A stretch of 64,000 nt of DNA. Origin: Opitutaceae bacterium. Its GTDB lineage: Bacteria > Verrucomicrobiota > Verrucomicrobiia > Opitutales > Opitutaceae. Positions 1 to 64,000 of the stretch are shown here, in pieces. Position 1 is the stretch's first letter. Every line of letters begins with the position of its first letter. The stretch lies in assembly GCA_030693515.1 (NCBI GenBank), contig JAUYAK010000095.1, positions 1 to 64,000 of the forward strand, written 5' to 3'. The position numbers and the translations under genes were made by a program. Under the pieces are notes generated by a model, which did not search any database, had not been told where the DNA came from, and worked only from the letters and a program-made list of their open reading frames with translations.

Positions 1-2
1 TC

Positions 3-1172
3 CGCTGGCCGAAAAAATTGATCAAGCTGCCCGAGGGCACCGATCTCAGCGTCTTCTACAACGAGTCCGCAAATTTCACCCCGTCTGGTGGCCGCGTCGA
101 CGGGTTTAATCAACCGCTCGCTTCTCCCAGCGGCAAAACCAGGGAATATGGTTTCAGCATCTCCGGTTTCCACGACAAACTCAGTCTCCGGGTAAACTGG
201 TTCCAGACGGACGTGCAGGGGCAGAGCTTCACGCCCGGCGTTTACGGGACCACCATCAACAACGGCATTCTCCAGATCGCCGACTTCTGGGGCGTGGAGG
301 GCAACGTCAATCCGCAGCTCGTTGCGATGCGCAATGCCGACATCGCGACGCTCTTCAGCCCGCTGCCCGCCAACTTCCGCCAACTCTATGGCTGGGGTAT
401 CCTCGGCACCGCCCCGAACCTCGCCGCCGCCGGCCGCCTCAATAACCTGAGCGGCGCCGGCGATACGACAGACTTCACCGCCAAGGGCACCGAGATCGAA
501 ATCGTCTACAACCCCACGCGCAATTGGCGCATCCTGATGAATGTCGCCAAGCAGGAGTCGATTCAGACCAACAGCTTGCCCTTCCTGAAAAAGCTGATCG
601 GCCTGATGACGCCGACTTGGAATCAATTGCGGGACCGGGCGCGAAACGCCTATCCCGTGGGTTGGCTGCCGGGCGACCCATTGACCGGCGTCCTGACCTA
701 CGGTGACTGGCTCGACGCCAACGTGCTCGTGCCCTTTGCCACCGCCATCGCCACCGAGGGCTCCGCCTCCGCTGAGCAGCGCAAATGGCGCGCGAACCTC
801 GTCACCAACTACACCTTCCGCCAGGACTCTCCTTTCGGTGACAAACTGAAGGGCTTCGGCCTCGGCGCCGCCGTGCGCTGGCAGGACAAGCTCGGCATCG
901 GCTACCCGACGACGCGCAATCCCAACCAGAGCGTGACGCTCGACCTCGCGCATCCGTTCTACGCTCCGGCCGAGACCAATTTCGACGCGTGGGTGAGCTA
1001 CGAGCGCAAACTCTGGCAAAACCGCATTAATTGGAAAATGCAGCTCAACGCCCGCAACCTCTTCGGCGGCACCAAGACGATTGCCATCGGCGTGCAGCCG
1101 TGGGGCGACCCCTCCACCGTCCGCCTCGCCCCCGAGCGCCGCTGGTATCTCACCAACACGTTCAGTTTCTGA
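3..1172 (+). CDS. TonB-dependent receptor, C-terminal part (cut by window start)
   Basis: The reading frame is open from the window edge and ends with a TGA at 1170-1172, so the N-terminus and plug are outside the window. What is visible is outer-membrane beta-barrel sequence: alternating aromatic/polar strands such as GFSISGFHDKLSLRVNWFQT, a TELEIVYNPTRNWRI-like strand (TEIEIVYNPTRNWRILMNVA), and a terminal strand ending in NTFSF, with the C-terminal Phe expected for BAM-assembled barrels. The segment RINWKMQLNARNLFGG is typical of the last barrel strands of TonB receptors. The role inferred from the family is energy-dependent uptake of a glycan fragment or other large ligand across the outer membrane. 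It is followed 78 bp later by a sulfatase on the same strand, which suggests a carbohydrate ligand, but the ligand cannot be read from this fragment. Confidence 0.85.
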   Translation, partial: RWPKKLIKLPEGTDLSVFYNESANFTPSGGRVDGFNQPLASPSGKTREYGFSISGFHDKLSLRVNWFQTDVQGQSFTPGVYGTTINNGILQIADFWGVEGNVNPQLVAMRNADIATLFSPLPANFRQLYGWGILGTAPNLAAAGRLNNLSGAGDTTDFTAKGTEIEIVYNPTRNWRILMNVAKQESIQTNSLPFLKKLIGLMTPTWNQLRDRARNAYPVGWLPGDPLTGVLTYGDWLDANVLVPFATAIATEGSASAEQRKWRANLVTNYTFRQDSPFGDKLKGFGLGAAVRWQDKLGIGYPTTRNPNQSVTLDLAHPFYAPAETNFDAWVSYERKLWQNRINWKMQLNARNLFGGTKTIAIGVQPWGDPSTVRLAPERRWYLTNTFSF

Positions 1173-1250
1173 CCATCCAAGGGACGCACCGCAGTTCCGT
1201 CACGAGCCTGAGTGCAGCACAGGTCCAACCCAAACCATCTTCGAAGCCAA

Positions 1251-2864
1251 ATGAAGCCACGTTTCTTCCCCGCCACTATGCTGTGCGCGATTCAGGTTGT
1301 CTGCGCGACGACAAGCGCATGGGCCGCCACCCTCCCCGCCCCCGCAGTGAGGAAGCCCAACATCCTCTGGATCGTCGCCGAGAACATGGGGCCGGATCTG
1401 GGCTGCTATGGTTATCCGCTCGTGCGGACGCCCCACCTCGATCGGCTGGCCGGGCAGGGAATGCGCTATCGGCTGGCGTTCGATACGGCGCCGATATGTT
1501 CGGCGAGCCGATCCTCCTTCATGACGGGCATGTATCAGACGACGATCGGCGCGCACAACCATCGCGGCCACCGTTCGCCCGGGTTGGACGATCATTTCCT
1601 GCTGCCGGCGGGCGTGCGCCCGCTCCCGCATCGACTGCGCGAGGCCGGATACTTTACCGCCAATGTCACGACCCTCGCGGGCAGACCCGTGGGCACGGGC
1701 AAGACGGATTTGAATTTCGAGGTGGAGGGGGAGGTGCTGCGTCCGCGGGAAACGCCGCCGGCCAATCCGCAACGCGAAAGCGTGATGCACAATTTCAACA
1801 ACTCCGTCCGCTTGTTTCAGGCGACCGAGTGGACGGCGTTGACGGCCCACCAGCCGTTTTTCGCCCAGGTCAATCTGCCGACGGTCGAACGCGGGGGAGG
1901 CAAGGGCTGGGTTGGATCGAAGAGAAACCCATGGTTCGGCCAGACGCACCCGGAAATAACGGACCCCGCCAAAGTCACAGTCCCGCCTTACTACCCGGAC
2001 GACCCCATCACCCGCGAGGACTGGGCCGGCTACCTCGATGCCGTGGGCGGCATGGACACGCGGGTAGGCGAGATCCTCGCCCGGCTCGAACGCGACGGCC
2101 TGGCGGACGACACGGTGGTCATTTTTTTCGCGGACAACGGCCGGCTCGAACATCGCGGCCTCGGCTGGTGTTACGACAGCGGCGACCGCGTGCCGCTCAT
2201 CGTCCGCTGGCCGAAAAATTTTCCCGCTCCCCCGCAATACCACGCCGGGACGACGAGCGAGCAACTGATCAGTTTGTTGGACTTGACGGCCACGACGTTG
2301 GCCGCCGCCGGGGTGCCGAAGCCGGTCGGCATGCAGAGCCGCGTGTTCCTCGGCGCGCAGGCCGATCCGGAACGCACGGTCGTTTTCAGCGCCCGCGACC
2401 GGCACGACGAAGCCGTGCAGCGCATCCGCGCCGTGCGCGGCCATCGTTACCGCTACATTCGCAATTTCCTGCCCGAAATTCCGTTCATGGCGATTCATCG
2501 CTACAAAGAGGCGGTTTATCCGGTGGTGCCGCTGCTGAAAAAGCTGCACGCCGAAGGCAAGCTCAACGGCCCGCCGCTGGCCCTCATGGCCCCGCGCCTG
2601 CCCGATGAGGAACTCTACGACCTCGTGGCCGACCCCTACGAGATCCACAATCTCGCCACCTCCTCTTCTTCGGAGCACCAGCGCACCCTCCGCGAGATGC
2701 GCGCCACTCTGGAGAACTGGATCGAGGAAACCGGCGACCAGGGCCGGACGCCCGAATCCCCCGCCGTCATCGCCTACTGGACCGAGGTGATGGAAAAAAT
2801 GTTTCCACTCCGCCCTGATCAACCGCGCCCGCCCGTCGCACCGGATGGCCGGCCGGTCCATTGA
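1251..2864 (+). CDS. Secreted S1-type sulfatase
   Basis: A 537-aa arylsulfatase-superfamily protein. The chosen ATG at 1251 gives a clean signal peptide ending SAWA before ATLP; an upstream GTG at 1212 would add 13 polar residues. The formylglycine motif is C83-S-A-S-R87 followed by SSFMTG. The usual N-terminal metal-binding Asp-Asp pair is replaced by E44-N45 (IVAENMGP), and the later DNG metal motif is present (FFADNGR). The C-terminal EELYDLVADPYEIHNLA block is typical of the family. It should hydrolyse a sulfate ester on a glycan in the periplasm or outside the cell, after maturation of Cys83; no maturase gene is in the window. It is followed at 24 bp by a DUF1080 protein and then by sugar oxidoreductase and isomerase genes, probably one transcript. 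The substrate is unknown, and the D-to-N change makes full activity less certain. Confidence 0.9.
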   Translation: MKPRFFPATMLCAIQVVCATTSAWAATLPAPAVRKPNILWIVAENMGPDLGCYGYPLVRTPHLDRLAGQGMRYRLAFDTAPICSASRSSFMTGMYQTTIGAHNHRGHRSPGLDDHFLLPAGVRPLPHRLREAGYFTANVTTLAGRPVGTGKTDLNFEVEGEVLRPRETPPANPQRESVMHNFNNSVRLFQATEWTALTAHQPFFAQVNLPTVERGGGKGWVGSKRNPWFGQTHPEITDPAKVTVPPYYPDDPITREDWAGYLDAVGGMDTRVGEILARLERDGLADDTVVIFFADNGRLEHRGLGWCYDSGDRVPLIVRWPKNFPAPPQYHAGTTSEQLISLLDLTATTLAAAGVPKPVGMQSRVFLGAQADPERTVVFSARDRHDEAVQRIRAVRGHRYRYIRNFLPEIPFMAIHRYKEAVYPVVPLLKKLHAEGKLNGPPLALMAPRLPDEELYDLVADPYEIHNLATSSSSEHQRTLREMRATLENWIEETGDQGRTPESPAVIAYWTEVMEKMFPLRPDQPRPPVAPDGRPVH

Positions 2865-2888
2865 TGCCAGCCCCCAATCTACCAATCT

Positions 2889-3491
2889 ATGAAAACAACC
2901 CTGCATTTCCTCTGCGTCTGGCTCCTCAGCCAGCTATCACTCGTGGCGGCCGATTCCTGGCGGCCGCTTTGGGACGGCCATTCCTTCGCCGGCTGGCACC
3001 TGATCGGCAAAGGCGTCTGGACGATCGAAAACGGCGCGATTCACGGCGTAAATGTGGCCGCTGAAAAGGACTACGGCCATCTCGTCTCCGACCAAATCTA
3101 CGGCGACTTCACGCTCCGCCTGAAATTCAAATCGATCAAGGGCAACAGCGGCCTCTATTTTCGCAGTGAGGAAACCGGCCCGAGCGGCGTCACGGGATTT
3201 CAAGCCGAGATCGACGCGACCAAGGATGTCGGCGGCCTCTACGAAACCCACGGCCGCAAGTGGGTGGCGCAGCCGACACCGGCGCAAGTCGCGACTTGGT
3301 TCAGGCCCGGCGAGTGGAACGAGATGACCGTCACCGCCCGCGGCGGGCACATCGTCGTGCGGGTGAATAGGAAGATTTCCGCCGAGCTGGCCGACGATCC
3401 CGGGCGCAGGAAAGGGCGCTTCGCCCTGCAGTTGCACGGGGGAAAAGACGTCGATGTCTGGTTCAAGGACATCGGACTCCGGCTGCCCTGA
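2889..3491 (+). CDS. Secreted DUF1080 (3-keto-glycoside hydrolase-like) protein
   Basis: A 200-aa protein with a signal peptide (MKTTLHFLCVWLL...LVAA) and a single concanavalin-like DUF1080 domain filling the rest. Diagnostic segments are WRPLWDGHSFAGWHLIGKG near the N-terminus, GNSGLYFRSEE in the middle, WNEMTVTARGGHIVVRVN, and a C-terminal LQLHGGKDVDVWFKDIGLR. Some DUF1080 members are now described as 3-keto-disaccharide hydrolases that cleave glycosides already oxidised at C3; others may only bind glycans. The gene directly downstream encodes a Tat-exported Gfo/Idh/MocA oxidoreductase, a family that includes 3-dehydrogenases, so an oxidise-then-eliminate route for glycoside cleavage is plausible here. 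That coupling is inference from order and spacing (24 bp upstream gap, 47 bp downstream gap). No catalytic residue is assigned. Confidence 0.88.
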   Translation: MKTTLHFLCVWLLSQLSLVAADSWRPLWDGHSFAGWHLIGKGVWTIENGAIHGVNVAAEKDYGHLVSDQIYGDFTLRLKFKSIKGNSGLYFRSEETGPSGVTGFQAEIDATKDVGGLYETHGRKWVAQPTPAQVATWFRPGEWNEMTVTARGGHIVVRVNRKISAELADDPGRRKGRFALQLHGGKDVDVWFKDIGLRLP

Positions 3492-3538
3492 TCCAATTTT
3501 CATCAATCCAACCAACAGAGATATCCCAAAAAAACATC

Positions 3539-4768
3539 ATGAATACACCCATCGGATCCAGTATCTCTCGCCGTCGCTTCATCGCCCACACTGGCCTTGG
3601 GCTGGCAGCCGCCTCCACAATCAGTCGCGCCATCGCCCAAGGCTCCGTCGCCAACAGTCGCATTCGCCTCGGTTTGATCGGCTGCGGCGACCGCAGCCAG
3701 ATGATCATCGGCCCGCTCTTCAAGGAGCACGGCGGCTACGAGATCGTCGCGCTCGCGGATTATTTTGAGGATCAGATCAAGACCACGGTGGAGAAACTCC
3801 AACTGACGCCCAAGCGGACCTTCACCGGCTTGCAATGCGCCGAGAAGATGATCGCCGCCGGCGGACTCGACGCTGTCGCGATCATCAGCCCGCCCTATTT
3901 CCATCCTCCGCAGGCGCGGGCGGCGGTCGCAGCCGGCCTGCACGTTTATCTTGCCAAACCGGTGGCCGTCGATGTGCCCGGTTGCCAGTCGATCCAGGCA
4001 ACTGGCGAACTGGCGCGCAAGAAAGGGCTCGTGTTTCTCGTCGATTTTCAGACCCGCGCCAACGATTTGTTTATTGAGGCGATCCGGCGCGTGCATGCCG
4101 GCGCGTTGGGTGAAATGTGCTTCGGCGAGGCCACCAACCATGTGGATGGGCCGCCGCAAAAAGCGACTTCAGGCACGCCCGAGGCGCACTTGCGCAACTG
4201 GCTCTGGGACCGCGCGCTCTCCGGCGAGATGGTTATCGAGCAAAACATCCACGTCATCGACGTGATGAGCTGGGCGATGAAGGAAATGCCGCCTCTGCGT
4301 TGCACTGGCACCGGCGGACTCAAAGGCCGCCGCGAGTTCGGCGACACCTGGAATCATTTCCAACTGCTCTTCGAGTATCCCAACAACGTCGGGATCACGT
4401 TCAGCTCGCGGCAGTGGAAAATGCATGGCACCCCGGGTGGCTTTCTCAACCGAATGTTCGGCACCAACGGCGTGCTCTCGACGGCCTACGGCGGCGAAGT
4501 CCTGATTCGCGGCGGCGTGGATTCATTTTATCGCGGCGGCAAGACCGATAGCCTCGGCAAATTTGGGCCGGGAACTAATATCAAATCCTTCCATTCCATG
4601 GTTCATATCAAGGACGCGGCAAACGTGACGCTGGAATCGAGTGTGAACAGCAACCTGATCGCGATCCTAGGTCGGACCGCCGCGCGAAACGGGCGCACCA
4701 CGACCTGGGACGAAGTCATCCGCTCGAAGGAGCGCATGGAAGCCGACCTTTCTGGTCTCCACGCCTGA
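3539..4768 (+). CDS. Tat-exported Gfo/Idh/MocA oxidoreductase
   Basis: A 409-aa protein. It begins with a twin-arginine signal (SRRRFIAHTGLGLAAAS...AIAQ), then a Rossmann NAD(P)-binding domain (RLGLIGCGDRSQM, residues about 40-160) and the C-terminal alpha/beta oxidoreductase domain. The usual EKP motif carrying the catalytic Lys is AKP here (VYLAKPVAVD). The cofactor would be folded in before export, as in glucose-fructose oxidoreductase. It closely resembles the protein at 19120-20346: both share HGGYE, ADYF and the AKP motif, so they are paralogues. It follows a DUF1080 gene and precedes an isomerase gene by 21 bp. The role is probably periplasmic oxidation or reduction of a sugar or glycoside, perhaps at C3; the substrate is not determined. 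Confidence 0.9.
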   Translation: MNTPIGSSISRRRFIAHTGLGLAAASTISRAIAQGSVANSRIRLGLIGCGDRSQMIIGPLFKEHGGYEIVALADYFEDQIKTTVEKLQLTPKRTFTGLQCAEKMIAAGGLDAVAIISPPYFHPPQARAAVAAGLHVYLAKPVAVDVPGCQSIQATGELARKKGLVFLVDFQTRANDLFIEAIRRVHAGALGEMCFGEATNHVDGPPQKATSGTPEAHLRNWLWDRALSGEMVIEQNIHVIDVMSWAMKEMPPLRCTGTGGLKGRREFGDTWNHFQLLFEYPNNVGITFSSRQWKMHGTPGGFLNRMFGTNGVLSTAYGGEVLIRGGVDSFYRGGKTDSLGKFGPGTNIKSFHSMVHIKDAANVTLESSVNSNLIAILGRTAARNGRTTTWDEVIRSKERMEADLSGLHA

Positions 4769-4789
4769 ACCCTGCCACCCGCTCCCACC

Positions 4790-5683
4790 ATGCATCTGAC
4801 GAACCGCCGCACCTTCCTCGGAACCTCCCTCGCAACGCTCGCCGCTACCGCCTTCACGCGGTTGCCGGGCGCCAGCCCTGCATCCACTGCCGCCACGAAC
4901 GGTTTTCGCATTTTCGCCCCCGATTGGACGCTGGACAGGCGGTGCGATCCGGCCGCCTATGAGTTGGCGGCCCGGATCGGACTCGACGGCGTCCAAGTTG
5001 ACTTCGGCTGGCCACCGGAGGGTGGTGGCCGTCCCCCGCTCTTCGCCGAAGCGAAGCAGGATGAACTCATGGCGTCAGCGGCGCGCCATGGGGTGACGAT
5101 CAGCTCGCTCGCTTTGGGCGCCGTCAACCGCACACCCTACAAGAACTCCGCCGAAGGGGAACAGTGGGTGCTCGACAGCATCGCCGTATTGCGGCGGATG
5201 AAACTTCGCGTCGTGCTGCTGCCCTTTTTCAACAAGGGCGATCTGATCGGTGATCCGGCCGGTTTGGAGGAGGTCATCCGCCGGTTGCGCCGTCTGGCGC
5301 TGCGGGCCGAGGAGGCGGGCGTGATCTTCGGCATCGAGTCGTGGCTGCAAGTGCCGGAGTTGGAGCACATCATGGACACGGTGAAGTCGCCGGCGGTGCA
5401 GGTCTACTACGATGTCGGCAACATGCAGAAAGTCGGCGAAGACGTCGGCGCTGCGATCCGTCAACTGGGTCGCGAGCGCATCTGCGAGGTTCATCTCAAG
5501 GATTACGATGATCTCTACGGCAAGGGTTCGATGGATTTCCCGGCCGTGCGCGCCGCCCTCGATGCGATCAACTATCGCGGCTGGGTTGGCATCGAGGGCA
5601 CGAAGACCCCGCTCGGCGTCGAGAAAAGCATTCGCTACGATCTCGACTATCTGCGTCCGCTCTTCCCCCGGAAGATAGGCTGA
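4790..5683 (+). CDS. Tat-exported sugar phosphate isomerase/epimerase-like TIM barrel
   Basis: A 297-aa xylose-isomerase-like (AP endonuclease 2 fold) protein. It has a twin-arginine leader (NRRTFLGTSLATLAAT) ending around residue 30. The barrel keeps the expected metal-ligand pattern: Glu in FGIESW, Asp in VYYDVGN, His in CEVHLKD, and Glu in VGIEG. This family covers epimerases, isomerases and dehydratases for sugars, inositols and 3-keto sugars, so the exact reaction is open. The position directly after the Gfo/Idh/MocA gene suggests that it works on the oxidised sugar produced there (inference). The last gene of this + strand cluster; 140 bp separate it from a convergent gene. No obvious T-tract hairpin terminator was seen in that gap. 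Confidence 0.85.
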   Translation: MHLTNRRTFLGTSLATLAATAFTRLPGASPASTAATNGFRIFAPDWTLDRRCDPAAYELAARIGLDGVQVDFGWPPEGGGRPPLFAEAKQDELMASAARHGVTISSLALGAVNRTPYKNSAEGEQWVLDSIAVLRRMKLRVVLLPFFNKGDLIGDPAGLEEVIRRLRRLALRAEEAGVIFGIESWLQVPELEHIMDTVKSPAVQVYYDVGNMQKVGEDVGAAIRQLGRERICEVHLKDYDDLYGKGSMDFPAVRAALDAINYRGWVGIEGTKTPLGVEKSIRYDLDYLRPLFPRKIG

Positions 5684-5823
5684 GGCCGATCCGGCGCCCC
5701 GGTGCGTTGACGCTCTGACCGAGGCAAACGGAGGGTATCTTCCGCGCTCGTTCGTCGCGGAGTGAAGCGCCCTCGTGACGTCGCGCGAATTGCACGTTCA
5801 CCGCGCGGGAGAACACGAATCGT

Positions 5824-6225
5824 TCACGGTCCGGGCGCAGTGGGCCGCGCCACGATTTGGCGCAGGCGCACGCCGATCAATTCGGCCAGCGCGATCAATT
5901 GCTGCGCTTCGTCCGGCGGCAAATGCGCGCGGCAGTGGCGCTGCCACAAATCGAGCCACGCGGCAAAGTGCCGCTCTTCCAGCCCGAGGCTGAGGTGCTT
6001 GAACGACATCGGACCGCTGTAGCGCGCCGGACCGCCCGTGGCTCCGGACCAAAAGTCGGCGATCTTTTCGAGATGGGCCGGCCAGTCGGTGATACGCGCC
6101 GCGAAGATTGGGCCGATCTCCCCGTGCTGTCGCACGTCGGCGTAGAAGTGCCGCAGCAAATACAACAAACGTGGCCGACCGCCGAGACGATCGAAGAGCG
6201 CGGCAGGGAAAGTGATTTCGGACAT
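5824..6225 (-). CDS. Group III-type truncated haemoglobin
   Basis: A 133-aa globin of the truncated, group III type. Recognisable features are FYADVRQHGEIGPIF (B/CD region), WPAHLEKIADFW, and the F-helix/G-helix stretch SFKHLSLGLEERHFAAWLDLW, in which His77 is the likely proximal haem ligand. Family members bind O2 or react with NO or other small ligands; no physiological partner is encoded nearby. It is transcribed toward the preceding isomerase gene and lies 122 bp downstream of a DUF1304 gene on the same strand. The two genes form a small unrelated island between carbohydrate genes. The start ATG gives a protein of normal family length. Confidence 0.85.
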   Translation of the reverse strand: MSEITFPAALFDRLGGRPRLLYLLRHFYADVRQHGEIGPIFAARITDWPAHLEKIADFWSGATGGPARYSGPMSFKHLSLGLEERHFAAWLDLWQRHCRAHLPPDEAQQLIALAELIGVRLRQIVARPTAPGP

Positions 6226-6347
6226 CGCGACAACGAAGAAGGATCAGCGCTCCATGTCCATCCTCGGCAAGGTCCCGACCGAACGACCGCACCGCACGGA
6301 CTCATGCTCCGCAGGATTCGCGACGTCCCGAGCCTGAGTTCGCCTTA

Positions 6348-6710
6348 TCACCTGCTCGCGCACGCCAGGGCCAGCGCGATTGCGCCCGGCACCGCCTGCA
6401 CCCACAAGATTTTCCGATTCGCCGTCGCCGCGCCGAAAATCCCCGCGACGATCACGCAGCTCAAAAAGAACAGCTTCACCGGATAGCCCTCCGTCGGCCC
6501 CGCGTAAACGCCCCACGCCAGCCCGGCGGCGAGGAATCCGTTGTAGAGCCCTTGATTCGCCGCGAGCGTCTTCGTGGCCTGCGCAAATTCCGCGGTGAGA
6601 CCAAACGTCCGACGTCCCAGCGGCTTCGTCCAGAAAAACATCTCCAGCACCAGGAAATACAGGTGCAACGCTGCCACGCCGATCACCGCGCCCGAGGATA
6701 TCGTGTTCAT
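6348..6710 (-). CDS. DUF1304 family small membrane protein
   Basis: A 120-aa protein with about four hydrophobic segments (VIGVAALHLYFLVLEMFFW, LAAGLAWGVYAG, LFFLSCVIVAGIFGAA, AVPGAIALALA). The family features NQGLYNGFLAAGLAWG and EMFFWTKPLGRRTFGL identify DUF1304, whose function is not known. The ATG at 6710 was chosen because the conserved family region begins there; the open frame continues upstream to 7127 but that part is antisense to a gene remnant and has no membrane or family character. The start codon lies about 60 bp from the short repeat at 6771-6818, so the repeat occupies its likely promoter region. Confidence 0.85.
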   Translation of the reverse strand: MNTISSGAVIGVAALHLYFLVLEMFFWTKPLGRRTFGLTAEFAQATKTLAANQGLYNGFLAAGLAWGVYAGPTEGYPVKLFFLSCVIVAGIFGAATANRKILWVQAVPGAIALALACASR

Positions 6711-6770
6711 CCGCCCGACCTTGGTGCCGTCGCGTTTCACGGCAATGCAAACGTGCCTCCGCCGCTCCCA

Positions 6771-6818
6771 GCCCACGTGTTTCCGTGGGTTGAATCGTCT
6801 GCCCGCTCCTGCGACAAT
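6771..6818. repeat. Short hairpin-containing repeat, copy A
   Basis: The segment contains CCCACG-TGTTTC-CGTGGG, a 6-bp stem with a 6-base loop, followed by TTGAATC and then a CGCTCCTGC block and ACAAT. The same order (CGTGTTT, GCGTGGGTTGAATC, CGCTCCTGC, ACTAT) recurs at 53361-53406. The upstream flank also shows weak similarity (GTCGCG followed by a purine-rich stretch), so the full element may be about 100-150 bp. It resembles a REP-like intergenic repeat, but the family is not recognised. It lies at the broken 5' edge of a gene remnant. Confidence 0.55.
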
Positions 6819-6872
6819 CGACCTCCTTCGCGCTGCCGCCGGCACTCGCAGGTCCCCGTCCCCGTTACCCTG

Positions 6873-7268
6873 ATGCTTTGCTTCCTGCTCCTCCACTCGC
6901 ACGACATCGACGTCTCCCGCGATCACGACTACGTGCGGAAGCGTCTCGCCGAGTTTGGCCCGGAGTTCCGCTTCACGACGATCAACGAAATCATCGCCTA
7001 TCTCTTCGCGGAGGTGCGGGGCGGCGCGGACGGTCGGATCGAGTTTAACTATGCCCCGGAATTTTGCCGGCATTTCCAAACCCGCGATTCCAGTTGGGAA
7101 CTCCATCTCTCGGACAATTTCCGCCATGCGCTGAACCGTCCCGGACCGGCCGGAATCGCCGTCGACGGCAAACTCACGGCTCCGCTAACGGCGGACTTTT
7201 TCAAGGAACGAATGAAAATCCCTGTGCCCGCGGAAACGGGACGGCACACGTGGGAAGTCCGGCGTTAA
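6873..7268 (+). pseudogene. C-terminal remnant of a polysaccharide deacetylase-like protein
   Basis: The frame from 6873 reads MLCFLLLHSHDIDVSRDHDY, then YVRKRLAEFGPEFRFTTINEIIAYL and about 85 further residues ending EVRR before TAA at 7266-7268. The pattern (hydrophobic strand, H-x-H-D-x-D, then a helix and FTTINEI) looks like the last strand and helix of a NodB-type polysaccharide deacetylase plus a C-terminal extension. The catalytic N-terminal region is missing: immediately upstream is the short repeat at 6771-6818 and then the divergent DUF1304 gene. I therefore read it as a gene truncated at the repeat. It could still be a short expressed ORF. The assignment to the deacetylase family rests on a short segment and is moderate. 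Confidence 0.45.
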
Positions 7269-8048
7269 ATGCGAAACTCCAAATCGTCCCGCTCAATCAA
7301 TTTCCTCATGCAAACTCACCTCCGTCTCCTCGCCCTCGCGATCCTCTCCTGCGTCGCATTCGCCTCCGCCGCGGACATTCCCGCGCAACCGCTCGGCACG
7401 AAACACAAACTTGTCTTCTCCGACGACTTTGAGCGCACCGGCCTCGGTCCGGCGCTGAAGTCCTCCATCCCGGCTTTCACCGTCGCCGACGGTCTGCTCA
7501 AGGGCCGGCAAGAGCGCGCGGACCATGGCGGCACACTCGCCGCCACGCTCCCGCTGCCTGACGGCAATCTCATCCTCGAACTCAAATTCCGTTTCGCCGG
7601 CGCGCGCGCCTTCGGTGTGGCCTGCGACGACATCGCCTACCAAGGCTCTCACGCCGGCCACATCAGCCGCATCATGGTGCAGCCCAGCCGCATCACGCTC
7701 TTCGACGACAAGGAGGGCGTCATGCGTAACGACATCTATGTCCTGCGCAAATCCGGCGACCCGAAGAAATTGGCCGAGGGCGACCGTCTCGCCGAAAAAG
7801 CCACCATGAATATCCCGGTCAAATTGGAACAGGGCCGGTGGTATCGCCTCGGCCTTGAAATCGCCGGCGACGCGATGCGCGTGACCATCGACGATCAAGC
7901 GGTCGGCTACTTGAAAAGTTCCGGCCTGACTCACCCGACGAAATCCAACCTACGCCTGAGCGTCACGGGCAAGGAGCCGACGATGGAGGCGCACTTCGAC
8001 AACCTGCGCATTTGGTCGGTCGCCGCCACGCCCTCGGCCGCCCGTTGA
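7269..8048 (+). CDS. Secreted concanavalin-like (LamG/DUF1080-type) protein
   Basis: A 259-aa exported protein, or 246 aa from the internal ATG at 7308. The 7269 ATG directly abuts the TAA of the preceding remnant, while 7308 gives a shorter signal peptide (MQTHLRLLALAILSC...FASA); neither has a strong Shine-Dalgarno sequence. The mature part has a jelly-roll look: LVFSDDFERTG at the start, ILELKFRFAGARAFGVACDD, GRWYRLGLEIAGDAMRVTID, and a final HFDNLRIWSV strand. Such single-domain proteins are glycan-binding or glycosidase-like, often next to sulfatases and DUF1080 proteins. No catalytic residues are assigned. Downstream lies a decayed sulfatase remnant and then a DUF1080 gene. Confidence 0.75.
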   Translation: MRNSKSSRSINFLMQTHLRLLALAILSCVAFASAADIPAQPLGTKHKLVFSDDFERTGLGPALKSSIPAFTVADGLLKGRQERADHGGTLAATLPLPDGNLILELKFRFAGARAFGVACDDIAYQGSHAGHISRIMVQPSRITLFDDKEGVMRNDIYVLRKSGDPKKLAEGDRLAEKATMNIPVKLEQGRWYRLGLEIAGDAMRVTIDDQAVGYLKSSGLTHPTKSNLRLSVTGKEPTMEAHFDNLRIWSVAATPSAAR

Positions 8049-8069
8049 ACAATCCTGCGCAGACCGGCA

Positions 8070-8268
8070 TGAAACACAGTTGGAGCCTCTTCCGAGCCAC
8101 CGTCTCGGCCGTCACGGTCCGTGCGGCGGACACCGACCCAATCATCCCTCGCGTCCACCGACCTCATCCACACTCCGCCCCATGGCCACAGCTTCCCGAT
8201 GGTGTGCGACCGCTCACGCATCGTTTGATCGAGGCGGGATCAACAAGCGTTAACTTGCAGAACCAATC
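8070..8268 (+). pseudogene. Decayed sulfatase remnant
   Basis: A short stretch between two intact genes begins with a signal-peptide-like sequence (MKHSWSLFRATVSAVTVRAAD) and later contains PDGVRPLTHRLIEAG. That matches the PAGVRPLPHRLREAG segment of the sulfatase at 1251-2864, and the DNA is also similar there. The whole region between the leader and that motif, including the formylglycine motif, is compressed or missing, and the frame ends at a TGA just before the next gene (8269). I read it as a sulfatase gene that has lost nearly all of its body. The short length makes the call moderate. Confidence 0.5.
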
Positions 8269-9021
8269 ATGAAACACACCCTCCTTACCCTCACCGCCCT
8301 GCTGCTGGCTCCGCTGCCCGATCTAAGCGCCGCAGATTCACCGAACACAAAAGCCACCGCGCCCGGGAAGCCTGCCGCCTCTGTTGCAAAGACCGTGTTT
8401 GCCGCTGACGAACAGAAATGGACCTCACTCTTCGACGGCAAGTCGCTCGATGGCTGGGCGGCCGAGGGCGGCACTGCCAAATACGAAGTGAAGGACGGCA
8501 TGATCGTCGGCAGCACGGTCGAGGGCAGCATCAACACCTTCCTCTGCACGAAGCAGGATTACGCCAACTTCGAGTTTGAGGCGGACGTGCTGTGCGACAA
8601 GGAACTGAACAGCGGCTTCCAGATTCGCAGCCACGTCTATGCGAAGGACGAGCCGCAGCCGTCGAAGAAGGAGCGCATCCGCAAGGCCGGCGAGATCTTC
8701 GGCTACCAGTGCGAGATTGCCCCGGCGGCCTCCGGCAACAGCGGCAATTTCTGGGACGAAGGCCGCTGGACCAAGTGGCACGATGACTGGACGAACAAGC
8801 CGGCGGCAAAGCAGGCGTTCCGAGAGGGCGAGTGGAACCACTACCGCATCGTCGCGCAGGGCGACCACATTCGCTCCTGGGTCAACGGTGTGCCGTGCGC
8901 GGACTTTCACGATTCACTCGACAAGTCCGGCTTCATCGGCCTGCAAGTCCACGGCGTTGCCAAGGGCAAGGGGCCGTATTCGGTCCGCTGGAAAAACATC
9001 CGACTCCGCGCCACCGAATAA
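8269..9021 (+). CDS. Secreted DUF1080 (3-keto-glycoside hydrolase-like) protein
   Basis: A 250-aa protein with a signal peptide (MKHTLLTLTALLLAPL...LSA), a low-complexity Ala/Thr/Lys linker to about residue 45, and one DUF1080 domain. Key segments: WTSLFDGKSLDGWAAEGG, FEADVLCDKELNSGFQIRS, GYQCEIAP, and VRWKNIRLRATE at the C-terminus. It is larger than the DUF1080 protein at 2889-3491 and belongs to the subtype with a GNSGNFWDEGRW insertion. The likely role is binding or eliminative cleavage of a C3-oxidised glycoside outside the cytoplasm (family knowledge; not proven for this member). It starts one base after the sulfatase remnant and is 30 bp upstream of an agarase-like glycosidase, so the three downstream genes probably share a transcript. 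Confidence 0.88.
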   Translation: MKHTLLTLTALLLAPLPDLSAADSPNTKATAPGKPAASVAKTVFAADEQKWTSLFDGKSLDGWAAEGGTAKYEVKDGMIVGSTVEGSINTFLCTKQDYANFEFEADVLCDKELNSGFQIRSHVYAKDEPQPSKKERIRKAGEIFGYQCEIAPAASGNSGNFWDEGRWTKWHDDWTNKPAAKQAFREGEWNHYRIVAQGDHIRSWVNGVPCADFHDSLDKSGFIGLQVHGVAKGKGPYSVRWKNIRLRATE

Positions 9022-9051
9022 TTCCGCAGCGCCGATCCGAACCTTCCTCCC

Positions 9052-10410
9052 ATGAATCGTCACCGCCCTTTCTGTCGCCCGTTCGTCGCCGCGGCCATTG
9101 TCGTCCTCGGCCTTGCTCCCGCACTCCACGCGCAAACCGACCGCTTCGGCGGACTGGAATCCATGACGGCCAAATCGACCGGCCGCTTTGGATTGGAAAG
9201 AATCAGGGATCGCTGGTGGTTCGTGACGCCCGAGGGTCACGCGATGATCTCGCTCGGCGTGAATCATCTCAACGAGGTGAAAAACGCTGCCGAGTATCCC
9301 CGCACGGTCCTCGCGCAACGCTTCGGCAAGGACTGGCCCCGCGTGCATGCAGAAATCGAAAAACAAATCCGCACGTGGGGCTTCAACAGCGCGGGCTTTT
9401 TTCCACCGCAGGAAATGCGGCGCACGATGCCCTACATCGTCACGACCAAGTTCATGTCCGCTTCGTTCTACAGTGAGCCGCTGGCTTACGTGGACGTCTT
9501 CACCCCCGCCTTCGCCGCCGAGGCCGAAACCAAGGCGGTCGCAGCGGCCACCGAAATGAAAGCCAACCCGATGGCCATGGCCTGGGCGTGGAGCGACTCG
9601 CTGAGCTGGGATCTCAAACTGACGCGGCAGTCGCGAGGCGCCGATTTCGTTTCCTTCATGCGTGGTCTGGCCGTCGGTGCGCCAGGGCGCGACCGTTACA
9701 CCGCCTTTCTGCGCGAGCGACATGGTGGCGACCTTGCCAAACTCAACGCCGCCTACGGGGCGAAATTCACCTCCTTCGAAGCCGTGGGCGGCGCCTCGCT
9801 CGATCTCGGCCGTGCGGCCGTCTTCGCCGACGACCGCGAGTTCCTGCGCCTCATCGCGCGGCACTATTTCCAGACGATCAGCACGCCCTTTCGCCGCGAA
9901 CATCCCCATGGTCTGCTCATGGGCGAACGCTTTCAGTTGCGCGACCATCCCGACGAAGTGCTGGAGGAAGCCGCGAAGTTCATCGATGTGCTCGGCATCC
10001 AGCCCGGCGACCATTTCTTTCCGCCCATCGCCCAACTCACGCGCCCGGACGAGACGTGGTTCGACGTGGCCGAGTTCGACCGCCTGCACCGGCTCACTGG
10101 CAAGCCCATCGTCGTCGTCGATCACCAGTGCGGTTTCTTCGATCAACAAACCCCCAAGACCGGCGGTTGGCATCAATACGCCTCCGCCGAGGATGCCGCC
10201 GTCAGCTACGACCGCTTCCTGCGCGACGCCTTCGCCCGCCCCTACCTTGTCGGTTATTTCCGCTGCCAGTATCTCACGATCTACAAGGACCAGCTCAAAC
10301 GCTACAAGCAGGGCCTGCTGCGACCCGATGGCACGCCCTTCGAGGACTACGTCACACGCCTCACGCAGACCAATAAGGATGTGATCCATCAAATTTTCGG
10401 CACCCCCTGA
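9052..10410 (+). CDS. Secreted agarase-like glycoside hydrolase (TIM barrel)
   Basis: A 452-aa exported protein (signal peptide MNRHRPFCRPFVAAAIVVLG...LHA). The segment RWWFVTPEGHAMISLGVNHL is characteristic of beta-agarase/GH-A clan-like proteins, and the rest looks like a TIM barrel (EKQIRTWGFNSAGFF, GIQPGDHFF, GKPIVVVDHQCGFF, RPYLVGYFRCQYL). I cannot assign acid/base and nucleophile with confidence. It is strongly similar along its full length to the protein at 59864-61237; the C-terminal block around YLTIYKDQLKRYKQGLLRPD is identical. It is more distantly related to the next gene (10439-11686). The three form a paralogous group. The substrate is probably a plant or algal polysaccharide fragment; agar specificity should not be assumed. 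Confidence 0.78.
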   Translation: MNRHRPFCRPFVAAAIVVLGLAPALHAQTDRFGGLESMTAKSTGRFGLERIRDRWWFVTPEGHAMISLGVNHLNEVKNAAEYPRTVLAQRFGKDWPRVHAEIEKQIRTWGFNSAGFFPPQEMRRTMPYIVTTKFMSASFYSEPLAYVDVFTPAFAAEAETKAVAAATEMKANPMAMAWAWSDSLSWDLKLTRQSRGADFVSFMRGLAVGAPGRDRYTAFLRERHGGDLAKLNAAYGAKFTSFEAVGGASLDLGRAAVFADDREFLRLIARHYFQTISTPFRREHPHGLLMGERFQLRDHPDEVLEEAAKFIDVLGIQPGDHFFPPIAQLTRPDETWFDVAEFDRLHRLTGKPIVVVDHQCGFFDQQTPKTGGWHQYASAEDAAVSYDRFLRDAFARPYLVGYFRCQYLTIYKDQLKRYKQGLLRPDGTPFEDYVTRLTQTNKDVIHQIFGTP

Positions 10411-10438
10411 CCCACGTCGCGCCCGCCACCACGGCAAT

Positions 10439-11686
10439 ATGACCACTCTCCGAAAATTCTTCATCGCCCTTACGCTCGCGCTCCTCATCAGCAACTCCCG
10501 CGCTGCGGACCCCGGCCTCGACGCCTACGGCGGCACGCGTTCGATCAAGGGCCAGGCTACCGGCTGGTTTCACCTCGAGCAGTTGCAGGGTCGCTGGTTC
10601 TTCATCACGCCCGACGGGCATGCCTACATTCCCATCGGCGTAAATCATCTCGGCACCTACTTCACCGGTGCGGATCGCAATCTAAGTTCCACCGAGCACG
10701 ACTTCGTCAAAGAACGGCACGGCGGCGAGGTGAAGCAGGCGGCCGTTCACGTGGAGAAAATAATCCGAGACTGGGGCTTCAACTATGCGGGCTACGATAG
10801 CCCGGTCCACTTCCGGCAAAGCCTGCCGTTCTCCACCGGGTTCAGGCAGACCCAAACATCGGGCGTTCGCTCCGGCACTCCCCCGCAATACACGGATGTG
10901 TTCGCCCCTGAGTTCGCCGCCGATCTGGACCGACGCGTCGCCGAATTTGTCCGGCCCTTCCGGGAGAGCCGCTACCTCCTCGGCTACTACCTCGTCGATC
11001 TTCCGCTCTGGGGCGATCACGCCTACCTCGCCGCCGAGGAGAAATCGCAGGGCGAAAGCTGGCTGTCGTTCTTTCGCAAACTCCCGCCCAACTCACCCGG
11101 CCAGCTCGCGTATGAAAAGAGCACGCGAAACGCGCCCGACCTCAAGGCCGCCGAACTGGCCTTCACCGTTGAGATCGCCGAGCAATCCTATCGCCTCACC
11201 GCCGAGGCCTTCCGCCGCCACGATCCCCACCACCTCGTGCTCGGGGAGCGTTTCGCCGGCGTCCGCTTGTTCATGCCCGTGGTGGAGAAATCAGCGAAAT
11301 ATTTCCCGGTCATCGCCACTCAGCTCGATGGCGAATTCAACCCCGCCTGGTATCGCGAACTTCACCAACGCACCGGCCGGCCCATCATCAGCGTCGATCA
11401 TGTCGCCAATTTTCCCACCTCCGCCACGGCCAGCGTGATGGGCCGCCCTTTGAAAAACGAGGAGGCCGCGGCCGCCCACTATTCCCGCTACCTCCGCGCC
11501 GCCTTCGCCGAACCCTACCTGGTCGGATACAACCACTGCCAGCTCGTCAGCCGCATAAGACGCGAAGGCGAGCCGCCGAGTTGGAAGCAAGGCATCCTCG
11601 ATCCCGCCGGCGCGCCCTACCCTCTCCTCCTCCAAGCCATCTCCGCGACAAACCACGAAGTGCTGGAGCGTCTTTATCGAAAGTAG
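10439..11686 (+). CDS. Secreted agarase-like glycoside hydrolase, divergent paralogue
   Basis: A 415-aa exported protein (MTTLRKFFIALTLALLIS...SRA). It shares the N-terminal RWFFITPDGHAYIPIGVNHL motif and overall layout with the preceding gene, including EPYLVGYNHCQLVS near the C-terminus, but is clearly more divergent and shorter. Barrel segments visible are RDWGFNYAGYDSP, YLLGYYLVDLPLWGD (a possible acid/base region), HHLVLGERFAG and GRPIISVDHVANFP. The gap to the preceding gene is 28 bp, so they are probably cotranscribed. Function is inferred as glycosidase on the same class of oligosaccharide. It is the last gene of this + strand set and converges on the 12-gene minus-strand operon across a 169-bp gap. 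Confidence 0.75.
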   Translation: MTTLRKFFIALTLALLISNSRAADPGLDAYGGTRSIKGQATGWFHLEQLQGRWFFITPDGHAYIPIGVNHLGTYFTGADRNLSSTEHDFVKERHGGEVKQAAVHVEKIIRDWGFNYAGYDSPVHFRQSLPFSTGFRQTQTSGVRSGTPPQYTDVFAPEFAADLDRRVAEFVRPFRESRYLLGYYLVDLPLWGDHAYLAAEEKSQGESWLSFFRKLPPNSPGQLAYEKSTRNAPDLKAAELAFTVEIAEQSYRLTAEAFRRHDPHHLVLGERFAGVRLFMPVVEKSAKYFPVIATQLDGEFNPAWYRELHQRTGRPIISVDHVANFPTSATASVMGRPLKNEEAAAAHYSRYLRAAFAEPYLVGYNHCQLVSRIRREGEPPSWKQGILDPAGAPYPLLLQAISATNHEVLERLYRK

Positions 11687-11855
11687 ATTTCGCCCGCCCG
11701 ATGGAGTTGCCGGAGTGATGAAACCGCCTTGGCGGACACGCCCGGCATTGCCCCCTCCTGCAATCGTAACGCGAGCCAGATGGCATGGCCGCAGCATGAA
11801 CGCTTCGTTCCTCACTCGATCGTTCGTCATGACACCCATTCGCCATCGCCCGCGA

Positions 11856-12782
11856 TCAATAGCCGAGGGTCGTGCGCACAAACTCGCGGCTCAACTTCAC
11901 ACTCTCCCGCAGCGGACGGGTCAGCTTGAAAGTTTTTTCGTGCGCCAGCTCGATGATCGCATCGCCCGCGAATCCGACATCGTTCAACGCGGCCGCGATG
12001 CCGGCAAAATCCGTGTCGCCCTCGCCGATCGCCTCAACCCATTTCCCGTCTTTGCTCTGGTCGCGCAGATGAAGAAAAACGATCCGCTTGCCGTGCTGGC
12101 GGATGAATGCGGCCGGGTTGACGCCTCCGCGAACCAGCCAGTTCAGGTCGGGCCCGAGCTTCACGTCAGGGATCCGCTCCAACGTGCCCTTTAGGTCGTG
12201 GAGTTCGTTTTCCACCTCGTAGGCGTGGTTGTGAAGATTGAGCACGACGCCATGCTTGGCGCAGAGCGCGATGATCGTCCGCAGGCATTCCGCCTGCGCG
12301 TCGAGCTGCTCCGGCGTCTTGCGCAGCGTCGGCGTCGCCGGGCGCGGTTGGCCGACGGTCGCACCCAGCGTGCGCCCGCCCAACTGGGCTAGCCGCGTAA
12401 TCACTTTCTCCGCGTCCTCGAGCACAGCCGAGTGCTGCGCGCGGTCCCACATCGCGCCGCCAAACGAAGTGCCGATCACGGGTAGCCGGTGTTTTTGCGA
12501 GAGTTCACCGATTCGCGCCACCGCGTCACCCGGTCGGAGCGCTGTGTGCATCAGCTCGATGCCCTCGATCCCGGCGTAACTGAAGTCGGCAAAAATCTGC
12601 GGCAGCACCGGCGTCGGATCGTAGTTCGGCTGCGTCGCCGCATAGACCCACGGGTGCGCGCCCACGACGACTTTGCGCTTCGTCGTCGCGGCACCGAGCG
12701 CGCCACTCAGGCCCGCTGCCGTTGCCGCAATCGCGGTGGTCTTCAAGAAATCGCGACGAGAGATCAGATGAGTTGGGTGCAT
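11856..12782 (-). CDS. Tat-exported sugar phosphate isomerase/epimerase-like protein
   Basis: A 308-aa xylose-isomerase-like TIM barrel, the last gene of the 12-gene minus-strand operon. The ATG at 12782 was chosen because it starts a twin-arginine leader (LISRRDFLKTTAIAATAA); the open frame continues upstream only as a shadow of the neighbouring gene. Probable metal-site motifs are LNLHNHAYEVENE, LGPDLNWL, FLHLRDQ and IIELAHE. It lies 11 bp downstream of a Gfo/Idh/MocA gene. The pairing of an isomerase of this fold with a Gfo/Idh/MocA oxidoreductase recurs at 3539-5683, so the two steps probably act in sequence. The exact substrate is unknown. Confidence 0.85.
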   Translation of the reverse strand: MHPTHLISRRDFLKTTAIAATAAGLSGALGAATTKRKVVVGAHPWVYAATQPNYDPTPVLPQIFADFSYAGIEGIELMHTALRPGDAVARIGELSQKHRLPVIGTSFGGAMWDRAQHSAVLEDAEKVITRLAQLGGRTLGATVGQPRPATPTLRKTPEQLDAQAECLRTIIALCAKHGVVLNLHNHAYEVENELHDLKGTLERIPDVKLGPDLNWLVRGGVNPAAFIRQHGKRIVFLHLRDQSKDGKWVEAIGEGDTDFAGIAAALNDVGFAGDAIIELAHEKTFKLTRPLRESVKLSREFVRTTLGY

Positions 12783-12793
12783 AGGGAATGGAG

Positions 12794-13912
12794 TTATTTC
12801 GAAATCGTGGTGACGCTCCCGGGCTTCCGCGGCGCGCCGGCATCGGCACTCGCGAGCGCGGCAAAGCAGAGCGCCAAACTGTCGAGGTTGTTGCGCGCAC
12901 TGTGCGCCGGCTCGCGGTTCTCCTCGATGGCGCAAAGCAGTTCGCCCATCGCGCCCTGAAAGCCGCTCGTAAACCACGTGCCGTCCAACGGCACCGTCGC
13001 CTGCCCATCGGCCGTGTGGAGCACCACTGTCTGCTCCGACAAACTCGGACCAACGCTCCGCAGCGTGCCGCGACTCCCGCACACGACCGTGCGATCCTCC
13101 TGCCCGTGCCGCACGTGGCCGTTGAAATTCAGCCGCACCTGCGCGCCTGGATAGTCGATCATCACCTGTCCGAGCATCGGCGGCTTCATCTCCTGAAACG
13201 CCGTGCGCCGCACGCTCGCCCAAACCCGCTCCGCCCGCTGGCCCCGCATGAACCGCGCTGCCATATCGAACCAATGGATGCCGAAGTCGAACAGCACGAG
13301 ATGGCGAATCTCCTCGAACGCCGTGCCCGCCGTCCACGTGTGATCCCATTGCAAGGTAAAATCCACGCTCGCCACCTCGCCGATCACGCCCGCGTGAAGC
13401 GCCGCCGCCATGTAACTGAAATGCGGCGCCCACCGGCCGTTCTGATTCACCGCGAGCTTCACCCCCTGCGCGTCCGCGAGTGCCACGAGCCGCTCGCCTA
13501 CTTCCAAATCCAGCACGAAGGGCTTTTGGCTCAACACGTGTTTCTTCGCCCGCAACGCCGCCTCGATCACGTCGATCCGCTCCTTCGGATGCAACGCGAC
13601 ATCGACGACCTCCACGTCGTCCCGACGCAACACCTCGTGATAGTCATCGCACACGGCCGCCTCCGGGAAAAATTCCACCCGACGCTTCTCCGCCCGCGTC
13701 ACATTCCGGTCACACAACGCAACCACCTCGAGCCCCAGCGCGCGATACGCCCGCAGGTGATATTCGGAAATGCCGCCGCAACCGATCAGCGCGATTTTCG
13801 GCCGATAGCTGTGCGGCCTCGGCGGAAGAGAAGGCAGCACCGGCGCCACGATAGTTCCGCCCGCGCCGGCCGCGCTCAAACCGTAACCACCCGAAGTCGT
13901 AGTCTCGCTCAT
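12794..13912 (-). CDS. Gfo/Idh/MocA family oxidoreductase (cytoplasmic)
   Basis: A 372-aa protein starting at the ATG at 13912, 2 bp after the stop of the preceding operon gene. A Gly/Ser/Pro-rich stretch of about 35 residues precedes the Rossmann domain (KIALIGCGGISEYHLRAYRAL). The catalytic-Lys motif is QKP (HVLSQKPFVLD) rather than EKP. The C-terminal domain includes HLVLFDFGIHWFDM, with the His of the family's active site. There is no Tat or Sec signal, so it should act in the cytoplasm, using NAD(P) to oxidise or reduce a sugar, inositol or sugar acid. It is one of three Gfo/Idh/MocA genes in this operon, which suggests successive redox steps or an oxidation-reduction epimerisation. Confidence 0.88.
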   Translation of the reverse strand: MSETTTSGGYGLSAAGAGGTIVAPVLPSLPPRPHSYRPKIALIGCGGISEYHLRAYRALGLEVVALCDRNVTRAEKRRVEFFPEAAVCDDYHEVLRRDDVEVVDVALHPKERIDVIEAALRAKKHVLSQKPFVLDLEVGERLVALADAQGVKLAVNQNGRWAPHFSYMAAALHAGVIGEVASVDFTLQWDHTWTAGTAFEEIRHLVLFDFGIHWFDMAARFMRGQRAERVWASVRRTAFQEMKPPMLGQVMIDYPGAQVRLNFNGHVRHGQEDRTVVCGSRGTLRSVGPSLSEQTVVLHTADGQATVPLDGTWFTSGFQGAMGELLCAIEENREPAHSARNNLDSLALCFAALASADAGAPRKPGSVTTISK

Positions 13913-13914
13913 GG

Positions 13915-14985
13915 TCAGTCGATCAGTTTCACGGTTTTCCTGAGCCGCGCGCTCAACACCGCGCTGTCGACGATCTGCTGGCCGACGCGCGCAATCTTCG
14001 GCGAAAGCGGTCCCTCGACCGGTCGCCCCTCGCGGATGCAGTGCACAAAATACTGGATCGGGTCCTGCTCCGGCGCCTGCAGTGCATCCACCGGCACATC
14101 TTCGCCGCGCACGTTCGCCCGCGTCTGGACGCGCACCGTCGGTTCGAAGTCGTAGGAACTGATCGTCCCGTCCTCGCCCTTGAGCACGAATCCGCACTTC
14201 GGCTGCGGCTGGTTCGTCCACGGATCGGTGAAGGTGCCCCAGCGCGTCTCAAACTTCGACAACCCCGTCGCGTAGCGCGCGATGGTCACGCTGTGTTGGT
14301 CCACCTCCAGCCCGCGCGTCTGGTCTACGACCGTCGTGACCTCCACCGGCTTCTTTCCGCCGTGATACCACGTGCCCAAGGTCGTCCCGTAGCCGAGGTA
14401 GTCGAGCAACGAACCGCCGCCCGCCGCTTTCCGGTAGAACCAGCTCTTGCGCTTCATCGGTGCCGTTGGCTCCACCTCGATCTTGTCGGCGAGGTGATAG
14501 AGCGGCCCGCGATTACCGTCGTAAAAATGCACCTCCTGCAGGGCTCCGATGCGTCCCTCGCGCAACAGCCGATGCGCCGTCGCATGGGCCGGATACCACC
14601 GCAGTGGCCAGTTGATCGCGAGCAACCGCTTCGCCCTTTTCGCCGCCGCGATCATCCGATCCGCCTCGGCCAGCGTCGCCGCAAACGGCTTTTCCACGAG
14701 CACGTGCACACGATACGGCGCCACCAATTCGACATACTCCGCATGTCGCGCCGTCGCCGGACAGAGCACGACAAAATCGGGTGCCGTCTCCGTCAGGCAA
14801 CAGTGTGGATCGGTGAACACGCGCTCCGGCGGAATACCGAAATTCCGGATCGCCGCCTGCATCCGCGCCGGGTCCGCATCGCAAATCCCGGCGATCTCGA
14901 CGTCGGGATGCTCGTGGCATTTCCGCAGCAGATCGCCCATGTGCATGTGATCGAAGTTCAGGCCGGCGACTTTGAGTTTTTTCAT
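13915..14985 (-). CDS. Gfo/Idh/MocA family oxidoreductase (cytoplasmic)
   Basis: A 356-aa protein with no export signal. The N-terminus is KKLKVAGLNFDHMHMGDLL, where the usual G-x-G-x-x-G is G-L-N-F-D-H, a divergent form of the nucleotide loop. The EKP motif is intact (HVLVEKPFAAT). Other family-like segments are INWPLRWYPAHATAHRLL and GGGSLLDYLGYGTTLGTWY. The start overlaps the stop of the preceding PTE-like gene by 4 bp (ATGA), and the stop is 2 bp before the next oxidoreductase gene, so translation is probably coupled. The unusual nucleotide loop could reflect different cofactor contacts; it is the most divergent of the three operon members by eye. Confidence 0.87.
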   Translation of the reverse strand: MKKLKVAGLNFDHMHMGDLLRKCHEHPDVEIAGICDADPARMQAAIRNFGIPPERVFTDPHCCLTETAPDFVVLCPATARHAEYVELVAPYRVHVLVEKPFAATLAEADRMIAAAKRAKRLLAINWPLRWYPAHATAHRLLREGRIGALQEVHFYDGNRGPLYHLADKIEVEPTAPMKRKSWFYRKAAGGGSLLDYLGYGTTLGTWYHGGKKPVEVTTVVDQTRGLEVDQHSVTIARYATGLSKFETRWGTFTDPWTNQPQPKCGFVLKGEDGTISSYDFEPTVRVQTRANVRGEDVPVDALQAPEQDPIQYFVHCIREGRPVEGPLSPKIARVGQQIVDSAVLSARLRKTVKLID

Positions 14986-15950
14986 GGCTGCGAAAACGCG
15001 AACGTCGAAGCGGGGGTGGAGACGAATATCCTGGCGAGTAGCGCCTGCGGCAATCCTGCTTCCCGGAGTTGCGCGGAAAAATCGCCCAGCAGAAAACTGA
15101 GCCCCGGTCCGCCTCCGTAGCTCCGCCAGTAGGCGCGTCGCGCCGCATCCATGCCGAGCATAATTTGGTCGGGAAACTCCGGGAGCAGCGCGACGATCAA
15201 GTCGCGCGTCGGGTTCCCCTGCCCGGCCTTCCAGCGAAACGCGCTGTCAAACTCCACCCGCACGCCGCTCGCCAACAACTCCCGGTGCAGCCCCGCATCC
15301 GGCTTTCGATCGGTGTGGGAGAGGCACACGTGCCGGAGATCCACCCCGTGACGGCGCAAGCGCTCGACTTGCGCCAATGCCAGCTCGCCCTGTTCGGTGT
15401 GCGTGAGGATCGGACAACCCGTCCGCCGGTGCGCCTGAGCCGCGGCCACGAAGATTTTTTCCTCACGCGCGGTGAACGCTCGGTCGCTCGCAATCTTGAT
15501 CACGCCGGCTCGGTGCGACGTGCGCTCCACAAGCGGTCCGTTGTAGTCGTGCGCATCAACGCCTTCGGTGATGTCCGCGACGAAGAGCGCGGCGAGTTGG
15601 TCCTCCGTGTAGAAATTTCCCCAGTGGCCGGGATCGTAGTATTTCGCCAGATGAAGTCCGGTCGGGCAGATGAGATGAACCCCGGAGCGATGCGAAACTT
15701 CCGCGAGTCTCCGCACGTTACGGCCGCTGTCACACGGCATCGAATCGACCATCGCGCACCCGCCGTCAGCGGCGAACTGCCGCAGTTCCATCACCGCGCG
15801 CTCCACGTCGTCGATCAAAAATTCCGGCGTCGCGTGCGTCACAAAACTACCGTCGATGATCACGTGCTCGTGCGCGTAGCACACGCCGAGCCGCCCCGCA
15901 GGGATGTCGCCGAGGACCGTGCGCACGAAGCTTTCCGGAGCGAACGCCAT
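14982..15950 (-). CDS. Phosphotriesterase-family metal-dependent hydrolase (lactonase-like)
   Basis: A 322-aa member of the amidohydrolase/PTE family. All six expected binuclear-site ligands can be placed: H27 and H29 (YAHEHV), the carboxylated Lys K152 (VIKIASD), H184 (ILTHTE), H212 (LSHTDR) and D268 (LGMDAA). Family members hydrolyse lactones, including sugar lactones and acyl-homoserine lactones, or phosphotriesters. In this operon of sugar dehydrogenases a sugar lactone is the likeliest substrate (inference). The chosen ATG (15950) is 4 bp after the stop of the MFS gene; longer frames upstream are shadows of that transporter. It has no export signal and so acts in the cytoplasm. It overlaps the next gene by 4 bp. 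Confidence 0.88.
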   Translation of the reverse strand: MAFAPESFVRTVLGDIPAGRLGVCYAHEHVIIDGSFVTHATPEFLIDDVERAVMELRQFAADGGCAMVDSMPCDSGRNVRRLAEVSHRSGVHLICPTGLHLAKYYDPGHWGNFYTEDQLAALFVADITEGVDAHDYNGPLVERTSHRAGVIKIASDRAFTAREEKIFVAAAQAHRRTGCPILTHTEQGELALAQVERLRRHGVDLRHVCLSHTDRKPDAGLHRELLASGVRVEFDSAFRWKAGQGNPTRDLIVALLPEFPDQIMLGMDAARRAYWRSYGGGPGLSFLLGDFSAQLREAGLPQALLARIFVSTPASTFAFSQP

Positions 15951-15954
15951 GGGT

Positions 15955-17214
15955 CTATTCCGTCGCCTTAACGGCGCCCTCTTCCACATCAAGCGAGGCC
16001 GGCGGGCGGAACGCCACCAGTAGCAGCACCGCCGCCGCCAACGCCAGGCCCGAGGGCACGAGGAACAGCTTCTGGAAATCCACCGCTCCGTCGTGCGTAA
16101 GCGAAGCTTGGAGTGGAATGAACAGCCATTTCGCCGCGAGGTCCCCCAGTCCGAGGATGAGCAGGTTGAAGAGCCCCTGCGCGCTCGTGCGCACATCCTT
16201 CGGGAACGCCACATCAATGAAAATGTAGAGCGTCGCGAAGAAGAAGGCGTAGCAGATGCCGTGGAGCACCTGGACCGCCACGACCGCCGGGACATTCTGG
16301 CTGAAGAACGCAAAGACGAGGAACCGGCCGGCGTGCCCGAGGATGCCGACAATCATCGTCCACTTCCAGCCGAGCCGTTTCAGGCACAGGCCGAGCACCG
16401 CCATCGTGAGAATCTCCGCGACCTGCCCGATGCTCATGATCGGCATGATGTTTTCGGGTTTCACGCCAATCTGGCCGAGGAAGCCGCCTGCCATCAGGAA
16501 ATAGCCGTTGTGGATCGTCGAGTCGATGAACGTGACGACAAAGAGGACGAGCAGGAACGGGGTCGTCAGGAGGAATTTCAGCGACTCCCGCCAGGCCGGC
16601 TTCTCGCCCGCGCCCCCGGCGACGGTCCGCGGCGGCGTGTGCGGCAGCGCCAGACTGAAGCCCGCGAGCACGATCGAAGCGCCGCCGGCCACGAGGAAGA
16701 TGTAGCTGAGCGCGTGTTCCAACTCCGCGCCCTGCACGCCTTGCAGCACGAAATACAGCGGCCACGACGCCAAGATCCAGCCGATGGTCCCGCCCATGCG
16801 CACGAGGCCGAACTGCCGGCGGGCGTCCTTCAGGTGCGTGAACGCGAGCGAGTTCGCCACCGAGATGGTCGGCACGTAGCAGATTGAATGCACGAGCATC
16901 AGGGCGAAAAACGTCGGGAAATCCCGCGTGAAATACAGCCCCAGCATCGCGAGGCCGCCGATCAGGTGGCTGCCCGCCATGAACCGCTCGGCGGAAAACC
17001 GACGGTCCACGAACTGGTTGCCGAAGAAGATCGCCAGAATCGACGCGATGGCGAAGCCGCTGCCGACCCACGCGATCTGCGTGCCGGTGAAGCCGAGCCC
17101 GCCCATGTAGCTCCAGATCAGAGGCAGCCACGCGCCCCAGATGAAGAACTGGAGCACCATCATGATGAAAAGCCGGATGCCGGCGGAATGAGCGGAGGTT
17201 GGGGGCGGGTTCAT
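15955..17214 (-). CDS. MFS transporter, nucleoside:H+ symporter-like
   Basis: A 419-aa protein with about 12 hydrophobic segments. The N-terminal region LFIMMVLQFFIWGAWLPLIW and the SVANSLAFTHLKDARRQFGLVRMGGTIGWI segment resemble the Nuc_H_symport (NupG/XapB) group of the major facilitator superfamily. In Verrucomicrobiota and Planctomycetota, members of this group sit in sugar clusters, so the true cargo may be a sugar or glycoside and not a nucleoside. The start ATG at 17214 overlaps the stop of the MBL gene by 4 bp. It is the only transporter gene in the 12-gene operon and is therefore the best candidate for uptake of the pathway substrate. Confidence 0.85.
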   Translation of the reverse strand: MNPPPTSAHSAGIRLFIMMVLQFFIWGAWLPLIWSYMGGLGFTGTQIAWVGSGFAIASILAIFFGNQFVDRRFSAERFMAGSHLIGGLAMLGLYFTRDFPTFFALMLVHSICYVPTISVANSLAFTHLKDARRQFGLVRMGGTIGWILASWPLYFVLQGVQGAELEHALSYIFLVAGGASIVLAGFSLALPHTPPRTVAGGAGEKPAWRESLKFLLTTPFLLVLFVVTFIDSTIHNGYFLMAGGFLGQIGVKPENIMPIMSIGQVAEILTMAVLGLCLKRLGWKWTMIVGILGHAGRFLVFAFFSQNVPAVVAVQVLHGICYAFFFATLYIFIDVAFPKDVRTSAQGLFNLLILGLGDLAAKWLFIPLQASLTHDGAVDFQKLFLVPSGLALAAAVLLLVAFRPPASLDVEEGAVKATE

Positions 17215-18077
17215 GTTTTTCGGATTGAGGAAAGATCGGCGGCAGACGCCGCGAGGCTCCACCGCGCGCCGGCCCGTAGCACTGCATGCGGCTGGCCGAG
17301 CCGGCCGCACTCCGCCACGAACGCCAGGGGAGATGCGGTGTTGAAGGCAAACATCTCGTAGTGGCACGGCACCACCCAGCGTGCGCCGATCGCGTGCGCG
17401 AGCCGGGCCGCCTCGGGGCCATCGAGGTTGCCAGACACGCGGCGCTCGGGTGCGCGGCCATTGATCGGCAGCAGCGCCAAATCCAACCCAAACGGGCGGA
17501 GCCGCTCCACCATCCCGGGAAACCGCACCGTATCGCCACTGTGATAGAGGCGAAACGCTCCAACGCTGACCACGAAGCCGGCGAACTCGGGCGCGAGTTC
17601 CTCGTGCGCCGCCGGCACTGCCTCGAAGGTAAACGCGCCCACCGTAGCGCGCTGTCCGTCGGCCAGCGGCACGAATCGCGCCGCGGCGGCCGGCCCGAGA
17701 CGCTGCGCGACGAAAGCGACATTCGCCGCGGGCAAGACGAGTTTCGCCGCCGGTGCGGCCGCGAAGAGCGGACCAAGCGTTTCCGCGTCGAGGTGATCCG
17801 TGTGGTTGTGCGACGACGTGACGGCGCTCACAAAATCCAGCCGTGCCGGATCGACCACGCGCTCGGTCATGCGCACATGCGGCTTGTCCGTGGCGGCATA
17901 TTTCTTCGTGAGCGAATCGCTCAGATACGGATCGAACAGGAGAAACTCGCTCCGATAGCAGACGAGAAAACCGCTTTGCCCGAGCCACCAGACAAACAAC
18001 CGCGGTGACGTGAGGTCGGCGCGGATCGCTGCGACATCCGCGAGGAACGCGTCATCTTGGAGGACGGGGCGAATCAC
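17211..18077 (-). CDS. Metallo-beta-lactamase-fold hydrolase, UlaG-like
   Basis: A 288-aa MBL-fold protein. The metal motif H90-N-H92-T-D94-H95 is intact (TSSHNHTDHLD), followed by VPAAHEELAPEF, YHSGDTVRF and VVPCHYEMF, which supply the remaining ligands. The closest recognisable relatives are L-ascorbate-6-phosphate lactonase (UlaG) and similar sugar-lactone hydrolases. The GTG at 18077 is preferred as start because it overlaps the stop of the MetE-like gene in a GTGA junction; the frame extends further upstream only across that gene. The stop overlaps the next gene by 4 bp. It is the second lactonase-type enzyme in this operon besides the PTE-family gene, so it may act on a different lactone or a phosphorylated one. 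Confidence 0.85.
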   Translation of the reverse strand: MIRPVLQDDAFLADVAAIRADLTSPRLFVWWLGQSGFLVCYRSEFLLFDPYLSDSLTKKYAATDKPHVRMTERVVDPARLDFVSAVTSSHNHTDHLDAETLGPLFAAAPAAKLVLPAANVAFVAQRLGPAAAARFVPLADGQRATVGAFTFEAVPAAHEELAPEFAGFVVSVGAFRLYHSGDTVRFPGMVERLRPFGLDLALLPINGRAPERRVSGNLDGPEAARLAHAIGARWVVPCHYEMFAFNTASPLAFVAECGRLGQPHAVLRAGARWSLAASAADLSSIRKT

Positions 18078-19111
18078 AATCCGAGTTCCTTTTTTACCTG
18101 CCGGATCCCGGCGACCATGTTGCGCAGCTTCGGCTGTGCGGCCCAACGCGCCGTCTGGCTCAGGCCGCAGTCGGGCGCGAAGACCAGGCGGTCCGCCGGC
18201 GCGTGCTTGAGACAGAGGCGCACGCGGTCCGCGATGTCGGCCGGAGTCTCCACGTAGTAACTCTTCACGTCGACGATGCCGACCGCTGCGTCCATGCGCT
18301 GGGCGATCTGCGCGATGAGCTCGATCTCCGCAAACTCCCGGCTCGCCATCTCCACGTGCATTTCGTCGGCCTTGAAATCGAGGAACGCCGGGAACATCGG
18401 GGCCACGCGCCGGGGCCCGATGGCGCGGCCCTTGAAGTTACCAAAACACAGGTGCGTGCAGAGGCGGGTGCGACCATACACTGTCTCCACCGTGCGGTTG
18501 AAAATATCCACGAAGCGCCGCGGATCTTCCTTGTAGGCGTAGCAACTCATCGAGGGCTCATCGACGCTGATCTCGCGGCAACCGGCGGCGACGAGGTCCT
18601 CGAGTTCTCTGCGCACGATCGGCAGCAGCGCCTCGGTGACCGCCCAGCGGTCGGCATAGTGCGCATTGGGCACGAGCCGCCCGCTCAACGTATACGGACC
18701 GGGCACGCTGGCTTTGAGCGCCGCGGCACCGGCGGTCGCGAGACGTTGCAGGCGCTTGAATTCATCCACGACGCCCAGCCCGCGCGGTGCGCGCAGCTCA
18801 CCGGTGATCGCGTGCTTCCCGCGTTGATCATGCGCCGGCGGTCCGAATTTCCGCGGCGAAACGCTCTCCAGTTCGACGCCCTGGATGTAGCCGTAGAACG
18901 AGAGGTTGAAATCGAGACGCGTCTGCTCGCCGTCAGTGATCACATCGAGGCCGGCGTCAACCTGATCATGCACGGCCGCGATGACCGCGTCGTTCTGAAT
19001 CTCGCCTACGTCGGAGCGACCGAACACCTCAAGGTGCTGGCTGGCGAATTCGAGCCAACTGGGAAAGGGATAGCTACCGATAACGGAGCTGCGCAGGGGA
19101 TTTTGTTTCAT
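18074..19111 (-). CDS. MetE C-terminal-domain-like (cobalamin-independent methionine synthase family) protein
   Basis: A 345-aa protein made only of the catalytic barrel of the MetE family; the N-terminal half of true MetE is absent. The likely zinc ligands are present: H220 and C222 (THLCFGN) and C315 (FAPDCGL), with E254 or a neighbouring Glu in ADEMHVEMAS. Other family segments are VIGSYPFPSWL at the start, VITDGEQTRLD, and ISVDEPSMSCYAYKED. Stand-alone proteins of this family include core methionine synthases and epoxyalkane:coenzyme M transferase, all using zinc to activate a thiol. Its place inside a sugar-catabolism operon (8 bp from the preceding gene, 4-bp overlap with the next) suggests methyl- or thiol-group chemistry on the pathway substrate, not methionine synthesis; this is inference. 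Confidence 0.85.
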   Translation of the reverse strand: MKQNPLRSSVIGSYPFPSWLEFASQHLEVFGRSDVGEIQNDAVIAAVHDQVDAGLDVITDGEQTRLDFNLSFYGYIQGVELESVSPRKFGPPAHDQRGKHAITGELRAPRGLGVVDEFKRLQRLATAGAAALKASVPGPYTLSGRLVPNAHYADRWAVTEALLPIVRRELEDLVAAGCREISVDEPSMSCYAYKEDPRRFVDIFNRTVETVYGRTRLCTHLCFGNFKGRAIGPRRVAPMFPAFLDFKADEMHVEMASREFAEIELIAQIAQRMDAAVGIVDVKSYYVETPADIADRVRLCLKHAPADRLVFAPDCGLSQTARWAAQPKLRNMVAGIRQVKKELGL

Positions 19112-19119
19112 GGCGGGAA

Positions 19120-20346
19120 TCAGGATTTCAGCCCCCGCAGATCGACTTCCATGCGCTTGTTCTCTTTGAGCAGCGTTTCCATCGTGAGCCGTGTGCGGCG
19201 CGCGGCGGCCTCGTAGCCGAGCACGCAGGTCAACACGCCGTCGACCGCGCGCTGGCAGGTTTCGTTCGCAAACTCGCCCGAGGTCACCTCGCGATGGAAG
19301 CGCGCGATATTCCGCCCCGCCCCGGCAGCGTAGAGATTTTCGACCGCGCCACCGCCAAAATGCTTCGGGCCGCCGCGCACAAACGACTTTCCCCAATAGG
19401 TGAGAAACGCGTTGGCCTCCGTCCCGTGGATGGCCGCGCTGAGTTCGCCGGAATTATTGTTCTTCAACGCCTGCCCCGCGTGCTGGTGGATCAAGCCGTC
19501 GGCGTATTCGTAGATGAGCGCGACCACATCGCGGGAGTCGCCGTGCGGCTTGGGCCGGCGGATCGCCGAGGTGCCCATCGCGGCCACCGGCCGCCGGCCC
19601 AGCACCCAAAGCGCGGCATCGATCGCGTGGATGTCGAAATTGCCGAGATAGTCGCAGCCCATCGCGACGTCGTTCACCCAAATGAGTTCGCGCAGCCGGC
19701 TCTCCATATTGGCCGTCTTCGGCGGATCTTTTTGCGGGCCGCAGTGGCCGGTCGTGACCACGCGGACGATCTGGCCGAGCCCGCCATCGCGGATGCGCGC
19801 CGCCACCTCGAGGTTTACTGGATCGGTGGGCAACTGGTAGTCAACAAGGAAGCACCGCTGCTGGCGTGTCGCGCGCCGGCCCGCCGCCTCGATGCGCAGC
19901 GCGCCCGGCACATCTGCCGCGACGGGTTTCGCCATGTAAACGTGCAGGCCCGCCTCGACGGCGGCCGTCACGTGCTCGGGAATAAAAAACGGTGGCGTCT
20001 CCACCGCGACGGCCTCAATGCCGCTCGCGAGCAGCCGCTGGTAACCCGAGAGCGTCGAAAACCGCCGCGCGCGATCCACGCCGAGTCCGTCACCGCACTT
20101 GTCGGCTACTTCCTGAAAATAATCCGCCACCGCCCACATCTCGTAGCCGCCGTGCGCCTGAAACAGCTTCGCGATCCACGCGCCGCGCCCGCCGTTGCCG
20201 ATGACGCCGAGCTTGATCTTGCGCGAGATCGCCGGCGCGGGGGCGGTGGAGTCGGCGGCGATCGCAGGCAGCGACGACACGGCGGCGGCGAGGGCGCCAC
20301 CGAGAAATCGGCGGCGGGAAAGTTCGGGATTGGTCGGGGCGTTCAT
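19120..20346 (-). CDS. Tat-exported Gfo/Idh/MocA oxidoreductase
   Basis: A 408-aa protein with a twin-arginine leader (LSRRRFLGGALAAAVSSL) and a Rossmann domain starting KLGVIGNGGRGAWIAKLF. As in its paralogue at 3539-4768 the catalytic-Lys motif is AKP (HVYMAKPVAADVPG), and the two share HGGYE, ADYF and the VDYQ/VDFQ strand. The C-terminal domain includes CDYLGNFDIHAIDAALWVLG. It is the only exported Gfo/Idh/MocA enzyme of the 12-gene operon (the other two are cytoplasmic), so one oxidation could occur in the periplasm before uptake. It lies 17 bp after the FAD-oxidoreductase gene and 8 bp before the MetE-like gene. Confidence 0.9.
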   Translation of the reverse strand: MNAPTNPELSRRRFLGGALAAAVSSLPAIAADSTAPAPAISRKIKLGVIGNGGRGAWIAKLFQAHGGYEMWAVADYFQEVADKCGDGLGVDRARRFSTLSGYQRLLASGIEAVAVETPPFFIPEHVTAAVEAGLHVYMAKPVAADVPGALRIEAAGRRATRQQRCFLVDYQLPTDPVNLEVAARIRDGGLGQIVRVVTTGHCGPQKDPPKTANMESRLRELIWVNDVAMGCDYLGNFDIHAIDAALWVLGRRPVAAMGTSAIRRPKPHGDSRDVVALIYEYADGLIHQHAGQALKNNNSGELSAAIHGTEANAFLTYWGKSFVRGGPKHFGGGAVENLYAAGAGRNIARFHREVTSGEFANETCQRAVDGVLTCVLGYEAAARRTRLTMETLLKENKRMEVDLRGLKS

Positions 20347-20363
20347 GGGGATCGAGAAACGAT

Positions 20364-21746
20364 TCAGGGGTGGTTGGCGCGCCAGTCGTTGCGGCCGGTG
20401 GCCGCCACGGTGGCGGGAGTTTCAAGGACGGCACCGCGCGAACGCAGGCGCGATTGCAACGCAGGGACGGGCACCGCGCGGGCGTCGCAATCTGCGGCGA
20501 GCGACAGCGCGGCGGCCGTTCCAGCCGCCTGCCCCATCGCCATCGTCTGCGCCATGGAGCGACACGAGGCGTGCGCGTCGTGGGTCGCCGAAAAACACCG
20601 GCCCGCCACCCAGAGTTCGTCGCGGCCGCGCGGGACCAAGGTGCGATAGGGCACATCGTAGGCCTGGCCGCCGGGCACATAGCCCCAGACCGTTTCCTCG
20701 CCACCGTCTTTCGTGGCACGGTGGTCCTCGATGGGCGCACCGCAAAGCAGCACGCGGTCGTCGAAACGCGCAACCGAAAGGCAGTCCGCTTTCGTGAGGC
20801 GATACTCGCCGAAGACTCGCCGCGTCTCGCGCACGCCGATCTGATGCGAGAGCCCGATGATGCTGGCCTCTGTGAAACCCGGCACGCAGTCGCGGAAAAA
20901 CAGCTCGTAGGCGAACGCCTGCCGCCGCCCTTCCTGCTCGGCAGCGGTGAGCTGTTCAAAATCCGTCGCATCGAGATCGCCCACGCGCACGGCGACGGTC
21001 GAGATGCATCCACGCGCGTTCATCTCGTGCAGACTGCCGCTCTTGCGCGGGAGCGCGTGGGTGCCGCGATCCACCGCGTCGGCCATGCGCTGCATCAGCA
21101 GTTTCTTCCCGCCCGCCGCCTCATAGGAGAGCAGGTCGACGTTGCTCATGCGAAACGTCGTGGTAAGCGTCTGCGCCGGCTCGTCCTCGCCGGCTTTTTC
21201 ATAGGCAACACCGGCGAGATGGCAGAGGTCGGCATCGCCCGAGGCGTCGATAAAACGACGCGCAGCGATGCGGAAGAAACCGCGCTTGGTCGAAATCACG
21301 ACGCCGGAGATTCGACCCGAGGGATCGTAATCGGCGCCGACGAGCGTCGCGTGAAGCAATACTTGCACGCCGGCGGCGAGGAGCAGTTCGTCCCAGACAA
21401 GTTTGAGACGCTCGGGGTTGTAGTTCACGCCCGTGCCAGCCCCATAGGTGTTGGGTCGCAGAAAAACGGCGCCGGCCGCGTCGAGGGCGTTCACCACGCG
21501 GTCGGGCACGCCACCGACGACCTTGCGCGGTTCAGTGCCCGGCGTGAAGAAGCCGTAGAATGTGTCGAGCATCTGCGTGCTCGTGCCGCCGAGAAACCCG
21601 TAGCGTTCGACCAACCAGACGGGACCCGCTCCCTCCCCTGCCGCCGCGAGCGCCGCGCAGCATCCGGCCGAGCCACCGCCGACCACGAGAACATCGACCG
21701 TCGCGAGGACGGGGATTTTCTCGATAATCAAAGGAGACGTGGTCAT
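20364..21746 (-). CDS. FAD-dependent oxidoreductase (FAD_oxidored family)
   Basis: A 460-aa flavoprotein. The dinucleotide-binding motif is VDVLVVGGGSAGCCAALAAA near residue 18-37, followed by LVERYGFLGGTSTQML, the segment after which this FAD family is recognised. Further typical blocks are RFIDASGDADLCHLAGV in the middle and ELWVAGRCFSATHDAHASCR near the C-terminus. It lacks an export signal. Family members of this kind are common beside sugar genes in Verrucomicrobiota, but their substrates are mostly unknown. It lies 24 bp after the SIS gene and 17 bp before the Tat oxidoreductase gene in the operon. Confidence 0.88.
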   Translation of the reverse strand: MTTSPLIIEKIPVLATVDVLVVGGGSAGCCAALAAAGEGAGPVWLVERYGFLGGTSTQMLDTFYGFFTPGTEPRKVVGGVPDRVVNALDAAGAVFLRPNTYGAGTGVNYNPERLKLVWDELLLAAGVQVLLHATLVGADYDPSGRISGVVISTKRGFFRIAARRFIDASGDADLCHLAGVAYEKAGEDEPAQTLTTTFRMSNVDLLSYEAAGGKKLLMQRMADAVDRGTHALPRKSGSLHEMNARGCISTVAVRVGDLDATDFEQLTAAEQEGRRQAFAYELFFRDCVPGFTEASIIGLSHQIGVRETRRVFGEYRLTKADCLSVARFDDRVLLCGAPIEDHRATKDGGEETVWGYVPGGQAYDVPYRTLVPRGRDELWVAGRCFSATHDAHASCRSMAQTMAMGQAAGTAAALSLAADCDARAVPVPALQSRLRSRGAVLETPATVAATGRNDWRANHP

Positions 21747-21770
21747 GGCGCAGTCCGAATAGGCTGAGGC

Positions 21771-22553
21771 TCAGGCCGGCCCTACGTTGGCATAGAGCTT
21801 CGCAAGGCGATGCGCGTGCTCGTCGTAAGCGGCCTCGAACAACTCCGTCGCGCGGGCGGCACCCACCACGACGCCGGCGCTCAACACTTTGGGCGGGTGT
21901 CCGGCTGCGGTGAGTCGCGCTGCGACTTCGGCCTTGATCGAGTTGACGACGAGGCAACCGCCCACCGTCGAACCGGGCGCGACGGGCGTGTCGAGTCCTT
22001 CGATTTTCACCATCGCATCGCCTACCGGCGCGCCGGTATCGAGGATGAGATCGGCGAAGTCGGTGAGTTTTTTCCCGTCGGCGCGGCGTGACGTGGAGGC
22101 TTTCGCGTGGGCTGCGCTGACGAGGGCGACGACGCGGACGCCGCGGTGCCGGAACTGCTCGGCCATCTCGGTGGGCACGACGTTGCAACCGCTCGAGGAA
22201 ATGATGAGCGCGCTCTCCTGCGTGCTCAGATCGTAGTTGCGCAGGATGCGCTCGGCGAGGCCGCTCACGTTTTCCAGAAACATCGCCTGCCGCTGGCCGT
22301 TGGCGCCGACGACGAGGTTGTGAAACGAAAGCGAGAGCTCCACGATAGGATTAAAACCGGGAAACGAGCCGTAGCGCGGCCACATTTCCTCCACCATTAT
22401 GCGCGAGTGGCCGGAGCCGAAGAGGTGCACCATGCGCCCCGCGAGGATCGTCTGGGCGAACCAGTCGGCCGCCTGGTGAATGGCCGACTGCTGCGCCGCG
22501 ACAGTGTCCACGAGAGCGCGGACTTTGGTGAGGTAGGTTTCGGAAGGAGTCAT
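21771..22553 (-). CDS. SIS-domain phosphosugar-binding protein (UPF0309-like)
   Basis: A 260-aa protein with a single SIS fold. The segment MVHLFGSGHSRIMVEEMWPRYG and the loop ALIISSSGCNVVPTEMAEQF are the phosphosugar-binding elements, and the overall pattern fits the UPF0309 group. SIS proteins isomerise phosphosugars or sense them. Here the gene directly follows a ROK sugar kinase gene with a 4-bp overlap (start ATG at 22553), so the kinase product is a likely ligand. UPF0309 proteins are known to occur near amino-sugar genes, which hints at an amino sugar but does not prove it. Residues around ASTSRRADGKKLTDFADLILDTG form the second half of the domain. Confidence 0.85.
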   Translation of the reverse strand: MTPSETYLTKVRALVDTVAAQQSAIHQAADWFAQTILAGRMVHLFGSGHSRIMVEEMWPRYGSFPGFNPIVELSLSFHNLVVGANGQRQAMFLENVSGLAERILRNYDLSTQESALIISSSGCNVVPTEMAEQFRHRGVRVVALVSAAHAKASTSRRADGKKLTDFADLILDTGAPVGDAMVKIEGLDTPVAPGSTVGGCLVVNSIKAEVAARLTAAGHPPKVLSAGVVVGAARATELFEAAYDEHAHRLAKLYANVGPA

Positions 22554-23449
22554 GACTTCGATAGATTCTGCAACGCACGATAGGCGGCACCAAAAGCCCC
22601 GGCCTGCGCGCCCAGCCGGGCGGGCACCACCGCCACGCGGGACGAGCCGACTCGCCATTCCATCCGGGCAAGCGAAGCGGCGAGCGGTTTGAACAACACG
22701 TCGCCGGCTGCCGCGATCCCGCCACCGAGCACGATGGTCTGCGGATCGAGCACGTTAATCAGACTCGCGAGCGCCGCACCGAGCGCGCGCACGGATCGCG
22801 CCCAAGTTTGCCCAGCCTCGCTGTCGCCCGCGACCGCCGCCGCGACCAGATCTCGGGTCGATTGGAAGCGTCCCCCGCTCCGTTCCGCCACGGTGCAATC
22901 ACCGATTGCATCTTCCAGACTGCCGGGAGTGCCGACGATATCCGGCGTTCCTTCCGGGTTGAGCGAGACGTGCCCGACATGTCCGGCGCGCCCCAAATGG
23001 CCGCGGAGCAAGCGTCCGTCCACCATGGCCGCTCCGCCCACGCCCGTGCCCAGCGTGATCATCAGGACATTCGCACCGCCACTGGCCGCTCCCTGCCAGA
23101 CCTCACCCAGCAGTGCGGCATGGGCGTCATTAAGCACGACGGTGGGCAACTCAAGTTCATCGCTCCATACGAGTCCCGCCAACCCGCGCAGACGTCCCGG
23201 CATATTCACGATCGAGCGTTCATCGCGCGCCGCGAGCCCCGGTGCACATAGCCCCGCCGCTGTGATTTCCGGGAAGCGTTGCCGCAGCGCCGCCACCAGC
23301 GCGCGAACATTTCCCTGCCACCCATCGTCGGCCCCATCTGCCGTCCGACGCGTATCCTCTCCGCATATTCGGCCCGATGAGTCGACGACGATGCCCTTCA
23401 CGTGCGTGCCGCCCAGATCGACTCCGAGAATCAAGCGCGACGAGTTCAT
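22550..23449 (-). CDS. ROK-family sugar kinase, zinc motif absent
   Basis: A 299-aa ROK protein. It has the N-terminal phosphate loop LGVDLGGTHVKGIVVD, the catalytic Asp region VVLNDAHAALLGE, the Gly-rich ITLGTGVGGAAMVDGRL segment, and GHVGHVSLN. The cysteine motif C-x-C-G-x-x-G-C-x-E that binds zinc in most ROK kinases is replaced by EGTPDIVGTPGSLED, with the His retained upstream. Kinase activity is still likely since the Asp and phosphate loops are intact; loss of the zinc site occurs in some ROK subgroups. There is no DNA-binding domain, so it is a kinase and not a ROK repressor. It overlaps both neighbours by 4 bp. Confidence 0.88.
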   Translation of the reverse strand: MNSSRLILGVDLGGTHVKGIVVDSSGRICGEDTRRTADGADDGWQGNVRALVAALRQRFPEITAAGLCAPGLAARDERSIVNMPGRLRGLAGLVWSDELELPTVVLNDAHAALLGEVWQGAASGGANVLMITLGTGVGGAAMVDGRLLRGHLGRAGHVGHVSLNPEGTPDIVGTPGSLEDAIGDCTVAERSGGRFQSTRDLVAAAVAGDSEAGQTWARSVRALGAALASLINVLDPQTIVLGGGIAAAGDVLFKPLAASLARMEWRVGSSRVAVVPARLGAQAGAFGAAYRALQNLSKS

Positions 23450-24255
23450 GGCGTTTCTTCGGGAATCTGTCCTTCACACACCGTCCAGCCGCCGTCGACC
23501 GCCAGCACCTGCCCGGTGACGAAACACGCCGCGTCCGAAAGCAAGAACACCGCCGCACCATCGCAGTCGGCGGGGCGACCGATGCGTCCGCCGTCGAGCG
23601 GCTGTTTCGTCGCGATAAACCGCAGGATGCGTTCGTCGGCCGCAGCGCGACGCGCCATGGGCGTCTCCACCAGCGCCGGAGCGAGCACATTGAGCCGGAT
23701 GTTTTTCGCCGCGTAGTAACCAGCCGTCGATTTCGTGAATCCCACGATCGCCGCTTTCGCCGCCGCATAGACGTGGGTCGCAAAAAACTGCGGCGACGGC
23801 GACCAGCCGAGCACCGAGCCCATGTTCAAGACCGCACCACCGGTGCCCTGCGCGAGAAACTGTTTCACCGCCGCGCGGTTCGAGAGAATGACCGAGTGCA
23901 AATTTAGTTCGAGGGTTGCACGCAGTCCGTCGTCGGTGATCTCGTGCAACGGTCCGTCGCCCAGACGGCGTCCGCTGCCGCCGGCGACGTGATACAGGCC
24001 GTGAAAGCCTCCGAATCGCTCCATCGCGAGCACAATGGCGGCCGGTGCGTGCCCCGCATCGGTCGCATTTCCCACCTGCGCCGCAGCATCATGGCCGAGC
24101 GTCGCGATCGCCGCGCTCGCGCTGTTGGCATCGCGCCCGGTGACCACGACTCCACGCGCGCCGGCCGCAAGAAACGCCCGGGCCGCGGACAGCCCGAGCC
24201 CTGTCGTGCCACCCACGACGACGATCACCTTACCGGAAAGGGGTTGGTCGGCCAT
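23446..24255 (-). CDS. SDR-family NAD(P)-dependent oxidoreductase
   Basis: A 269-aa short-chain dehydrogenase, the first gene of the 12-gene operon. It has the nucleotide loop GGTTGLGLSAARAFL, an NMGS active-site Ser strand (VLNMGSVLGWSP), the catalytic pair VYAAAKAAIVG (Y-x-x-x-K), and VLAPALVETPM. The chosen ATG at 24255 faces the divergent regulator gene across 84 bp. Upstream frame extension is antisense to the regulator and was rejected. It probably oxidises a hydroxyl of a sugar or sugar acid. The stop overlaps the ROK gene by 4 bp. Confidence 0.9.
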   Translation of the reverse strand: MADQPLSGKVIVVVGGTTGLGLSAARAFLAAGARGVVVTGRDANSASAAIATLGHDAAAQVGNATDAGHAPAAIVLAMERFGGFHGLYHVAGGSGRRLGDGPLHEITDDGLRATLELNLHSVILSNRAAVKQFLAQGTGGAVLNMGSVLGWSPSPQFFATHVYAAAKAAIVGFTKSTAGYYAAKNIRLNVLAPALVETPMARRAAADERILRFIATKQPLDGGRIGRPADCDGAAVFLLSDAACFVTGQVLAVDGGWTVCEGQIPEETP

Positions 24256-24318
24256 GGTGGAAAGCAGAGGCCGCGATCGCGGGCTTTCAAACATTAACAA
24301 ATCGCTCGACGCACAAAC

Positions 24319-24335
24319 TGATATGATAAATATCA
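24319..24335. promoter_or_regulatory. Palindromic operator candidate between divergent regulator and operon
   Basis: TGATAT-GATAA-ATATCA is a perfect 6-bp inverted repeat with a 5-base centre, in an otherwise GC-rich region. It ends 4 bases before the regulator start codon (24340) and is 64 bp from the first codon of the 12-gene operon. A TATGAT -10-like hexamer (24322-24327) for the regulator lies inside it. It is the likely binding site of the GntR/LacI-type regulator, giving autoregulation and control of the operon. A 12-bp palindrome CCGCGATCGCGG at 24271-24282 lies closer to the operon start. Confidence 0.6.
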
Positions 24336-24339
24336 CGGG

Positions 24340-25341
24340 ATGCCCCGCCCCCGTTCCGCCCACGTCAGCGAGGTGAAAGCCGCCCTGGTTGCCCGTCTGC
24401 AGGGCGGCTTCGCGCAGCCCGGCGGACGGTTTCTCTCGACCCGGGCGGTCGCCCAACGTTTCACCGTCAGCTACCAGACCGCGCATCGGCTGCTCGGCGA
24501 ATTGGAGGCCGAAGGACTGCTGCAGCGCCGCGCCGCCTCCGGTTCCTATCATCCGGGCCAGAGTGTCGCGTTGCGCGGCGTGCAATTGATTTTCCACCTG
24601 CGCGCCAAACGGAAAGGTTCCTTTGGCGCCCACTTGTTGGAGTTGATCGAGCACACGCTGGACGAGAACGGCGTTCCCTTTGTGCGCACTTGGGCCGACG
24701 CCAACGTCGCGCCTCGCCTTCGCACCGAATACTATCCCGTCGCGTGGGAATGCCGTGCCGCTGTCGAAGCCGCCGCGGTGGCCAAAAAATTCGCCCTCTG
24801 CCTCAACGACCGCCCGCCGATGGGGATCGGCGGGGCCTACGTGGACGCGGTGACGACCGACGATTTTTCCGGTGGTGCGTGCGCCGCCGAACTCTTGAAA
24901 GAGCGGACGCATCATCGGAAAGGCTTCGCCGTGTTGGGCGGCCCCGTTGACGATCCTCGTAGCCTTCAACGCATCGCCGGCTTTCACGCCCACGCACCGA
25001 ACGCGCACGTGATCAACGCCGCGACGTGGTTCATCGAGGGCGGTCGCGCGTGCGCCCGCGAAATTCTCGGCAAAAACCCCGCGGGCATTTTCGCCTGCAA
25101 TGATCGTCTCGCCGAGGCGCTGATCGAACACTGTCGCATCCATGGTGCGCCCCTGCCGCCGCTCGTGGGCTTCGACAACGCCCCCGTCGCCGAACGTCTC
25201 CGTCTGACCACCGTCGGAATTCCGTGGAACGCCATGGTTGCGCAAGCGGCCAACGTCATCACCGCACGCCTTCAGGGCGGCCATGAACCCGCCCGATTCA
25301 TCAGCCTCGCCCACGAACCCATCCTGCGGCTGACCTGTTAG
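24340..25341 (+). CDS. GntR/LacI-hybrid transcriptional regulator
   Basis: A 333-aa regulator with an N-terminal winged-helix GntR domain (residues about 8-70, including LSTRAVAQRFTVSYQTAHRL and LEAEGLLQRR) and a C-terminal periplasmic-binding-protein-like sensor of the LacI type (residues about 80-330, with PAGIFACNDRLAEALIEH and LVGFDNAPVAERL). This layout is typical of sugar-responsive repressors. It is read divergently from the 12-gene operon and almost certainly controls it. The winged-helix domain begins within the first ten residues, so the ATG at 24340 cannot be far wrong; the operator palindrome ends only 4 bases upstream, leaving no room for a normal ribosome site, which points to a leaderless or very short 5' leader transcript. 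Confidence 0.88.
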   Translation: MPRPRSAHVSEVKAALVARLQGGFAQPGGRFLSTRAVAQRFTVSYQTAHRLLGELEAEGLLQRRAASGSYHPGQSVALRGVQLIFHLRAKRKGSFGAHLLELIEHTLDENGVPFVRTWADANVAPRLRTEYYPVAWECRAAVEAAAVAKKFALCLNDRPPMGIGGAYVDAVTTDDFSGGACAAELLKERTHHRKGFAVLGGPVDDPRSLQRIAGFHAHAPNAHVINAATWFIEGGRACAREILGKNPAGIFACNDRLAEALIEHCRIHGAPLPPLVGFDNAPVAERLRLTTVGIPWNAMVAQAANVITARLQGGHEPARFISLAHEPILRLTC

Positions 25342-25603
25342 CGGTGCCTTGGTTGGCTCTGCGACGACTAGCTTCGGCGCCACATCACCCGTTTTGTTCG
25401 CTCCGCGTCGCACAGACCAATCTCGGGGGGCGCGCAGTATTTCTTCGCGATCGGTCGCAACTTATTTTCCATGATTTACGCCCACCACACTGAGCAGAGG
25501 TCGCCGTGCGTGCTGGTGGTGCACCCGATCGGGCAGGATGAGTTTACGAGCGCCGAGGTCATGAAGACGTCAATGTGCGGCACCCGAAGCCCGCGCTTTC
25601 TAA
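25342..25603. other. Intergenic region left of the insertion sequence, no gene supported
   Basis: This stretch lies between the regulator and the IS. A 72-codon frame at 25471-25689 starts here and runs into the IS; it has no recognisable domain and is not called. The last bases (GAAGC-CC-GCGCTTT at about 25587-25600) form one arm of a hairpin whose other arm is on the far side of the IS (27600-27613). Before the insertion this DNA lay just downstream of the transporter gene now ending at 27598. Confidence 0.5.
25600..25603. repeat. Target-site duplication CTAA, left copy
   Basis: CTAA directly precedes the left terminal inverted repeat of the IS and recurs as CTAA at 27598-27601 directly after the right one. 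The right copy contains the TAG stop codon (read on the minus strand) of the transporter gene. Confidence 0.7.
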
Positions 25604-27597
25604 CCCGACTTCCGCGATTCGCCCATTTTTCGTGTTTTTTTGAGGTTTTTTCCGCCGGTTCGCGCGCGCAACTTGTTGCGTTGACGTGATCGGTCCTTTT
25701 TCAAGGGCCGTGTAGTGGCGACCTACCCCCTATCCGGCGCGGGCGCGACCCGCTAAAATGCCGGCATGTTCCTCAAATGCAGCGAGCGGCGCAAGGACGG
25801 CAAAGTTCACCGGTCGTGGTCGGTGGTCGAGAGCCACCGGTATGCGGGCGGCAAGATCGCGCAGCGTCACGTGCTCTACCTCGGCGAGATCAACGACAGC
25901 CAACGCCTCGCGTGGGAACGCAGCTTGGCCGTCTTCGACGAGCCCAGCGGCGAGACGCACCAGCTCGCGCTTTTCCCCGCCGACCGCACGCCGCCCGCCG
26001 ACGGCACGCCGGCCGTGCACGTGCGGCTGGAAGCCCTCCGCCTTGAACGTCCCCGGCAGTGGGGTGCCTGCTGGCTGGCCGACCAACTCTGGCGCACGCT
26101 GCATCTCGACGATTTTTTCGGCGCCCGCCTGCCCGTCAGTCGCAAGGACACGGACTGGGAGAAAGTCCTGCGCGTCCTCGTGATCTATCGGCTGCTCGCG
26201 CCCGGCAGCGAATGGCGTCTGCACCGTCATTGGTTTTCCACGACGGCCCTGCCAGACCTGCTCGGCGTCGACGCCCGCGCCGCGCAGGACGACACCCTCT
26301 ACCGCTGTCACGACCTGCTCCTGCCGCACAAAGAGGAACTCTTCGCCCACCTCCGCCAACGCTGGAGCGACCTGTTCGGCGCGCGCTATGAGGTGCTGCT
26401 CTACGATCTGACGAGCACCTACTTCGAGTGCGACGTGCCGACCGACGAAGACGATCCCCGTCGCTTCGGCTACAGCCGCGACAAACGCAGCGACTGCGTG
26501 CAAGTCGTCGTCGCTCTCGTCGTCACACCCGAAGGCCTGCCGCTCGCCTACGAGATGATGCCCGGGAACACTACCGACAAGACCACCCTGCGCGACATGC
26601 TCGCCACCATCGCCGCCGTTTCGGTGCCGCCGAACGGATTTGGATCATGGATCGCGGCATCCCCACCGAGGACATCCTCACCGAGCTGCGCGCCGCCGAC
26701 TCCGGGGTGCGTTATCTCGTCGGCACGCCGAAGGCCCGCCTCACCCGCTACGAAGCCGCGCTCGCCGAGCGGCCGTGGCGGGAAGTGCGCCCGCAACTCC
26801 GCGTCAAACTCCTCCCGCAGGACGGCGAACTCTACGTGCTCGCCGAGAGCCAGGCCCGCGCCGGTAAAGAACGCGGCATGCGCCGCCGCCGACTCAAAGC
26901 CTCCTGGCAACGCCTCGGCGCTCTCCAGCGGCAGCGCCCGCCCCGCGACGCGTTGCTCACCAAACTCGGCGCCGCGCAGGAAAAAGCCGGCCGCAGCGCG
27001 ACGAGTCTGGTGCAGGTCGAGGTCGCGGCGGACGGCGCCCTCACCTATCGGCTGGACCGTGACAAACTGCGCACCGTGCGCGGTCGTGAAGGCCGCTATC
27101 TGCTGCGCACCAACTTGAGCGCCGACGATCCGGAACTGATCTGGCGCTGTTATATGCAACTGTGTTTTGTCGAAGAAGCGTTCCGCACGCTCAAGGGCGA
27201 CCTCGGCCTGCGGCCCATCTTTCATCAATTGCCCGAGCGGATCGAGGCACACCTGTTCATCGCGTTTCTCGCCTACTGCCTCTCGATCACGCTGCGCCAG
27301 CAACTGCGCACCGTCGCCGGCGGGCTAATGCCCCGTGCGGTCCTCGAAAAACTCGCGACCGTGCAAATGCTCGACGTCGCCGTGCCGACCACCGACGGCC
27401 GTGAACTCCTCCTCGTGCGCCGCACTGAACCCAGCCGCGACGTCCAACTGCTGCTCGACCACCTCAACCTGACTCTCCCTCCGCAACCACCTCCCCGCAT
27501 CAGAGCCCCGCTGGCGTTGTAGTGGCGACCTTTCGGGGTGCCCACGCGACCAATCAACGACTTGCCCACCTCAACCCCTCCAATCGCGGAAGTCGGG
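25604..27597 (+). mobile_element. IS1634-family-like insertion sequence, 1994 bp
   Basis: The ends are perfect 16-bp terminal inverted repeats: CCCGACTTCCGCGATT at 25604-25619 and its complement at 27582-27597. A 4-bp CTAA duplication flanks them. Inside is one DDE transposase reading frame, broken by a frameshift. The sequence TGTAGTGGCGACCT occurs as a direct repeat just before (25711-25724) and at the end of (27518-27531) the transposase frame. Size and transposase motifs (YDLTSTYFE, IMDRGIPTED) fit the IS1634 family. The 162-bp left non-coding region is T-rich in part and holds the presumed promoter. Confidence 0.85.
25766..27522 (+). pseudogene. IS1634-type transposase, frameshifted
   Basis: Two frames together make a protein of about 585 residues. 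The first (from ATG 25766) carries LYLGEIND, RVLVIYRLLAPGSEW and YDLTSTYFE (first catalytic Asp); it leaves the correct frame at about 26611-26620, after TIAA. The second frame then continues as RFGAAERIWIMDRGIPTED (second Asp), YMQLCFVEEAFRTLKGDL (catalytic Glu) and ends at TAG 27520-27522. Reading across needs one extra base in the GCCGCCG run, so a single-base deletion is the simplest cause. There is no classical A6G-type slippery heptamer at the junction, so programmed frameshifting is less likely, and a sequencing error is possible. The element is probably unable to transpose by itself. Confidence 0.85.
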
Positions 27598-29289
27598 CTA
27601 AAGCGCAAGCTTCACGGCCAAGGCCAGGACCGCGCAACTTGCCGCGCCGCACAGCGCTGTCACCGTCTTGGCTCCGCGGGCGTTGCGCACGTAGATGCTT
27701 TCCTGCGTGCGGCCGGCCTCGGCCTCGGCTTCGCGGGCGACGCGCCAAGCGCTGCGGGAGAAAAACAGCTTCAAAACCAGGCTGGCCGCCAGCAACCCGA
27801 GTGGAATCCGCCCGGGACCGTCCTCTTGCAGTATCCCCAGCGCCTTGCTGTCAATCAGCAGGATGGCCAGGATGTTCAGCATCGCGTGACGAGACGCGCG
27901 ACCGGCGAGCACCTGCACGCGGCGCGAGGCGTCGTCCAGCCGGCTGGGATCATCGGAGGTGATGGAGTTGAGTTCATCCGGGGAGGTGCCGGCGGCGTCA
28001 CCCCCGGCCGGCTCCCCTGGGTGGGGTGCCTTCCACGCGGCCCAGACCGAAGGCACCGAAGCCACCATCACCACGATGAAGAACGTCGCGAATCCGAGCC
28101 TCTCCGCGAGCGGGCCGGAGATCATGTTGGTCGGCACCATCACGAGGTTCATCAGCGCGGTGGCGAAAGCGTAATGCGTCATCGTGCAACGGCCCGGCGC
28201 CAACTGCTGCATCATGTAGATCATGTTGCCGATGAATCCGAAGCCGTAGCCGAACTTCTCGATGCTCACCATCGTCGCGATCGTCGCGTAATCCAGCCCC
28301 TGCCCGGTCGCGGCCGCGTGGCTCAAATAGACGTAGGCGAAACTCGGCACGTTCAGGAACAGCGCGAGGATCACAAGTGTGCGGGCGAGGCCGTAGCGCG
28401 AGACGAAAACCCCGCCGAGAAGGCCGCCGATGATCGTGGCGAGGGTGCCCCACAGCGCATCGATGTCGCTCACTTGGCCGGCTGTCAGGCCGAGGCCGCC
28501 CTGACTCACGGCCGACTGAAGGAACAGTTGTCCTTCCATCAGGATCAGGCCCTCGCCGAGGCGGTAGAGAAAAACAAAACCGATCATGCCCCAAAACATC
28601 CGCTTGTGGAAAAAACTGACGGCCGTCTCGCGGAATTCCGTCACCACCTGCCGCACGCCTTCGGGCCGCCGCGCCGGCCGTCCCGCTGGCAGGGTGAACG
28701 TATGCAGGGCCGCCAGTAAACCCATGATGACCGCGCATGCGACCATGACCATGACCCACATCTTTCGCTCCGGCCAGCCCTCCGCGAGTTTGATGCGGTC
28801 GAGCACGGAGATGACCACGCCCGATGCCAGCACCTTGCCCAGGACCCAGAACGTGCTTTGCAACCCGGCCAGGCGCGCCTGTTCGGGCTTCCGTAGCGCC
28901 GTCAGGTAGATGCCGTCGGCGCAGATGTCCTGGGTGGAAGAGGCAAAGGCCGCGATCCAGAAAAGGGCGATGCTCGTCCGGAAAAAATCCGTCGTCGGCA
29001 GTATCATCGCCACGGCGACCAGCAGCCCGGCGATCAGCACCTCCATCGCGAGCACGAAGAATTTCTTCGTGCCATACATGTCCAGCAACGCGGCCCACAG
29101 GGGCTTCAGCGACCAAGCCACCCCGATGCTGCCCAGCGCCACCGTGATCTGGCCGTCCGAGTAGCCCAGCGACTTATACATGCGTGCGGCCGTGCCTCCC
29201 ATGATGATGTTGAACGGAATACCCATCGCCAGATAGAGCGAGGGCACCCACAGGAACGGGCGGAGGTTGAGCGGGCGCGTCGCGGTCAT
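27598..29289 (-). CDS. MFS transporter, AmpG/PAT-like
   Basis: A 563-aa membrane protein with about 12-14 hydrophobic segments. The N-terminal VPSLYLAMGIPFNIIMGGTAARMYKSLG and KPLWAALLDMYGTKK segments resemble the PAT family (AmpG muropeptide permease and acetyl-CoA transporters). A hydrophilic loop of about 70 residues (from PHPGEPAGGDAAG) precedes two extra C-terminal membrane segments, longer than typical AmpG. It is 14 bp downstream of a GH1 beta-glucosidase gene, so a disaccharide or glycoside is a plausible cargo. Its TAG stop codon (27600-27598) lies within the CTAA duplication created by the IS, and the hairpin formerly spanning the stop codon has been split. Confidence 0.82.
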   Translation of the reverse strand: MTATRPLNLRPFLWVPSLYLAMGIPFNIIMGGTAARMYKSLGYSDGQITVALGSIGVAWSLKPLWAALLDMYGTKKFFVLAMEVLIAGLLVAVAMILPTTDFFRTSIALFWIAAFASSTQDICADGIYLTALRKPEQARLAGLQSTFWVLGKVLASGVVISVLDRIKLAEGWPERKMWVMVMVACAVIMGLLAALHTFTLPAGRPARRPEGVRQVVTEFRETAVSFFHKRMFWGMIGFVFLYRLGEGLILMEGQLFLQSAVSQGGLGLTAGQVSDIDALWGTLATIIGGLLGGVFVSRYGLARTLVILALFLNVPSFAYVYLSHAAATGQGLDYATIATMVSIEKFGYGFGFIGNMIYMMQQLAPGRCTMTHYAFATALMNLVMVPTNMISGPLAERLGFATFFIVVMVASVPSVWAAWKAPHPGEPAGGDAAGTSPDELNSITSDDPSRLDDASRRVQVLAGRASRHAMLNILAILLIDSKALGILQEDGPGRIPLGLLAASLVLKLFFSRSAWRVAREAEAEAGRTQESIYVRNARGAKTVTALCGAASCAVLALAVKLAL

Positions 29290-29303
29290 CGTCCTCGGGA
29301 ATT

Positions 29304-30701
29304 TCAGGCGCGACCCGCCGGTTGCGGCACCCCGTCCGGAACATCGGCGGGCAGGGAAGCACCGTTGGTGCGCGCGCATTCGCCATACCACCGGGCGGAG
29401 TCCTTGGGCGTGCGCCGCTGCGTGGTGTAGTCGACATGGACCAGGCCGAAGCGATAGCGGTAGCCCTCCGACCATTCGAAATTATCCATCAGCGACCACG
29501 CAAAGTATCCCTTCACTTGCACGCCGCCCTGGACGGCCCGCCGGAGTTCCATCAGATAGCGTGCCAGGAAATCGGTGCGTTGGGGATCATGCACCTCGCC
29601 GTCGAGGGACACCCAGTCGTGCGATGCCAGTCCGTTTTCGGTGATGACAATCGGCAGTCCGTAGCGCTCATGCGTGAAGACCGGTCCCCAGCGCAAAGCG
29701 GCGGGGTGAACTGTCCAGTGGTTGTGAGTTGCCGGCGTGCCGGGGGCGGGCGCGAGGTTTTCCGGCGCTCCGTCGGCGCCGCGCCGGCAGTCGAAGCCAC
29801 GATAAAGATTCAGTCCGATAAAGTCGATCGGCTGGTGGATTGTGCGCATTTCCGCATCGGTGAAGGCGGGCGCTGTGGCGCCATACGCGCGCAGGCCCTG
29901 TTCCGGATAGTAGCCGCGCAGCACCGGGTCCAGCCACCAAGCCATGTTCCAGACGTTGCCGGCCGGGACCTGCCAGAAGGTCTCCCGCGCCGCCGCGATG
30001 TCCTCCGGACTTTCCGTCGCGGGCGTGGGCACATCTCCGGTCGGAGCCCAGCCAATGATGGGCGGCAATTTCGCCCGGCTGCGGATGGTCTGCACCGCCA
30101 GCCCGTGCGCGAGTAGGGTGTGATGCGCGGCGAGGAGCGTCCGGTCGAGCGGCAGTTTGTCGCCGGGCGCATGGATGCCGGTCTGGTGCCCGAGTCCGAT
30201 GAAACACTGCGGCTCGTTGAGCGTCATCCAATGCCGCACACGATCGGAGAGCTTGTCCACGATGACGCGGGTGTAGTCCTCAAACCAGCGCGGGCTGTCC
30301 AGGTGCAGCCAGCCGCCCCTGCGGTAAAGGGCGAGCGGGTAGTCCCAATGAAAAAGCGTCAGCCACGGCTCGATACGGGCTTCGAGTAGGGAATCCACCA
30401 AGCGGTCATAGAAGGCCAGGCCGGCCGCGTTCACCGGTCTGCGACCGGTGGGCATGACGCGGGACCACGCCACCGAAAATCGGTAGGCCCTGAGACCGAG
30501 GGTGCGCATCAGCTGCACGTCGGCCGCGTAGTGGTGGTAATGGTCGCAGCTCACCGCACCGCTATGGCCGCCATTAACACGGCCGGGCGTGGCGCAGAAT
30601 TCATCCCAGACGGACGCGCCGCGGCCGTCGCCCGTGGCATGGCCTTCGATCTGATAGGAAGAGGTGGCGACACCCCAGGTGAAGTCCGGCGGAAAAATCA
30701 T
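29304..30701 (-). CDS. GH1 beta-glucosidase-type glycoside hydrolase
   Basis: A 465-aa cytoplasmic glycosidase of family GH1. The acid/base Glu is E163 in MTLNEPQ and the nucleophile Glu is E355 in VITENGLAS. The N-terminal FPPDFTWGVATSSYQIEG block and C-terminal YFAWSLMDNFEWSEGYRYRFGLVHVDY block are standard for the family; full length is normal. The ATG at 30701 was chosen because the family consensus starts there; a longer frame upstream adds 24 unsupported residues. It should hydrolyse beta-glucosides or related disaccharides imported by the downstream PAT-like transporter (gap 14 bp). A LacI-type regulator gene lies 121 bp upstream on the same strand and is the likely controller. Confidence 0.93.
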   Translation of the reverse strand: MIFPPDFTWGVATSSYQIEGHATGDGRGASVWDEFCATPGRVNGGHSGAVSCDHYHHYAADVQLMRTLGLRAYRFSVAWSRVMPTGRRPVNAAGLAFYDRLVDSLLEARIEPWLTLFHWDYPLALYRRGGWLHLDSPRWFEDYTRVIVDKLSDRVRHWMTLNEPQCFIGLGHQTGIHAPGDKLPLDRTLLAAHHTLLAHGLAVQTIRSRAKLPPIIGWAPTGDVPTPATESPEDIAAARETFWQVPAGNVWNMAWWLDPVLRGYYPEQGLRAYGATAPAFTDAEMRTIHQPIDFIGLNLYRGFDCRRGADGAPENLAPAPGTPATHNHWTVHPAALRWGPVFTHERYGLPIVITENGLASHDWVSLDGEVHDPQRTDFLARYLMELRRAVQGGVQVKGYFAWSLMDNFEWSEGYRYRFGLVHVDYTTQRRTPKDSARWYGECARTNGASLPADVPDGVPQPAGRA

Positions 30702-30822
30702 GGCAGCGTAGGAATTCGGGTGAGCGATGGCCCCGACGCGCGGCATCCCGGCCGCTTGTCCCGATGGCGTCAAAGCCGGCGAGTCGCTTTCTTATGCTTG
30801 CTAATGAATACCCGACACGCGT

Positions 30823-31899
30823 TCAGCGCTCCGCCGCGCGCGGCTTCCGTTCGGTCCGGCAGGGAGGCACATCACTGCCGTCCACCCAGTCGCCCTCGAT
30901 GAACGTGCTGTTGCGGGGCCGGCCGGGACCCCGCTGGTTCGTGCGCAGGAGGATTGCGAGTTGCTCGACCGCGCGCTCGCCGACGATGCGGTGATTCTGG
31001 CGCAGGCCGGCGTTGACGCCGCGATCCGGCTCCAGATCAAGCGAGGCGACCACGATGTCCCTCGGTATCCGCCAACCCAAGCCGCGGAGCGCCTCCGGCA
31101 CCTCCGGCCAGTTGCTGACGATGACCTCGATCTCGTGGGCTTCGATCCAGGCCGCCAGCAGGGGTGCGATTTCCACCGTGTTTGCGTTGTCCGGAAGCAA
31201 CAGGGGCGGGAGGTGTCCCACGGCCGCATGCAGCGAAACCTCGACGTAGTAACCGGCGGTGAAGGCGTTCCGCAGATAGTTTTCTTCGCGCTCGCCGACC
31301 GCCAGGCCGATGCGACGGTAGCCGAGGTGATGGAGCCGGCGCACGGCCTCGCGGGTGATCTCCGTCTGATGGCTAGAGACCGTGTGCAGTGCACTCTCAA
31401 GCTGCTGAGACTCGATCCTCACGACGCTGAAACCGTTCCAGTCCATCTCGAACTTGAGCATCCGGTCGCCAAACGCCGCCAGGATCACGCCGACGACGCC
31501 GCGCGCCTTCAGGATGGCCTCGATGCGCTGGCCCGCCCCGGACGCCCTGTGTCCGACATAAAAAACCTCCAGTTGGTAGCCGATCCGTTCCGCCTGCCGG
31601 CGCGCGCCCTCGAGAAACAACCGGTGCGGGTGCGACGTCTTCATCTCCGCCTGATCACGGAAGTTCAGGAGGAAGGCCAGGGTCGCGGGCGCCTTCGCTT
31701 CGCGGCGGCCGAAGCGGTAGTGACTGAGCGCCGCCAGCATCGGATCGGGCCGGTAGCCGAGGCGATCAGCGATTTTTTGGATGCGCACGCGAGTTTTCTC
31801 CGGCAAGCGCGGATTGTTGCGCAGCGCCAGCGACACCGTCGTCTGGTGGACACCGGCCGCGTGCGCGATCGCTTGCATGGTTACCCGGGGCAGAAGCAC
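30823..31899 (-). CDS. LacI-family transcriptional regulator
   Basis: A 358-aa regulator from the GTG at 31899. The LacI helix-turn-helix is RVTMQAIAHAAGVHQTTVSLALR, followed by the hinge RLGYRPDPMLAAL and a periplasmic-binding-protein-like sensor (AFLLNFRD, GVVGVILAAFGD, LGYRRIGLAVG, DIVVASLDLE). The start is uncertain: an ATG at 31878 would cut into the first helix, while a TTG at 31968 adds 23 residues with no family support. It is upstream of the GH1 and PAT-like genes on the same strand and probably represses them in response to a sugar. The 233-bp region upstream separates it from the divergent sigma factor gene. Confidence 0.85.
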   Translation of the reverse strand: MLLPRVTMQAIAHAAGVHQTTVSLALRNNPRLPEKTRVRIQKIADRLGYRPDPMLAALSHYRFGRREAKAPATLAFLLNFRDQAEMKTSHPHRLFLEGARRQAERIGYQLEVFYVGHRASGAGQRIEAILKARGVVGVILAAFGDRMLKFEMDWNGFSVVRIESQQLESALHTVSSHQTEITREAVRRLHHLGYRRIGLAVGEREENYLRNAFTAGYYVEVSLHAAVGHLPPLLLPDNANTVEIAPLLAAWIEAHEIEVIVSNWPEVPEALRGLGWRIPRDIVVASLDLEPDRGVNAGLRQNHRIVGERAVEQLAILLRTNQRGPGRPRNSTFIEGDWVDGSDVPPCRTERKPRAAER

Positions 31900-32132
31900 G
31901 GAAACGCGAATGATCCATTTTCGTTCTTCAGCAAGCGCAAATATTCTCCGAGCCGTCTCCGGCGGCAATTGTCATGGCCGGCACGCGCCAATTCGCGGCG
32001 GATGCAGAGGGAGCCGGTGGATTATTCTGTCAGGCATCGCGTCAATGGACGGGCCAGGCCGGAATCGCACGCGAAAAAATCGTATTGCGCTCACCCAACG
32101 GACGACGCAGTTGCTGTTTCAAGTCAGTCGCC

Positions 32133-32711
32133 GTGAGCCTCCCCCACATAGTATCCGCGCACACCCCCGCCGCCGAACAAACCCGGTGGTTCACAGAGGA
32201 AGTGCAACCCCACGAGGCGTCTTTGCGCTCTTACATCGTGGGTTCGTTTCCAACGGTGCGTGACGTGGACGACGTGGTGCAGGAATCCTATCTCCGGCTG
32301 TGGAAAGCCCGGTCAGCCCATCCCATCCAATGTGCCCGCGCCTATCTTTTCGGGATCGCGCAACGGTTCGCCGTCGACGTGATCCGCAAGGAAATACGGA
32401 CCATCGCGCACAATGTTGTAATGGATCTCGACACGTTGAACGTCTTGGAGGAGACGGCGGATGCCGCCGAAGCGGCCAGCACGAAAGAAGAAATCGCGCT
32501 GCTCGCGGAGGCGATTCATTCACTTCCCGCCCGTTGTCGCGAAATCGTCATCATGCGCAAACTCGATCAACTCTCGCATCAGGAGATCGCCCGGAGGCTG
32601 GGCATTTCCGTCTCGACCGTCGAGGTGCAGATCTTTCGGGGCATGGAAAAATGCACCCGTTACCTTCGTAGCCGCAAGGTCTCCTTCGGCCCTCGGGGAA
32701 ACTCACCGTGA
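32133..32711 (+). CDS. ECF-type RNA polymerase sigma factor
   Basis: A 192-aa ECF sigma factor. Region 2 is visible as LRSYIVGSFPTVRDVDDVVQESYLRLWKA, and region 4 as LPARCREIVIMRKLDQLSHQEIARRLGISVSTVEVQIFRG with its helix-turn-helix. The GTG at 32133 was chosen because the conserved part begins about 25 residues later; the open frame continues upstream to 31974 but that extension is long, Cys/Arg-rich and unlike sigma factors. The stop codon overlaps the GTG start of the FecR-like gene (GTGA), a coupling typical of FecI/FecR pairs. It probably transcribes the downstream TonB receptor and possibly the polysaccharide genes when released by the anti-sigma factor. Confidence 0.9.
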   Translation: MSLPHIVSAHTPAAEQTRWFTEEVQPHEASLRSYIVGSFPTVRDVDDVVQESYLRLWKARSAHPIQCARAYLFGIAQRFAVDVIRKEIRTIAHNVVMDLDTLNVLEETADAAEAASTKEEIALLAEAIHSLPARCREIVIMRKLDQLSHQEIARRLGISVSTVEVQIFRGMEKCTRYLRSRKVSFGPRGNSP

Positions 32712-33769
32712 AGAACCCGGGCCGACGCTTCGATGCCATCGAATCTCAATCCGTCGCCTGGCTGGTTCGGCGCGACGGCGGAATGACCACCGCCGAAGCG
32801 GAGGAGTTCGCCCATTGGTGCGCCTCCGATCCGCGGCACGCGGCGGCCGTGCAGGGAATTGAGTCCACGTGGGCGGCTTTAGATCGGCCATCAACGATGG
32901 GCCAGACCGGATTGTTGCGCGACGAACTTCGTGCGCTGGATGCTCGCGCTCGCCGGCGATGGCGGGCTCAAGGCGCGGCGGCCATGGTCACGGTCGCATG
33001 TTGCCTGGCTCTTTACCTGGGTATTCAGCGGTCAATCACGCACGATACCGTGGCCGTCCTCCCGACCGTCGCGACGGCGGCGCGCGTATCGGAGCCGGAA
33101 CGCCAGACGCTGTCCGATGGGTCGGTCGTCGAATTCAAACCGGGCGCAAAAATCACCGTGGCGTTCAGCGAAGAGCGCCGCGTCGTGATACTAAGGAGCG
33201 GTGAAGCGCACTTTTCGGTCACGCCCAATCCGCAGCGGCCGTTCATCGTCGAGGCGGGCTCGGTGAAGGTCCGGGCGGTCGGCACTGCCTTCGCGGTGCA
33301 GTTGGGCGGCACGGAGGTCGAGGTGCTTGTTACAGAGGGCAAGGTCACCGTGGCACCGCCGTCGGCCGAAGTGGATCGGACCGAGGCAGTGCATCGCGAT
33401 GCGGCGCTCGCCGCGGGTCCGGAATTCTCTCCGCTGGTCACGGCAGGGCAGCGAACCAGCGTTCTGTTGGTGCCCACTGCGGCGGTCGCACCGGTGATCA
33501 CGATCTCGCAGGACGAATTGGCGGAACGGTTATCGTGGCGGGTGCCTCGCTTGGAATTTTCGGAGACGACCATCGCGGAGGCCATCGCGTTGTTCGGTCG
33601 TCACACTCCGGTGCGACTGCACGCGGCCGACGGCGATGTGGCAGCGATGCGCGTCACGGGAGTTTTTCGCTCCGATAACATCGAGGGTTTCGTGCGGGCA
33701 CTGGAAACGAGTCTGGGCCTGCGTGCGGAAAATGGGGCGGGTGAGATTCGTTTGCACCGCGGCAAGTAG
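32708..33769 (+). CDS. FecR-family anti-sigma factor
   Basis: A 353-aa protein with an N-terminal cytoplasmic anti-sigma region (AVAWLVRRDGGMTTAEAEEFAHWCASDPRH-like; here SVAWLVRRDGG and FAHWCASDPRHAAAVQ), one membrane segment at about residues 92-109 (AAMVTVACCLALYLGIQ), a FecR domain (QTLSDGSVVEFKPGAKI, VVILRSGEAHFSV, FIVEAGSVKVRAVGTAFAV), and a C-terminal DUF4974/STN-like region (LEFSETTIAEAIALFGR, VTGVFRSDNIEGFVRALE). The GTG start overlaps the sigma-factor stop by 4 bp. It should hold the sigma factor inactive until a signal arrives from the STN-bearing receptor encoded next. All three parts of a FecIRA-type trans-envelope switch are therefore adjacent. Confidence 0.9.
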   Translation: MKNPGRRFDAIESQSVAWLVRRDGGMTTAEAEEFAHWCASDPRHAAAVQGIESTWAALDRPSTMGQTGLLRDELRALDARARRRWRAQGAAAMVTVACCLALYLGIQRSITHDTVAVLPTVATAARVSEPERQTLSDGSVVEFKPGAKITVAFSEERRVVILRSGEAHFSVTPNPQRPFIVEAGSVKVRAVGTAFAVQLGGTEVEVLVTEGKVTVAPPSAEVDRTEAVHRDAALAAGPEFSPLVTAGQRTSVLLVPTAAVAPVITISQDELAERLSWRVPRLEFSETTIAEAIALFGRHTPVRLHAADGDVAAMRVTGVFRSDNIEGFVRALETSLGLRAENGAGEIRLHRGK

Positions 33770-33882
33770 CGTTTGCCCTCAATCGGCTAAAAATAGCTGT
33801 AAAGGTTTTCCGGCGCCCCAACGACGTTAAGCAGCACGAGGTCATCCGGCCCATTCGGTTGGCTGCTGCGTTATCAACCCCG

Positions 33883-36800
33883 ATGTCTGCTCTGTCAATT
33901 TTACAGCACACCCTGCGCGTCGCCCGACGGTTGGGAGCCTGCGCCGCAACTCTGTCGCTCGCCGCCTCGGTGCTGTCCGCAGAAGCGGTCCGGAAAAAAT
34001 TCGATCTGCCGGCGGATATCGCCGCGCACTCCCTCAAGGCCTTTGCGCACCAGTCCGGAGTGGAGGTGCTGATCAGCGCGGAACTCGGACGGGAAATCCG
34101 CACGCAGCCAGTCAAGGGCGAGTTTACTCCCCGTGAGGCACTCGGCCGAATGCTGGCGAAAACCGGGTTGACCGCGAAGCACGACGAAAAGACCGGCTCG
34201 ATGGCGATCTTCGCGGCGCCTCGGACGAACGAGTCGCCGCCTGCGACGACCGAGCCTTCCGCTTCCGCTAAAAAAAAAACACCAAACCAAGCAGCCCCTG
34301 AAACCATGAAACCCACCAAGAATGCAATCGCCCTGCTGGGCTCCTGGCTCGCCGTAGCCCTGCTGCCCGGCCAAGTCGTCGACCCGGGTGCCGCGGCGAC
34401 GCAGAAATCCGAAGAAGCGCTGGTCCTCAGCCCGTTCGTGGTCAGCAGCGACAAAGACGTTGGATATCTCGCGGCCAACACCCTGTCGGGCAGCCGGCTT
34501 AACACCCCGCTCGTCGACACGCCCGCGTCCATCTCGGAGATGACCAGGGATTTTCTGGATGACATTGGCGCCAACAACACCATGGACGCCGTCGCGTATG
34601 CATTGGGTTTCGAAGCTGATCGACCCGGGGCCAACGACAATCTCTCGCAATTCAGTTCGCAGACCGCCGTCGCGCGGGGCGTGGGGCGATCAGGCACCGT
34701 GTCGCGGGATTTCTTTCCGTGGAACCTGAGCTCCGATACCTTCGGGGTAGAGCGGCTGAGCCTGAGCCGCGGGCCGAACTCCATTCTCTTCGGCCTGGGC
34801 AATGCCGGCGGCATCATCAACTCGACCTCGAAACGCGCGAGCTTTCGCACCCGCAGTGAACTAAACCTGCGGGTTGACGACAACGGGAGCTGGCGCGTGC
34901 ATCTCGACCACAACCGCAAGCTGACGGAAACGCTCGCGCTGCGCGTCAATCTGTTGAAGGACGATATGCGGACATGGCGTGAGCTGGAATATACCCGCTC
35001 CGACCGCATCCAGCTGGCCGGCACGTGGCGGCCCTTCACCCGCACGGAGGTGCGCGCCAACTACGAGCGCGGCGTGCAGGACCGTTTGGCGGGCCTGCGT
35101 TTTAGTGCTCGCGATGCATTTACCAACTGGTTCGACGCCGGTTCGCCCGCGTATGATCGCACGGTCAACGTTAATACGTATCCTGTTTCGACGGTTTCGT
35201 TGGGCGCCAATCAACGCCTGAGTTTCGATAGTGACACTCTGCGGTGGGTCAACTGGCAGCGCTTTGCCACGACCACCGGAAAGAACGACAACACCAACAA
35301 CGGCCTCAAGCTGCAGGACGAGACCTATGTGCCGTTCACCGCTCTCCTGAACGGGCGGGCCTCGACGAGCAACAATGCCTACTGGACCGGCTCCGTTTTC
35401 GTGCAGCAGGAACTTGCCAAGAATCTCTACCTTGAGCTGGCGGTGAACAAACAGAGCAGCAACCGCGAGACGAACCGGGCCATGACTCACGCCCAGATGG
35501 CGGTCAGAATCGATCCGAACCGGACGCTCCCCGGCGGTGCCACGAATCCCAATTTCGGGAAATTCTACATCGAGGGGCAGGCACTGCAAAATACAACGCA
35601 GGGGTCGTCCGTCACTCCCCGCGCGACTCTGACCTACCAATGGGACACGCGCAACAAGTGGTTCGGCCGGCACCAGTGGTTGGGCCTGTTCACGCAAGAG
35701 GACGAAAAAGGAATGGGCCGGCAGTGGAACGAGGCGAATCTCACGCCGATCAGCCCCGCGCCTCCCGCCCGCACCAACGCGCAGAACACGATCTGGCGCC
35801 GCACCTATCTGAATTTTCAGGGCGGCAACCGCGGCTACAACCACGATCCCTTCCGCAATGCCCAGGCACCGTTCGCGTTTTCCGATCCCGCAAACGGGCT
35901 AAACGGCACGATCACTCCCGGCTTTTTCCTCTCCAGCGAAAACCCGACGACGTCCAAAAGCTCCGCTAGGATGATTGCCGGTCAGAGCAATTTCTGGGGC
36001 AACCGGCTTGCCGTGACCTACGGGTTTCGCCACGACTCGACCGACCGGAGGAACTCCCTGCTCAGCCGCGATCCGGTCACCCAAGTCGTCACGGGGTCCG
36101 TCCTCAATCCCACCGACACTTATGCGGGCAACACCCGAACACAGGGTGCCGTCTTCCACGTTACCAAATGGTTTTCGGTGTATGGAAACCTTTCGGATAA
36201 TTTCAGCCCGCAGGCCGGAGTCGATGTCAATGGCCAGAACATCGGCAACGTGAAGGGCGAAGGGCGCGACTACGGTGTCAAATTTCGCTGGGACGACAAC
36301 AAGCTCTACGCACGCGCCGGCTTCTACGAGTCGTCGGTGAAGGGTCAGGTCGGACGCAATTTCAACCTGCTGACCCAAATTCAGAATGTGTGGCTGGCCT
36401 TGGAAGGTGCGACCGGCCCTCACGCGGCGCTGTTCACGGGCTCGCCGCTCCTAAACACGGATACCCAGGATTTCGACGTCGATGGCTACGAGTTCGAGGT
36501 GACGGCCAATCCGCTCAAGGGACTCTCCTTCACTGCGAACTACGCAACGCTGAAGGGACGCGCAGCCAGCCTTTATCCCATCACCAAAGCGCACGTCGCC
36601 CAGAACCGCGCCCTCTGGCTGCAGAATGGCGCGACACCTTTGCTGACGGGAACCGGAACGGTCGTGAGCACGCTGGCCCTGATGGATGCGAATCTGGGAC
36701 AAGACCGGCTGCAGGACGGCCGGGAGGGCACCGGCAATTACCGGAAATCGTTCAACTTCTTCGGTCGCTACCAATTTCAGGCAGAGTCGCTCAAGGGTGT

Positions 36801-37086
36801 GAGCGTCGGTGCCGGCTCTCGCTTCCGCGCCGGGCGCGTGCTCGGGTTCAATGCGGCGGGGCAATCCATCCGGGCCCCGAAGACGTTTTTGGCCGATGCC
36901 AATGTGGCCTACGTTCGCAAGATTTGGAACAAGCGCGTCGACATGCGGCTGCAAATCAACGTTCAGAACTTATTCGACAACCACGATCTCATCTGGGCGA
37001 GCATCGATCCTACGACGTATGTGAAGAATGACTATACGCTCTTCACGCCGCGCCTGTTCACGTTGTCAGGCAGCTTTAGCTATTGA
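33883..37086 (+). CDS. TonB-dependent receptor with N-terminal STN signalling domain
   Basis: A 1067-aa protein from ATG 33883 (a TTG at 33859 is an alternative). Order: leader (residues about 1-35), STN domain (FDLPADIAAHSLKAFAHQSG to GSMAIFA, about 40-120), a Lys/Pro/Thr-rich linker coded by a 10-A run, a second leader-like stretch (MKPTKNAIALLGSWLAVALL), the plug (LVLSPFVVSSDKDVGYLAAN, VERLSLSRGPNSILFGLG), then the beta-barrel ending in GSFSY. The STN domain should contact the FecR-like protein. The internal ATG at 34306 is in frame and would give a normal receptor with its own signal peptide. A strong hairpin terminator follows at 37096. The ligand is probably an oligosaccharide released by the enzymes encoded downstream. 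Confidence 0.92.
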   Translation: MSALSILQHTLRVARRLGACAATLSLAASVLSAEAVRKKFDLPADIAAHSLKAFAHQSGVEVLISAELGREIRTQPVKGEFTPREALGRMLAKTGLTAKHDEKTGSMAIFAAPRTNESPPATTEPSASAKKKTPNQAAPETMKPTKNAIALLGSWLAVALLPGQVVDPGAAATQKSEEALVLSPFVVSSDKDVGYLAANTLSGSRLNTPLVDTPASISEMTRDFLDDIGANNTMDAVAYALGFEADRPGANDNLSQFSSQTAVARGVGRSGTVSRDFFPWNLSSDTFGVERLSLSRGPNSILFGLGNAGGIINSTSKRASFRTRSELNLRVDDNGSWRVHLDHNRKLTETLALRVNLLKDDMRTWRELEYTRSDRIQLAGTWRPFTRTEVRANYERGVQDRLAGLRFSARDAFTNWFDAGSPAYDRTVNVNTYPVSTVSLGANQRLSFDSDTLRWVNWQRFATTTGKNDNTNNGLKLQDETYVPFTALLNGRASTSNNAYWTGSVFVQQELAKNLYLELAVNKQSSNRETNRAMTHAQMAVRIDPNRTLPGGATNPNFGKFYIEGQALQNTTQGSSVTPRATLTYQWDTRNKWFGRHQWLGLFTQEDEKGMGRQWNEANLTPISPAPPARTNAQNTIWRRTYLNFQGGNRGYNHDPFRNAQAPFAFSDPANGLNGTITPGFFLSSENPTTSKSSARMIAGQSNFWGNRLAVTYGFRHDSTDRRNSLLSRDPVTQVVTGSVLNPTDTYAGNTRTQGAVFHVTKWFSVYGNLSDNFSPQAGVDVNGQNIGNVKGEGRDYGVKFRWDDNKLYARAGFYESSVKGQVGRNFNLLTQIQNVWLALEGATGPHAALFTGSPLLNTDTQDFDVDGYEFEVTANPLKGLSFTANYATLKGRAASLYPITKAHVAQNRALWLQNGATPLLTGTGTVVSTLALMDANLGQDRLQDGREGTGNYRKSFNFFGRYQFQAESLKGVSVGAGSRFRAGRVLGFNAAGQSIRAPKTFLADANVAYVRKIWNKRVDMRLQINVQNLFDNHDLIWASIDPTTYVKNDYTLFTPRLFTLSGSFSY
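34270..34279 (+). repeat. Homopolymeric A10 tract inside the STN-receptor gene
   Basis: Ten consecutive A residues lie between the STN-coding part and the internal in-frame ATG at 34306. A gain or loss of one base would separate the STN domain from the receptor while leaving the internal start usable. Confidence 0.9.
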
Positions 37087-37095
37087 TTCACCAAC

Positions 37096-37126
37096 GGCCG
37101 GCGCGTTCCTCCGCAACGCGCCGGCC
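37096..37126 (+). terminator. Strong hairpin after the TonB receptor gene
   Basis: GGCCGGCGCGTT and AACGCGCCGGCC form a perfect 12-bp stem with a 7-base loop, starting 9 bp after the receptor stop codon. It is followed by TT and not by a long T-run, so it may act as a Rho-independent terminator of moderate strength or as a 3' end stabiliser. It separates the receptor from the beta-helix protein gene. Confidence 0.7.
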
Positions 37127-37331
37127 TTCGATCCAAGGACACTGCGGGGCACCTCAAATACCACCCTTCCATGGTGCAGGGCTTTGCCATGCACCGTCGC
37201 AACTATACCTACCCAACCAAACGAGACTTCTTACGAACAGACCTCCGCATATTTGGCCTTTGCCTCCTGTGCGACTCGTGGAGCCCGCCCCATGGCGCAC
37301 CAAGTTTTATCCAAGCCAACCGCCCTTCCTC

Positions 37332-40300
37332 ATGATGACACCACAATCCCCTTCCGCTTTCGGTTCGGTCCTCGCGGCCTCCATGCGTCGCACCGTCCAT
37401 TCCTTAGTCGTCACCGAGAATTTCCGCCTGTGTCTCGTTTTGTTCGCGCTGGTGGGACTCGTCCTTCCACCAGCACACGCGGCCATTCCTTCCGCTGCCC
37501 AAATTGATCCGCTGTTCGGCAAGGGCTATCTCGTGGTCACTCACTATCCCGGGGTGACGCTCAATGGAGACCAGACCACGGCGACCGCCACCACGGCGGC
37601 CTTGAACGAAGCGATAGCCGACGCTTACACGAACAACCTTGTGGCCTACTTCCCAGCGGGCACGTATGTCGTCAACGACACCCTCAAGGCCTATACCGCG
37701 ACCGGGAAGCCGGCCGCTGTGCCCGGGGCTGCGTTTGCAACGCCCCGAGAGCATCTCGCCATTGTCGGTTCAACCAAAGGAATCCGGCCGGTGATCAAGC
37801 TGGTGGATAGTGCCGGCGGCTTCACCAACTCCGGCAGCCCCAAGAGCATTTTGGAATTCATGAACTTCAATGAGGGCCAGATCGGCAATCGCGCGCAAGA
37901 GGCCCCAGCCTCGGGCTACTATCAAATGCTGCGTGGCGTGGACGTGGACTGCGGCACGGGCAATGCCGGAGCCATTGGAGTCTACTTCAATCAGGCGCAG
38001 GGGAGTTCCATCGAGGATGTCAAAGTCACCGCCACGGGCGCATTCGCCGGCTTCAAGGCCCTGCCGGGCCGGGGCGCGCCGGTGGTGAATATTGAAGTCG
38101 AAGGCGGGCGCTACGGCATCGATACCGGCGGCACCTCCAACATCGGCACCGTCGTTGCCGGGGCCGTGCTGCGGAACCAGACGATCAGCGCCGTGCGGCA
38201 CGACAGCGCTTTCTTCCCTCTCGTCATTGTAGGCTTCGAGATCACTACTCCGCCGGCTTCGGTCCAGGCGGCCGTAACGATCTCTGGCAGCGCCAAATCA
38301 TCCGGCTCCGCAATCCACCTCATCGACGGCAGCATCCTTCTCGGCGGCGATCCGACTGTGGCGGCCATCGACAACCGCGCCTCCCGCATTTTTTACGCCC
38401 GGAACGTCTATGTCACGGGCAGTTCAAAGTTGGTCAAGAGCACCAACGCCAATCCCACGATCAGCGGCACGGGCACCTGGCAGCGCATTAACGAGTATAG
38501 CTATTGCAACCAGGCCGCGCCGGATACCGACGGCAAGATCGCCACCGACATAATCGACGGCGCGGTGACGCGCAGCCCTGGCCCGCTCGCCAACGGCGAA
38601 GTGGTGTCTGTTACGAACGATGTTTCCGCCCCACCGGCCGATCTGGTCAGCCGCCACGCCTGGGTTTCCCTGCCTTCGGTGGACGACGGTGATGCCTTCG
38701 ATGCCTTCAACGCCGGCATCACCCCCGGCAACATTTCGAGCGCGGCCCTGCAGAATGTTATCAACACCCATCGGAAGGTTTTCCTGCGCAAAGGCATTTA
38801 TTTTCTCGATGGTGTGGTCGGCCACAACGGCCCGACGCCCGTTTACGGACCGATCACCCTCCGTCGCGACACGATTCTGTTCGGCGCCGCCCGGCATTTG
38901 ACACGGATCGAGGTTAACCCGAGCTGGGATCCGACAAGCGAGACGGCGATGATCGCCACAGACAATGACGCTACCGCCACTACCTATATCGGCGGCCTGA
39001 CCCTGGGCGTGGATGCCACCGACCTGGTCAACGACTGGTTCGTGGCGTTGGATTGGCAGGCGGGCCGAAACTCCATGGTGCATATCGGCCACGTTTACCG
39101 CGAGCCGGCCTTCACCAATCCCAACCCTCGCGTCACAACCAACCCCCACAGCCTCCTCCGAATCCGCAATAACGGTGGTGGCCGGTGGTATGGTGCGGGC
39201 TCCCGGAAGAACTTTACGTCAATGGATCCCGGCGGGCTCTTCCGTATTCTCAAGGCCGAAGGCACAACCGAGCCCTTGTGGATATATGGTCTTAACATGG
39301 AAGGCCCTGCTGGCACCGACGCCTATGGAGAATTTAACAACACCAGCAATGTCCGGATCTATGCGGTGAAGACCGAGTCTGCGGCCTTGCCGAGCGGGTA
39401 TGCGGACAAGAATATTTTGCTCAAATACGTCAACGTCACCAATCTGGCCCAATTCGGCCACAGCGCGATCCGCGATGCGGCGACTGACCGCGGGACGATC
39501 GAATTCCTCGGTTCCGGCACCGACCGCGTGCTGGCCACCCTGATCTGCCCGCAGACTGGCACGGTCGTGCCGAATAGCGACACTCTGCGGGAAAATCTGA
39601 CCGGCCTCCCCGCCGACAGCGCCGGCATTCTGTTTCCGAATGTCGTTTCCCTCTACAAACGCGGTGCGATCACCGCGGCCGATGACGCGGTGATGAGCCA
39701 CGACGCGGTTTCGTATGCGCCGGTCGGCGGCAATGTGCCGCCAACGGTGCAGATCACCGCGCCCGCCAGCGGGGCCACTCTCGCCCTGATCGCCACCACG
39801 ATCACCGCCACGGCCAGCGACAGCGACGGCACGGTCTCGCTCGTGAATTTCTATGCCAATGGCGTGTTCATCGGTTCCGATACCACCGCTCCCTACAGCG
39901 CACTCTGGACGCCGACTGCCATCGGCACCTACACGCTCACCGCCACCGCCATCGACAACGCCGGAGCCTCCACGGACAGCGCGGGCGTCAATGTCAGCAC
40001 GCTGCCCTCGGGCGTATCGACCGAACTCGTTCTGAATTCGATCGGGACGGAAGACGGTCGCGTGATCGAATCGACCGCGACCTCCGAGGTCGGTGGAAAT
40101 AATTTTCCCAATGCCACCGGCTCGACCGCGCTGCGCCTGGGCGACGACGGCACGAACCGGCAGTTCAGAAACATCGTCTCGTTCGACACCTCGACGCTCC
40201 CGGCCAACGCGATCATTGTGAGCGCCTCGCTCGAGCTAAACCGGGGCAGCGGTGCCCAAGGCAACACGGGCAACCTCGGCCAAATCCTTGTCGATATCCG

Positions 40301-42515
40301 CACCGGCGATTTCGGCACCGGCCCGGCGCTTGAGAACGTGGACTTCCAGTCTCCGGCCACGGTGGCGCAGGTGGCGACCATGAGCGTCACCGCGCTCGAA
40401 AATGAATGGGCCATCGGCCTGCTCAATCAAGCGGGCCGGGATGCGATCAACCGCACCGGTGGCCGCACCCAGTTCCGCGTCTATTATTCCATCGGAGACA
40501 ACGGCAACAACACTCAGGATTTTATCCCCTTCTTCGGCGGAGCCAGCAACGCCGCCGGCACCCGCCCGATCCTGCGGATCGGTTACGCGCTGCCGCCGAC
40601 CATCGTCACGTCGCCCTCAAGCCAGAGCGCCACGGTGGGCGCCTCAGTGACTTTCACCGTCGCCGCGACCGGTCAGGCTCCGCTCACCTATCAATGGCGG
40701 CGCAATGGCGAGGCCATCACCGGCAACGCCTCGGCGCAAACCGCCGTCCTCACACTCACTGGCCTCACGACTGCGGCTGCCGGCAGCTACGATTGCGTGG
40801 TGTCGAACACCGTCGGCTCCAGCACCAGCGCGGCGGCCATCCTCACCGTGGCGAAGGCCCCGGCCACCGTCGCGCTCGGCGGACTCAACCAAATCTACGA
40901 TGGCACCCCGCGAGCGGTCACCGCCACCACCAACCCGGGCGGCCTCGGCGTCTTCCTGACTTACGACGGCTCCGCCACCGCACCGACCAACGCCGGTTCG
41001 TATGCCGTTGTCGCGACGATTGCCGATGCCAACTACACCGGCTCAGCGACCGGCACGCTCCTCGTGGCAAAGGCAACGGCCACGATTGCGTTCGGCGACA
41101 CGACGCAGACCTACGACGGCACTCCCAGGGCGGTGACACTCACGACGACTCCCGCCGGCCTCGCGACGTCCGTCACTTATGCCGGCAGTGCCACCGTGCC
41201 GACCAACGCCGGCCTCTACGCCGTCGCCGCCACCAGCACCGATCCGAACTACTCCGGCTCGGCCACCGGCACACTGACCATCGACCGGGCCGTTGCGGCC
41301 GTCGTCCTCGCCAACCTGAACCAGACCTACGACGGCACGCCGCGCCCCGTGACGGTCACGACGACTCCAGCCGGTCTCGCCGTGAATCTCATTTACGACG
41401 GCAGCACCGCCGCGCCGACGAACGCCGGCACGTATGCGGTCGCCGCGTCGATTGCCGACGTCAACTACCGCGGCGCCACCACCGGCACGTTGGTCGTCGC
41501 GCCGGCGGTGGCGACGATCACGCTCGCGGGCCTCACGCAGGCCTACGACGGCCTCCCGAAACCGGTCACGACGACCACCACGCCCGCCGGCCTCGCGGTG
41601 AGCGTCACCTACGACGGCCACACCACCCCGCCAACCAACCCCGGCTCGTATCCCCTTGTCGCGACGACGACCGATTCCAACTACCGCGGCAACGCCACCG
41701 GCACGCTCGTCGTCACGGTTACCGCGCTCGTGCGTCGCGCGCCTTCGCTCAACGGCGGGCTCGACGGCTCGCTGCAAATCCTCACCGCCGAGAGCTTCAC
41801 GCTCAACGGCAATGCGTGGGTCTCCGGCGATGTCCTGGTGCCCGGCCTGCCCACGCTGCGGCTCAACGGCAATCCGGTTTATGGCGGCACCCTCGACGGT
41901 TCCGGCAGTGCCTCGCCGTCGAATTATCAAGTGACGCTCAACGGCAACGCCGCGCTCCGCCACTTGGTGCGCCGCACCGATCCGATTGTGCTGCCCACCG
42001 TGACCGCGCCGCCCGCACCCGCCGGCACGCGCAACCTCTCCCTCCAGAGCGCAGGCCAGGATCTCGGAGACTTCGCCACGCTGCGCAACCTCACGCTCAA
42101 CGGCAACGCCGGTGACTACGTCGTCCCCGCCGGCACCTACGGCGCCTTCGACGCCAACGGCTCTAGCGGCCTCATCCTCGGCGAGCCCGGTGCGACGACG
42201 CCCGCCGTCTATCACCTCCAAGACCTCACCCTCAACGGCAACGCCCGGCTCCAGATCCTCGGCCCCGTCATCCTCATCCTCGCCCAGAGCGTGTCGATCG
42301 GCGGCAGCACTGTCGTCACCGGCGATCCCGCGTGGCTCACTCTGGCGGTCGCATCCGGCGGCGTCTCCCTCAACGGCAACGCGACCTTCCACGGCTCCAT
42401 CCTCGCGCCCTCCGGCACGGTGACGATCAACGGCAACGCCACGCTCACCGGCCGGGTCGCGAGCGACCGCCTGACGATCAACGGCCAAGGCCTGCTCGAA
42501 GGAGTCACGCCATAG
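37332..42515 (+). CDS. Very large secreted beta-helix protein with Ig-like, DNRLRE, MBG and NGN-repeat regions
   Basis: A 1727-aa protein from the ATG at 37332 (37383 gives the tighter signal peptide ending PPAHA). Domains in order: pectate-lyase-superfamily beta-helix half 1 (AYFPAGTYVVNDTLKA) and half 2 (KVFLRKGIYFLDGVVG), residues about 50-790; an Ig-like domain (PPTVQITAPASGATLALIAT); a DNRLRE/CBM96-like domain (FRNIVSFDTSTLPANAIIV); an Ig_3 domain (TYQWRRNGEAITGNA); four 72-residue MBG-type repeats (each with YDGxP and PTNxG); and a C-terminal region with eight NGN/NGQ turns (TLNGNAWVSG, SLNGNATFHG). The first part is probably a polysaccharide-active enzyme and the rest is binding or surface display. 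Catalytic residues are not assigned. It is preceded by a terminator and may have its own promoter. Confidence 0.85.
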   Translation: MMTPQSPSAFGSVLAASMRRTVHSLVVTENFRLCLVLFALVGLVLPPAHAAIPSAAQIDPLFGKGYLVVTHYPGVTLNGDQTTATATTAALNEAIADAYTNNLVAYFPAGTYVVNDTLKAYTATGKPAAVPGAAFATPREHLAIVGSTKGIRPVIKLVDSAGGFTNSGSPKSILEFMNFNEGQIGNRAQEAPASGYYQMLRGVDVDCGTGNAGAIGVYFNQAQGSSIEDVKVTATGAFAGFKALPGRGAPVVNIEVEGGRYGIDTGGTSNIGTVVAGAVLRNQTISAVRHDSAFFPLVIVGFEITTPPASVQAAVTISGSAKSSGSAIHLIDGSILLGGDPTVAAIDNRASRIFYARNVYVTGSSKLVKSTNANPTISGTGTWQRINEYSYCNQAAPDTDGKIATDIIDGAVTRSPGPLANGEVVSVTNDVSAPPADLVSRHAWVSLPSVDDGDAFDAFNAGITPGNISSAALQNVINTHRKVFLRKGIYFLDGVVGHNGPTPVYGPITLRRDTILFGAARHLTRIEVNPSWDPTSETAMIATDNDATATTYIGGLTLGVDATDLVNDWFVALDWQAGRNSMVHIGHVYREPAFTNPNPRVTTNPHSLLRIRNNGGGRWYGAGSRKNFTSMDPGGLFRILKAEGTTEPLWIYGLNMEGPAGTDAYGEFNNTSNVRIYAVKTESAALPSGYADKNILLKYVNVTNLAQFGHSAIRDAATDRGTIEFLGSGTDRVLATLICPQTGTVVPNSDTLRENLTGLPADSAGILFPNVVSLYKRGAITAADDAVMSHDAVSYAPVGGNVPPTVQITAPASGATLALIATTITATASDSDGTVSLVNFYANGVFIGSDTTAPYSALWTPTAIGTYTLTATAIDNAGASTDSAGVNVSTLPSGVSTELVLNSIGTEDGRVIESTATSEVGGNNFPNATGSTALRLGDDGTNRQFRNIVSFDTSTLPANAIIVSASLELNRGSGAQGNTGNLGQILVDIRTGDFGTGPALENVDFQSPATVAQVATMSVTALENEWAIGLLNQAGRDAINRTGGRTQFRVYYSIGDNGNNTQDFIPFFGGASNAAGTRPILRIGYALPPTIVTSPSSQSATVGASVTFTVAATGQAPLTYQWRRNGEAITGNASAQTAVLTLTGLTTAAAGSYDCVVSNTVGSSTSAAAILTVAKAPATVALGGLNQIYDGTPRAVTATTNPGGLGVFLTYDGSATAPTNAGSYAVVATIADANYTGSATGTLLVAKATATIAFGDTTQTYDGTPRAVTLTTTPAGLATSVTYAGSATVPTNAGLYAVAATSTDPNYSGSATGTLTIDRAVAAVVLANLNQTYDGTPRPVTVTTTPAGLAVNLIYDGSTAAPTNAGTYAVAASIADVNYRGATTGTLVVAPAVATITLAGLTQAYDGLPKPVTTTTTPAGLAVSVTYDGHTTPPTNPGSYPLVATTTDSNYRGNATGTLVVTVTALVRRAPSLNGGLDGSLQILTAESFTLNGNAWVSGDVLVPGLPTLRLNGNPVYGGTLDGSGSASPSNYQVTLNGNAALRHLVRRTDPIVLPTVTAPPAPAGTRNLSLQSAGQDLGDFATLRNLTLNGNAGDYVVPAGTYGAFDANGSSGLILGEPGATTPAVYHLQDLTLNGNARLQILGPVILILAQSVSIGGSTVVTGDPAWLTLAVASGGVSLNGNATFHGSILAPSGTVTINGNATLTGRVASDRLTINGQGLLEGVTP
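40857..41720 (+). repeat. Four tandem 216-bp repeats coding for MBG-type domains
   Basis: Four consecutive 72-codon units, each with the pattern YDG-(T/L)-P near the start, PTN-(A/P)-G in the middle, and NY-(T/S/R)-G-x-(A/T)-TGTL at the end. All units have the same length. They are in frame with the surrounding protein and represent tandem domain duplication, not a CRISPR or non-coding array. Confidence 0.85.
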
Positions 42516-42781
42516 CCACCTGATTCCGGAGCCATTTAATCCGGGATTTCCCCTTACCCAATGCATCGAATGTTTCGGACCCTCTCCACGCGCGTGATGC
42601 GCCGCCGACATCAGCAAGCCTTTTGCTGCAACGGTCGGTGCCTCGCGCGGTTCGCGCGGAAATGGTCGGGCGTCCGGTGCATTGGAAAAGCTTTATGCCT
42701 GTATTCAAAATGAACCCTAGACCCTCCGCAGTGATCGCTCCCACCGGCCAAATGGCCTGCTCAACCTCGACCCTATCAACC

Positions 42782-45700
42782 ATGTCTCCTACCCAGCCGC
42801 TCCCTCCACCAAGCCTGCTTCGCCGGGCTTGTTCCCCGTTCGGTTTGCTCCTCGCGCTGCTAAGTGCGCACGTGCCCTTGCACGCCGCAGTTATCGTTAC
42901 ACCCAACCCGGTAGCGTCAGCGGATGTTTGGGTGGGAAGTGCGGCCCCCAACGTCTCAAACAATGGGAACATTTTGACCGCTAGCAGTGCCAAGGATATC
43001 TATCTCCGCTTCAAGTTGCCGGTCCGTGGGCTCAATGTGACTGACGGGGTCACTGTGACTGACGGGGTTCTCACTGCACCTCCGCTTACGGTCAAATTGC
43101 GGCTCTGGAAAACCAGCGGGCCGGCATCCACTTTCAGTATCCATGCCGCGAACAATCTGGATACTTCAAACAGTGTTTGGAACGAAGCTACCGTGAATTG
43201 GAACACGCGCCCTCGCGTCGACAGTGCTTCCGCGCTGGCAACCAACCAACCCGTTGGGTCCGGCAACGGCTGGGTTGAGTTCGTCGTTACAGCCCCACCG
43301 ACTTCAACAGTGGATCCAGAAGATCCTGCCTACATATCCGGCGCCGGCGAATATACCTTTTGCCTAAAAACTAGCAGCACTACGGATATTCAATTCAGTT
43401 CAATAACGGGTGGCCACGCCCCTCAGCTCTATCTGGAACTACCGTCGGATAATATCGGGAACGATTCGGAGTTCCGGAGGAAGGCCAGCAGCGTGATTCT
43501 TCAGGGCGAGCGCTATATTGATCGCTACATTGCGTTGAATGGCGGATTGGGCTCTCCCGGTGGCAATGCCGCCCGGGATGATGTCGTGAAGATCGGCTTT
43601 TTTGATGTGACCAAGGCACCCTACCATGCCCAAGCCGTCAGTGATGGCTCGGTCGACTCCACCCTGGCCATCCAACGTTGCATTAGTGAAGCTCGCGATG
43701 CCCGGGTCGCCGTGTATTTTCCACCCACCGACTCCAGCGCCAAGGCCTATCTGCTCAGCGATACTATCGAATGCGTGCAGGGGCTTGTGGCCTATGATCC
43801 ACAGCCTTATTCTAATACCTACAATGAACGTTGGGATCACCGGGATTTTTCGTGTATCTTGATAGGACCTTCTGTCCTCTTGGCGGGGCAAATTCGTCCG
43901 CGCCTCCAAATCAAGGGTGACAGCACGGCCTTTAACAGCTCCCCACCGGTAGACCACAAGAGTGACGCCGACAGCGGAGCGAAACCTGTGCTGCACTTTT
44001 GGGCGCGGGGCACCGGCGAGGGCTCTACAGTCCCGACGAAGAATTACCCGGCGGCCAGTTACAACCATCTCGTTCGCTATCTGGATATCAATCTCAATGC
44101 CAAGGCCGGAGCCATCGGTATCGATATGGACGGAGCCCAAGGCACCGCGATTGAAAAACTGACGATCAACGCCAACGGAGCCTACGCCGGGCTCTCCGGC
44201 CTGCCGGGGGCGGGCGGGAGCACAACCGGTGTCACGATTCAGGGCGGCAAATACGGGATCACGGCGTATGATCCCGGATCCTCCGCCTACACCGTGCTGC
44301 TTACCCATTGCACCTTGCTGGACGACACGACCCCCGGATATCAGCAGCGCTCCGTGCGCTGGACCGGCCTCGGCCCAATGGTGCTTGTAGGCTGCAAGAT
44401 TCAGGGCAAGGGCATTCAGATCGACGGCTCGGGAACGGGTGGAACGCCCGGTGACGCAGGCGCGGCCTGGCGCGGCAACATGAGCATAGTGGACTCCACT
44501 ATTGAACTCATCGGCGCGGGCGGGGCTGCGGTCACAGGCTCCCGTTCGCTTTACCTGCGCAACGTCTATCTCAAAAACGTGACGCCCATTGCGAATATCA
44601 CAACATCGTCTGGTGCAGGCGGCTTCGTCAACCGTCCGGGAGGCATCGGAGCATCCCAGTGGTTCCGGGTCCCGGAATATTATGAAGGGGCTCATCTTGA
44701 CCAATACACGGGCAAGCCAACCGCCGGTTACCCAGACGACGGAGATCCTGCGGAAATCACCCCCAGCTTTATCAATCCGACCAGCAGCACCGATAAAAAG
44801 TTGACGGCGGCAGCTCCTGGCCTGCCGACCACAGCGGTCACATTTAGTGCCGCCGACCAGACGGCTTTCCTCAATCGGCACGCGATGCCCGATGTGCCCA
44901 TGTGGACCGGCAATGCGATCAACGTGAAGACTTGGGCCGGGACCAAGGCACAGGGCAACAATTTGGGTGATGACACACCGGCCATCCAAGGGGCCATCGA
45001 TGCCGCCGGTGCTGGGCAGGCCGTGTTTATTCCACGGGGAGAATATCGCCTGAAATCCACCCTCCTTCTGAAAGCCGGCACGGTGCTTTTCGGTCTGCAT
45101 AAAAACCTGAGCCGGCTCAAGGCATCCGAAGACGCAGGCTCTGTTTTCGTAACCGGAGTTGAGAAGCCGTTGGTGGAATCCCCGAATAATGCGGGCGCTA
45201 CGACCAGGCTGGCCGAACTCATGCTGCTGCAGCGCATGACCACACCGGCGGCCTATCTGCTCAAGTGGCAGTCCGGCGCCGGCTCGGTGGTGCAGAACAT
45301 CAACTTCGACCGACGTATCGTGGGCAGCGGGACGCCCATAAACTTCCCTCTCGTCCTGATCACGGGCAGCGGAGGCGGGCGTTGGTATAATTTCCAGCAC
45401 CAAAGCAGCGCCCATCAGAATGAAAGCCCGGGGTCCCTTTATCGCAATCTGCTGATTAGCGGCACGACGCAGGCGCTGAAGTTCTATATGTTTAACCCTG
45501 AGACGGATTCGGACAATATCTACAACGCTGAAATCAAAAATTGCTCCAACATCGATGTCTATCAAAGCAAGTTTGAGGGCCGGAAATCACCCTCGGTTCA
45601 GATCTCCAATAGCAGTGATATCCGCTGGATCGGCGTCGGGGGCAATGCCTATACCGATGCCGGTGAGGCCTTCATGTCGGTGGCAAATTGCTCGGACTAT

Positions 45701-45880
45701 CTGATTTCCTCGTTCGCGAACCAGGCGAATTTCCTATCCGGAGCCACGCCTGCAACTGACTTCAATCGATTCAAGGAGACTATCTCCAGCCCCCCGCTCG
45801 GCACCGTTTCTCCCATCACCCTGCCCGGACAAAAACAAGCCGTGGTCTATCGCCGCGGTGTGCCCAACGACAACAACTAA
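42782..45880 (+). CDS. Secreted bipartite beta-helix protein with N-terminal DNRLRE/CBM96-like domain
   Basis: A 1032-aa protein from the ATG at 42782, which gives a signal peptide ending LHA before AVIVTPNP; longer frames upstream are unsupported. Residues about 35-210 form a DNRLRE/CBM96-like carbohydrate-binding domain (DIYLRFKLPVRGL, WNEATVNWNTRP). Then come two beta-helix halves of the pectate-lyase superfamily, each beginning with the helix-cap/edge pattern (TLAIQRCISEARDARVAVYFPP and DTPAIQGAIDAAGAGQAVFIPRGEYRL). The same double arrangement is found at 37332-42515 and 57507-59867. Tandem beta-helices recall GH55 exo-beta-1,3-glucanases, but no catalytic residue is claimed. A small in-frame tandem duplication of VTDGVT lies at about residues 88-98. 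A strong hairpin follows the gene. Confidence 0.85.
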   Translation: MSPTQPLPPPSLLRRACSPFGLLLALLSAHVPLHAAVIVTPNPVASADVWVGSAAPNVSNNGNILTASSAKDIYLRFKLPVRGLNVTDGVTVTDGVLTAPPLTVKLRLWKTSGPASTFSIHAANNLDTSNSVWNEATVNWNTRPRVDSASALATNQPVGSGNGWVEFVVTAPPTSTVDPEDPAYISGAGEYTFCLKTSSTTDIQFSSITGGHAPQLYLELPSDNIGNDSEFRRKASSVILQGERYIDRYIALNGGLGSPGGNAARDDVVKIGFFDVTKAPYHAQAVSDGSVDSTLAIQRCISEARDARVAVYFPPTDSSAKAYLLSDTIECVQGLVAYDPQPYSNTYNERWDHRDFSCILIGPSVLLAGQIRPRLQIKGDSTAFNSSPPVDHKSDADSGAKPVLHFWARGTGEGSTVPTKNYPAASYNHLVRYLDINLNAKAGAIGIDMDGAQGTAIEKLTINANGAYAGLSGLPGAGGSTTGVTIQGGKYGITAYDPGSSAYTVLLTHCTLLDDTTPGYQQRSVRWTGLGPMVLVGCKIQGKGIQIDGSGTGGTPGDAGAAWRGNMSIVDSTIELIGAGGAAVTGSRSLYLRNVYLKNVTPIANITTSSGAGGFVNRPGGIGASQWFRVPEYYEGAHLDQYTGKPTAGYPDDGDPAEITPSFINPTSSTDKKLTAAAPGLPTTAVTFSAADQTAFLNRHAMPDVPMWTGNAINVKTWAGTKAQGNNLGDDTPAIQGAIDAAGAGQAVFIPRGEYRLKSTLLLKAGTVLFGLHKNLSRLKASEDAGSVFVTGVEKPLVESPNNAGATTRLAELMLLQRMTTPAAYLLKWQSGAGSVVQNINFDRRIVGSGTPINFPLVLITGSGGGRWYNFQHQSSAHQNESPGSLYRNLLISGTTQALKFYMFNPETDSDNIYNAEIKNCSNIDVYQSKFEGRKSPSVQISNSSDIRWIGVGGNAYTDAGEAFMSVANCSDYLISSFANQANFLSGATPATDFNRFKETISSPPLGTVSPITLPGQKQAVVYRRGVPNDNN

Positions 45881-45911
45881 CGCCGGCTCCGCGCCAATTG
45901 TTTCCGGAAAC

Positions 45912-45941
45912 AGGGCGGGCCTGCCATCACGGGCCCGCCCT
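45912..45941 (+). terminator. Hairpin terminator after the DNRLRE/beta-helix gene
   Basis: AGGGCGGGCC and GGGCCCGCCCT pair as a 9-10-bp GC-rich stem around a loop of about 9 bases, 31 bp after the stop codon. It is followed by CTGTAGTT, a weak T-tract. It probably ends the transcript of the beta-helix genes. Confidence 0.65.
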
Positions 45942-46119
45942 CTGTAGTTCCGCCCGAGTATCCGAATATTTCCGAGGTCGTGCCTCACAACAACGGCACC
46001 CTACGCCGTCGCCGATCGCCATTCAAACGGTGAGAAAATGCCTGCCATAATCTTGGCCCATCACAAAGGTCTAGCCATTGCCCTGCTCGCCCAAACTTTC
46101 TGAACCCCAGCAAAAAACC

Positions 46120-47817
46120 ATGACCCAACCGAGCGAAATCAAGCGGCGCGATTTTCTGAAATACGCCGGGATGGCGCTGGCCGCCTCCAGTCTGGCCGGG
46201 GCGGCGTTTGCCGCGAGCGGTGAGCGCGTGGAGCAAAACAAAGTGTTCGAAAAAAGCTTCCGCGCCTCCGCGCCGTATCGGGACCCGTTCAATGACGTCG
46301 AGTTCAAGGTGCGCATCACCTTCCCGGACGGCCGCGAGCAGACCTATCCCGGCTACTGGGCGGGCGGGGATGTTTTCAAATTCCGATTCTCGTCGCACGA
46401 ACTCGGCGAGTTCAGCTACGTCACGCTTTCCTCCAATCCAAGCGATGCCGGGCTGCACCAGCAGCGCGGCACGTTTCGGGTCGTGCGCTATGAGGGCGAC
46501 AACGCCCTCCTCAAGCACGGCCCGATTCGCGTCTCGGCCGACAAGCGCCACTTCACCCACCTCGACGGCACGCCGTTTCTCTGGCTGGGCGACACGTGGT
46601 GGTGCGGCCTGGCCAAGCGTCTGCGCTGGCCGGACGAGTTCAAGCTGATGACCAAGGACCGGGCGGAGAAGGGTTTCAACGCCATCCAGTTCACCGTGGG
46701 GCTGGCGCCAACCGGAACCTATTTCGACCGGAAGAACGAAAACGAAAACGGCCTGCCGTGGGATGAGGCGGCGCAACGCATCAATCCCGCGTATTTCGAC
46801 GCCGCGGACCTGCGGGTCTTCCATCTGGTGGACTCCGGCCTGGTGCCGGTGGTCGTGCCTACCTGGGGATTCTACATTCTGCGCATGGGCACGGTGAATG
46901 CGAAGAAGCTCTGGCAGTATGTCATGGCCCGCTGGGGCGCATTGCCGGCGGTGTGGTGCCTCGCCGGGGAGATCTCCATGCCGTATTATACTTCCGCCAC
47001 GCCCGCCGAAGACGGTCCGCGCCAAATCGCGGCGTGGAGCGAGGTGCTCGCCCACCTGCGCGAGATCAACTGCTACGGCCACATGATCAGCGCCCATCCA
47101 AAATTCGGCACGAGCGCGCGAGCCGAGGTGGAGAACCCGGCACTGCTTGATTTCGACATGATCCAATCCGGGCACATTTTCATGCAGGCCCTGCCACGGG
47201 CGCTCACGCTGTTGCGGCAGTCCCGGAGCGCCGCGCCAGCCATGCCCGTGCTCATGGACGAAGTGGCCTACGAGGGAATCGCCGAGACCAACTGGGAAGA
47301 CGCGCAGCGGCAGCTCTTTTGGGCCAGCGTGTTGTCCGGCTCGCCCGGCTTTACCTACGGGGCGCACGGCATCACGCAGTTCAGCTCCGATGAGTTTCCT
47401 TCAAACGTCCAACCCCAAGGGCTGTCGTGGGGCGAGGACACTTGGCAAAACGCTTACCAATACCGCGGCTCGACCCAAGTGGGGATTGGCAGGAAAGCGC
47501 TGGCCGAACTCGAATGGTGGCGGATGGAGCCGCATCCCGAGTGGGTGCTCCCGGCGAAGAGCGAGAACATGAAAGCGTTCACCTCCTACGCGGCCGGTGT
47601 CCCTGGCAGACTGCGCGTCATCTATTTCAGCGCCCTGAGCGCAATGGAACTGACGGTGCTGGGGCTGGAGCCGGAGGTCAGCTATGAGGCGTATTTCATC
47701 GTCCCCTCCAACGGCAAGCGGCTGCCGGTGGGAACGGTGCGAGGGAATCGGGAGGGCGTGTGGAGCGTGACCCGGACCCGTAAGCACGATCTGGTGCTGG
47801 TCATGGTCGCCACCTAA
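46120..47817 (+). CDS. Tat-exported DUF5060/DUF4038 glycoside hydrolase (GH140-like)
   Basis: A 565-aa protein starting with a twin-arginine leader (IKRRDFLKYAGMALAASSL). Residues about 35-135 form a DUF5060 beta-domain (VEFKVRITFPDGREQTYPGY, FKFRFSSHELGEFSYVTLSS). Residues about 140-480 are a DUF4038-type barrel (THLDGTPFLWLGDTWWCGL, AEKGFNAIQFTVGL, PAVWCLAGEISMPYY, PVLMDEVAYEGI). Residues 490-565 are a small beta-rich C-terminal domain. DUF4038 proteins include apiosidase-type GH140 enzymes active on rhamnogalacturonan-II side chains. The Glu in LAGEIS and in MDEVAYEG are the best catalytic candidates, by position only. It lies in the polysaccharide locus, 22 bp before the next Tat-exported protein gene. 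Confidence 0.83.
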   Translation: MTQPSEIKRRDFLKYAGMALAASSLAGAAFAASGERVEQNKVFEKSFRASAPYRDPFNDVEFKVRITFPDGREQTYPGYWAGGDVFKFRFSSHELGEFSYVTLSSNPSDAGLHQQRGTFRVVRYEGDNALLKHGPIRVSADKRHFTHLDGTPFLWLGDTWWCGLAKRLRWPDEFKLMTKDRAEKGFNAIQFTVGLAPTGTYFDRKNENENGLPWDEAAQRINPAYFDAADLRVFHLVDSGLVPVVVPTWGFYILRMGTVNAKKLWQYVMARWGALPAVWCLAGEISMPYYTSATPAEDGPRQIAAWSEVLAHLREINCYGHMISAHPKFGTSARAEVENPALLDFDMIQSGHIFMQALPRALTLLRQSRSAAPAMPVLMDEVAYEGIAETNWEDAQRQLFWASVLSGSPGFTYGAHGITQFSSDEFPSNVQPQGLSWGEDTWQNAYQYRGSTQVGIGRKALAELEWWRMEPHPEWVLPAKSENMKAFTSYAAGVPGRLRVIYFSALSAMELTVLGLEPEVSYEAYFIVPSNGKRLPVGTVRGNREGVWSVTRTRKHDLVLVMVAT

Positions 47818-47839
47818 GCCGCCGCTACAGCCTGATCTC

Positions 47840-49993
47840 ATGCCTCAAGCCACTTCCGCTCTCAGTCGCCGACAGGCGATCAAGCTCCTGGCGATCACCG
47901 GGCTCGCGGCGTTGAGCCCACGAGCGGTGTTCGGTCAGAGTGGCCGGCCGGCTGTGGCCGCCATCACGGCATTTCTCGAATCCTTGCGGAGGCCCGATCA
48001 CGGCTACGGTTGGCCCGATCAGGAAATCGCGCACCTCACGCCGACCTTTGGCGTCGTCGGCGCCTACCATCTCTTGCAGATCGAGTCACCGGACCCGGAG
48101 GAACTCGCGACCTATGTGCGCACGCACCACCCGCGCGAGGTGAAGCCGCCGCAACACGAGGCGCGGATTTTCGATTGGCAGCAGGTGCAGGCGCTCCAGT
48201 GGCTCGGGGCGGACGCGACGGGATTTGTCGAGAGAGTCGCCGCGTTCACCCAACCGATCGAATTCAAACGCATTTACGAGCGCCAGGGTTACCCGGTGGC
48301 CCAATCGGAACTCAGCGCGGTGCTGGCCCACGCGCTGCTCGGACTGCCGACGGCCGGGATCGCCGGTGCATTTGGCCGTTACCTCGACGAGCGCTGTCGC
48401 CCCAACGGGAGCTTCAACAACACGCCGGCGGCCGATGGTGGCGACGGCCACGTCATCACGACACTCATCGCGCTGCAGGCGTCGCACGCACTCGGTCGCG
48501 CGCTCCCGCCGGCGGATCCGCTGATCGAGTGGCTGCGCGCCTGCCAGCTCCCGAACGGTGGATTCACCTTTCAGCCACAACCGTCTTTCGGCGGCGTTGA
48601 CGATGTCGCTTACGTCTCCGCCGCCGTGCGGGCGCTGCAGTTGCTCGGCGCTGCCCCGGCCCGGCCCGAGGCGTGTATCGGATATATCCACTCGCTGGCC
48701 AACGCCGATGGCGGATTCGCCGATCGGCCGGGCTGGCTTAGCAATGCCACTGCCACCTTCCACGCGCTCGACACCCTCGCCGCGCTCAGCGCCCTCGATA
48801 CGCTGCACGTGGTCAAGCGCCGGCCGGCCCGCTCGCGCACCGCACTGCCCGCCGACCTGAAAATTTTCTCGGCACAGATCGAGGCGCACGGCACGGGCAG
48901 CCCGGCCGACGCGGTGGAACTCGCCCGCGGCCTGCAAATCGATTTGTGGGGAGCGAAGAAATCCTCGCGCGCCTGGCGTGATCGTTTTGCCGCCATCGCC
49001 GCGGAGCGGCGGGTCCCGGTCACGTTATTTACTTCCGATGAAGAGCACGGCACATGGGTGGACATTCCAGGCTTCGGCACCTACAGCCACATGAGTGATG
49101 TCATCGCCCCGGCGAGTGCGGACATCGGCGCTCCCGTGGGACTGGATCGCGCCACTGCACGGGCGGTCTCATGGGAGGAATTTCGCACCAGGCGGCTGGC
49201 GCCGCTCACTCGCGCCGACGGTCGCCTCATCTGGCAGTTCGGCGAGAACGAACCACTGATGCGGATGGTGCTCGACGACTCGGTCGCGCGCGGCGGGTTC
49301 GCGGCGATCAGCACCTACCATTTCGGCAACCCGGATTTCCTGAATTCGCAACCGTTCCTGAATCGCTGGCGGGGCCGGCTGCCGTTTGTCGCCCTCCAGG
49401 ATGCGCATGGAGCGGAGCCTTGGTATTTCGCGGATTTCACGACGGGTTTTCGCACCCTGTTTCTCGCGACGGAGCCGACCTGGGCCGGCTGGCTCAACGC
49501 GCTCAAACAAAACTGGACGGTGCCGGTGCGTCGCGATGTTTGGACCAAGGGAGTGACGTGGATGCACAGTGGCTCAGACGAAGTGCTCGAGTTCGTGCGC
49601 GCGCGGGAGACGGAATGGCGCTGGTGGGACAACCCGCAGCGCGCGCGGCCCCTGGTGTCGATCGTGCCGGTGCGTCCGCACGACGAATTCGAAGCCGGTC
49701 GGCCGGAAAGCGGCATCAATCTCCGCGTGCGCTGCGCGTGGTCGAGCAATTACCTTGGCGCGCTCAGAACGCCGCTCGCCGAATTGGTGAAACTGATCGT
49801 GGACGGGCGTGAAGTGGAGCCGGTGTTGATCGAACAAAAATGGACCACGAAGCAGCCCGGCGAGCACGCGCACCACTACGCCCTGAGCGGCAGGGAGGCC
49901 GAAGGCGAACACGCCGTGACGGCAGTGGTGCGTGAGATCGCGACGCAAAAAGAAACCACGCACACCATCCGCTTCGGCGGACAGCGATCGTAA
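47840..49993 (+). CDS. Tat-exported protein with prenyltransferase/squalene-cyclase-like repeats and a novel C-terminal half
   Basis: A 717-aa protein with a twin-arginine leader (LSRRQAIKLLAITGLAAL). Residues about 40-330 show alpha/alpha-toroid repeats with the QW-like pattern: QLPNGGFTFQPQPSFGGVDD, ANADGGFADRPGWLSN, and CRPNGSFNNTPAADGGDGH, as in prenyltransferase and terpene-cyclase repeat domains. The C-terminal half (about 335-700) is different: LQIDLWGAKKSSRAW, VTLFTSDEEHGTWVDIPGFGTY, FVALQDAHGAEPWYFADFTTG. The Asp-His-Gly segment hints at a PHP- or amidohydrolase-like metal site, but I cannot name the family. Such a toroid-hydrolase fusion in a glycan locus is unusual. It is 22 bp downstream of the DUF4038 gene. 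Confidence 0.7.
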   Translation: MPQATSALSRRQAIKLLAITGLAALSPRAVFGQSGRPAVAAITAFLESLRRPDHGYGWPDQEIAHLTPTFGVVGAYHLLQIESPDPEELATYVRTHHPREVKPPQHEARIFDWQQVQALQWLGADATGFVERVAAFTQPIEFKRIYERQGYPVAQSELSAVLAHALLGLPTAGIAGAFGRYLDERCRPNGSFNNTPAADGGDGHVITTLIALQASHALGRALPPADPLIEWLRACQLPNGGFTFQPQPSFGGVDDVAYVSAAVRALQLLGAAPARPEACIGYIHSLANADGGFADRPGWLSNATATFHALDTLAALSALDTLHVVKRRPARSRTALPADLKIFSAQIEAHGTGSPADAVELARGLQIDLWGAKKSSRAWRDRFAAIAAERRVPVTLFTSDEEHGTWVDIPGFGTYSHMSDVIAPASADIGAPVGLDRATARAVSWEEFRTRRLAPLTRADGRLIWQFGENEPLMRMVLDDSVARGGFAAISTYHFGNPDFLNSQPFLNRWRGRLPFVALQDAHGAEPWYFADFTTGFRTLFLATEPTWAGWLNALKQNWTVPVRRDVWTKGVTWMHSGSDEVLEFVRARETEWRWWDNPQRARPLVSIVPVRPHDEFEAGRPESGINLRVRCAWSSNYLGALRTPLAELVKLIVDGREVEPVLIEQKWTTKQPGEHAHHYALSGREAEGEHAVTAVVREIATQKETTHTIRFGGQRS

Positions 49994-50022
49994 ACGTTCC
50001 GCGATGTCCCCGCTGAAAGAAC

Positions 50023-50232
50023 ATGAAAGCGATCACTCCGCGCCGAAAGGCAGAGTCTCCACCGAAAACCATCATGCGCATTGAAACCATGAGACGTCCT
50101 CACGCTATGGCGATCACTCGGGGCCGCCGGTTCGTGCCGCAGAAAGGCGGGGATGTGGCGCTGGCGAACCTGAATCTTTGCTGCTTCCGCGACTTTCAGG
50201 CGACCGACTCGAAGGAGGATGAACGCCGATGA
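50023..50232 (+). CDS. Hypothetical short ORF coupled to the next gene
   Basis: A 69-codon frame ends with TGA at 50230-50232, overlapping the ATG at 50229 of the following gene. It has several possible starts (50023, 50074, 50107) and an AAGGAGG-like Shine-Dalgarno (about 50214) that serves the next gene. The product is basic and has no recognised domain. It could be a translationally coupled leader peptide or simply a chance frame; I lean only slightly to a gene. Confidence 0.2.
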   Translation: MKAITPRRKAESPPKTIMRIETMRRPHAMAITRGRRFVPQKGGDVALANLNLCCFRDFQATDSKEDERR

Positions 50233-52487
50233 ATGGCCATCCAACCGTGCTGGCGAGGCGGGATTTTTTGAAGACTTCGATGCTGGCCGGGGCGGCCGCA
50301 TTGATGTCGCTGCGCCATCGTTTGGCGGCAGCCGAGCGCTCGTCGGCGGTTACGGGCAATTGGTTCCTGCGAAATCCCCGGGTTTATCTCTTGGATTTCC
50401 AAATGCCCGATCCGCTCGACCAAGGCGTCCCGGGCATGCCGCCGCGATTGCTGGAACACCTTGATCCGCGACTGATCAGCGAACAGTTGGCCGCCGGCGG
50501 GGTGACTACGCTGATTGTCCACGCCAAGTGCAACCAGGGGAATGCCTATTACAACTCAAAGGTCTGCCACAAGCATTCGAGTCTGGGTGAGTCCGATCTC
50601 ATGGCCGAGTTTTCCCACCACGGCCGCCGGCTGGGCCTGCAGGTGCTATATTATGTGCAGCTGTCTCGCGAACGCCGTTCCTTCGAGGTGCCCGAGCGTC
50701 GCGCCATTGCCGAGGACGGACAACCGTTGATCCGACATAATCCTGACCCGCGTCTGCCTTCGAGGGAGGAAGCGCCCGTCGTCTGCATGAACGGTCCGCA
50801 TCGACAGTATATCAAGAGCATCCTGGGCGAGCTATCAGCCAACTACGACTTCGACGGATTCTGGCTCGACTGCTTTACTTGGTGGGGGAATTTTCCGGTC
50901 TGCTATTGCGAGGCCTGTCGCGCGTCCTATCGGAAGGACACGGGGCGGGAGCTGCCCTCAAGAAGCGGCCTTACGGGAACCCGGGCGGGTCGCGACTACC
51001 TGCAATGGCGATGGGCGCTGAACACCCGGATTCTCGCCGAACTCATCGGGCACATCAAGACGATCAACCCGCACTTGACCGTCACGCACAACGGCTCGGC
51101 CGACAGTCCGTCCTTCGATTGGGCGTTCGTGGATGCCGATGACTACGTCAGCCATGAATTTCATTTCAACGAAGGCTTGGAGAATCTCTCCCTGCTGTGC
51201 CGAAGAAACTGGGCGACCAAACCCAATGTGCCTTTCGAGATCGAGATCTGGCGGTTTGCCAATCGCCTCGGCGGCGAGCGGGGCAGCAGCCGTGCCTACC
51301 AAGTCCGACCGGTGCCGGCGTTGCTGGCCGAGATGGCTGCGGTGAAGGCGCATGGTGGGTTTCCGCAATATTATGACCAGGTGCGCTGGGATGGTCGGCT
51401 TGATCGCCGCAGCCTGGAACGGTTGACGCCTTGTTTCCAAGCCATCAAGGAGCGCGAGGCTTGGACAGGCCGGGGGTGCCCCGTCCCTTACGCCGGGATC
51501 TTGTGGTCAAAAGCCTCCCAGCGACTTCTCTCGCCCGAGAAGATCCGGCAAACGGCCGATGGCATGGAGGGCGCGCATAATGCCCTGATCGAGTCTCATC
51601 TCCCGGTGTGCGTCATCACCGAGCGAGATGCGATCGCCGGCAAGTGGCGGGGCGTCAAAACGATCATCATTCCCGAGGCCGAGTGCCTGGCTGATGAGAC
51701 GATTCGTGCGCTGACCCGATTTGTCGAAGCCGGGGGCGGCCTTGTGGTGACGGGTTCAACTTCCCTTGCTGATGGCAAGGGCGAGCCGCGCCGGGATTTC
51801 GGCTTGGCCGGTCTGCTGGGGGTCCACTACGAAGGGCTGACCGATACGTTCTATACGTTTCTCCAGCCTGAAATGGCCCACCCGGTCACGCAGGGGATCG
51901 AACTGGGTTTCCCGTTGAGCGTTTACAAAACCATGCAGGTGAAATTCAGGATGGCGCAACCGGATGGGGTGCTGGGCGTGATTGTCCATCCGATGCCGGG
52001 TTTCCACATGGGCTACCCGCCGCTGGACCGGACCGACACTCCGGCGCTGGTGGCGCGTTCAGTCGGGCTGGGACGTATTGTCTATGCGGGAGCGTCCTTG
52101 GGAGGGATTTATCTCCAATATAACCACCCCGATACGCGGACGCTTCTGACCAACGCTGTCATCTGGACGGCTGGCAGACCTCCTCCGGTGACTGCCACTG
52201 CGCCCGGCACGGTCGAAGTGGTGCCGTGGCGGGACGACGCCAACGGGGAAACCATTATCCATCTCCTCAATCGCACCGCTGCCGGACCGGCGCAAAATCT
52301 GGTCGGTCCAATGATCCACGAAACCATCTCCATCCACGATATCGAGGTTTCAGTGGAGAGTGCTCTGGCGGGAAAGAGCGCCCGGTTCCAGCCCTCCGGC
52401 AAACTGGCCCGGACCCACGTGCAGGGGAGCCGGCTGTTCATCACCGTCGAGCGCCTGAACGAATGGGAAACCATCGTGCTCGCATGA
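50229..52487 (+). CDS. Tat-exported GH29/GH42-like glycosidase with GATase-like trimerisation domain
   Basis: A 752-aa protein with a twin-arginine leader (LARRDFLKTSMLAGAAAL). Residues about 60-390 form a TIM barrel of the alpha-L-fucosidase/GH42-like kind: GGVTTLIVHAKC, YDFDGFWLDCFTWWG (a likely nucleophile-type Asp), INPHLTVTHNGS, HEFHFNEG. A short Cys motif CYCEACRASYRKDTG lies inside it. Residues about 400-650 look like the beta-galactosidase trimerisation/GATase1-like domain (VITERDAIAGKWRGVKTIIIPE, VEAGGGLVVTGST), and the last 90 residues are beta-rich. A Shine-Dalgarno-like AAGGAGG precedes the start. The substrate may be a fucose- or galactose-bearing glycan. Broken sulfatase copies follow. 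Confidence 0.75.
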   Translation: MNGHPTVLARRDFLKTSMLAGAAALMSLRHRLAAAERSSAVTGNWFLRNPRVYLLDFQMPDPLDQGVPGMPPRLLEHLDPRLISEQLAAGGVTTLIVHAKCNQGNAYYNSKVCHKHSSLGESDLMAEFSHHGRRLGLQVLYYVQLSRERRSFEVPERRAIAEDGQPLIRHNPDPRLPSREEAPVVCMNGPHRQYIKSILGELSANYDFDGFWLDCFTWWGNFPVCYCEACRASYRKDTGRELPSRSGLTGTRAGRDYLQWRWALNTRILAELIGHIKTINPHLTVTHNGSADSPSFDWAFVDADDYVSHEFHFNEGLENLSLLCRRNWATKPNVPFEIEIWRFANRLGGERGSSRAYQVRPVPALLAEMAAVKAHGGFPQYYDQVRWDGRLDRRSLERLTPCFQAIKEREAWTGRGCPVPYAGILWSKASQRLLSPEKIRQTADGMEGAHNALIESHLPVCVITERDAIAGKWRGVKTIIIPEAECLADETIRALTRFVEAGGGLVVTGSTSLADGKGEPRRDFGLAGLLGVHYEGLTDTFYTFLQPEMAHPVTQGIELGFPLSVYKTMQVKFRMAQPDGVLGVIVHPMPGFHMGYPPLDRTDTPALVARSVGLGRIVYAGASLGGIYLQYNHPDTRTLLTNAVIWTAGRPPPVTATAPGTVEVVPWRDDANGETIIHLLNRTAAGPAQNLVGPMIHETISIHDIEVSVESALAGKSARFQPSGKLARTHVQGSRLFITVERLNEWETIVLA

Positions 52488-52598
52488 ACCATCAGTCAAT
52501 CTCGCGCCATCCTGAGAATCATTCGCGTCCTTCCGATCGACGAAGTCCCGCCCCGAACCAAACGCAGCGTAGGTGCATTCACCCGATCCTCTCCTCTT

Positions 52599-53016
52599 AT
52601 GAAATCGCTACTCCCGATCTTGGTTTCGTGTTGCCTGCTGGCACCGTCGTTCGCCGCGTCACGGCCGCCGACATCATCATCTTCCTCGTGGACGATATAA
52701 GCCCGATGCCAACCGCCGGGAAACGTTTCTGATGCACTATCCGCACTCCCCGCATCGCAGCGACTACTGGACCAGCTATCGGGACGGCGGTTGGAAAGTC
52801 ATCTATCATTACTTTCCGTCCAAAGTCTCCGGAGATTCCCATTATCAGCTCTTCCACCTCGCTCAGGATCCTTCCGAATCGAACAACCTCGCCGCCACCG
52901 AGCCAGCGAAACTCCGGCAACTGATGGAGGCATTGAGGGCGAAGCTGGCAGAGGAAGGAGCGCTCTATCCAGTGGCCGCCGACCACCTCACGCCGGTGAA
53001 ACCACAGCTGCCCTGA
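52599..53016 (+). pseudogene. Sulfatase remnant with a 1.1-kb internal deletion
   Basis: The start (MKSLLPILVSCCLLAPSFAA) and the end (from MHYPHSPHRSDYWTSYRDGG to TPVKPQLP) closely match the intact sulfatase at 54598-56133. Everything between about 54696 and 55818 of the intact copy, including the Cys-x-Pro-x-Arg motif, is missing here: the junction is at about 52691-52701. In addition one base is lost after the signal peptide (CCGCCGACATC where CCGCCGAACATC is expected), so the frame stops at TAA 52698-52700. It is therefore a dead copy. The next remnant continues the same duplicated gene order. Confidence 0.85.
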
Positions 53017-53031
53017 TCACCGATCTCCAGC

Positions 53032-53257
53032 ATGCGACTGATTCCTGCACTTCTCTTCGCAACCCTCTTGGTGCAAACGGCGTTCGGCGAAGCACCTCGG
53101 CCGAACATCCTGCTCATCGTGTCCGACGATCAGGGCTACGCCGACGCCGGTTTCCAAGGCTTGCGTGACATCGTGACGCCGCACCTGGACCGGCTCGCGG
53201 CGACGAGGATTCGTTTCACCAACGGTTACGTCACCCATGCCTTCTGCAGCCCCTCGC
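53032..53257 (+). pseudogene. Truncated sulfatase N-terminus
   Basis: The first 75 or so codons match the intact sulfatase at 56149-57510 nearly perfectly (signal peptide MRLIPALLFATLLVQTAFG, then NILLIVSDDQGYADAGFQG). Homology stops exactly at the formylglycine motif: the sequence reads FCSPSH where FCSPSR is expected. The frame then runs through unrelated DNA containing the short repeat at 53361-53406 and ends at 53469. The spacing to the preceding remnant is identical to that of the intact pair, so this is the second half of the same duplication. Confidence 0.85.
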
Positions 53258-53360
53258 ATGGAGCGCGCCCGGCTCGTCGCGATGAACCGAGAGTTTGCGT
53301 GCAAGGAATCGACTGGGCGGAATCTCGCGAGGTCAACAGTCCCGTTTATTCGCAACCGTC

Positions 53361-53406
53361 CCCCGTGTTTGCGTGGGTTGAATCTCCGGCGCGCTCCTGC
53401 CACTAT
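53361..53406. repeat. Short hairpin-containing repeat, copy B
   Basis: CCCCCGTGTTTGCGTGGG followed by TTGAATC, CGCTCCTGC and ACTAT matches copy A at 6771-6818 in order and spacing. The stem has one mismatch compared with A. About 100 bp upstream of the core, starting where the truncated sulfatase homology ends (53258), may also belong to the element. It sits between a truncated gene and an intact gene. Confidence 0.55.
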
Positions 53407-53465
53407 TACCGATTCTCTGCCCCTGCCACGCAGGTTAAACTCCGGAACCAGCGGGCGAGTCATTC

Positions 53466-54551
53466 ATGATGAAAACCCTCCTCCTGTTCTTGGTTGTCAC
53501 CACCGCTACGCTGCGCGCCGCTATTTCCCCGGAAGTGAAATGGCATCCCGGACACTACGTTTTCGTCGCGGGCTCCAAACTAACCGCCGAGGTGCTCACA
53601 CTGCCGCACTTTCGCGGAGTGCAGAAAATCTATACGTGGCGGCAGTTTGAGCCCGAAAAGGGGCGCTACGATTTCTCTGCGCTCAAGGCCGACCTGGCGC
53701 TGGCGAAGCAACATCACCGGCAACTGGTCGTGCAGTTCACCCACAAATCCTTCGCCAAGGGCGCCCGCAGCGTCCCCGACTATCTCACGGGGCCGGAGTA
53801 TGGCGGCGGCGTCTACGTCACCGTGAAAGGCGCCTTCAATCCGGTCCTCTGGAACCCCAAGGTAGCTGAGCGCTTGGACGCTGTAATCGTCGCGTTGGGT
53901 CGGGAATTCGACAGCGACCCCAATTTGGAGGCGGTGAATCTTCCCGAAACCGCGCCGAACGCCTACCTCGACAAAACGCCGCAGGCGGGCGTCGAGCCCT
54001 ACACTGAACAAATCTATTTCGAGGCGCTCAAACGGCAGATGACCACGCTGCGCCGTGCGTTTCCCAGCACCGTTGTCATTCAATACACCAATTTCCCGCC
54101 GAAGTTGCTGGTCGCGTTAACTGACTACGAGAAGGCGATCGGCGTGGGCATGGGCGGGCCGGATGTTTATCCTCGCGCGGACGCGGTCAGCGATCCCGAG
54201 CGAGGCGTCTATCGCCTCTACGCCAAACTTGCCGGCACGGTGCCAATGGGGGCGGCGGTGCAGCACGAAAATTACGCCCCGGCCTACAAAAAGCGCAGCT
54301 CCTTGGGGCGCGGTCAGACCACATCGAACGGCGTGCCCATCGTGATCACTCCCGAGGACGAAATCCCGATCCCGGTCCGCGAACATCTGAAGCTGGCGCA
54401 GGAAAAACTGAAACTCAACTACCTGTTCTGGGCCGACAATCCCAAGAAGGACTTTGAAAGCGTGAAAAAAATGCTGGCCGAACCGGACCTCGCCCCTGAT
54501 CCCGCCGGCGGCCTCGAAACCAAACTCCCGCCCAAGGCCTTTCTGCGCTGA
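53466..54551 (+). CDS. Secreted TIM-barrel glycosidase-like protein
   Basis: A 361-aa exported protein (MMKTLLLFLVVTTATLRA). The body resembles a GH-A-clan barrel: VQKIYTWRQFEPEKGRYDFS near the N-terminus (the W-x-x-x-EP-x-x-G-x-Y/F-D/N-F pattern of GH42/GH14-like enzymes), RQLVVQFTHKS, LEAVNLPETAPNAYLD, GVGMGGPDVYPRAD and LKLNYLFWADNPK. Glu in NLPETAP is a catalytic candidate by position. I cannot assign a family number. It is placed between the dead and the intact copies of the duplicated sulfatase pair, downstream of the short repeat, so it may have entered, or been left, during that rearrangement. Either ATG (53466 or 53469) could be the start. Confidence 0.65.
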   Translation: MMKTLLLFLVVTTATLRAAISPEVKWHPGHYVFVAGSKLTAEVLTLPHFRGVQKIYTWRQFEPEKGRYDFSALKADLALAKQHHRQLVVQFTHKSFAKGARSVPDYLTGPEYGGGVYVTVKGAFNPVLWNPKVAERLDAVIVALGREFDSDPNLEAVNLPETAPNAYLDKTPQAGVEPYTEQIYFEALKRQMTTLRRAFPSTVVIQYTNFPPKLLVALTDYEKAIGVGMGGPDVYPRADAVSDPERGVYRLYAKLAGTVPMGAAVQHENYAPAYKKRSSLGRGQTTSNGVPIVITPEDEIPIPVREHLKLAQEKLKLNYLFWADNPKKDFESVKKMLAEPDLAPDPAGGLETKLPPKAFLR

Positions 54552-54597
54552 CGTCGGACGCCTGCTCCGCCCCACACAAGTCTTCCCCCCTCGCGCT

Positions 54598-56133
54598 GTG
54601 AAGTTCCTCCTCCCCGTTCTAGCGTCGTGTTGCCTGCTGGCACCGTCGTTCGCCGCGCCGCCGCCGCCCAATATCGTCATCTTCCTCGTGGACGACATGG
54701 GCATCATGGACACTTCGGTGCCGTTCCTCACCGATGCCGCGGGCAAGCCCGAGCGCTATCCACTCAATGATTTTTATCGCACGCCCAACATGGAGCGGCT
54801 GGCCGCGCGCGGCATCCGCTTCAACAATTTTTGCGCCATGAGCGTGTGTTCGCCCACGCGGGCCTCCATCATGACCGGCCAGAACGCCGCGCGGCATCGC
54901 ACCACGAACTGGATCAGCCCGGATTCAAACAACGCCGGCCCCCATGGCCCTCCACAATGGAATTGGAAGGGATTGACGAAGGGCGATGTGACACTGCCCC
55001 GTCTCCTGCAAGCAAGCGGCTACCGCACCATCCACGTGGGCAAAGGCCATTTCGGATCGCGCGAGTCGGAAGGCGCCGAGCCGCGAAATCTCGGCTTCGT
55101 TGTCAATGTCGCTGGTGCGGCCAACGGTGCGCCAGGCAGCTACTACGGCCGGCAGAACTACGGCAATCCCGTGAATGGAAAGGCCGGGAGGATCCCGGGC
55201 AACGCGGTGCCGGGTTTGGAGAAATATCACGGCACCGACACCTTCCTTAGCGAGGCGCTCACCCTTGAGGCCAACGCACGCGTCGGCGACGCGGTGAAAG
55301 CCGGCCAGCCCTTCTTCCTCTACTTCGCGCACTACGCGGTTCATCGGCCGTTCAACTCCGATCCACGTTTCGCTGCGCACTACCAGGGCTCAGGCAAGCC
55401 ACCCGAGGCGCAAGCCTTCGCGACGCTCGTCGAGGGCATGGACAAATCTCTGGGCGATCTACTGGATCACCTCGACCGGCTCGGCGTCGCGGAGAACACG
55501 CTGATCCTCTTCCTCGGTGACAACGGTTCCGATGCCCCGCTCGGCGATCCGCACGCCATCGCCAGCGCCGCCCCTTTGCGCGGCATGAAAGGCTCCCACT
55601 ATGAAGGCGGCATGCGCGTGCCGTTCATCGCGGCCTGGGCCAAGGCCGGCGCCAGCACTGCCCACCAAAAACGCCTTCCGATTCCGGCCGGCGCCATTCA
55701 GCGCCAGTTGGCCTCAGTGGAGGACCTGTTCCCCACCGTGCTTGCGCTCACCGGCGCGGCGATCCCGCAGGGGCACATCGTGGATGGCGCGCGTCTCGAC
55801 ATGTTGCTCAGTGGGAAACCTGATGCCAACCGCCGGGAAACCTTTCTGATGCACTATCCGCACTCCCCGCATCGCAGCGACTATTGGAGCAGTTATCGGG
55901 ACGGCGCGTGGAAGGTCATCTATCACTACTTTCCGTCCAAAGTCTCCGGAGACTCCCATTACCAGCTCTTCCATCTCGCCCAAGACCCCTCCGAATCGAA
56001 CAACCTTGCCACCGCCGAGCCAGCGAAACTTCGACAAATGATGGAGGCATTGATGGCGAAGCTCGCGGAGGACGCGGCGCTCTTTCCAGTGGCCGACGAC
56101 CACCTCACGCCGGTGAAACCACAGCTACCCTGA
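54598..56133 (+). CDS. Secreted S1-type sulfatase (intact copy)
   Basis: A 511-aa sulfatase from GTG 54598, signal peptide MKFLLPVLASCCLLAPSFAA. Metal-site D32-D33 (FLVDDMG), formylglycine motif C84-S-P-T-R88 followed by ASIMTG, and DNG (LFLGDNGSDAP) are all present. The C-terminus has the YQLFHLAQDPSESNNLA block typical of the family. It is the intact counterpart of the deleted remnant at 52599-53016. The following sulfatase gene starts 15 bp later, so they are cotranscribed and may remove sulfates at different positions of the same glycan. The GTG start with no clear Shine-Dalgarno suggests modest translation. Confidence 0.92.
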   Translation: MKFLLPVLASCCLLAPSFAAPPPPNIVIFLVDDMGIMDTSVPFLTDAAGKPERYPLNDFYRTPNMERLAARGIRFNNFCAMSVCSPTRASIMTGQNAARHRTTNWISPDSNNAGPHGPPQWNWKGLTKGDVTLPRLLQASGYRTIHVGKGHFGSRESEGAEPRNLGFVVNVAGAANGAPGSYYGRQNYGNPVNGKAGRIPGNAVPGLEKYHGTDTFLSEALTLEANARVGDAVKAGQPFFLYFAHYAVHRPFNSDPRFAAHYQGSGKPPEAQAFATLVEGMDKSLGDLLDHLDRLGVAENTLILFLGDNGSDAPLGDPHAIASAAPLRGMKGSHYEGGMRVPFIAAWAKAGASTAHQKRLPIPAGAIQRQLASVEDLFPTVLALTGAAIPQGHIVDGARLDMLLSGKPDANRRETFLMHYPHSPHRSDYWSSYRDGAWKVIYHYFPSKVSGDSHYQLFHLAQDPSESNNLATAEPAKLRQMMEALMAKLAEDAALFPVADDHLTPVKPQLP

Positions 56134-56148
56134 TTGCCGATCTCCAGC

Positions 56149-57510
56149 ATGCGACTGATTCCTGCACTTCTCTTCACAACCCTCCTGTTGCAAACGGCGC
56201 TCGGCGAAGCGCCCCGGCCGAACATTCTGCTCATCGTGTCCGACGATCAAGGTTACGCCGACGCCGGTTTTCAAGGCTCGCGTGACATCGTGACGCCGCA
56301 CCTGGACCGGCTCGCGGCGAAGGGGATTCGTTTCACCAACGGTTACGTCACCCACGCATTTTGCAGTCCCTCGCGGGCGGGGCTGATGACCGGCCGCTAT
56401 CAGCAGCGGTTCGGTCACGAGCGGAACGTGTTCCATGATCCCTCCGATCACACCGAAGGACTGCCGACCACGGAAACGTTGCTGCCGGCGCGCCTGCGGG
56501 CGACAGGTTACATGACCGGTTGGATCGGCAAGTGGCATTTGGGCGCGGCGCCGGAATTTGTGCCCGCACGACGGGGCTTTGCCGAGACCTTCGGTTTCAT
56601 CGGCGGCGGTCACCGGTTTCGCGATTGGAAGCCGAACGCGGCGGAGGAATACTTTGTGCCCTTGGAGCGCAACGGCCGACCGGTCGAGGTGACCGGGCAC
56701 CTGACGACGGTCTTGGGCAATGAAGCGGTGAATTTTGTGAACCGACATACGGACAAACCGTGGTTTCTTTACCTCGCGTTCAACGCGCCGCACAACCCGC
56801 AGCAACCCACGGACGAACGGCTCGCCCGCTTCGCGGCAATCAAGAGTCCCCTCCGGCAAAAATATGCGGCGCAGATCAGCCTGATGGACGACGTGATCGG
56901 AGAGACGCTCGCGGCGCTGCACGCGAGCGGGCAGGCGGAGCGGACCCTGGTGATTTTCTTCAGCGATAACGGCGGAACACCCGCAAATATCACCGGCGCC
57001 GACAACACGCCGTTGCGCGGTGCGAAAGGCTTGCCCTACGAGGGAGGAATCCGTGTGCCCTTCCTCGTGTCGTGGCCGGGGCACCTTCCCAGCGGTTCCA
57101 CCGAGCACCGGCCGGTGAGCGCGATCGACGTATTTGCCACCGCTCTGGCGGTGGCCGGCGCGGAGATGCCGAAGGACCGCATTTACGACAGCGTGAACCT
57201 CATACCCTTTCTCACCGGTGAAAACTCCGGCGCGCCGCACGAACGGCTCTTCTGGCGCAACGGTGGACAATGGGCGATCCGGGAAGGCGATTGGAAACTC
57301 GTGCGCCTGCGCGGCCAACCCGATGAACTCTACCATCTTTCCCAAGACATCGGGGAAAAGAAGGACCTTGCGTCGAAGCAGCCGGCGGTCGCCGCGCGAC
57401 TCGCGACCGCTCTCGCCGCTTGGGACCAGGAGCTGATTGATCCCGTCTTCCTCGGCCTAGAAGAGCACAACGCTGCCGCCAAAAAAGCCCCGCGCAAGAC
57501 CACGCCATGA
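56149..57510 (+). CDS. Secreted S1-type sulfatase
   Basis: A 453-aa sulfatase from the ATG at 56149, signal peptide MRLIPALLFTTLLLQTALG. Motifs: D32-D33 (IVSDDQGYAD), C72-S-P-S-R76 followed by AGLMTGRYQQRFGHE, IGKWHLG, and FFSDNGG. The C-terminal DELYHLSQDIGEKKDLA block is present. The SDDQGYADAGFQG and RYQQRFGHE segments place it with the S1 subfamily that includes many marine-glycan sulfatases of the 16-like group; exact subfamily is not claimed. It overlaps the next gene by 4 bp (ATGA at 57507). The broken copy at 53032-53257 matches its first 75 codons. Confidence 0.93.
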   Translation: MRLIPALLFTTLLLQTALGEAPRPNILLIVSDDQGYADAGFQGSRDIVTPHLDRLAAKGIRFTNGYVTHAFCSPSRAGLMTGRYQQRFGHERNVFHDPSDHTEGLPTTETLLPARLRATGYMTGWIGKWHLGAAPEFVPARRGFAETFGFIGGGHRFRDWKPNAAEEYFVPLERNGRPVEVTGHLTTVLGNEAVNFVNRHTDKPWFLYLAFNAPHNPQQPTDERLARFAAIKSPLRQKYAAQISLMDDVIGETLAALHASGQAERTLVIFFSDNGGTPANITGADNTPLRGAKGLPYEGGIRVPFLVSWPGHLPSGSTEHRPVSAIDVFATALAVAGAEMPKDRIYDSVNLIPFLTGENSGAPHERLFWRNGGQWAIREGDWKLVRLRGQPDELYHLSQDIGEKKDLASKQPAVAARLATALAAWDQELIDPVFLGLEEHNAAAKKAPRKTTP

Positions 57511-59867
57511 AATCCACCTGGTCCGGCCTTCCTTTCTTCGTGGCTGCGATTTTTCTCCGTGCCGACCGGCCCCGCTTCACCGATTTCACGGCGTTCATCA
57601 CAGTGCTGTTCCTGGCGTGGGGGTCTTCCCACTGCCCGGCGGCGGACGCCCGGCCCGCAGGGGCGGTTTCGCCGGCACCGGACTACTTCAATCCGGTGGT
57701 CACGTATCCGGTGCGTGGTGGTTTCAATTTGGGTGTCCCAAAGGAACTGGGCAACCGGCAACTCGCGGAGATGGGATTGGTTGATGTCACTGCGACACCC
57801 TTTCGCGCGGATCAGACCGGCAGAAAAGACGCGACCCGAGCTATTCAGGCCGCGGTGAACTTCGCGCGTGACCATCAGATGGTGTGCTTTTTTCCGGCGG
57901 GAACTTACCGCGTTTCCGACACCATCGAGTGTATCCAGAATCCCAGCCGTCAAGGCGGCGGAATGTTCTGGCCCTGCGTGCTGCAAGGTTCGCGCCGTGG
58001 GGTCCGACCGAAAATCGTTCTGACGGCGCGCTCGCCGGGATTCGATGATCCCGCCCAGCGCAAACGCGTCATCTCTATTTGGGCGCGGGGTGCCGGCAGA
58101 GAGGCGCCCGTCACAGCAGAGCAGGCCAACATCCTGTTCAACTCCATGTTCCTCAACCTCGACATCACGGTGGAAGAGGGGAACTCCGGCGCTGTGGCCC
58201 TGCGCATGGAGGGCGCGCAGGGCAGTGGCGCTCAAGATTGTGTGATCGACGTGACCCACGGCCATACCGGCCTGGAGGGAGGGTGCGGGTCCGGCGGCAG
58301 TCATGCCGGCATAACCGTGATCGGCGGTCGCATCGGCATGGATCTCACGCAAAGTCGGCCAGCACCGACTCTCACTGGCATCACTCTGATCAACCAGACG
58401 GCAACGGCGTTGGTCTACAGAGGCATCGAGGCGTTGTGCGTAGTCGGGCTCAAGCTCACGTCCCAAGCATCTGGTCCGGTAATCGTGGGAAAGACCAACG
58501 AAAGGAATCCGCTTTGCGGCCAGATTTCGGTGGTGGACAGCCAGATTGACCTGCAGGCGCCGGGTGGAATAGCCGTCTCCTCTGCCAGCGCACTCTACCT
58601 AAAGAATGTCTATGTGCGCGGGGCGGCGCAGATTGTCAGCAGCCCCGACGGCGCGCGATTGGCGGGCGACCCAGCGAAGTGGACACAGGTGGTCGAATAT
58701 GCGCACGGCCCGGTGCTGCCGGAGTTCAAGGGTTACCGCTTCGCCGCGCCGGTTTATCTGGACGGCCAGCGGCAGGAAGCGGATGTGATCGTGACCGAAC
58801 CAGCCGCGTCGCCACCGGACGACCTGCAGGCGCGTCATCTTTGGGGGGAGGGTTTTCATAGCTATGAGTCGCGCGGTGCGGTCAGTGTCAAGGCTCCGCC
58901 TTTCGGGGCAAAAGGCGACAGCTTCGCCGATGATACGGACGCGATCCAACGTGCGGTCGATGAGAACGACATCGTCTATTTGCCGAAGGGTTATTATCGA
59001 ATCACGCGCACGATCCAACTGCGGCCGACGACCAAGTTGGTCGGCATCGCGCAGAGTTTTTCGGTCTTGATGACGCGTGAGGCGGAGGGGAGCTTCGCCG
59101 ACGCTGCCAGTCCGCAGCCCTTGGTGCGCACGGCCGACGATCGCGACGCCCGGACGATCCTGGCGTTCTGCTATTTCCTGGTGCCGCGAGAAATGGCCGG
59201 TGCGTTCGGGCTGCATTGGCGATGCGGACCACAATCGGTGTTGCGCTCCGCCGGCAGCATCCTTCGCCCCTTGCGGTCGCAGGGAGAAGCCGCGACGAAG
59301 GTGCCCGGCCGGCATCCACTGACTCTCGTGTCCGGACACGGCGCGGGCCGATGGTATAATCTCAACAACCACGAGCTAATCAGTGACGCCGGCTTCCGGT
59401 ATCTGTTGCTGGATGGAGCCGCCGGCCCGCTGGCGATCTATCAATGCAACATCGAGCACGTGCTCGATCAGGATGCACAGATCGAGATCAGTCGCAGCCA
59501 GCGCGTGGCGATCTACGGCATGAAAAGTGAGGGCAACTCCCCTGCCCTGCGGGCAACCGACTCCAGCGAAATCAGCATTTTCAGCTACGGCGGTAACCTG
59601 TGTCCAAAGCCCGGTTCCAGCCTGTTTGTCTTCGAACGCAGCACGGGGGTCCTGTTGGCCAACGTGATCCCCCGGCTCACGCTGCCTCACTCCGGGATAA
59701 ACGATTTCTACAAAAAAGATATTGGCATCGGCACTCCCGACACCTGGGCGGTGGTGATCGATACCCCTACCGGTAGTGAGCGGACGCGCACGCGACCGCT
59801 GGATCACCCCGTGCTCTACCGGCACACGGCGGGCGGTCCGAAAAAAGCGAAAGGAAACCTCGAATGA
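57507..59867 (+). CDS. Secreted bipartite beta-helix (pectate-lyase superfamily) protein
   Basis: A 786-aa protein. A hydrophobic segment at about residues 29-45 (FITVLFLAWGSSHCPAA) is the probable signal peptide or lipobox-like region, after a longer than usual N-terminal region. Two beta-helix halves follow, each with the standard edge pattern: DATRAIQAAVNFARDHQMVCFFPAGTYRVSDTI and DDTDAIQRAVDENDIVYLPKGYYRITRTI. It has the same arrangement as the genes at 37332 and 42782 but no added binding domains. The position between a sulfatase and an agarase-like glycosidase, with 4-bp overlaps on both sides, argues for a concerted role in depolymerising a sulfated polysaccharide. Confidence 0.83.
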   Translation: MKSTWSGLPFFVAAIFLRADRPRFTDFTAFITVLFLAWGSSHCPAADARPAGAVSPAPDYFNPVVTYPVRGGFNLGVPKELGNRQLAEMGLVDVTATPFRADQTGRKDATRAIQAAVNFARDHQMVCFFPAGTYRVSDTIECIQNPSRQGGGMFWPCVLQGSRRGVRPKIVLTARSPGFDDPAQRKRVISIWARGAGREAPVTAEQANILFNSMFLNLDITVEEGNSGAVALRMEGAQGSGAQDCVIDVTHGHTGLEGGCGSGGSHAGITVIGGRIGMDLTQSRPAPTLTGITLINQTATALVYRGIEALCVVGLKLTSQASGPVIVGKTNERNPLCGQISVVDSQIDLQAPGGIAVSSASALYLKNVYVRGAAQIVSSPDGARLAGDPAKWTQVVEYAHGPVLPEFKGYRFAAPVYLDGQRQEADVIVTEPAASPPDDLQARHLWGEGFHSYESRGAVSVKAPPFGAKGDSFADDTDAIQRAVDENDIVYLPKGYYRITRTIQLRPTTKLVGIAQSFSVLMTREAEGSFADAASPQPLVRTADDRDARTILAFCYFLVPREMAGAFGLHWRCGPQSVLRSAGSILRPLRSQGEAATKVPGRHPLTLVSGHGAGRWYNLNNHELISDAGFRYLLLDGAAGPLAIYQCNIEHVLDQDAQIEISRSQRVAIYGMKSEGNSPALRATDSSEISIFSYGGNLCPKPGSSLFVFERSTGVLLANVIPRLTLPHSGINDFYKKDIGIGTPDTWAVVIDTPTGSERTRTRPLDHPVLYRHTAGGPKKAKGNLE

Positions 59868-61237
59868 ACAATGATACCCGTTTCACGCCGTTTCGTCTCC
59901 TTCTCGTCTCGCTGGTCAGCCTCGCGTTCCCGGCGGGTCCGGGCTTCGCCGCCTCATCCGATGCGCCGCCGACCGATCGCTTTGGCGGCAACCTGGCCTT
60001 GGTGACGCGATCTACCGGACATTTCCGGGTGGAGCAATCGAAGGGACGCTGGTGGCTGATCACCCCGGAAGGACACCGCATGGTCGCGCTTGGCGTAAAT
60101 CATCTCAGCGAGATGAAGAACGCTGCCATCCATTCGCGCACGATCTTGGCCCAGCGTTTCGGCCAGAACTGGCCGCTGGTCTTTGCCGAGGTGGAGAGGC
60201 AATGCCGCGCGTGGGGATTTAACTGTGCGGGGTTTCAGACGCCGGTGGAGATGCGCGGCACGATGCCCTATGTCATCAGCACGTCCTTCATGGCGGCCTC
60301 GTTCTGGCAGAATCCGCTCGCCTATGTGGACGTGTTCACGCCCGCGTTCGCCGCGGAAGCCGAGGCCAAGGCGATGGCCGCGGCCGCCGAGATGAAGGCC
60401 AATCCGATGGCCATCGCGTGGACGTGGACCGATTCGACGAGTTGGGATCTCAAGTTCACGCGCGAGACGCGCGGCACCGACTACGTTTTTTTCATGCGGG
60501 AACTCCCTGCCGATTCCCCCGGGCGACAGCGCTACACCGCGTTCCTCCGTGAACGTCACGGCGACGATCTCGCACGGCTCAACACGGCCTACGGCGCGGA
60601 CTTCCCGTCTTTCGAAGCAGTGGGCGGAGCGAAGCTCGATCGTAATCGCGAGACCGTCTTCGCCGACGACCGCGAATTCCTGCGTCTCATCGCACGGCAC
60701 TACTTCGAGGCCATCGCCCTTCCCTTTCGTCGCGAGCATCCCACCGGTCTGCTCATGGGCGACCGTTTTCACCTGCGCGATCATCCCGACGAGGTGTTGC
60801 AGGAGGCGGCCAAGTTTATCGACGTGCTCGGCATCCAGCCGGGCGATCATTTCTTCGCGCCCCTGGAAAAACTCACACGCCCGGATGAGACGTGGTTCGA
60901 TACGGCGGAGTTTGACCGCCTGCACAAACTCACTGGCAAGCCCATCATCATCGCCGACCACCAATGCGGTTTCTTCGAGCAACACACGCCCAAGACCGGC
61001 GGCTGGTTTCAATATGCTACGGCCGACGAAGCCGCTGCGTCCTACGATCACTTCCTGCGCAACGCCTTCGCGCGGCCCTACCTCATCGGCTATTTCCGCT
61101 GCCAGTATCTCACGATCTACAAGGATCAGCTCAAACGTTACAAACAAGGATTGCTGCGGCCCGACGGCACGCCCTTCGAGGACTACGTCGAGCGCATGCA
61201 GGAGACGAACCGACACATTTTGCATTTGGTCCGATGA
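59864..61237 (+). CDS. Secreted agarase-like glycoside hydrolase, close paralogue of 9052-10410
   Basis: A 457-aa exported protein (signal peptide through AFPAGPGFAA). It carries RWWLITPEGHRMVALGVNHL, ADDREFLRLIARHYFEAI, FIDVLGIQPGDHFF and the C-terminal YKDQLKRYKQGLLRPDGTPF, all nearly identical to the protein at 9052-10410 some 50 kb away. The gene overlaps the stop of the beta-helix gene by 4 bp. It probably acts on oligosaccharides made by the upstream secreted enzymes and desulfated by the neighbouring sulfatases. The family number is uncertain; agar is only one possible substrate. Confidence 0.78.
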   Translation: MNNDTRFTPFRLLLVSLVSLAFPAGPGFAASSDAPPTDRFGGNLALVTRSTGHFRVEQSKGRWWLITPEGHRMVALGVNHLSEMKNAAIHSRTILAQRFGQNWPLVFAEVERQCRAWGFNCAGFQTPVEMRGTMPYVISTSFMAASFWQNPLAYVDVFTPAFAAEAEAKAMAAAAEMKANPMAIAWTWTDSTSWDLKFTRETRGTDYVFFMRELPADSPGRQRYTAFLRERHGDDLARLNTAYGADFPSFEAVGGAKLDRNRETVFADDREFLRLIARHYFEAIALPFRREHPTGLLMGDRFHLRDHPDEVLQEAAKFIDVLGIQPGDHFFAPLEKLTRPDETWFDTAEFDRLHKLTGKPIIIADHQCGFFEQHTPKTGGWFQYATADEAAASYDHFLRNAFARPYLIGYFRCQYLTIYKDQLKRYKQGLLRPDGTPFEDYVERMQETNRHILHLVR

Positions 61238-61334
61238 GACCTGCGGACGTTTTCCTCCACGTCCATCTGATCCGGACGTCTGCTTCACCCGGAGTGGCCG
61301 CTTCATCGTCCCTCCAAAAAACCGAAATTCTTCC

Positions 61335-62942
61335 ATGAAAACACTCCTCCGAACCATCGCGCTGCTGCCCCTCGCTACGCTGCCGATGATGGCCGCTCCA
61401 GCGGAACCCGTGCAACGGCCCAATATCCTCTTTATCTTCTCCGATGACCACGCCCAAGCCGCCATTTCCAGCTACGGTTCGAGGGTGAACCAGACGCCTA
61501 ACATTGATCGCCTCGCGAACGGCGGAGCGAGGTTCACGAATTCTTTCGTCACCAATTCAATCTGCACGCCGAGTCGCGCCACGCTCCTCACCGGGCAATA
61601 TTCCCACCTCAACGGAGTTCCCGTCTTCAACCGCTTCGACGGCTCACGCGATACCGTCGCCAAGCGCCTCCAAGCCGGTGGCTACCACACTGGCATGATC
61701 GGCAAATGGCACCTCGGCTCAGACCCCACCGGCATCGATCGCTGGATCGTGCTGCCAGGCCAAGGTGAATACTGGAATCCGGATTTCGTCATCGCCGGAC
61801 GCAAACTCACCATCGAGGGCCACTGCACTGACATCACGACCGACCTCGGCATCGAGTGGCTCAAGACCCGGCCTCAAGCCAAGCCATTTTTCCTGATGCT
61901 TCATCAGAAGGCACCGCATCGAATCTGGGAACCCGACAAGCGCAATCAAGCACTCTTCAAAGACAAAGAATTCCCGCAGCCCGACACCTTTTGGGACAAC
62001 TACGCCACCCGCCCCGCAGCCCTCCCGGCTAACGAGCAGACCATCGCCAAGGACCTCACACGGCGCGACCTCAAGCTCGAAGCACCCGCGAATCTCAGCG
62101 GCAAGGCACACACCGAGTGGCTTCACGTCAAGCCCACCGAGGTTACAGTGAATGGCAAGACCCTCTTCGGCCAGGAACTCGTCCGTTGGAAATACCAGCG
62201 CTATATGCAGGACTATCTGGCCTGCGTGCAGGGAGTGGACGACGGCGTCGGCAAAGTGCTCGACTACCTCGATCAAACGGGTCTCGCGAAAAACACCATC
62301 GTCATCTACTCCGCCGACAACGGCTGGTATCTCGGCGAGCTCGGTCTCTACGACAAGCGTTTCATGTATGAGCCCGGCCTCCGCGTGCCGCTCCTGGCCC
62401 GCGGTCCCGGCATCAAGGCCGGCGGAATACCGGCGCAGTTCGTCGCCAACATCGATCTCGCCCCCACCTTCCTTGACCTCGCCGGCCTGCCCATTCCGGA
62501 CTCCATGCAGGGCCGCTCGCTCGTTCCGTTGCTGCGCGGCGAGACGCCCGCCGACTGGCGCGTATCCATTTATTACCGCTACTACCACGATCCAGGGCAC
62601 CACAACACCGCCGCCCACCTCGGGGTGCGCACCGCGACGCACAAGCTCATCTATTACTGGAAGCAGGACGCCTACGAGATGTTCGATCTCACTGCGGACC
62701 CGACCGAGCAGCACAATCTCCTCTACGCCGACGGCGCGAAAAATCCCGTGATCGCCGCCAAGTTCGCCGAATTGAAAACCGAGCTCGCCCGCCTGCAGAA
62801 GGAATTCAAGGACGACGGCCAATACGCCGCTTCCGCCGACTGGCCGGCAGGCAGCGCCGACGGTCCATTCCCTCCCTCTAAATATAAACCCATCGGCACC
62901 AAAACCGTCGCCGAAGCCATCGCAGCCACTCTTTCCCAATGA
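61335..62942 (+). CDS. Secreted S1-type sulfatase
   Basis: A 535-aa sulfatase from the ATG at 61335 (signal peptide MKTLLRTIALLPLATLPMMAA). Frames extending upstream are out-of-phase shadows of the previous gene. Motifs: D37-D38 (FIFSDDHAQ), C77-T-P-S-R81 followed by ATLLTGQYSH, IGKWHLG, YSADNGWYLGELGLYDKRFMYE, and LFDLTADPTEQHNLL-like MFDLTADPTEQHNLL. The GLYDKRFMYEPGLRVPLL stretch is typical of S1 enzymes acting on glycosaminoglycan- or fucan-like substrates, but the substrate is not fixed. The stop overlaps the ATG of the next sulfatase gene by 4 bp; the gap to the upstream glycosidase is 97 bp. Confidence 0.93.
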   Translation: MKTLLRTIALLPLATLPMMAAPAEPVQRPNILFIFSDDHAQAAISSYGSRVNQTPNIDRLANGGARFTNSFVTNSICTPSRATLLTGQYSHLNGVPVFNRFDGSRDTVAKRLQAGGYHTGMIGKWHLGSDPTGIDRWIVLPGQGEYWNPDFVIAGRKLTIEGHCTDITTDLGIEWLKTRPQAKPFFLMLHQKAPHRIWEPDKRNQALFKDKEFPQPDTFWDNYATRPAALPANEQTIAKDLTRRDLKLEAPANLSGKAHTEWLHVKPTEVTVNGKTLFGQELVRWKYQRYMQDYLACVQGVDDGVGKVLDYLDQTGLAKNTIVIYSADNGWYLGELGLYDKRFMYEPGLRVPLLARGPGIKAGGIPAQFVANIDLAPTFLDLAGLPIPDSMQGRSLVPLLRGETPADWRVSIYYRYYHDPGHHNTAAHLGVRTATHKLIYYWKQDAYEMFDLTADPTEQHNLLYADGAKNPVIAAKFAELKTELARLQKEFKDDGQYAASADWPAGSADGPFPPSKYKPIGTKTVAEAIAATLSQ

Positions 62943-64000
62943 ATCGATTCCTTCTTGCCCTCGCCTCCCTGTTGTTTTTTCCCATCGCGGGTCTGCGCGC
63001 CGCCGAGACGCAGCGACCGAATATTCTCTGGCTCGTCAGCGAGGACAATGACCCGCTCCTCGGCAGCTACGGCGACCGCCTCGCCCACACGCCGACGCTC
63101 GATAAACTCGCCCGCGAGGGCGTGCTCTACGAGCGGTGTTTCGCTCAGCCGGTTTGCGCGCCGGCCCGCTTCACCCTGATCACAGGGATGTATGCGGCGA
63201 CAGCCGGGCCGGCGCAGCACATGCGCGCCCAAGGCAAGATTCCCTCCTGGCTGAAAGGCTTCCCTGCGCTACTGCGCGAAGCCGGCTACTACACCACCAA
63301 CAACGCCAAGACGGACTACAATTCGCCCCTCAATGTTCAAGCGGCGTGGAACGAATCGAACAAGACCGCGCACTGGCGCAAGCGCCCGACTCCCGGCCAG
63401 CCTTTCTTCAGTGTCTTCAATCACGAGGTCACGCACGAGAGCTGCCTGTTTCCAGAACAGGAACTGCCGCTGGATTTCCCGCCGATGGATCCGGCAAACG
63501 TGCGCATTCCCCCGTATCAGCCCGACACGCCGGAGATGCGCGCCGACTGGGCGCGCTACTACAATCACATCCGGCTGATGGACGAACAGATCGCCTCGAA
63601 ATTGCGCGATCTCGAGAAGGACGGCCTCGCTGACAACACGATCGTCTTTTATTACTCTGACAACGGCGGGGTGCTGCCGCGCAGCAAACGCTTCCTCCAT
63701 GAAAGCGGCACGCACGTGCCCTTGATCGTCTATTATCCGCCGAAGTGGCGCCATCTTGCTCCGGCTGCGCCCGGTTCGCGCCTCAAGGAACCGGTGAGTT
63801 TCGTGGATTTTGCTCCCACGGTGCTCTCGCTCGCTGGTGTGAAAATCCCCGCCTACATGCAAGGCCGCGCGTTCGCCGGTCCGGCCAAGGCCGCGGCCAA
63901 CGAATACGTCTTCACCACGCGCGACCGCATGGACGAGCGTTACGACATGATGCGCTCCGTCGTGGATTCGCGTTGGCTTTATATTCGCAATTTCCGCCCG
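62939..64000 (+). CDS. Secreted S1-type sulfatase, cut by window end
   Basis: The frame is open from ATG 62939 to the window edge (354 codons); the C-terminus lies outside. The signal peptide is MNRFLLALASLLFFPIAGLRA. The N-terminal metal site is E35-D36 (LVSEDNDP), and the formylglycine motif is C73-A-P-A-R77, with Ala in place of the usual Ser/Thr at position four. The DNG motif is present (YYSDNGGVLPRSKRFLHESG), followed by VPLIVYYP. The SEDN-type start and HESGTHVPLIV segment put it in the same broad group as the sulfatase at 1251-2864. It is translationally coupled to the preceding sulfatase gene (4-bp overlap). Confidence 0.9.
   Translation, partial: MNRFLLALASLLFFPIAGLRAAETQRPNILWLVSEDNDPLLGSYGDRLAHTPTLDKLAREGVLYERCFAQPVCAPARFTLITGMYAATAGPAQHMRAQGKIPSWLKGFPALLREAGYYTTNNAKTDYNSPLNVQAAWNESNKTAHWRKRPTPGQPFFSVFNHEVTHESCLFPEQELPLDFPPMDPANVRIPPYQPDTPEMRADWARYYNHIRLMDEQIASKLRDLEKDGLADNTIVFYYSDNGGVLPRSKRFLHESGTHVPLIVYYPPKWRHLAPAAPGSRLKEPVSFVDFAPTVLSLAGVKIPAYMQGRAFAGPAKAAANEYVFTTRDRMDERYDMMRSVVDSRWLYIRNFRP

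Follow-up and report, generated by a model that had tools for sequence, protein, structure and literature searches.

A set of 12 genes on the minus strand, running from 24255 down to 11856 in the window (the whole 64,000-nucleotide stretch of DNA analysed here), forms a real but modular unit, in which a five-gene core is joined by optional modules. It probably serves to degrade an unusual sugar, which may carry a methyl tag, with the help of an enzyme borrowed from methionine synthesis; we found no description of such a route. In open-licence PMC papers, neither the gene set nor MetE-based sugar demethylation was found described, and within that literature the first-pass annotation was right to recognise no named pathway. 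Computation establishes the families of the genes, the retention of active-site residues, a conserved unit with its co-occurrence across genomes, and a conserved candidate operator.

Operon layout, conserved core and regulator

The intergenic gaps are, in gene order, -4, -4, 24, 17, 8, -4, -4, 4, -4, 2 and 11 bp. The earlier description of 12 same-strand genes with no gap above 24 bp therefore stands, the largest being exactly 24 bp, but with the gene starts chosen here we count five 4-bp overlaps instead of six. Pfam and NCBIfam profiles also uphold the earlier family assignments of the 12 proteins; the UlaG-like, PTE and TIM proteins were scanned as frames longer than the gene at the 5' end. 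The core genes, numbered 1 to 5 and all on the minus strand like the rest of the operon, encode an SDR dehydrogenase (23446 to 24255), a ROK sugar kinase (22550 to 23449), a SIS protein of the NagS/UPF0309 family (21771 to 22553; SIS_2, with NF002805 over its cut-off), a MetE-like zinc/homocysteine methyltransferase domain protein (18074 to 19111; Meth_synt_2) and a UlaG-like metallo-beta-lactamase-fold hydrolase (17211 to 18077; Lactamase_B_2). The other seven are an FAD oxidoreductase (20364 to 21746; PF12831, FAD_oxidored), for which no solved relative was found by sequence, the Gfo/Idh/MocA protein GfoT (19120 to 20346), an MFS transporter of the Nuc_H_symport family (15955 to 17214), a PTE-family phospho-lactonase-like hydrolase (14982 to 15950), the Gfo/Idh/MocA dehydrogenases Gfo2 (13915 to 14985) and Gfo3 (12794 to 13912), and a TIM-barrel AP_endonuc_2 protein (11856 to 12782). 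Both GfoT and the TIM-barrel protein had been proposed as Tat-exported. A Tat signal is supported for the latter (TIGR01409, 22.3 against the NCBI cut-off of 16.7); in GfoT the twin-arginine motif RRRFLGG was recognised by eye only, with no Tat model among the matches listed.

Conservation was assessed in 80 related loci fetched by the MetE-like protein, counting genes as present at 40% identity or more to those of the operon. The core, on one strand, recurs in Verrucomicrobiota and Bacteroidota. All five genes occur together in 37/80 loci and SIS, MetE-like and UlaG-like genes in 55/80; individually, SIS was found in 62, SDR in 49 and ROK in 44, and the UlaG-like gene follows the MetE-like gene within 400 bp in 57. 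A ketohexokinase-family protein replaces ROK in two loci. All 302 other matches share the strand of the MetE-like gene, which, with the divergent regulator described below, argues that the arrangement is more than chance. The optional modules are FAD with PTE (together in 16 loci; PTE in 19), the two Gfo/Idh enzymes (Gfo2 in 18 and Gfo3 in 15, always with Gfo2) and a 3-keto-glycoside set, while the peripheral TIM, GfoT and MFS genes are rare (4, 3 and 2 loci). In 18 loci no SIS gene lies within the stretch covered, and five have neither SIS nor UlaG-like genes, several of these contigs being short. The 12-gene unit proposed earlier thus survives as a unit in its core, but what is conserved is five genes with exchangeable modules.

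The MetE-like clade (at least 70% identity) was found in 15 of 141 genomes of the class, all among the 19 that carry the SIS clade. UlaG-like homologues (at least 53%) occur in the same 15, often on other contigs, and in one more genome at 52%. P values were 6e-17 and 3e-19 across genomes, treated as independent though they are not, and 1e-7 and 9e-10 by family, with 46 families assumed from labels; of 19 genomes with a UlaG-like match, three weak ones (35-39% identity) were dropped for these values. Distances among core genes also correlate (Spearman 0.41 to 0.82), which carries little weight without a background control. Four SIS-clade genomes have no MetE-like or UlaG-like match (at 1e-60 and 1e-20). 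In three of these the FAD module is present instead, which implies that the core can run without demethylation.

The operon is read away from REG (24340 to 25341, plus strand), a dedicated regulator with a GntR-like winged helix and a LacI-type sensor domain. Its Peripla_BP_3 domain scores 44.5 bits and its GntR domain 26.8, just below the Pfam cut-off of 27, in agreement with the hybrid regulator proposed at first pass. A REG homologue is divergent in 6/6 related MetE-like loci that hold one. Between REG and SDR lies a conserved candidate operator, TTATCATATCAG (24318 to 24329, minus strand), with a chance expectation in the window of 0.11 when one mismatch is allowed. The form TTATCATATCRG has a single match in the 6.65 Mb genome, between REG and the first gene, and sits in the same place in relatives; TTATCATATCRS was found in 7/138 loci, every one between REG and SDR, which amounts to seven of the nine loci with both genes placed.

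Pathway genes also reach beyond the operon. On the opposite (plus) strand, a 3-keto-glycoside set at 2889 to 5683 links a 3-keto-disaccharide hydrolase (PF06439, 2889 to 3491), a Gfo/Idh/MocA protein (3539 to 4768) and a TIM-barrel AP_endonuc_2 protein (4790 to 5683), which are 72%, 63% and 65% identical to operon-internal genes of one related locus, L061. The three are likewise linked inside the operon of L059, and a PF06439 gene lies inside that of L073. A sulfatase gene (1251 to 2864, plus) is directly upstream of this split-off module, and a second PF06439 protein (8269 to 9021, plus; 29% to that of L061) is of uncertain membership in the system. In a pathway of this kind, a glycoside would be oxidised at C3.

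The SIS protein and the lactonase-type enzymes

Just two solved relatives were found for the SIS protein: 3cvj, whose name is that of a putative phosphoheptose isomerase, and NagS, a dehydratase. Dehydration is therefore at least as likely as isomerisation. Judged from sequence, the SIS protein is likely a phosphosugar dehydratase. The earlier outline of the route, one regulated sugar-type unit with kinase, oxidation, lactone-opening and methyl or thiol parts, is retained, with its isomerisation step now in doubt. Equivalents of the essential NagS residues H53, R64, E94 and D179 are kept in 61, 62, 62 and 62 of 62 SIS homologues. The position of Asn228 holds A, V or C in 58/62 and N in two, and that of Ser91 holds Gln in 61/62, in a column made uncertain by a nearby gap.

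Membership of the NagS family could point to an amino sugar, with a variant N-acetylhexosamine catabolism using NagS-like chemistry and an unrelated role for the MetE-like protein, and the ROK protein also matches N-acetylmannosamine and N-acetylglucosamine kinases, below cut-off. We consider this very unlikely, as the equivalents of Ser91 and Asn228 are replaced, no NagA family match occurs among the 12 operon proteins, and the MetE-like protein is left unexplained. Further, three NagS homologues of 26-36% identity are reported, in the portion of the source available, not to use GlcNAc-6P (PMC12680351). With the replaced residues, this disfavours GlcNAc-6P as the SIS substrate.

For the UlaG-like protein, the first-ranked folds were 3bv6, an uncharacterised protein of Vibrio cholerae (Z 29.9, rmsd 2.6), and UlaG 2wyl (Z 29.8, rmsd 2.5), both over 264 residues; 2wym was also among the first and NAPE-PLD close behind (Z 28.2). 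Residues H90, H92, D94, H95, H158, D182 and H239, which we take to be metal ligands, are invariant in 40 sequences. The structures nearest to the PTE protein, 3msr and 3pnz, are presumably phospho-furanose lactonases. A 6-phosphogluconolactonase-family protein sits between the MetE-like and UlaG-like genes in five loci, so that such units hold two further families that include phospholactonases, this one and PTE. A KDPG-aldolase family gene lies between SDR and the MetE-like gene in L087, the one locus with clear linkage. Such genes occur in 19/19 genomes, and their presence is therefore uninformative as a discriminating test.

The MetE-like protein and the proposed route

The MetE-like protein has 345 aa and consists of the catalytic domain only, without the N-terminal folate-binding domain of MetE. 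Across 82 homologues, zinc ligands H220, C222, E254 and C315 and homocysteine residues S13, E62 and D184 are each retained in 97% or more; their roles follow PMC7857596, and the mapping of positions is our own. Also invariant across the clade are R87, H94-R97, R145 and C190-Y191. The best fold match of the structure model, in which confidence is low for the loops 68-70, 87-96 and 225-232, is MesD 3rpd (Z 36.1, rmsd 2.5, 324 residues aligned, 27% identity). MetH was over cut-off in 19/19 genomes tested, including all 15 with the MetE-like protein, which rules out the latter as a housekeeping methionine synthase or sole methionine route. MesX gave no match in these 19 genomes, nor in any control genome.

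An intact zinc-thiolate site would also suit a sulfur-linked sugar conjugate, with the MetE-like protein handling the released thiol or thioether. This seems highly improbable: the homocysteine-binding residues are kept too, and the occasional neighbours point to one-carbon, not sulfur, metabolism, with PurU beside the MetE-like gene in four, a URO-D family protein in three and a corrinoid protein in two of 117 loci plus the window.

The same neighbours raise a corrinoid route, in which the substrate would lose its methyl (or alkyl) group to a URO-D-type methyltransferase, with a corrinoid protein as the carrier and the MetE-like protein making the final transfer to homocysteine, in the manner of the Mes families; the supposed partners of MesA-C are corrinoid proteins, as far as the source was available (PMC7857596). 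L073 carries a URO-D protein, a corrinoid protein and a second URO-D protein between ROK and SIS, the first of these URO-D proteins is found again in two other loci, and a corrinoid protein adjoins the MetE-like gene in L087. Stand-alone corrinoid proteins (PF02607) occur, however, in only 2/15 MetE-like genomes, genome G000 has the site of MetH only, and a search of the remaining 78 loci found nothing homologous to the corrinoid proteins of L073 and L087. A dedicated corrinoid protein is thus rejected as the usual methyl donor, and we regard the corrinoid route as quite unlikely. The corrinoid and URO-D genes of these few loci are explicable by it, and to that extent they speak against the demethylation reading.

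The sugar could also be unmethylated, the MetE-like protein being a spare methionine synthase or a methionine or one-carbon supply and the rest ordinary 3-keto-sugar and lactone catabolism. The linked 3-keto genes and the SIS-clade genomes without a MetE-like protein agree with this. We judge it unlikely given the ubiquity of MetH, the placement of the MetE-like gene inside the unit across phyla, and a MetE-like clade never seen without the SIS clade in 141 genomes.

Our preferred, though tentative, reading takes the substrate of the operon to be an O-methylated sugar, probably O-2 methylated, that is converted stepwise to KDPG (2-keto-3-deoxy-6-phosphogluconate); we infer the substrate, each reaction and their order as follows. 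Glycosides would first be opened by the 3-keto route through Gfo dehydrogenases, TIM-barrel enzymes and the PF06439 hydrolase, and the ROK kinase would phosphorylate the free sugar. The SIS enzyme would then eliminate the hydroxyl at C3, in the manner of NagS acting on GlcNAc-6P, to yield a 2-methoxy-2,3-ene furanose-6-phosphate. The SDR, whose specificity is not readable from sequence, could oxidise C1 to a five-membered lactone resembling ascorbate-6-phosphate, and the UlaG-like enzyme (or PTE) would open this phospholactone. Finally, the MetE-like enzyme would move the methyl group of the resulting enol ether to homocysteine, yielding methionine and KDPG, which the Entner-Doudoroff aldolase would cleave. 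In favour of the reading are the conserved core and its co-occurrence, the retained zinc, homocysteine and NagS-type catalytic residues, MetH in every genome tested, the scarcity of stand-alone corrinoid proteins, the one-carbon neighbours, the UlaG-like fold, the two further families with phospholactonases and the KDPG-aldolase family gene of L087. Against it count the SIS-clade genomes with no MetE-like or UlaG-like match, the MetE-like loci with no SIS gene, the single clear linkage of a KDPG-aldolase gene, and the low identity of the UlaG-like protein to UlaG with NAPE-PLD close in fold. It is a rather doubtful proposal that the MetE-like protein in this way acts as a sugar O-demethylase that needs neither oxygen nor folate nor cobamide, with a zinc-bound homocysteine thiolate taking the enol-ether methyl derived from a 2-O-methyl hexose phosphate. 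We know of no precedent for zinc-homocysteine accepting a methyl group from an enol ether.

If the reading is true, a conserved P450-free cassette shared by Verrucomicrobiota and Bacteroidota would account for what becomes of a further class of natural sugars, and methylated sugars would enter the Entner-Doudoroff route through a pathway of five genes found across phyla. A NagS-type enzyme would gain a catabolic role, and MetE chemistry would extend from biosynthesis to catabolism. The five-gene core is present in sequence records that bear the names of Larkinella and Flexithrix strains, so the pathway should be directly testable.

Comparison with known systems

The only sugar O-demethylation found in our literature search is that of 6-O-methyl-D-galactose by an oxygen-dependent P450 (PMC10033563, as far as available). 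The proposed route would share with it methyl removal from a sugar; the P450 route is oxidative and releases formaldehyde, whereas the 12 operon proteins have no P450 family match. The Gfo/Idh, TIM-barrel and PF06439 genes resemble those of 3-keto-glycoside and levoglucosan pathways, for which the available abstracts name oxidation, elimination, hydration and reduction and no kinase, SIS or methyl steps. In levoglucosan dehydrogenase scores, the three Gfo proteins reach 19 to 44 against 650 bits.

The UlaG-like protein shares its fold and a metallo-beta-lactamase metal-type motif with UlaG (L-ascorbate-6-phosphate lactonase), but is only 17% identical in the fold alignment and falls below the NCBIfam UlaG equivalog cut-off (33 against 306 bits); no other ula-type gene is present among the 12. 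Similarly, the PTE protein resembles phospho-furanose lactonases by its nearest structures and an NCBIfam match, but scores 183.8 bits against the NF045706 equivalog cut-off of 630. The SIS protein is like NagS (GlcNAc-6-phosphate dehydratase of Streptomyces, SCO4393) in its family and in retaining S54, S119 and S121 equivalents in addition to the four essential residues. It differs at Ser91 and Asn228, and its gene neighbours are ROK and FAD, not dmdR1. The MetE-like protein, a single catalytic domain with zinc and homocysteine residues kept, is like the core methionine synthases MesA-MesD (PF01717 without the folate domain). Its identity to MesD is well below the figure of about 72% given in the available part of PMC7857596, and it is set apart from all four by a gene placed inside a sugar operon, by MetH in the same genomes and by its own clade-wide invariant residues.

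Layout of the operon and its surroundings

The twelve-gene run described in the first-pass annotation was borne out: it occupies 24255-11856 of the minus strand, and family searches returned the gene families listed there. In order, the genes encode SDR, a ROK kinase, SIS (NagS/UPF0309 family), an FAD oxidoreductase, GfoT (Gfo/Idh/MocA), a MetE-like protein, a UlaG-like protein, an MFS transporter, PTE (PTE-like hydrolase), Gfo2, Gfo3 and TIM, with intergenic distances of -4, -4, 24, 17, 8, -4, -4, 4, -4, 2 and 11 bp; 4-bp overlaps are present, but these computed gaps give five and not the six claimed. The regulator REG (24340-25341) is transcribed away from the first operon gene, as had been noted. 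Its description as a GntR/LacI hybrid holds for the LacI-type sensor domain, well over the Pfam cut-off, but the GntR match (26.8 versus 27 bits) is slightly under it.

Adjoining the regulator, an IS1634-family transposase match (25766-27118, +) spans only residues 62-283 of a 450-residue frame, and this copy therefore looks broken. An MFS transporter, a GH1 glycosidase and a LacI regulator are encoded nearby (27598-31968, -), in what is apparently a sugar operon of its own. Genes converging on the operon (10439-11686, 9052-10410 and 7269-8048, all +) matched no Pfam family at the threshold applied.

Conservation of a core with modules

The unit is very probably a conserved, dedicated sugar-type catabolic system without description in the literature searched. 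Scanning named genomes with the MetE-like protein identified 218 relatives, and loci were obtained for the top 80, many of them from Opitutaceae MAGs; by record titles, a few of which may be wrong for MAGs, these 80 fall in Verrucomicrobiota (34), Bacteroidota (39), Chloroflexota (4), Planctomycetota (2) and Acidobacteriota (1). In these MetE-like-selected loci, matches of at least 40% identity were found for UlaG-like in 68, SIS in 62, SDR in 49 and ROK in 44, for PTE in 19, FAD and Gfo2 in 18 each and Gfo3 in 15, and for REG in 6, TIM in 4, GfoT in 3 and MFS in 2. FAD and PTE co-occur in 16 loci, and Gfo2 is present in all 15 Gfo3 loci. From these counts and pairings, the proposed twelve-gene unit does recur in relatives, but as a core (SDR, ROK, SIS, MetE-like and UlaG-like) plus modules. 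Every match lies on the MetE-like strand except REG, divergent in 6/6; UlaG-like follows MetE-like within 400 bp in 57/80 loci and SIS precedes it within 400 bp in 38/80. All five core genes occur in 37/80 loci (24/39 Bacteroidota, 13/34 Verrucomicrobiota, 0/7 from other phyla). Counting against a universal core, SIS at this threshold is absent from the examined stretch in 18/80 loci, and five (L098, L108, L121, L125, L128) have neither SIS nor UlaG-like.

Among 141 genomes sampled from the class, SIS homologues (at least 61% identity) occur in 19 and MetE-like homologues (at least 70%) in 15, all of which also carry SIS; UlaG-like homologues of at least 53% occur in exactly those 15, with weak ones (35-39%) in three further genomes. 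Because SIS, MetE-like and UlaG-like lie on three separate contigs in G056, G088, G124 and G128, their association goes beyond local linkage. A 52% UlaG-like gene was also seen in G041 (contig C1, 1524465-1525325), which lacks both the SIS and the MetE-like clade. FAD homologues (at least 69%) are limited to four genomes: one is G000, and the other three carry SIS but neither MetE-like nor UlaG-like. Variant units of SDR, ROK, SIS, FAD and PTE occur in G076 (L022), G136 (L028) and G025 (L035, L058), where no MetE-like or UlaG-like gene was found genome-wide at the thresholds used; Gfo2 and Gfo3 also occur in G136 and on a second contig of G025, and were not found within the stretch of the G076 locus examined. 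Within the window's own family (14 genomes listed), the SIS clade is in G000 only, the rest having none or ~30% relatives.

Nine loci with both REG and SDR placed were compared for a candidate operator. The motif TTATCATATCRS lies in the REG-SDR intergenic region of seven, with regulators as low as 44% identity, and was found nowhere else in the 138 loci; L022 has a weaker version only, and none was seen in L028, the start of whose regulator could not be placed. TTATCATATCRG occurs once in the entire 6.65 Mb genome, at 24318-24329. Such a distribution is consistent with a dedicated regulator that would have a single target.

A proposed pathway and its genomic context

We infer that the kinase, NagS-like dehydratase, C1-type dehydrogenase and interchangeable phospholactonases could form a coherent sequence. 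The kinase would yield a sugar-6-phosphate, the dehydratase a 2,3-unsaturated furanose, the dehydrogenase a five-membered lactone and the phospholactonases the open acid. A plain 2-hydroxyl substrate would not require the methyl enzyme; with a 2-O-methyl substrate, the open acid would be the methyl enol ether of KDPG (2-keto-3-deoxy-6-phosphogluconate), on which a zinc-homocysteine methyltransferase is a plausible finishing step. Such a scheme would account for SIS being present in genomes that lack MetE-like, with the reverse unseen in the class sample. The mechanism, with its substrate and reactions, is a tentative proposal, somewhat more apt to be wrong than right, and we know of no precedent for enol-ether demethylation by a MetE-like fold. 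A bolder form, methyl transfer by this enzyme free of folate and cobamide, is unlikely.

A ketohexokinase-family protein replaces ROK in L077 and L078, a KDPG-aldolase family gene lies between SDR and MetE-like in L087, and a 6-phosphogluconolactonase-family gene lies between MetE-like and UlaG-like in L120, L122, L127, L134 and L136. One-carbon genes also occur nearby. PurU (10-formyl-folate hydrolase type; identified by Pfam in L088, by homology in L027, L041 and L091) is adjacent to MetE-like or one gene off. In L027 (10291-12611) and L088 (3477-4689), PurU and MetE-like are separated by a protein of the 23S rRNA-intervening-sequence type, assigned by Pfam in L088 and by membership of the same cluster in L027. 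URO-D family proteins occur within the unit in L066, L069 and L073, and a corrinoid protein in L073 and L087. MetH was above cut-off in 19/19 genomes tested. PF02607 searches of the 15 MetE-like genomes found stand-alone corrinoid proteins in just two, G096 and G101 (frames of 217 and 239 aa); the remaining extra matches lie within 311-371 aa frames, the size of B12-dependent regulators, and the sole site in G000 is that in MetH.

In the Opitutaceae relatives L059 and L061, the operon itself carries genes for a PF06439 3-keto-disaccharide hydrolase, a Gfo/Idh and a TIM-barrel protein in the interval from FAD to MetE-like; L066, L068 and L093 have Gfo/Idh and TIM-barrel genes upstream of MetE-like. 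Homologues of these operon-internal genes (2889-3491, 72% identity; 3539-4768, 63%; 4790-5683, 65%; all +) form a set separate from the twelve-gene operon in the window, directly preceded by a sulfatase (1251-2864, +). Together, these genes link the pathway to the breakdown of 3-keto-glycosides. L127 and L134 have additional GH31, GH97 and GH43 enzymes, and L103 an additional sulfatase. A tRNA-Ala (ggc) called by ARAGORN at 1441-1514 (+), within the sulfatase frame, is probably a false positive.

Comparison with known enzymes

The nearest structures for PTE are 3msr and 3pnz, which we take to be phospho-furanose lactonases, an assignment with which an NCBIfam match under cut-off agrees. The UlaG-like metal-type motif is invariant in 40 sequences, and the top-ranked fold matches of the UlaG-like structure model (pLDDT 94.3) are 3bv6 (Z 29.9) and the L-ascorbate-6-phosphate lactonase UlaG (2wyl, Z 29.8), followed by NAPE-PLD (28.2). 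The MetE-like protein is a catalytic domain only, with zinc and homocysteine residues (roles after PMC7857596) near-invariant across 82 homologues; its best fold match is the core methionine synthase MesD (3rpd; Z 36.1, rmsd 2.5, 324 aligned).

Two solved relatives were found for SIS, 3cvj and NagS (SCO4393). NagS converts GlcNAc-6P to a 2,3-unsaturated furanose-6-phosphate, and three distant homologues were inactive on GlcNAc-6P, according to PMC12680351. An extra SIS gene before ROK (L066, L067, L068, L069, L071, L072, L093) has 37-39% identity to the main SIS, and the NagS Asn228 position is Gln in 7/7 divergent copies aligned (six from these loci, plus L128). Among 62 close SIS homologues, the N228 position differs from NagS in being A, V or C in 58 (N in 2), and that of S91 is Gln in 61, although a gap makes this column uncertain and the phmmer alignment gives Met; in contrast, equivalents of H53, S54, R64, E94, S119, S121 and D179 are retained in 61 or 62 of the 62.
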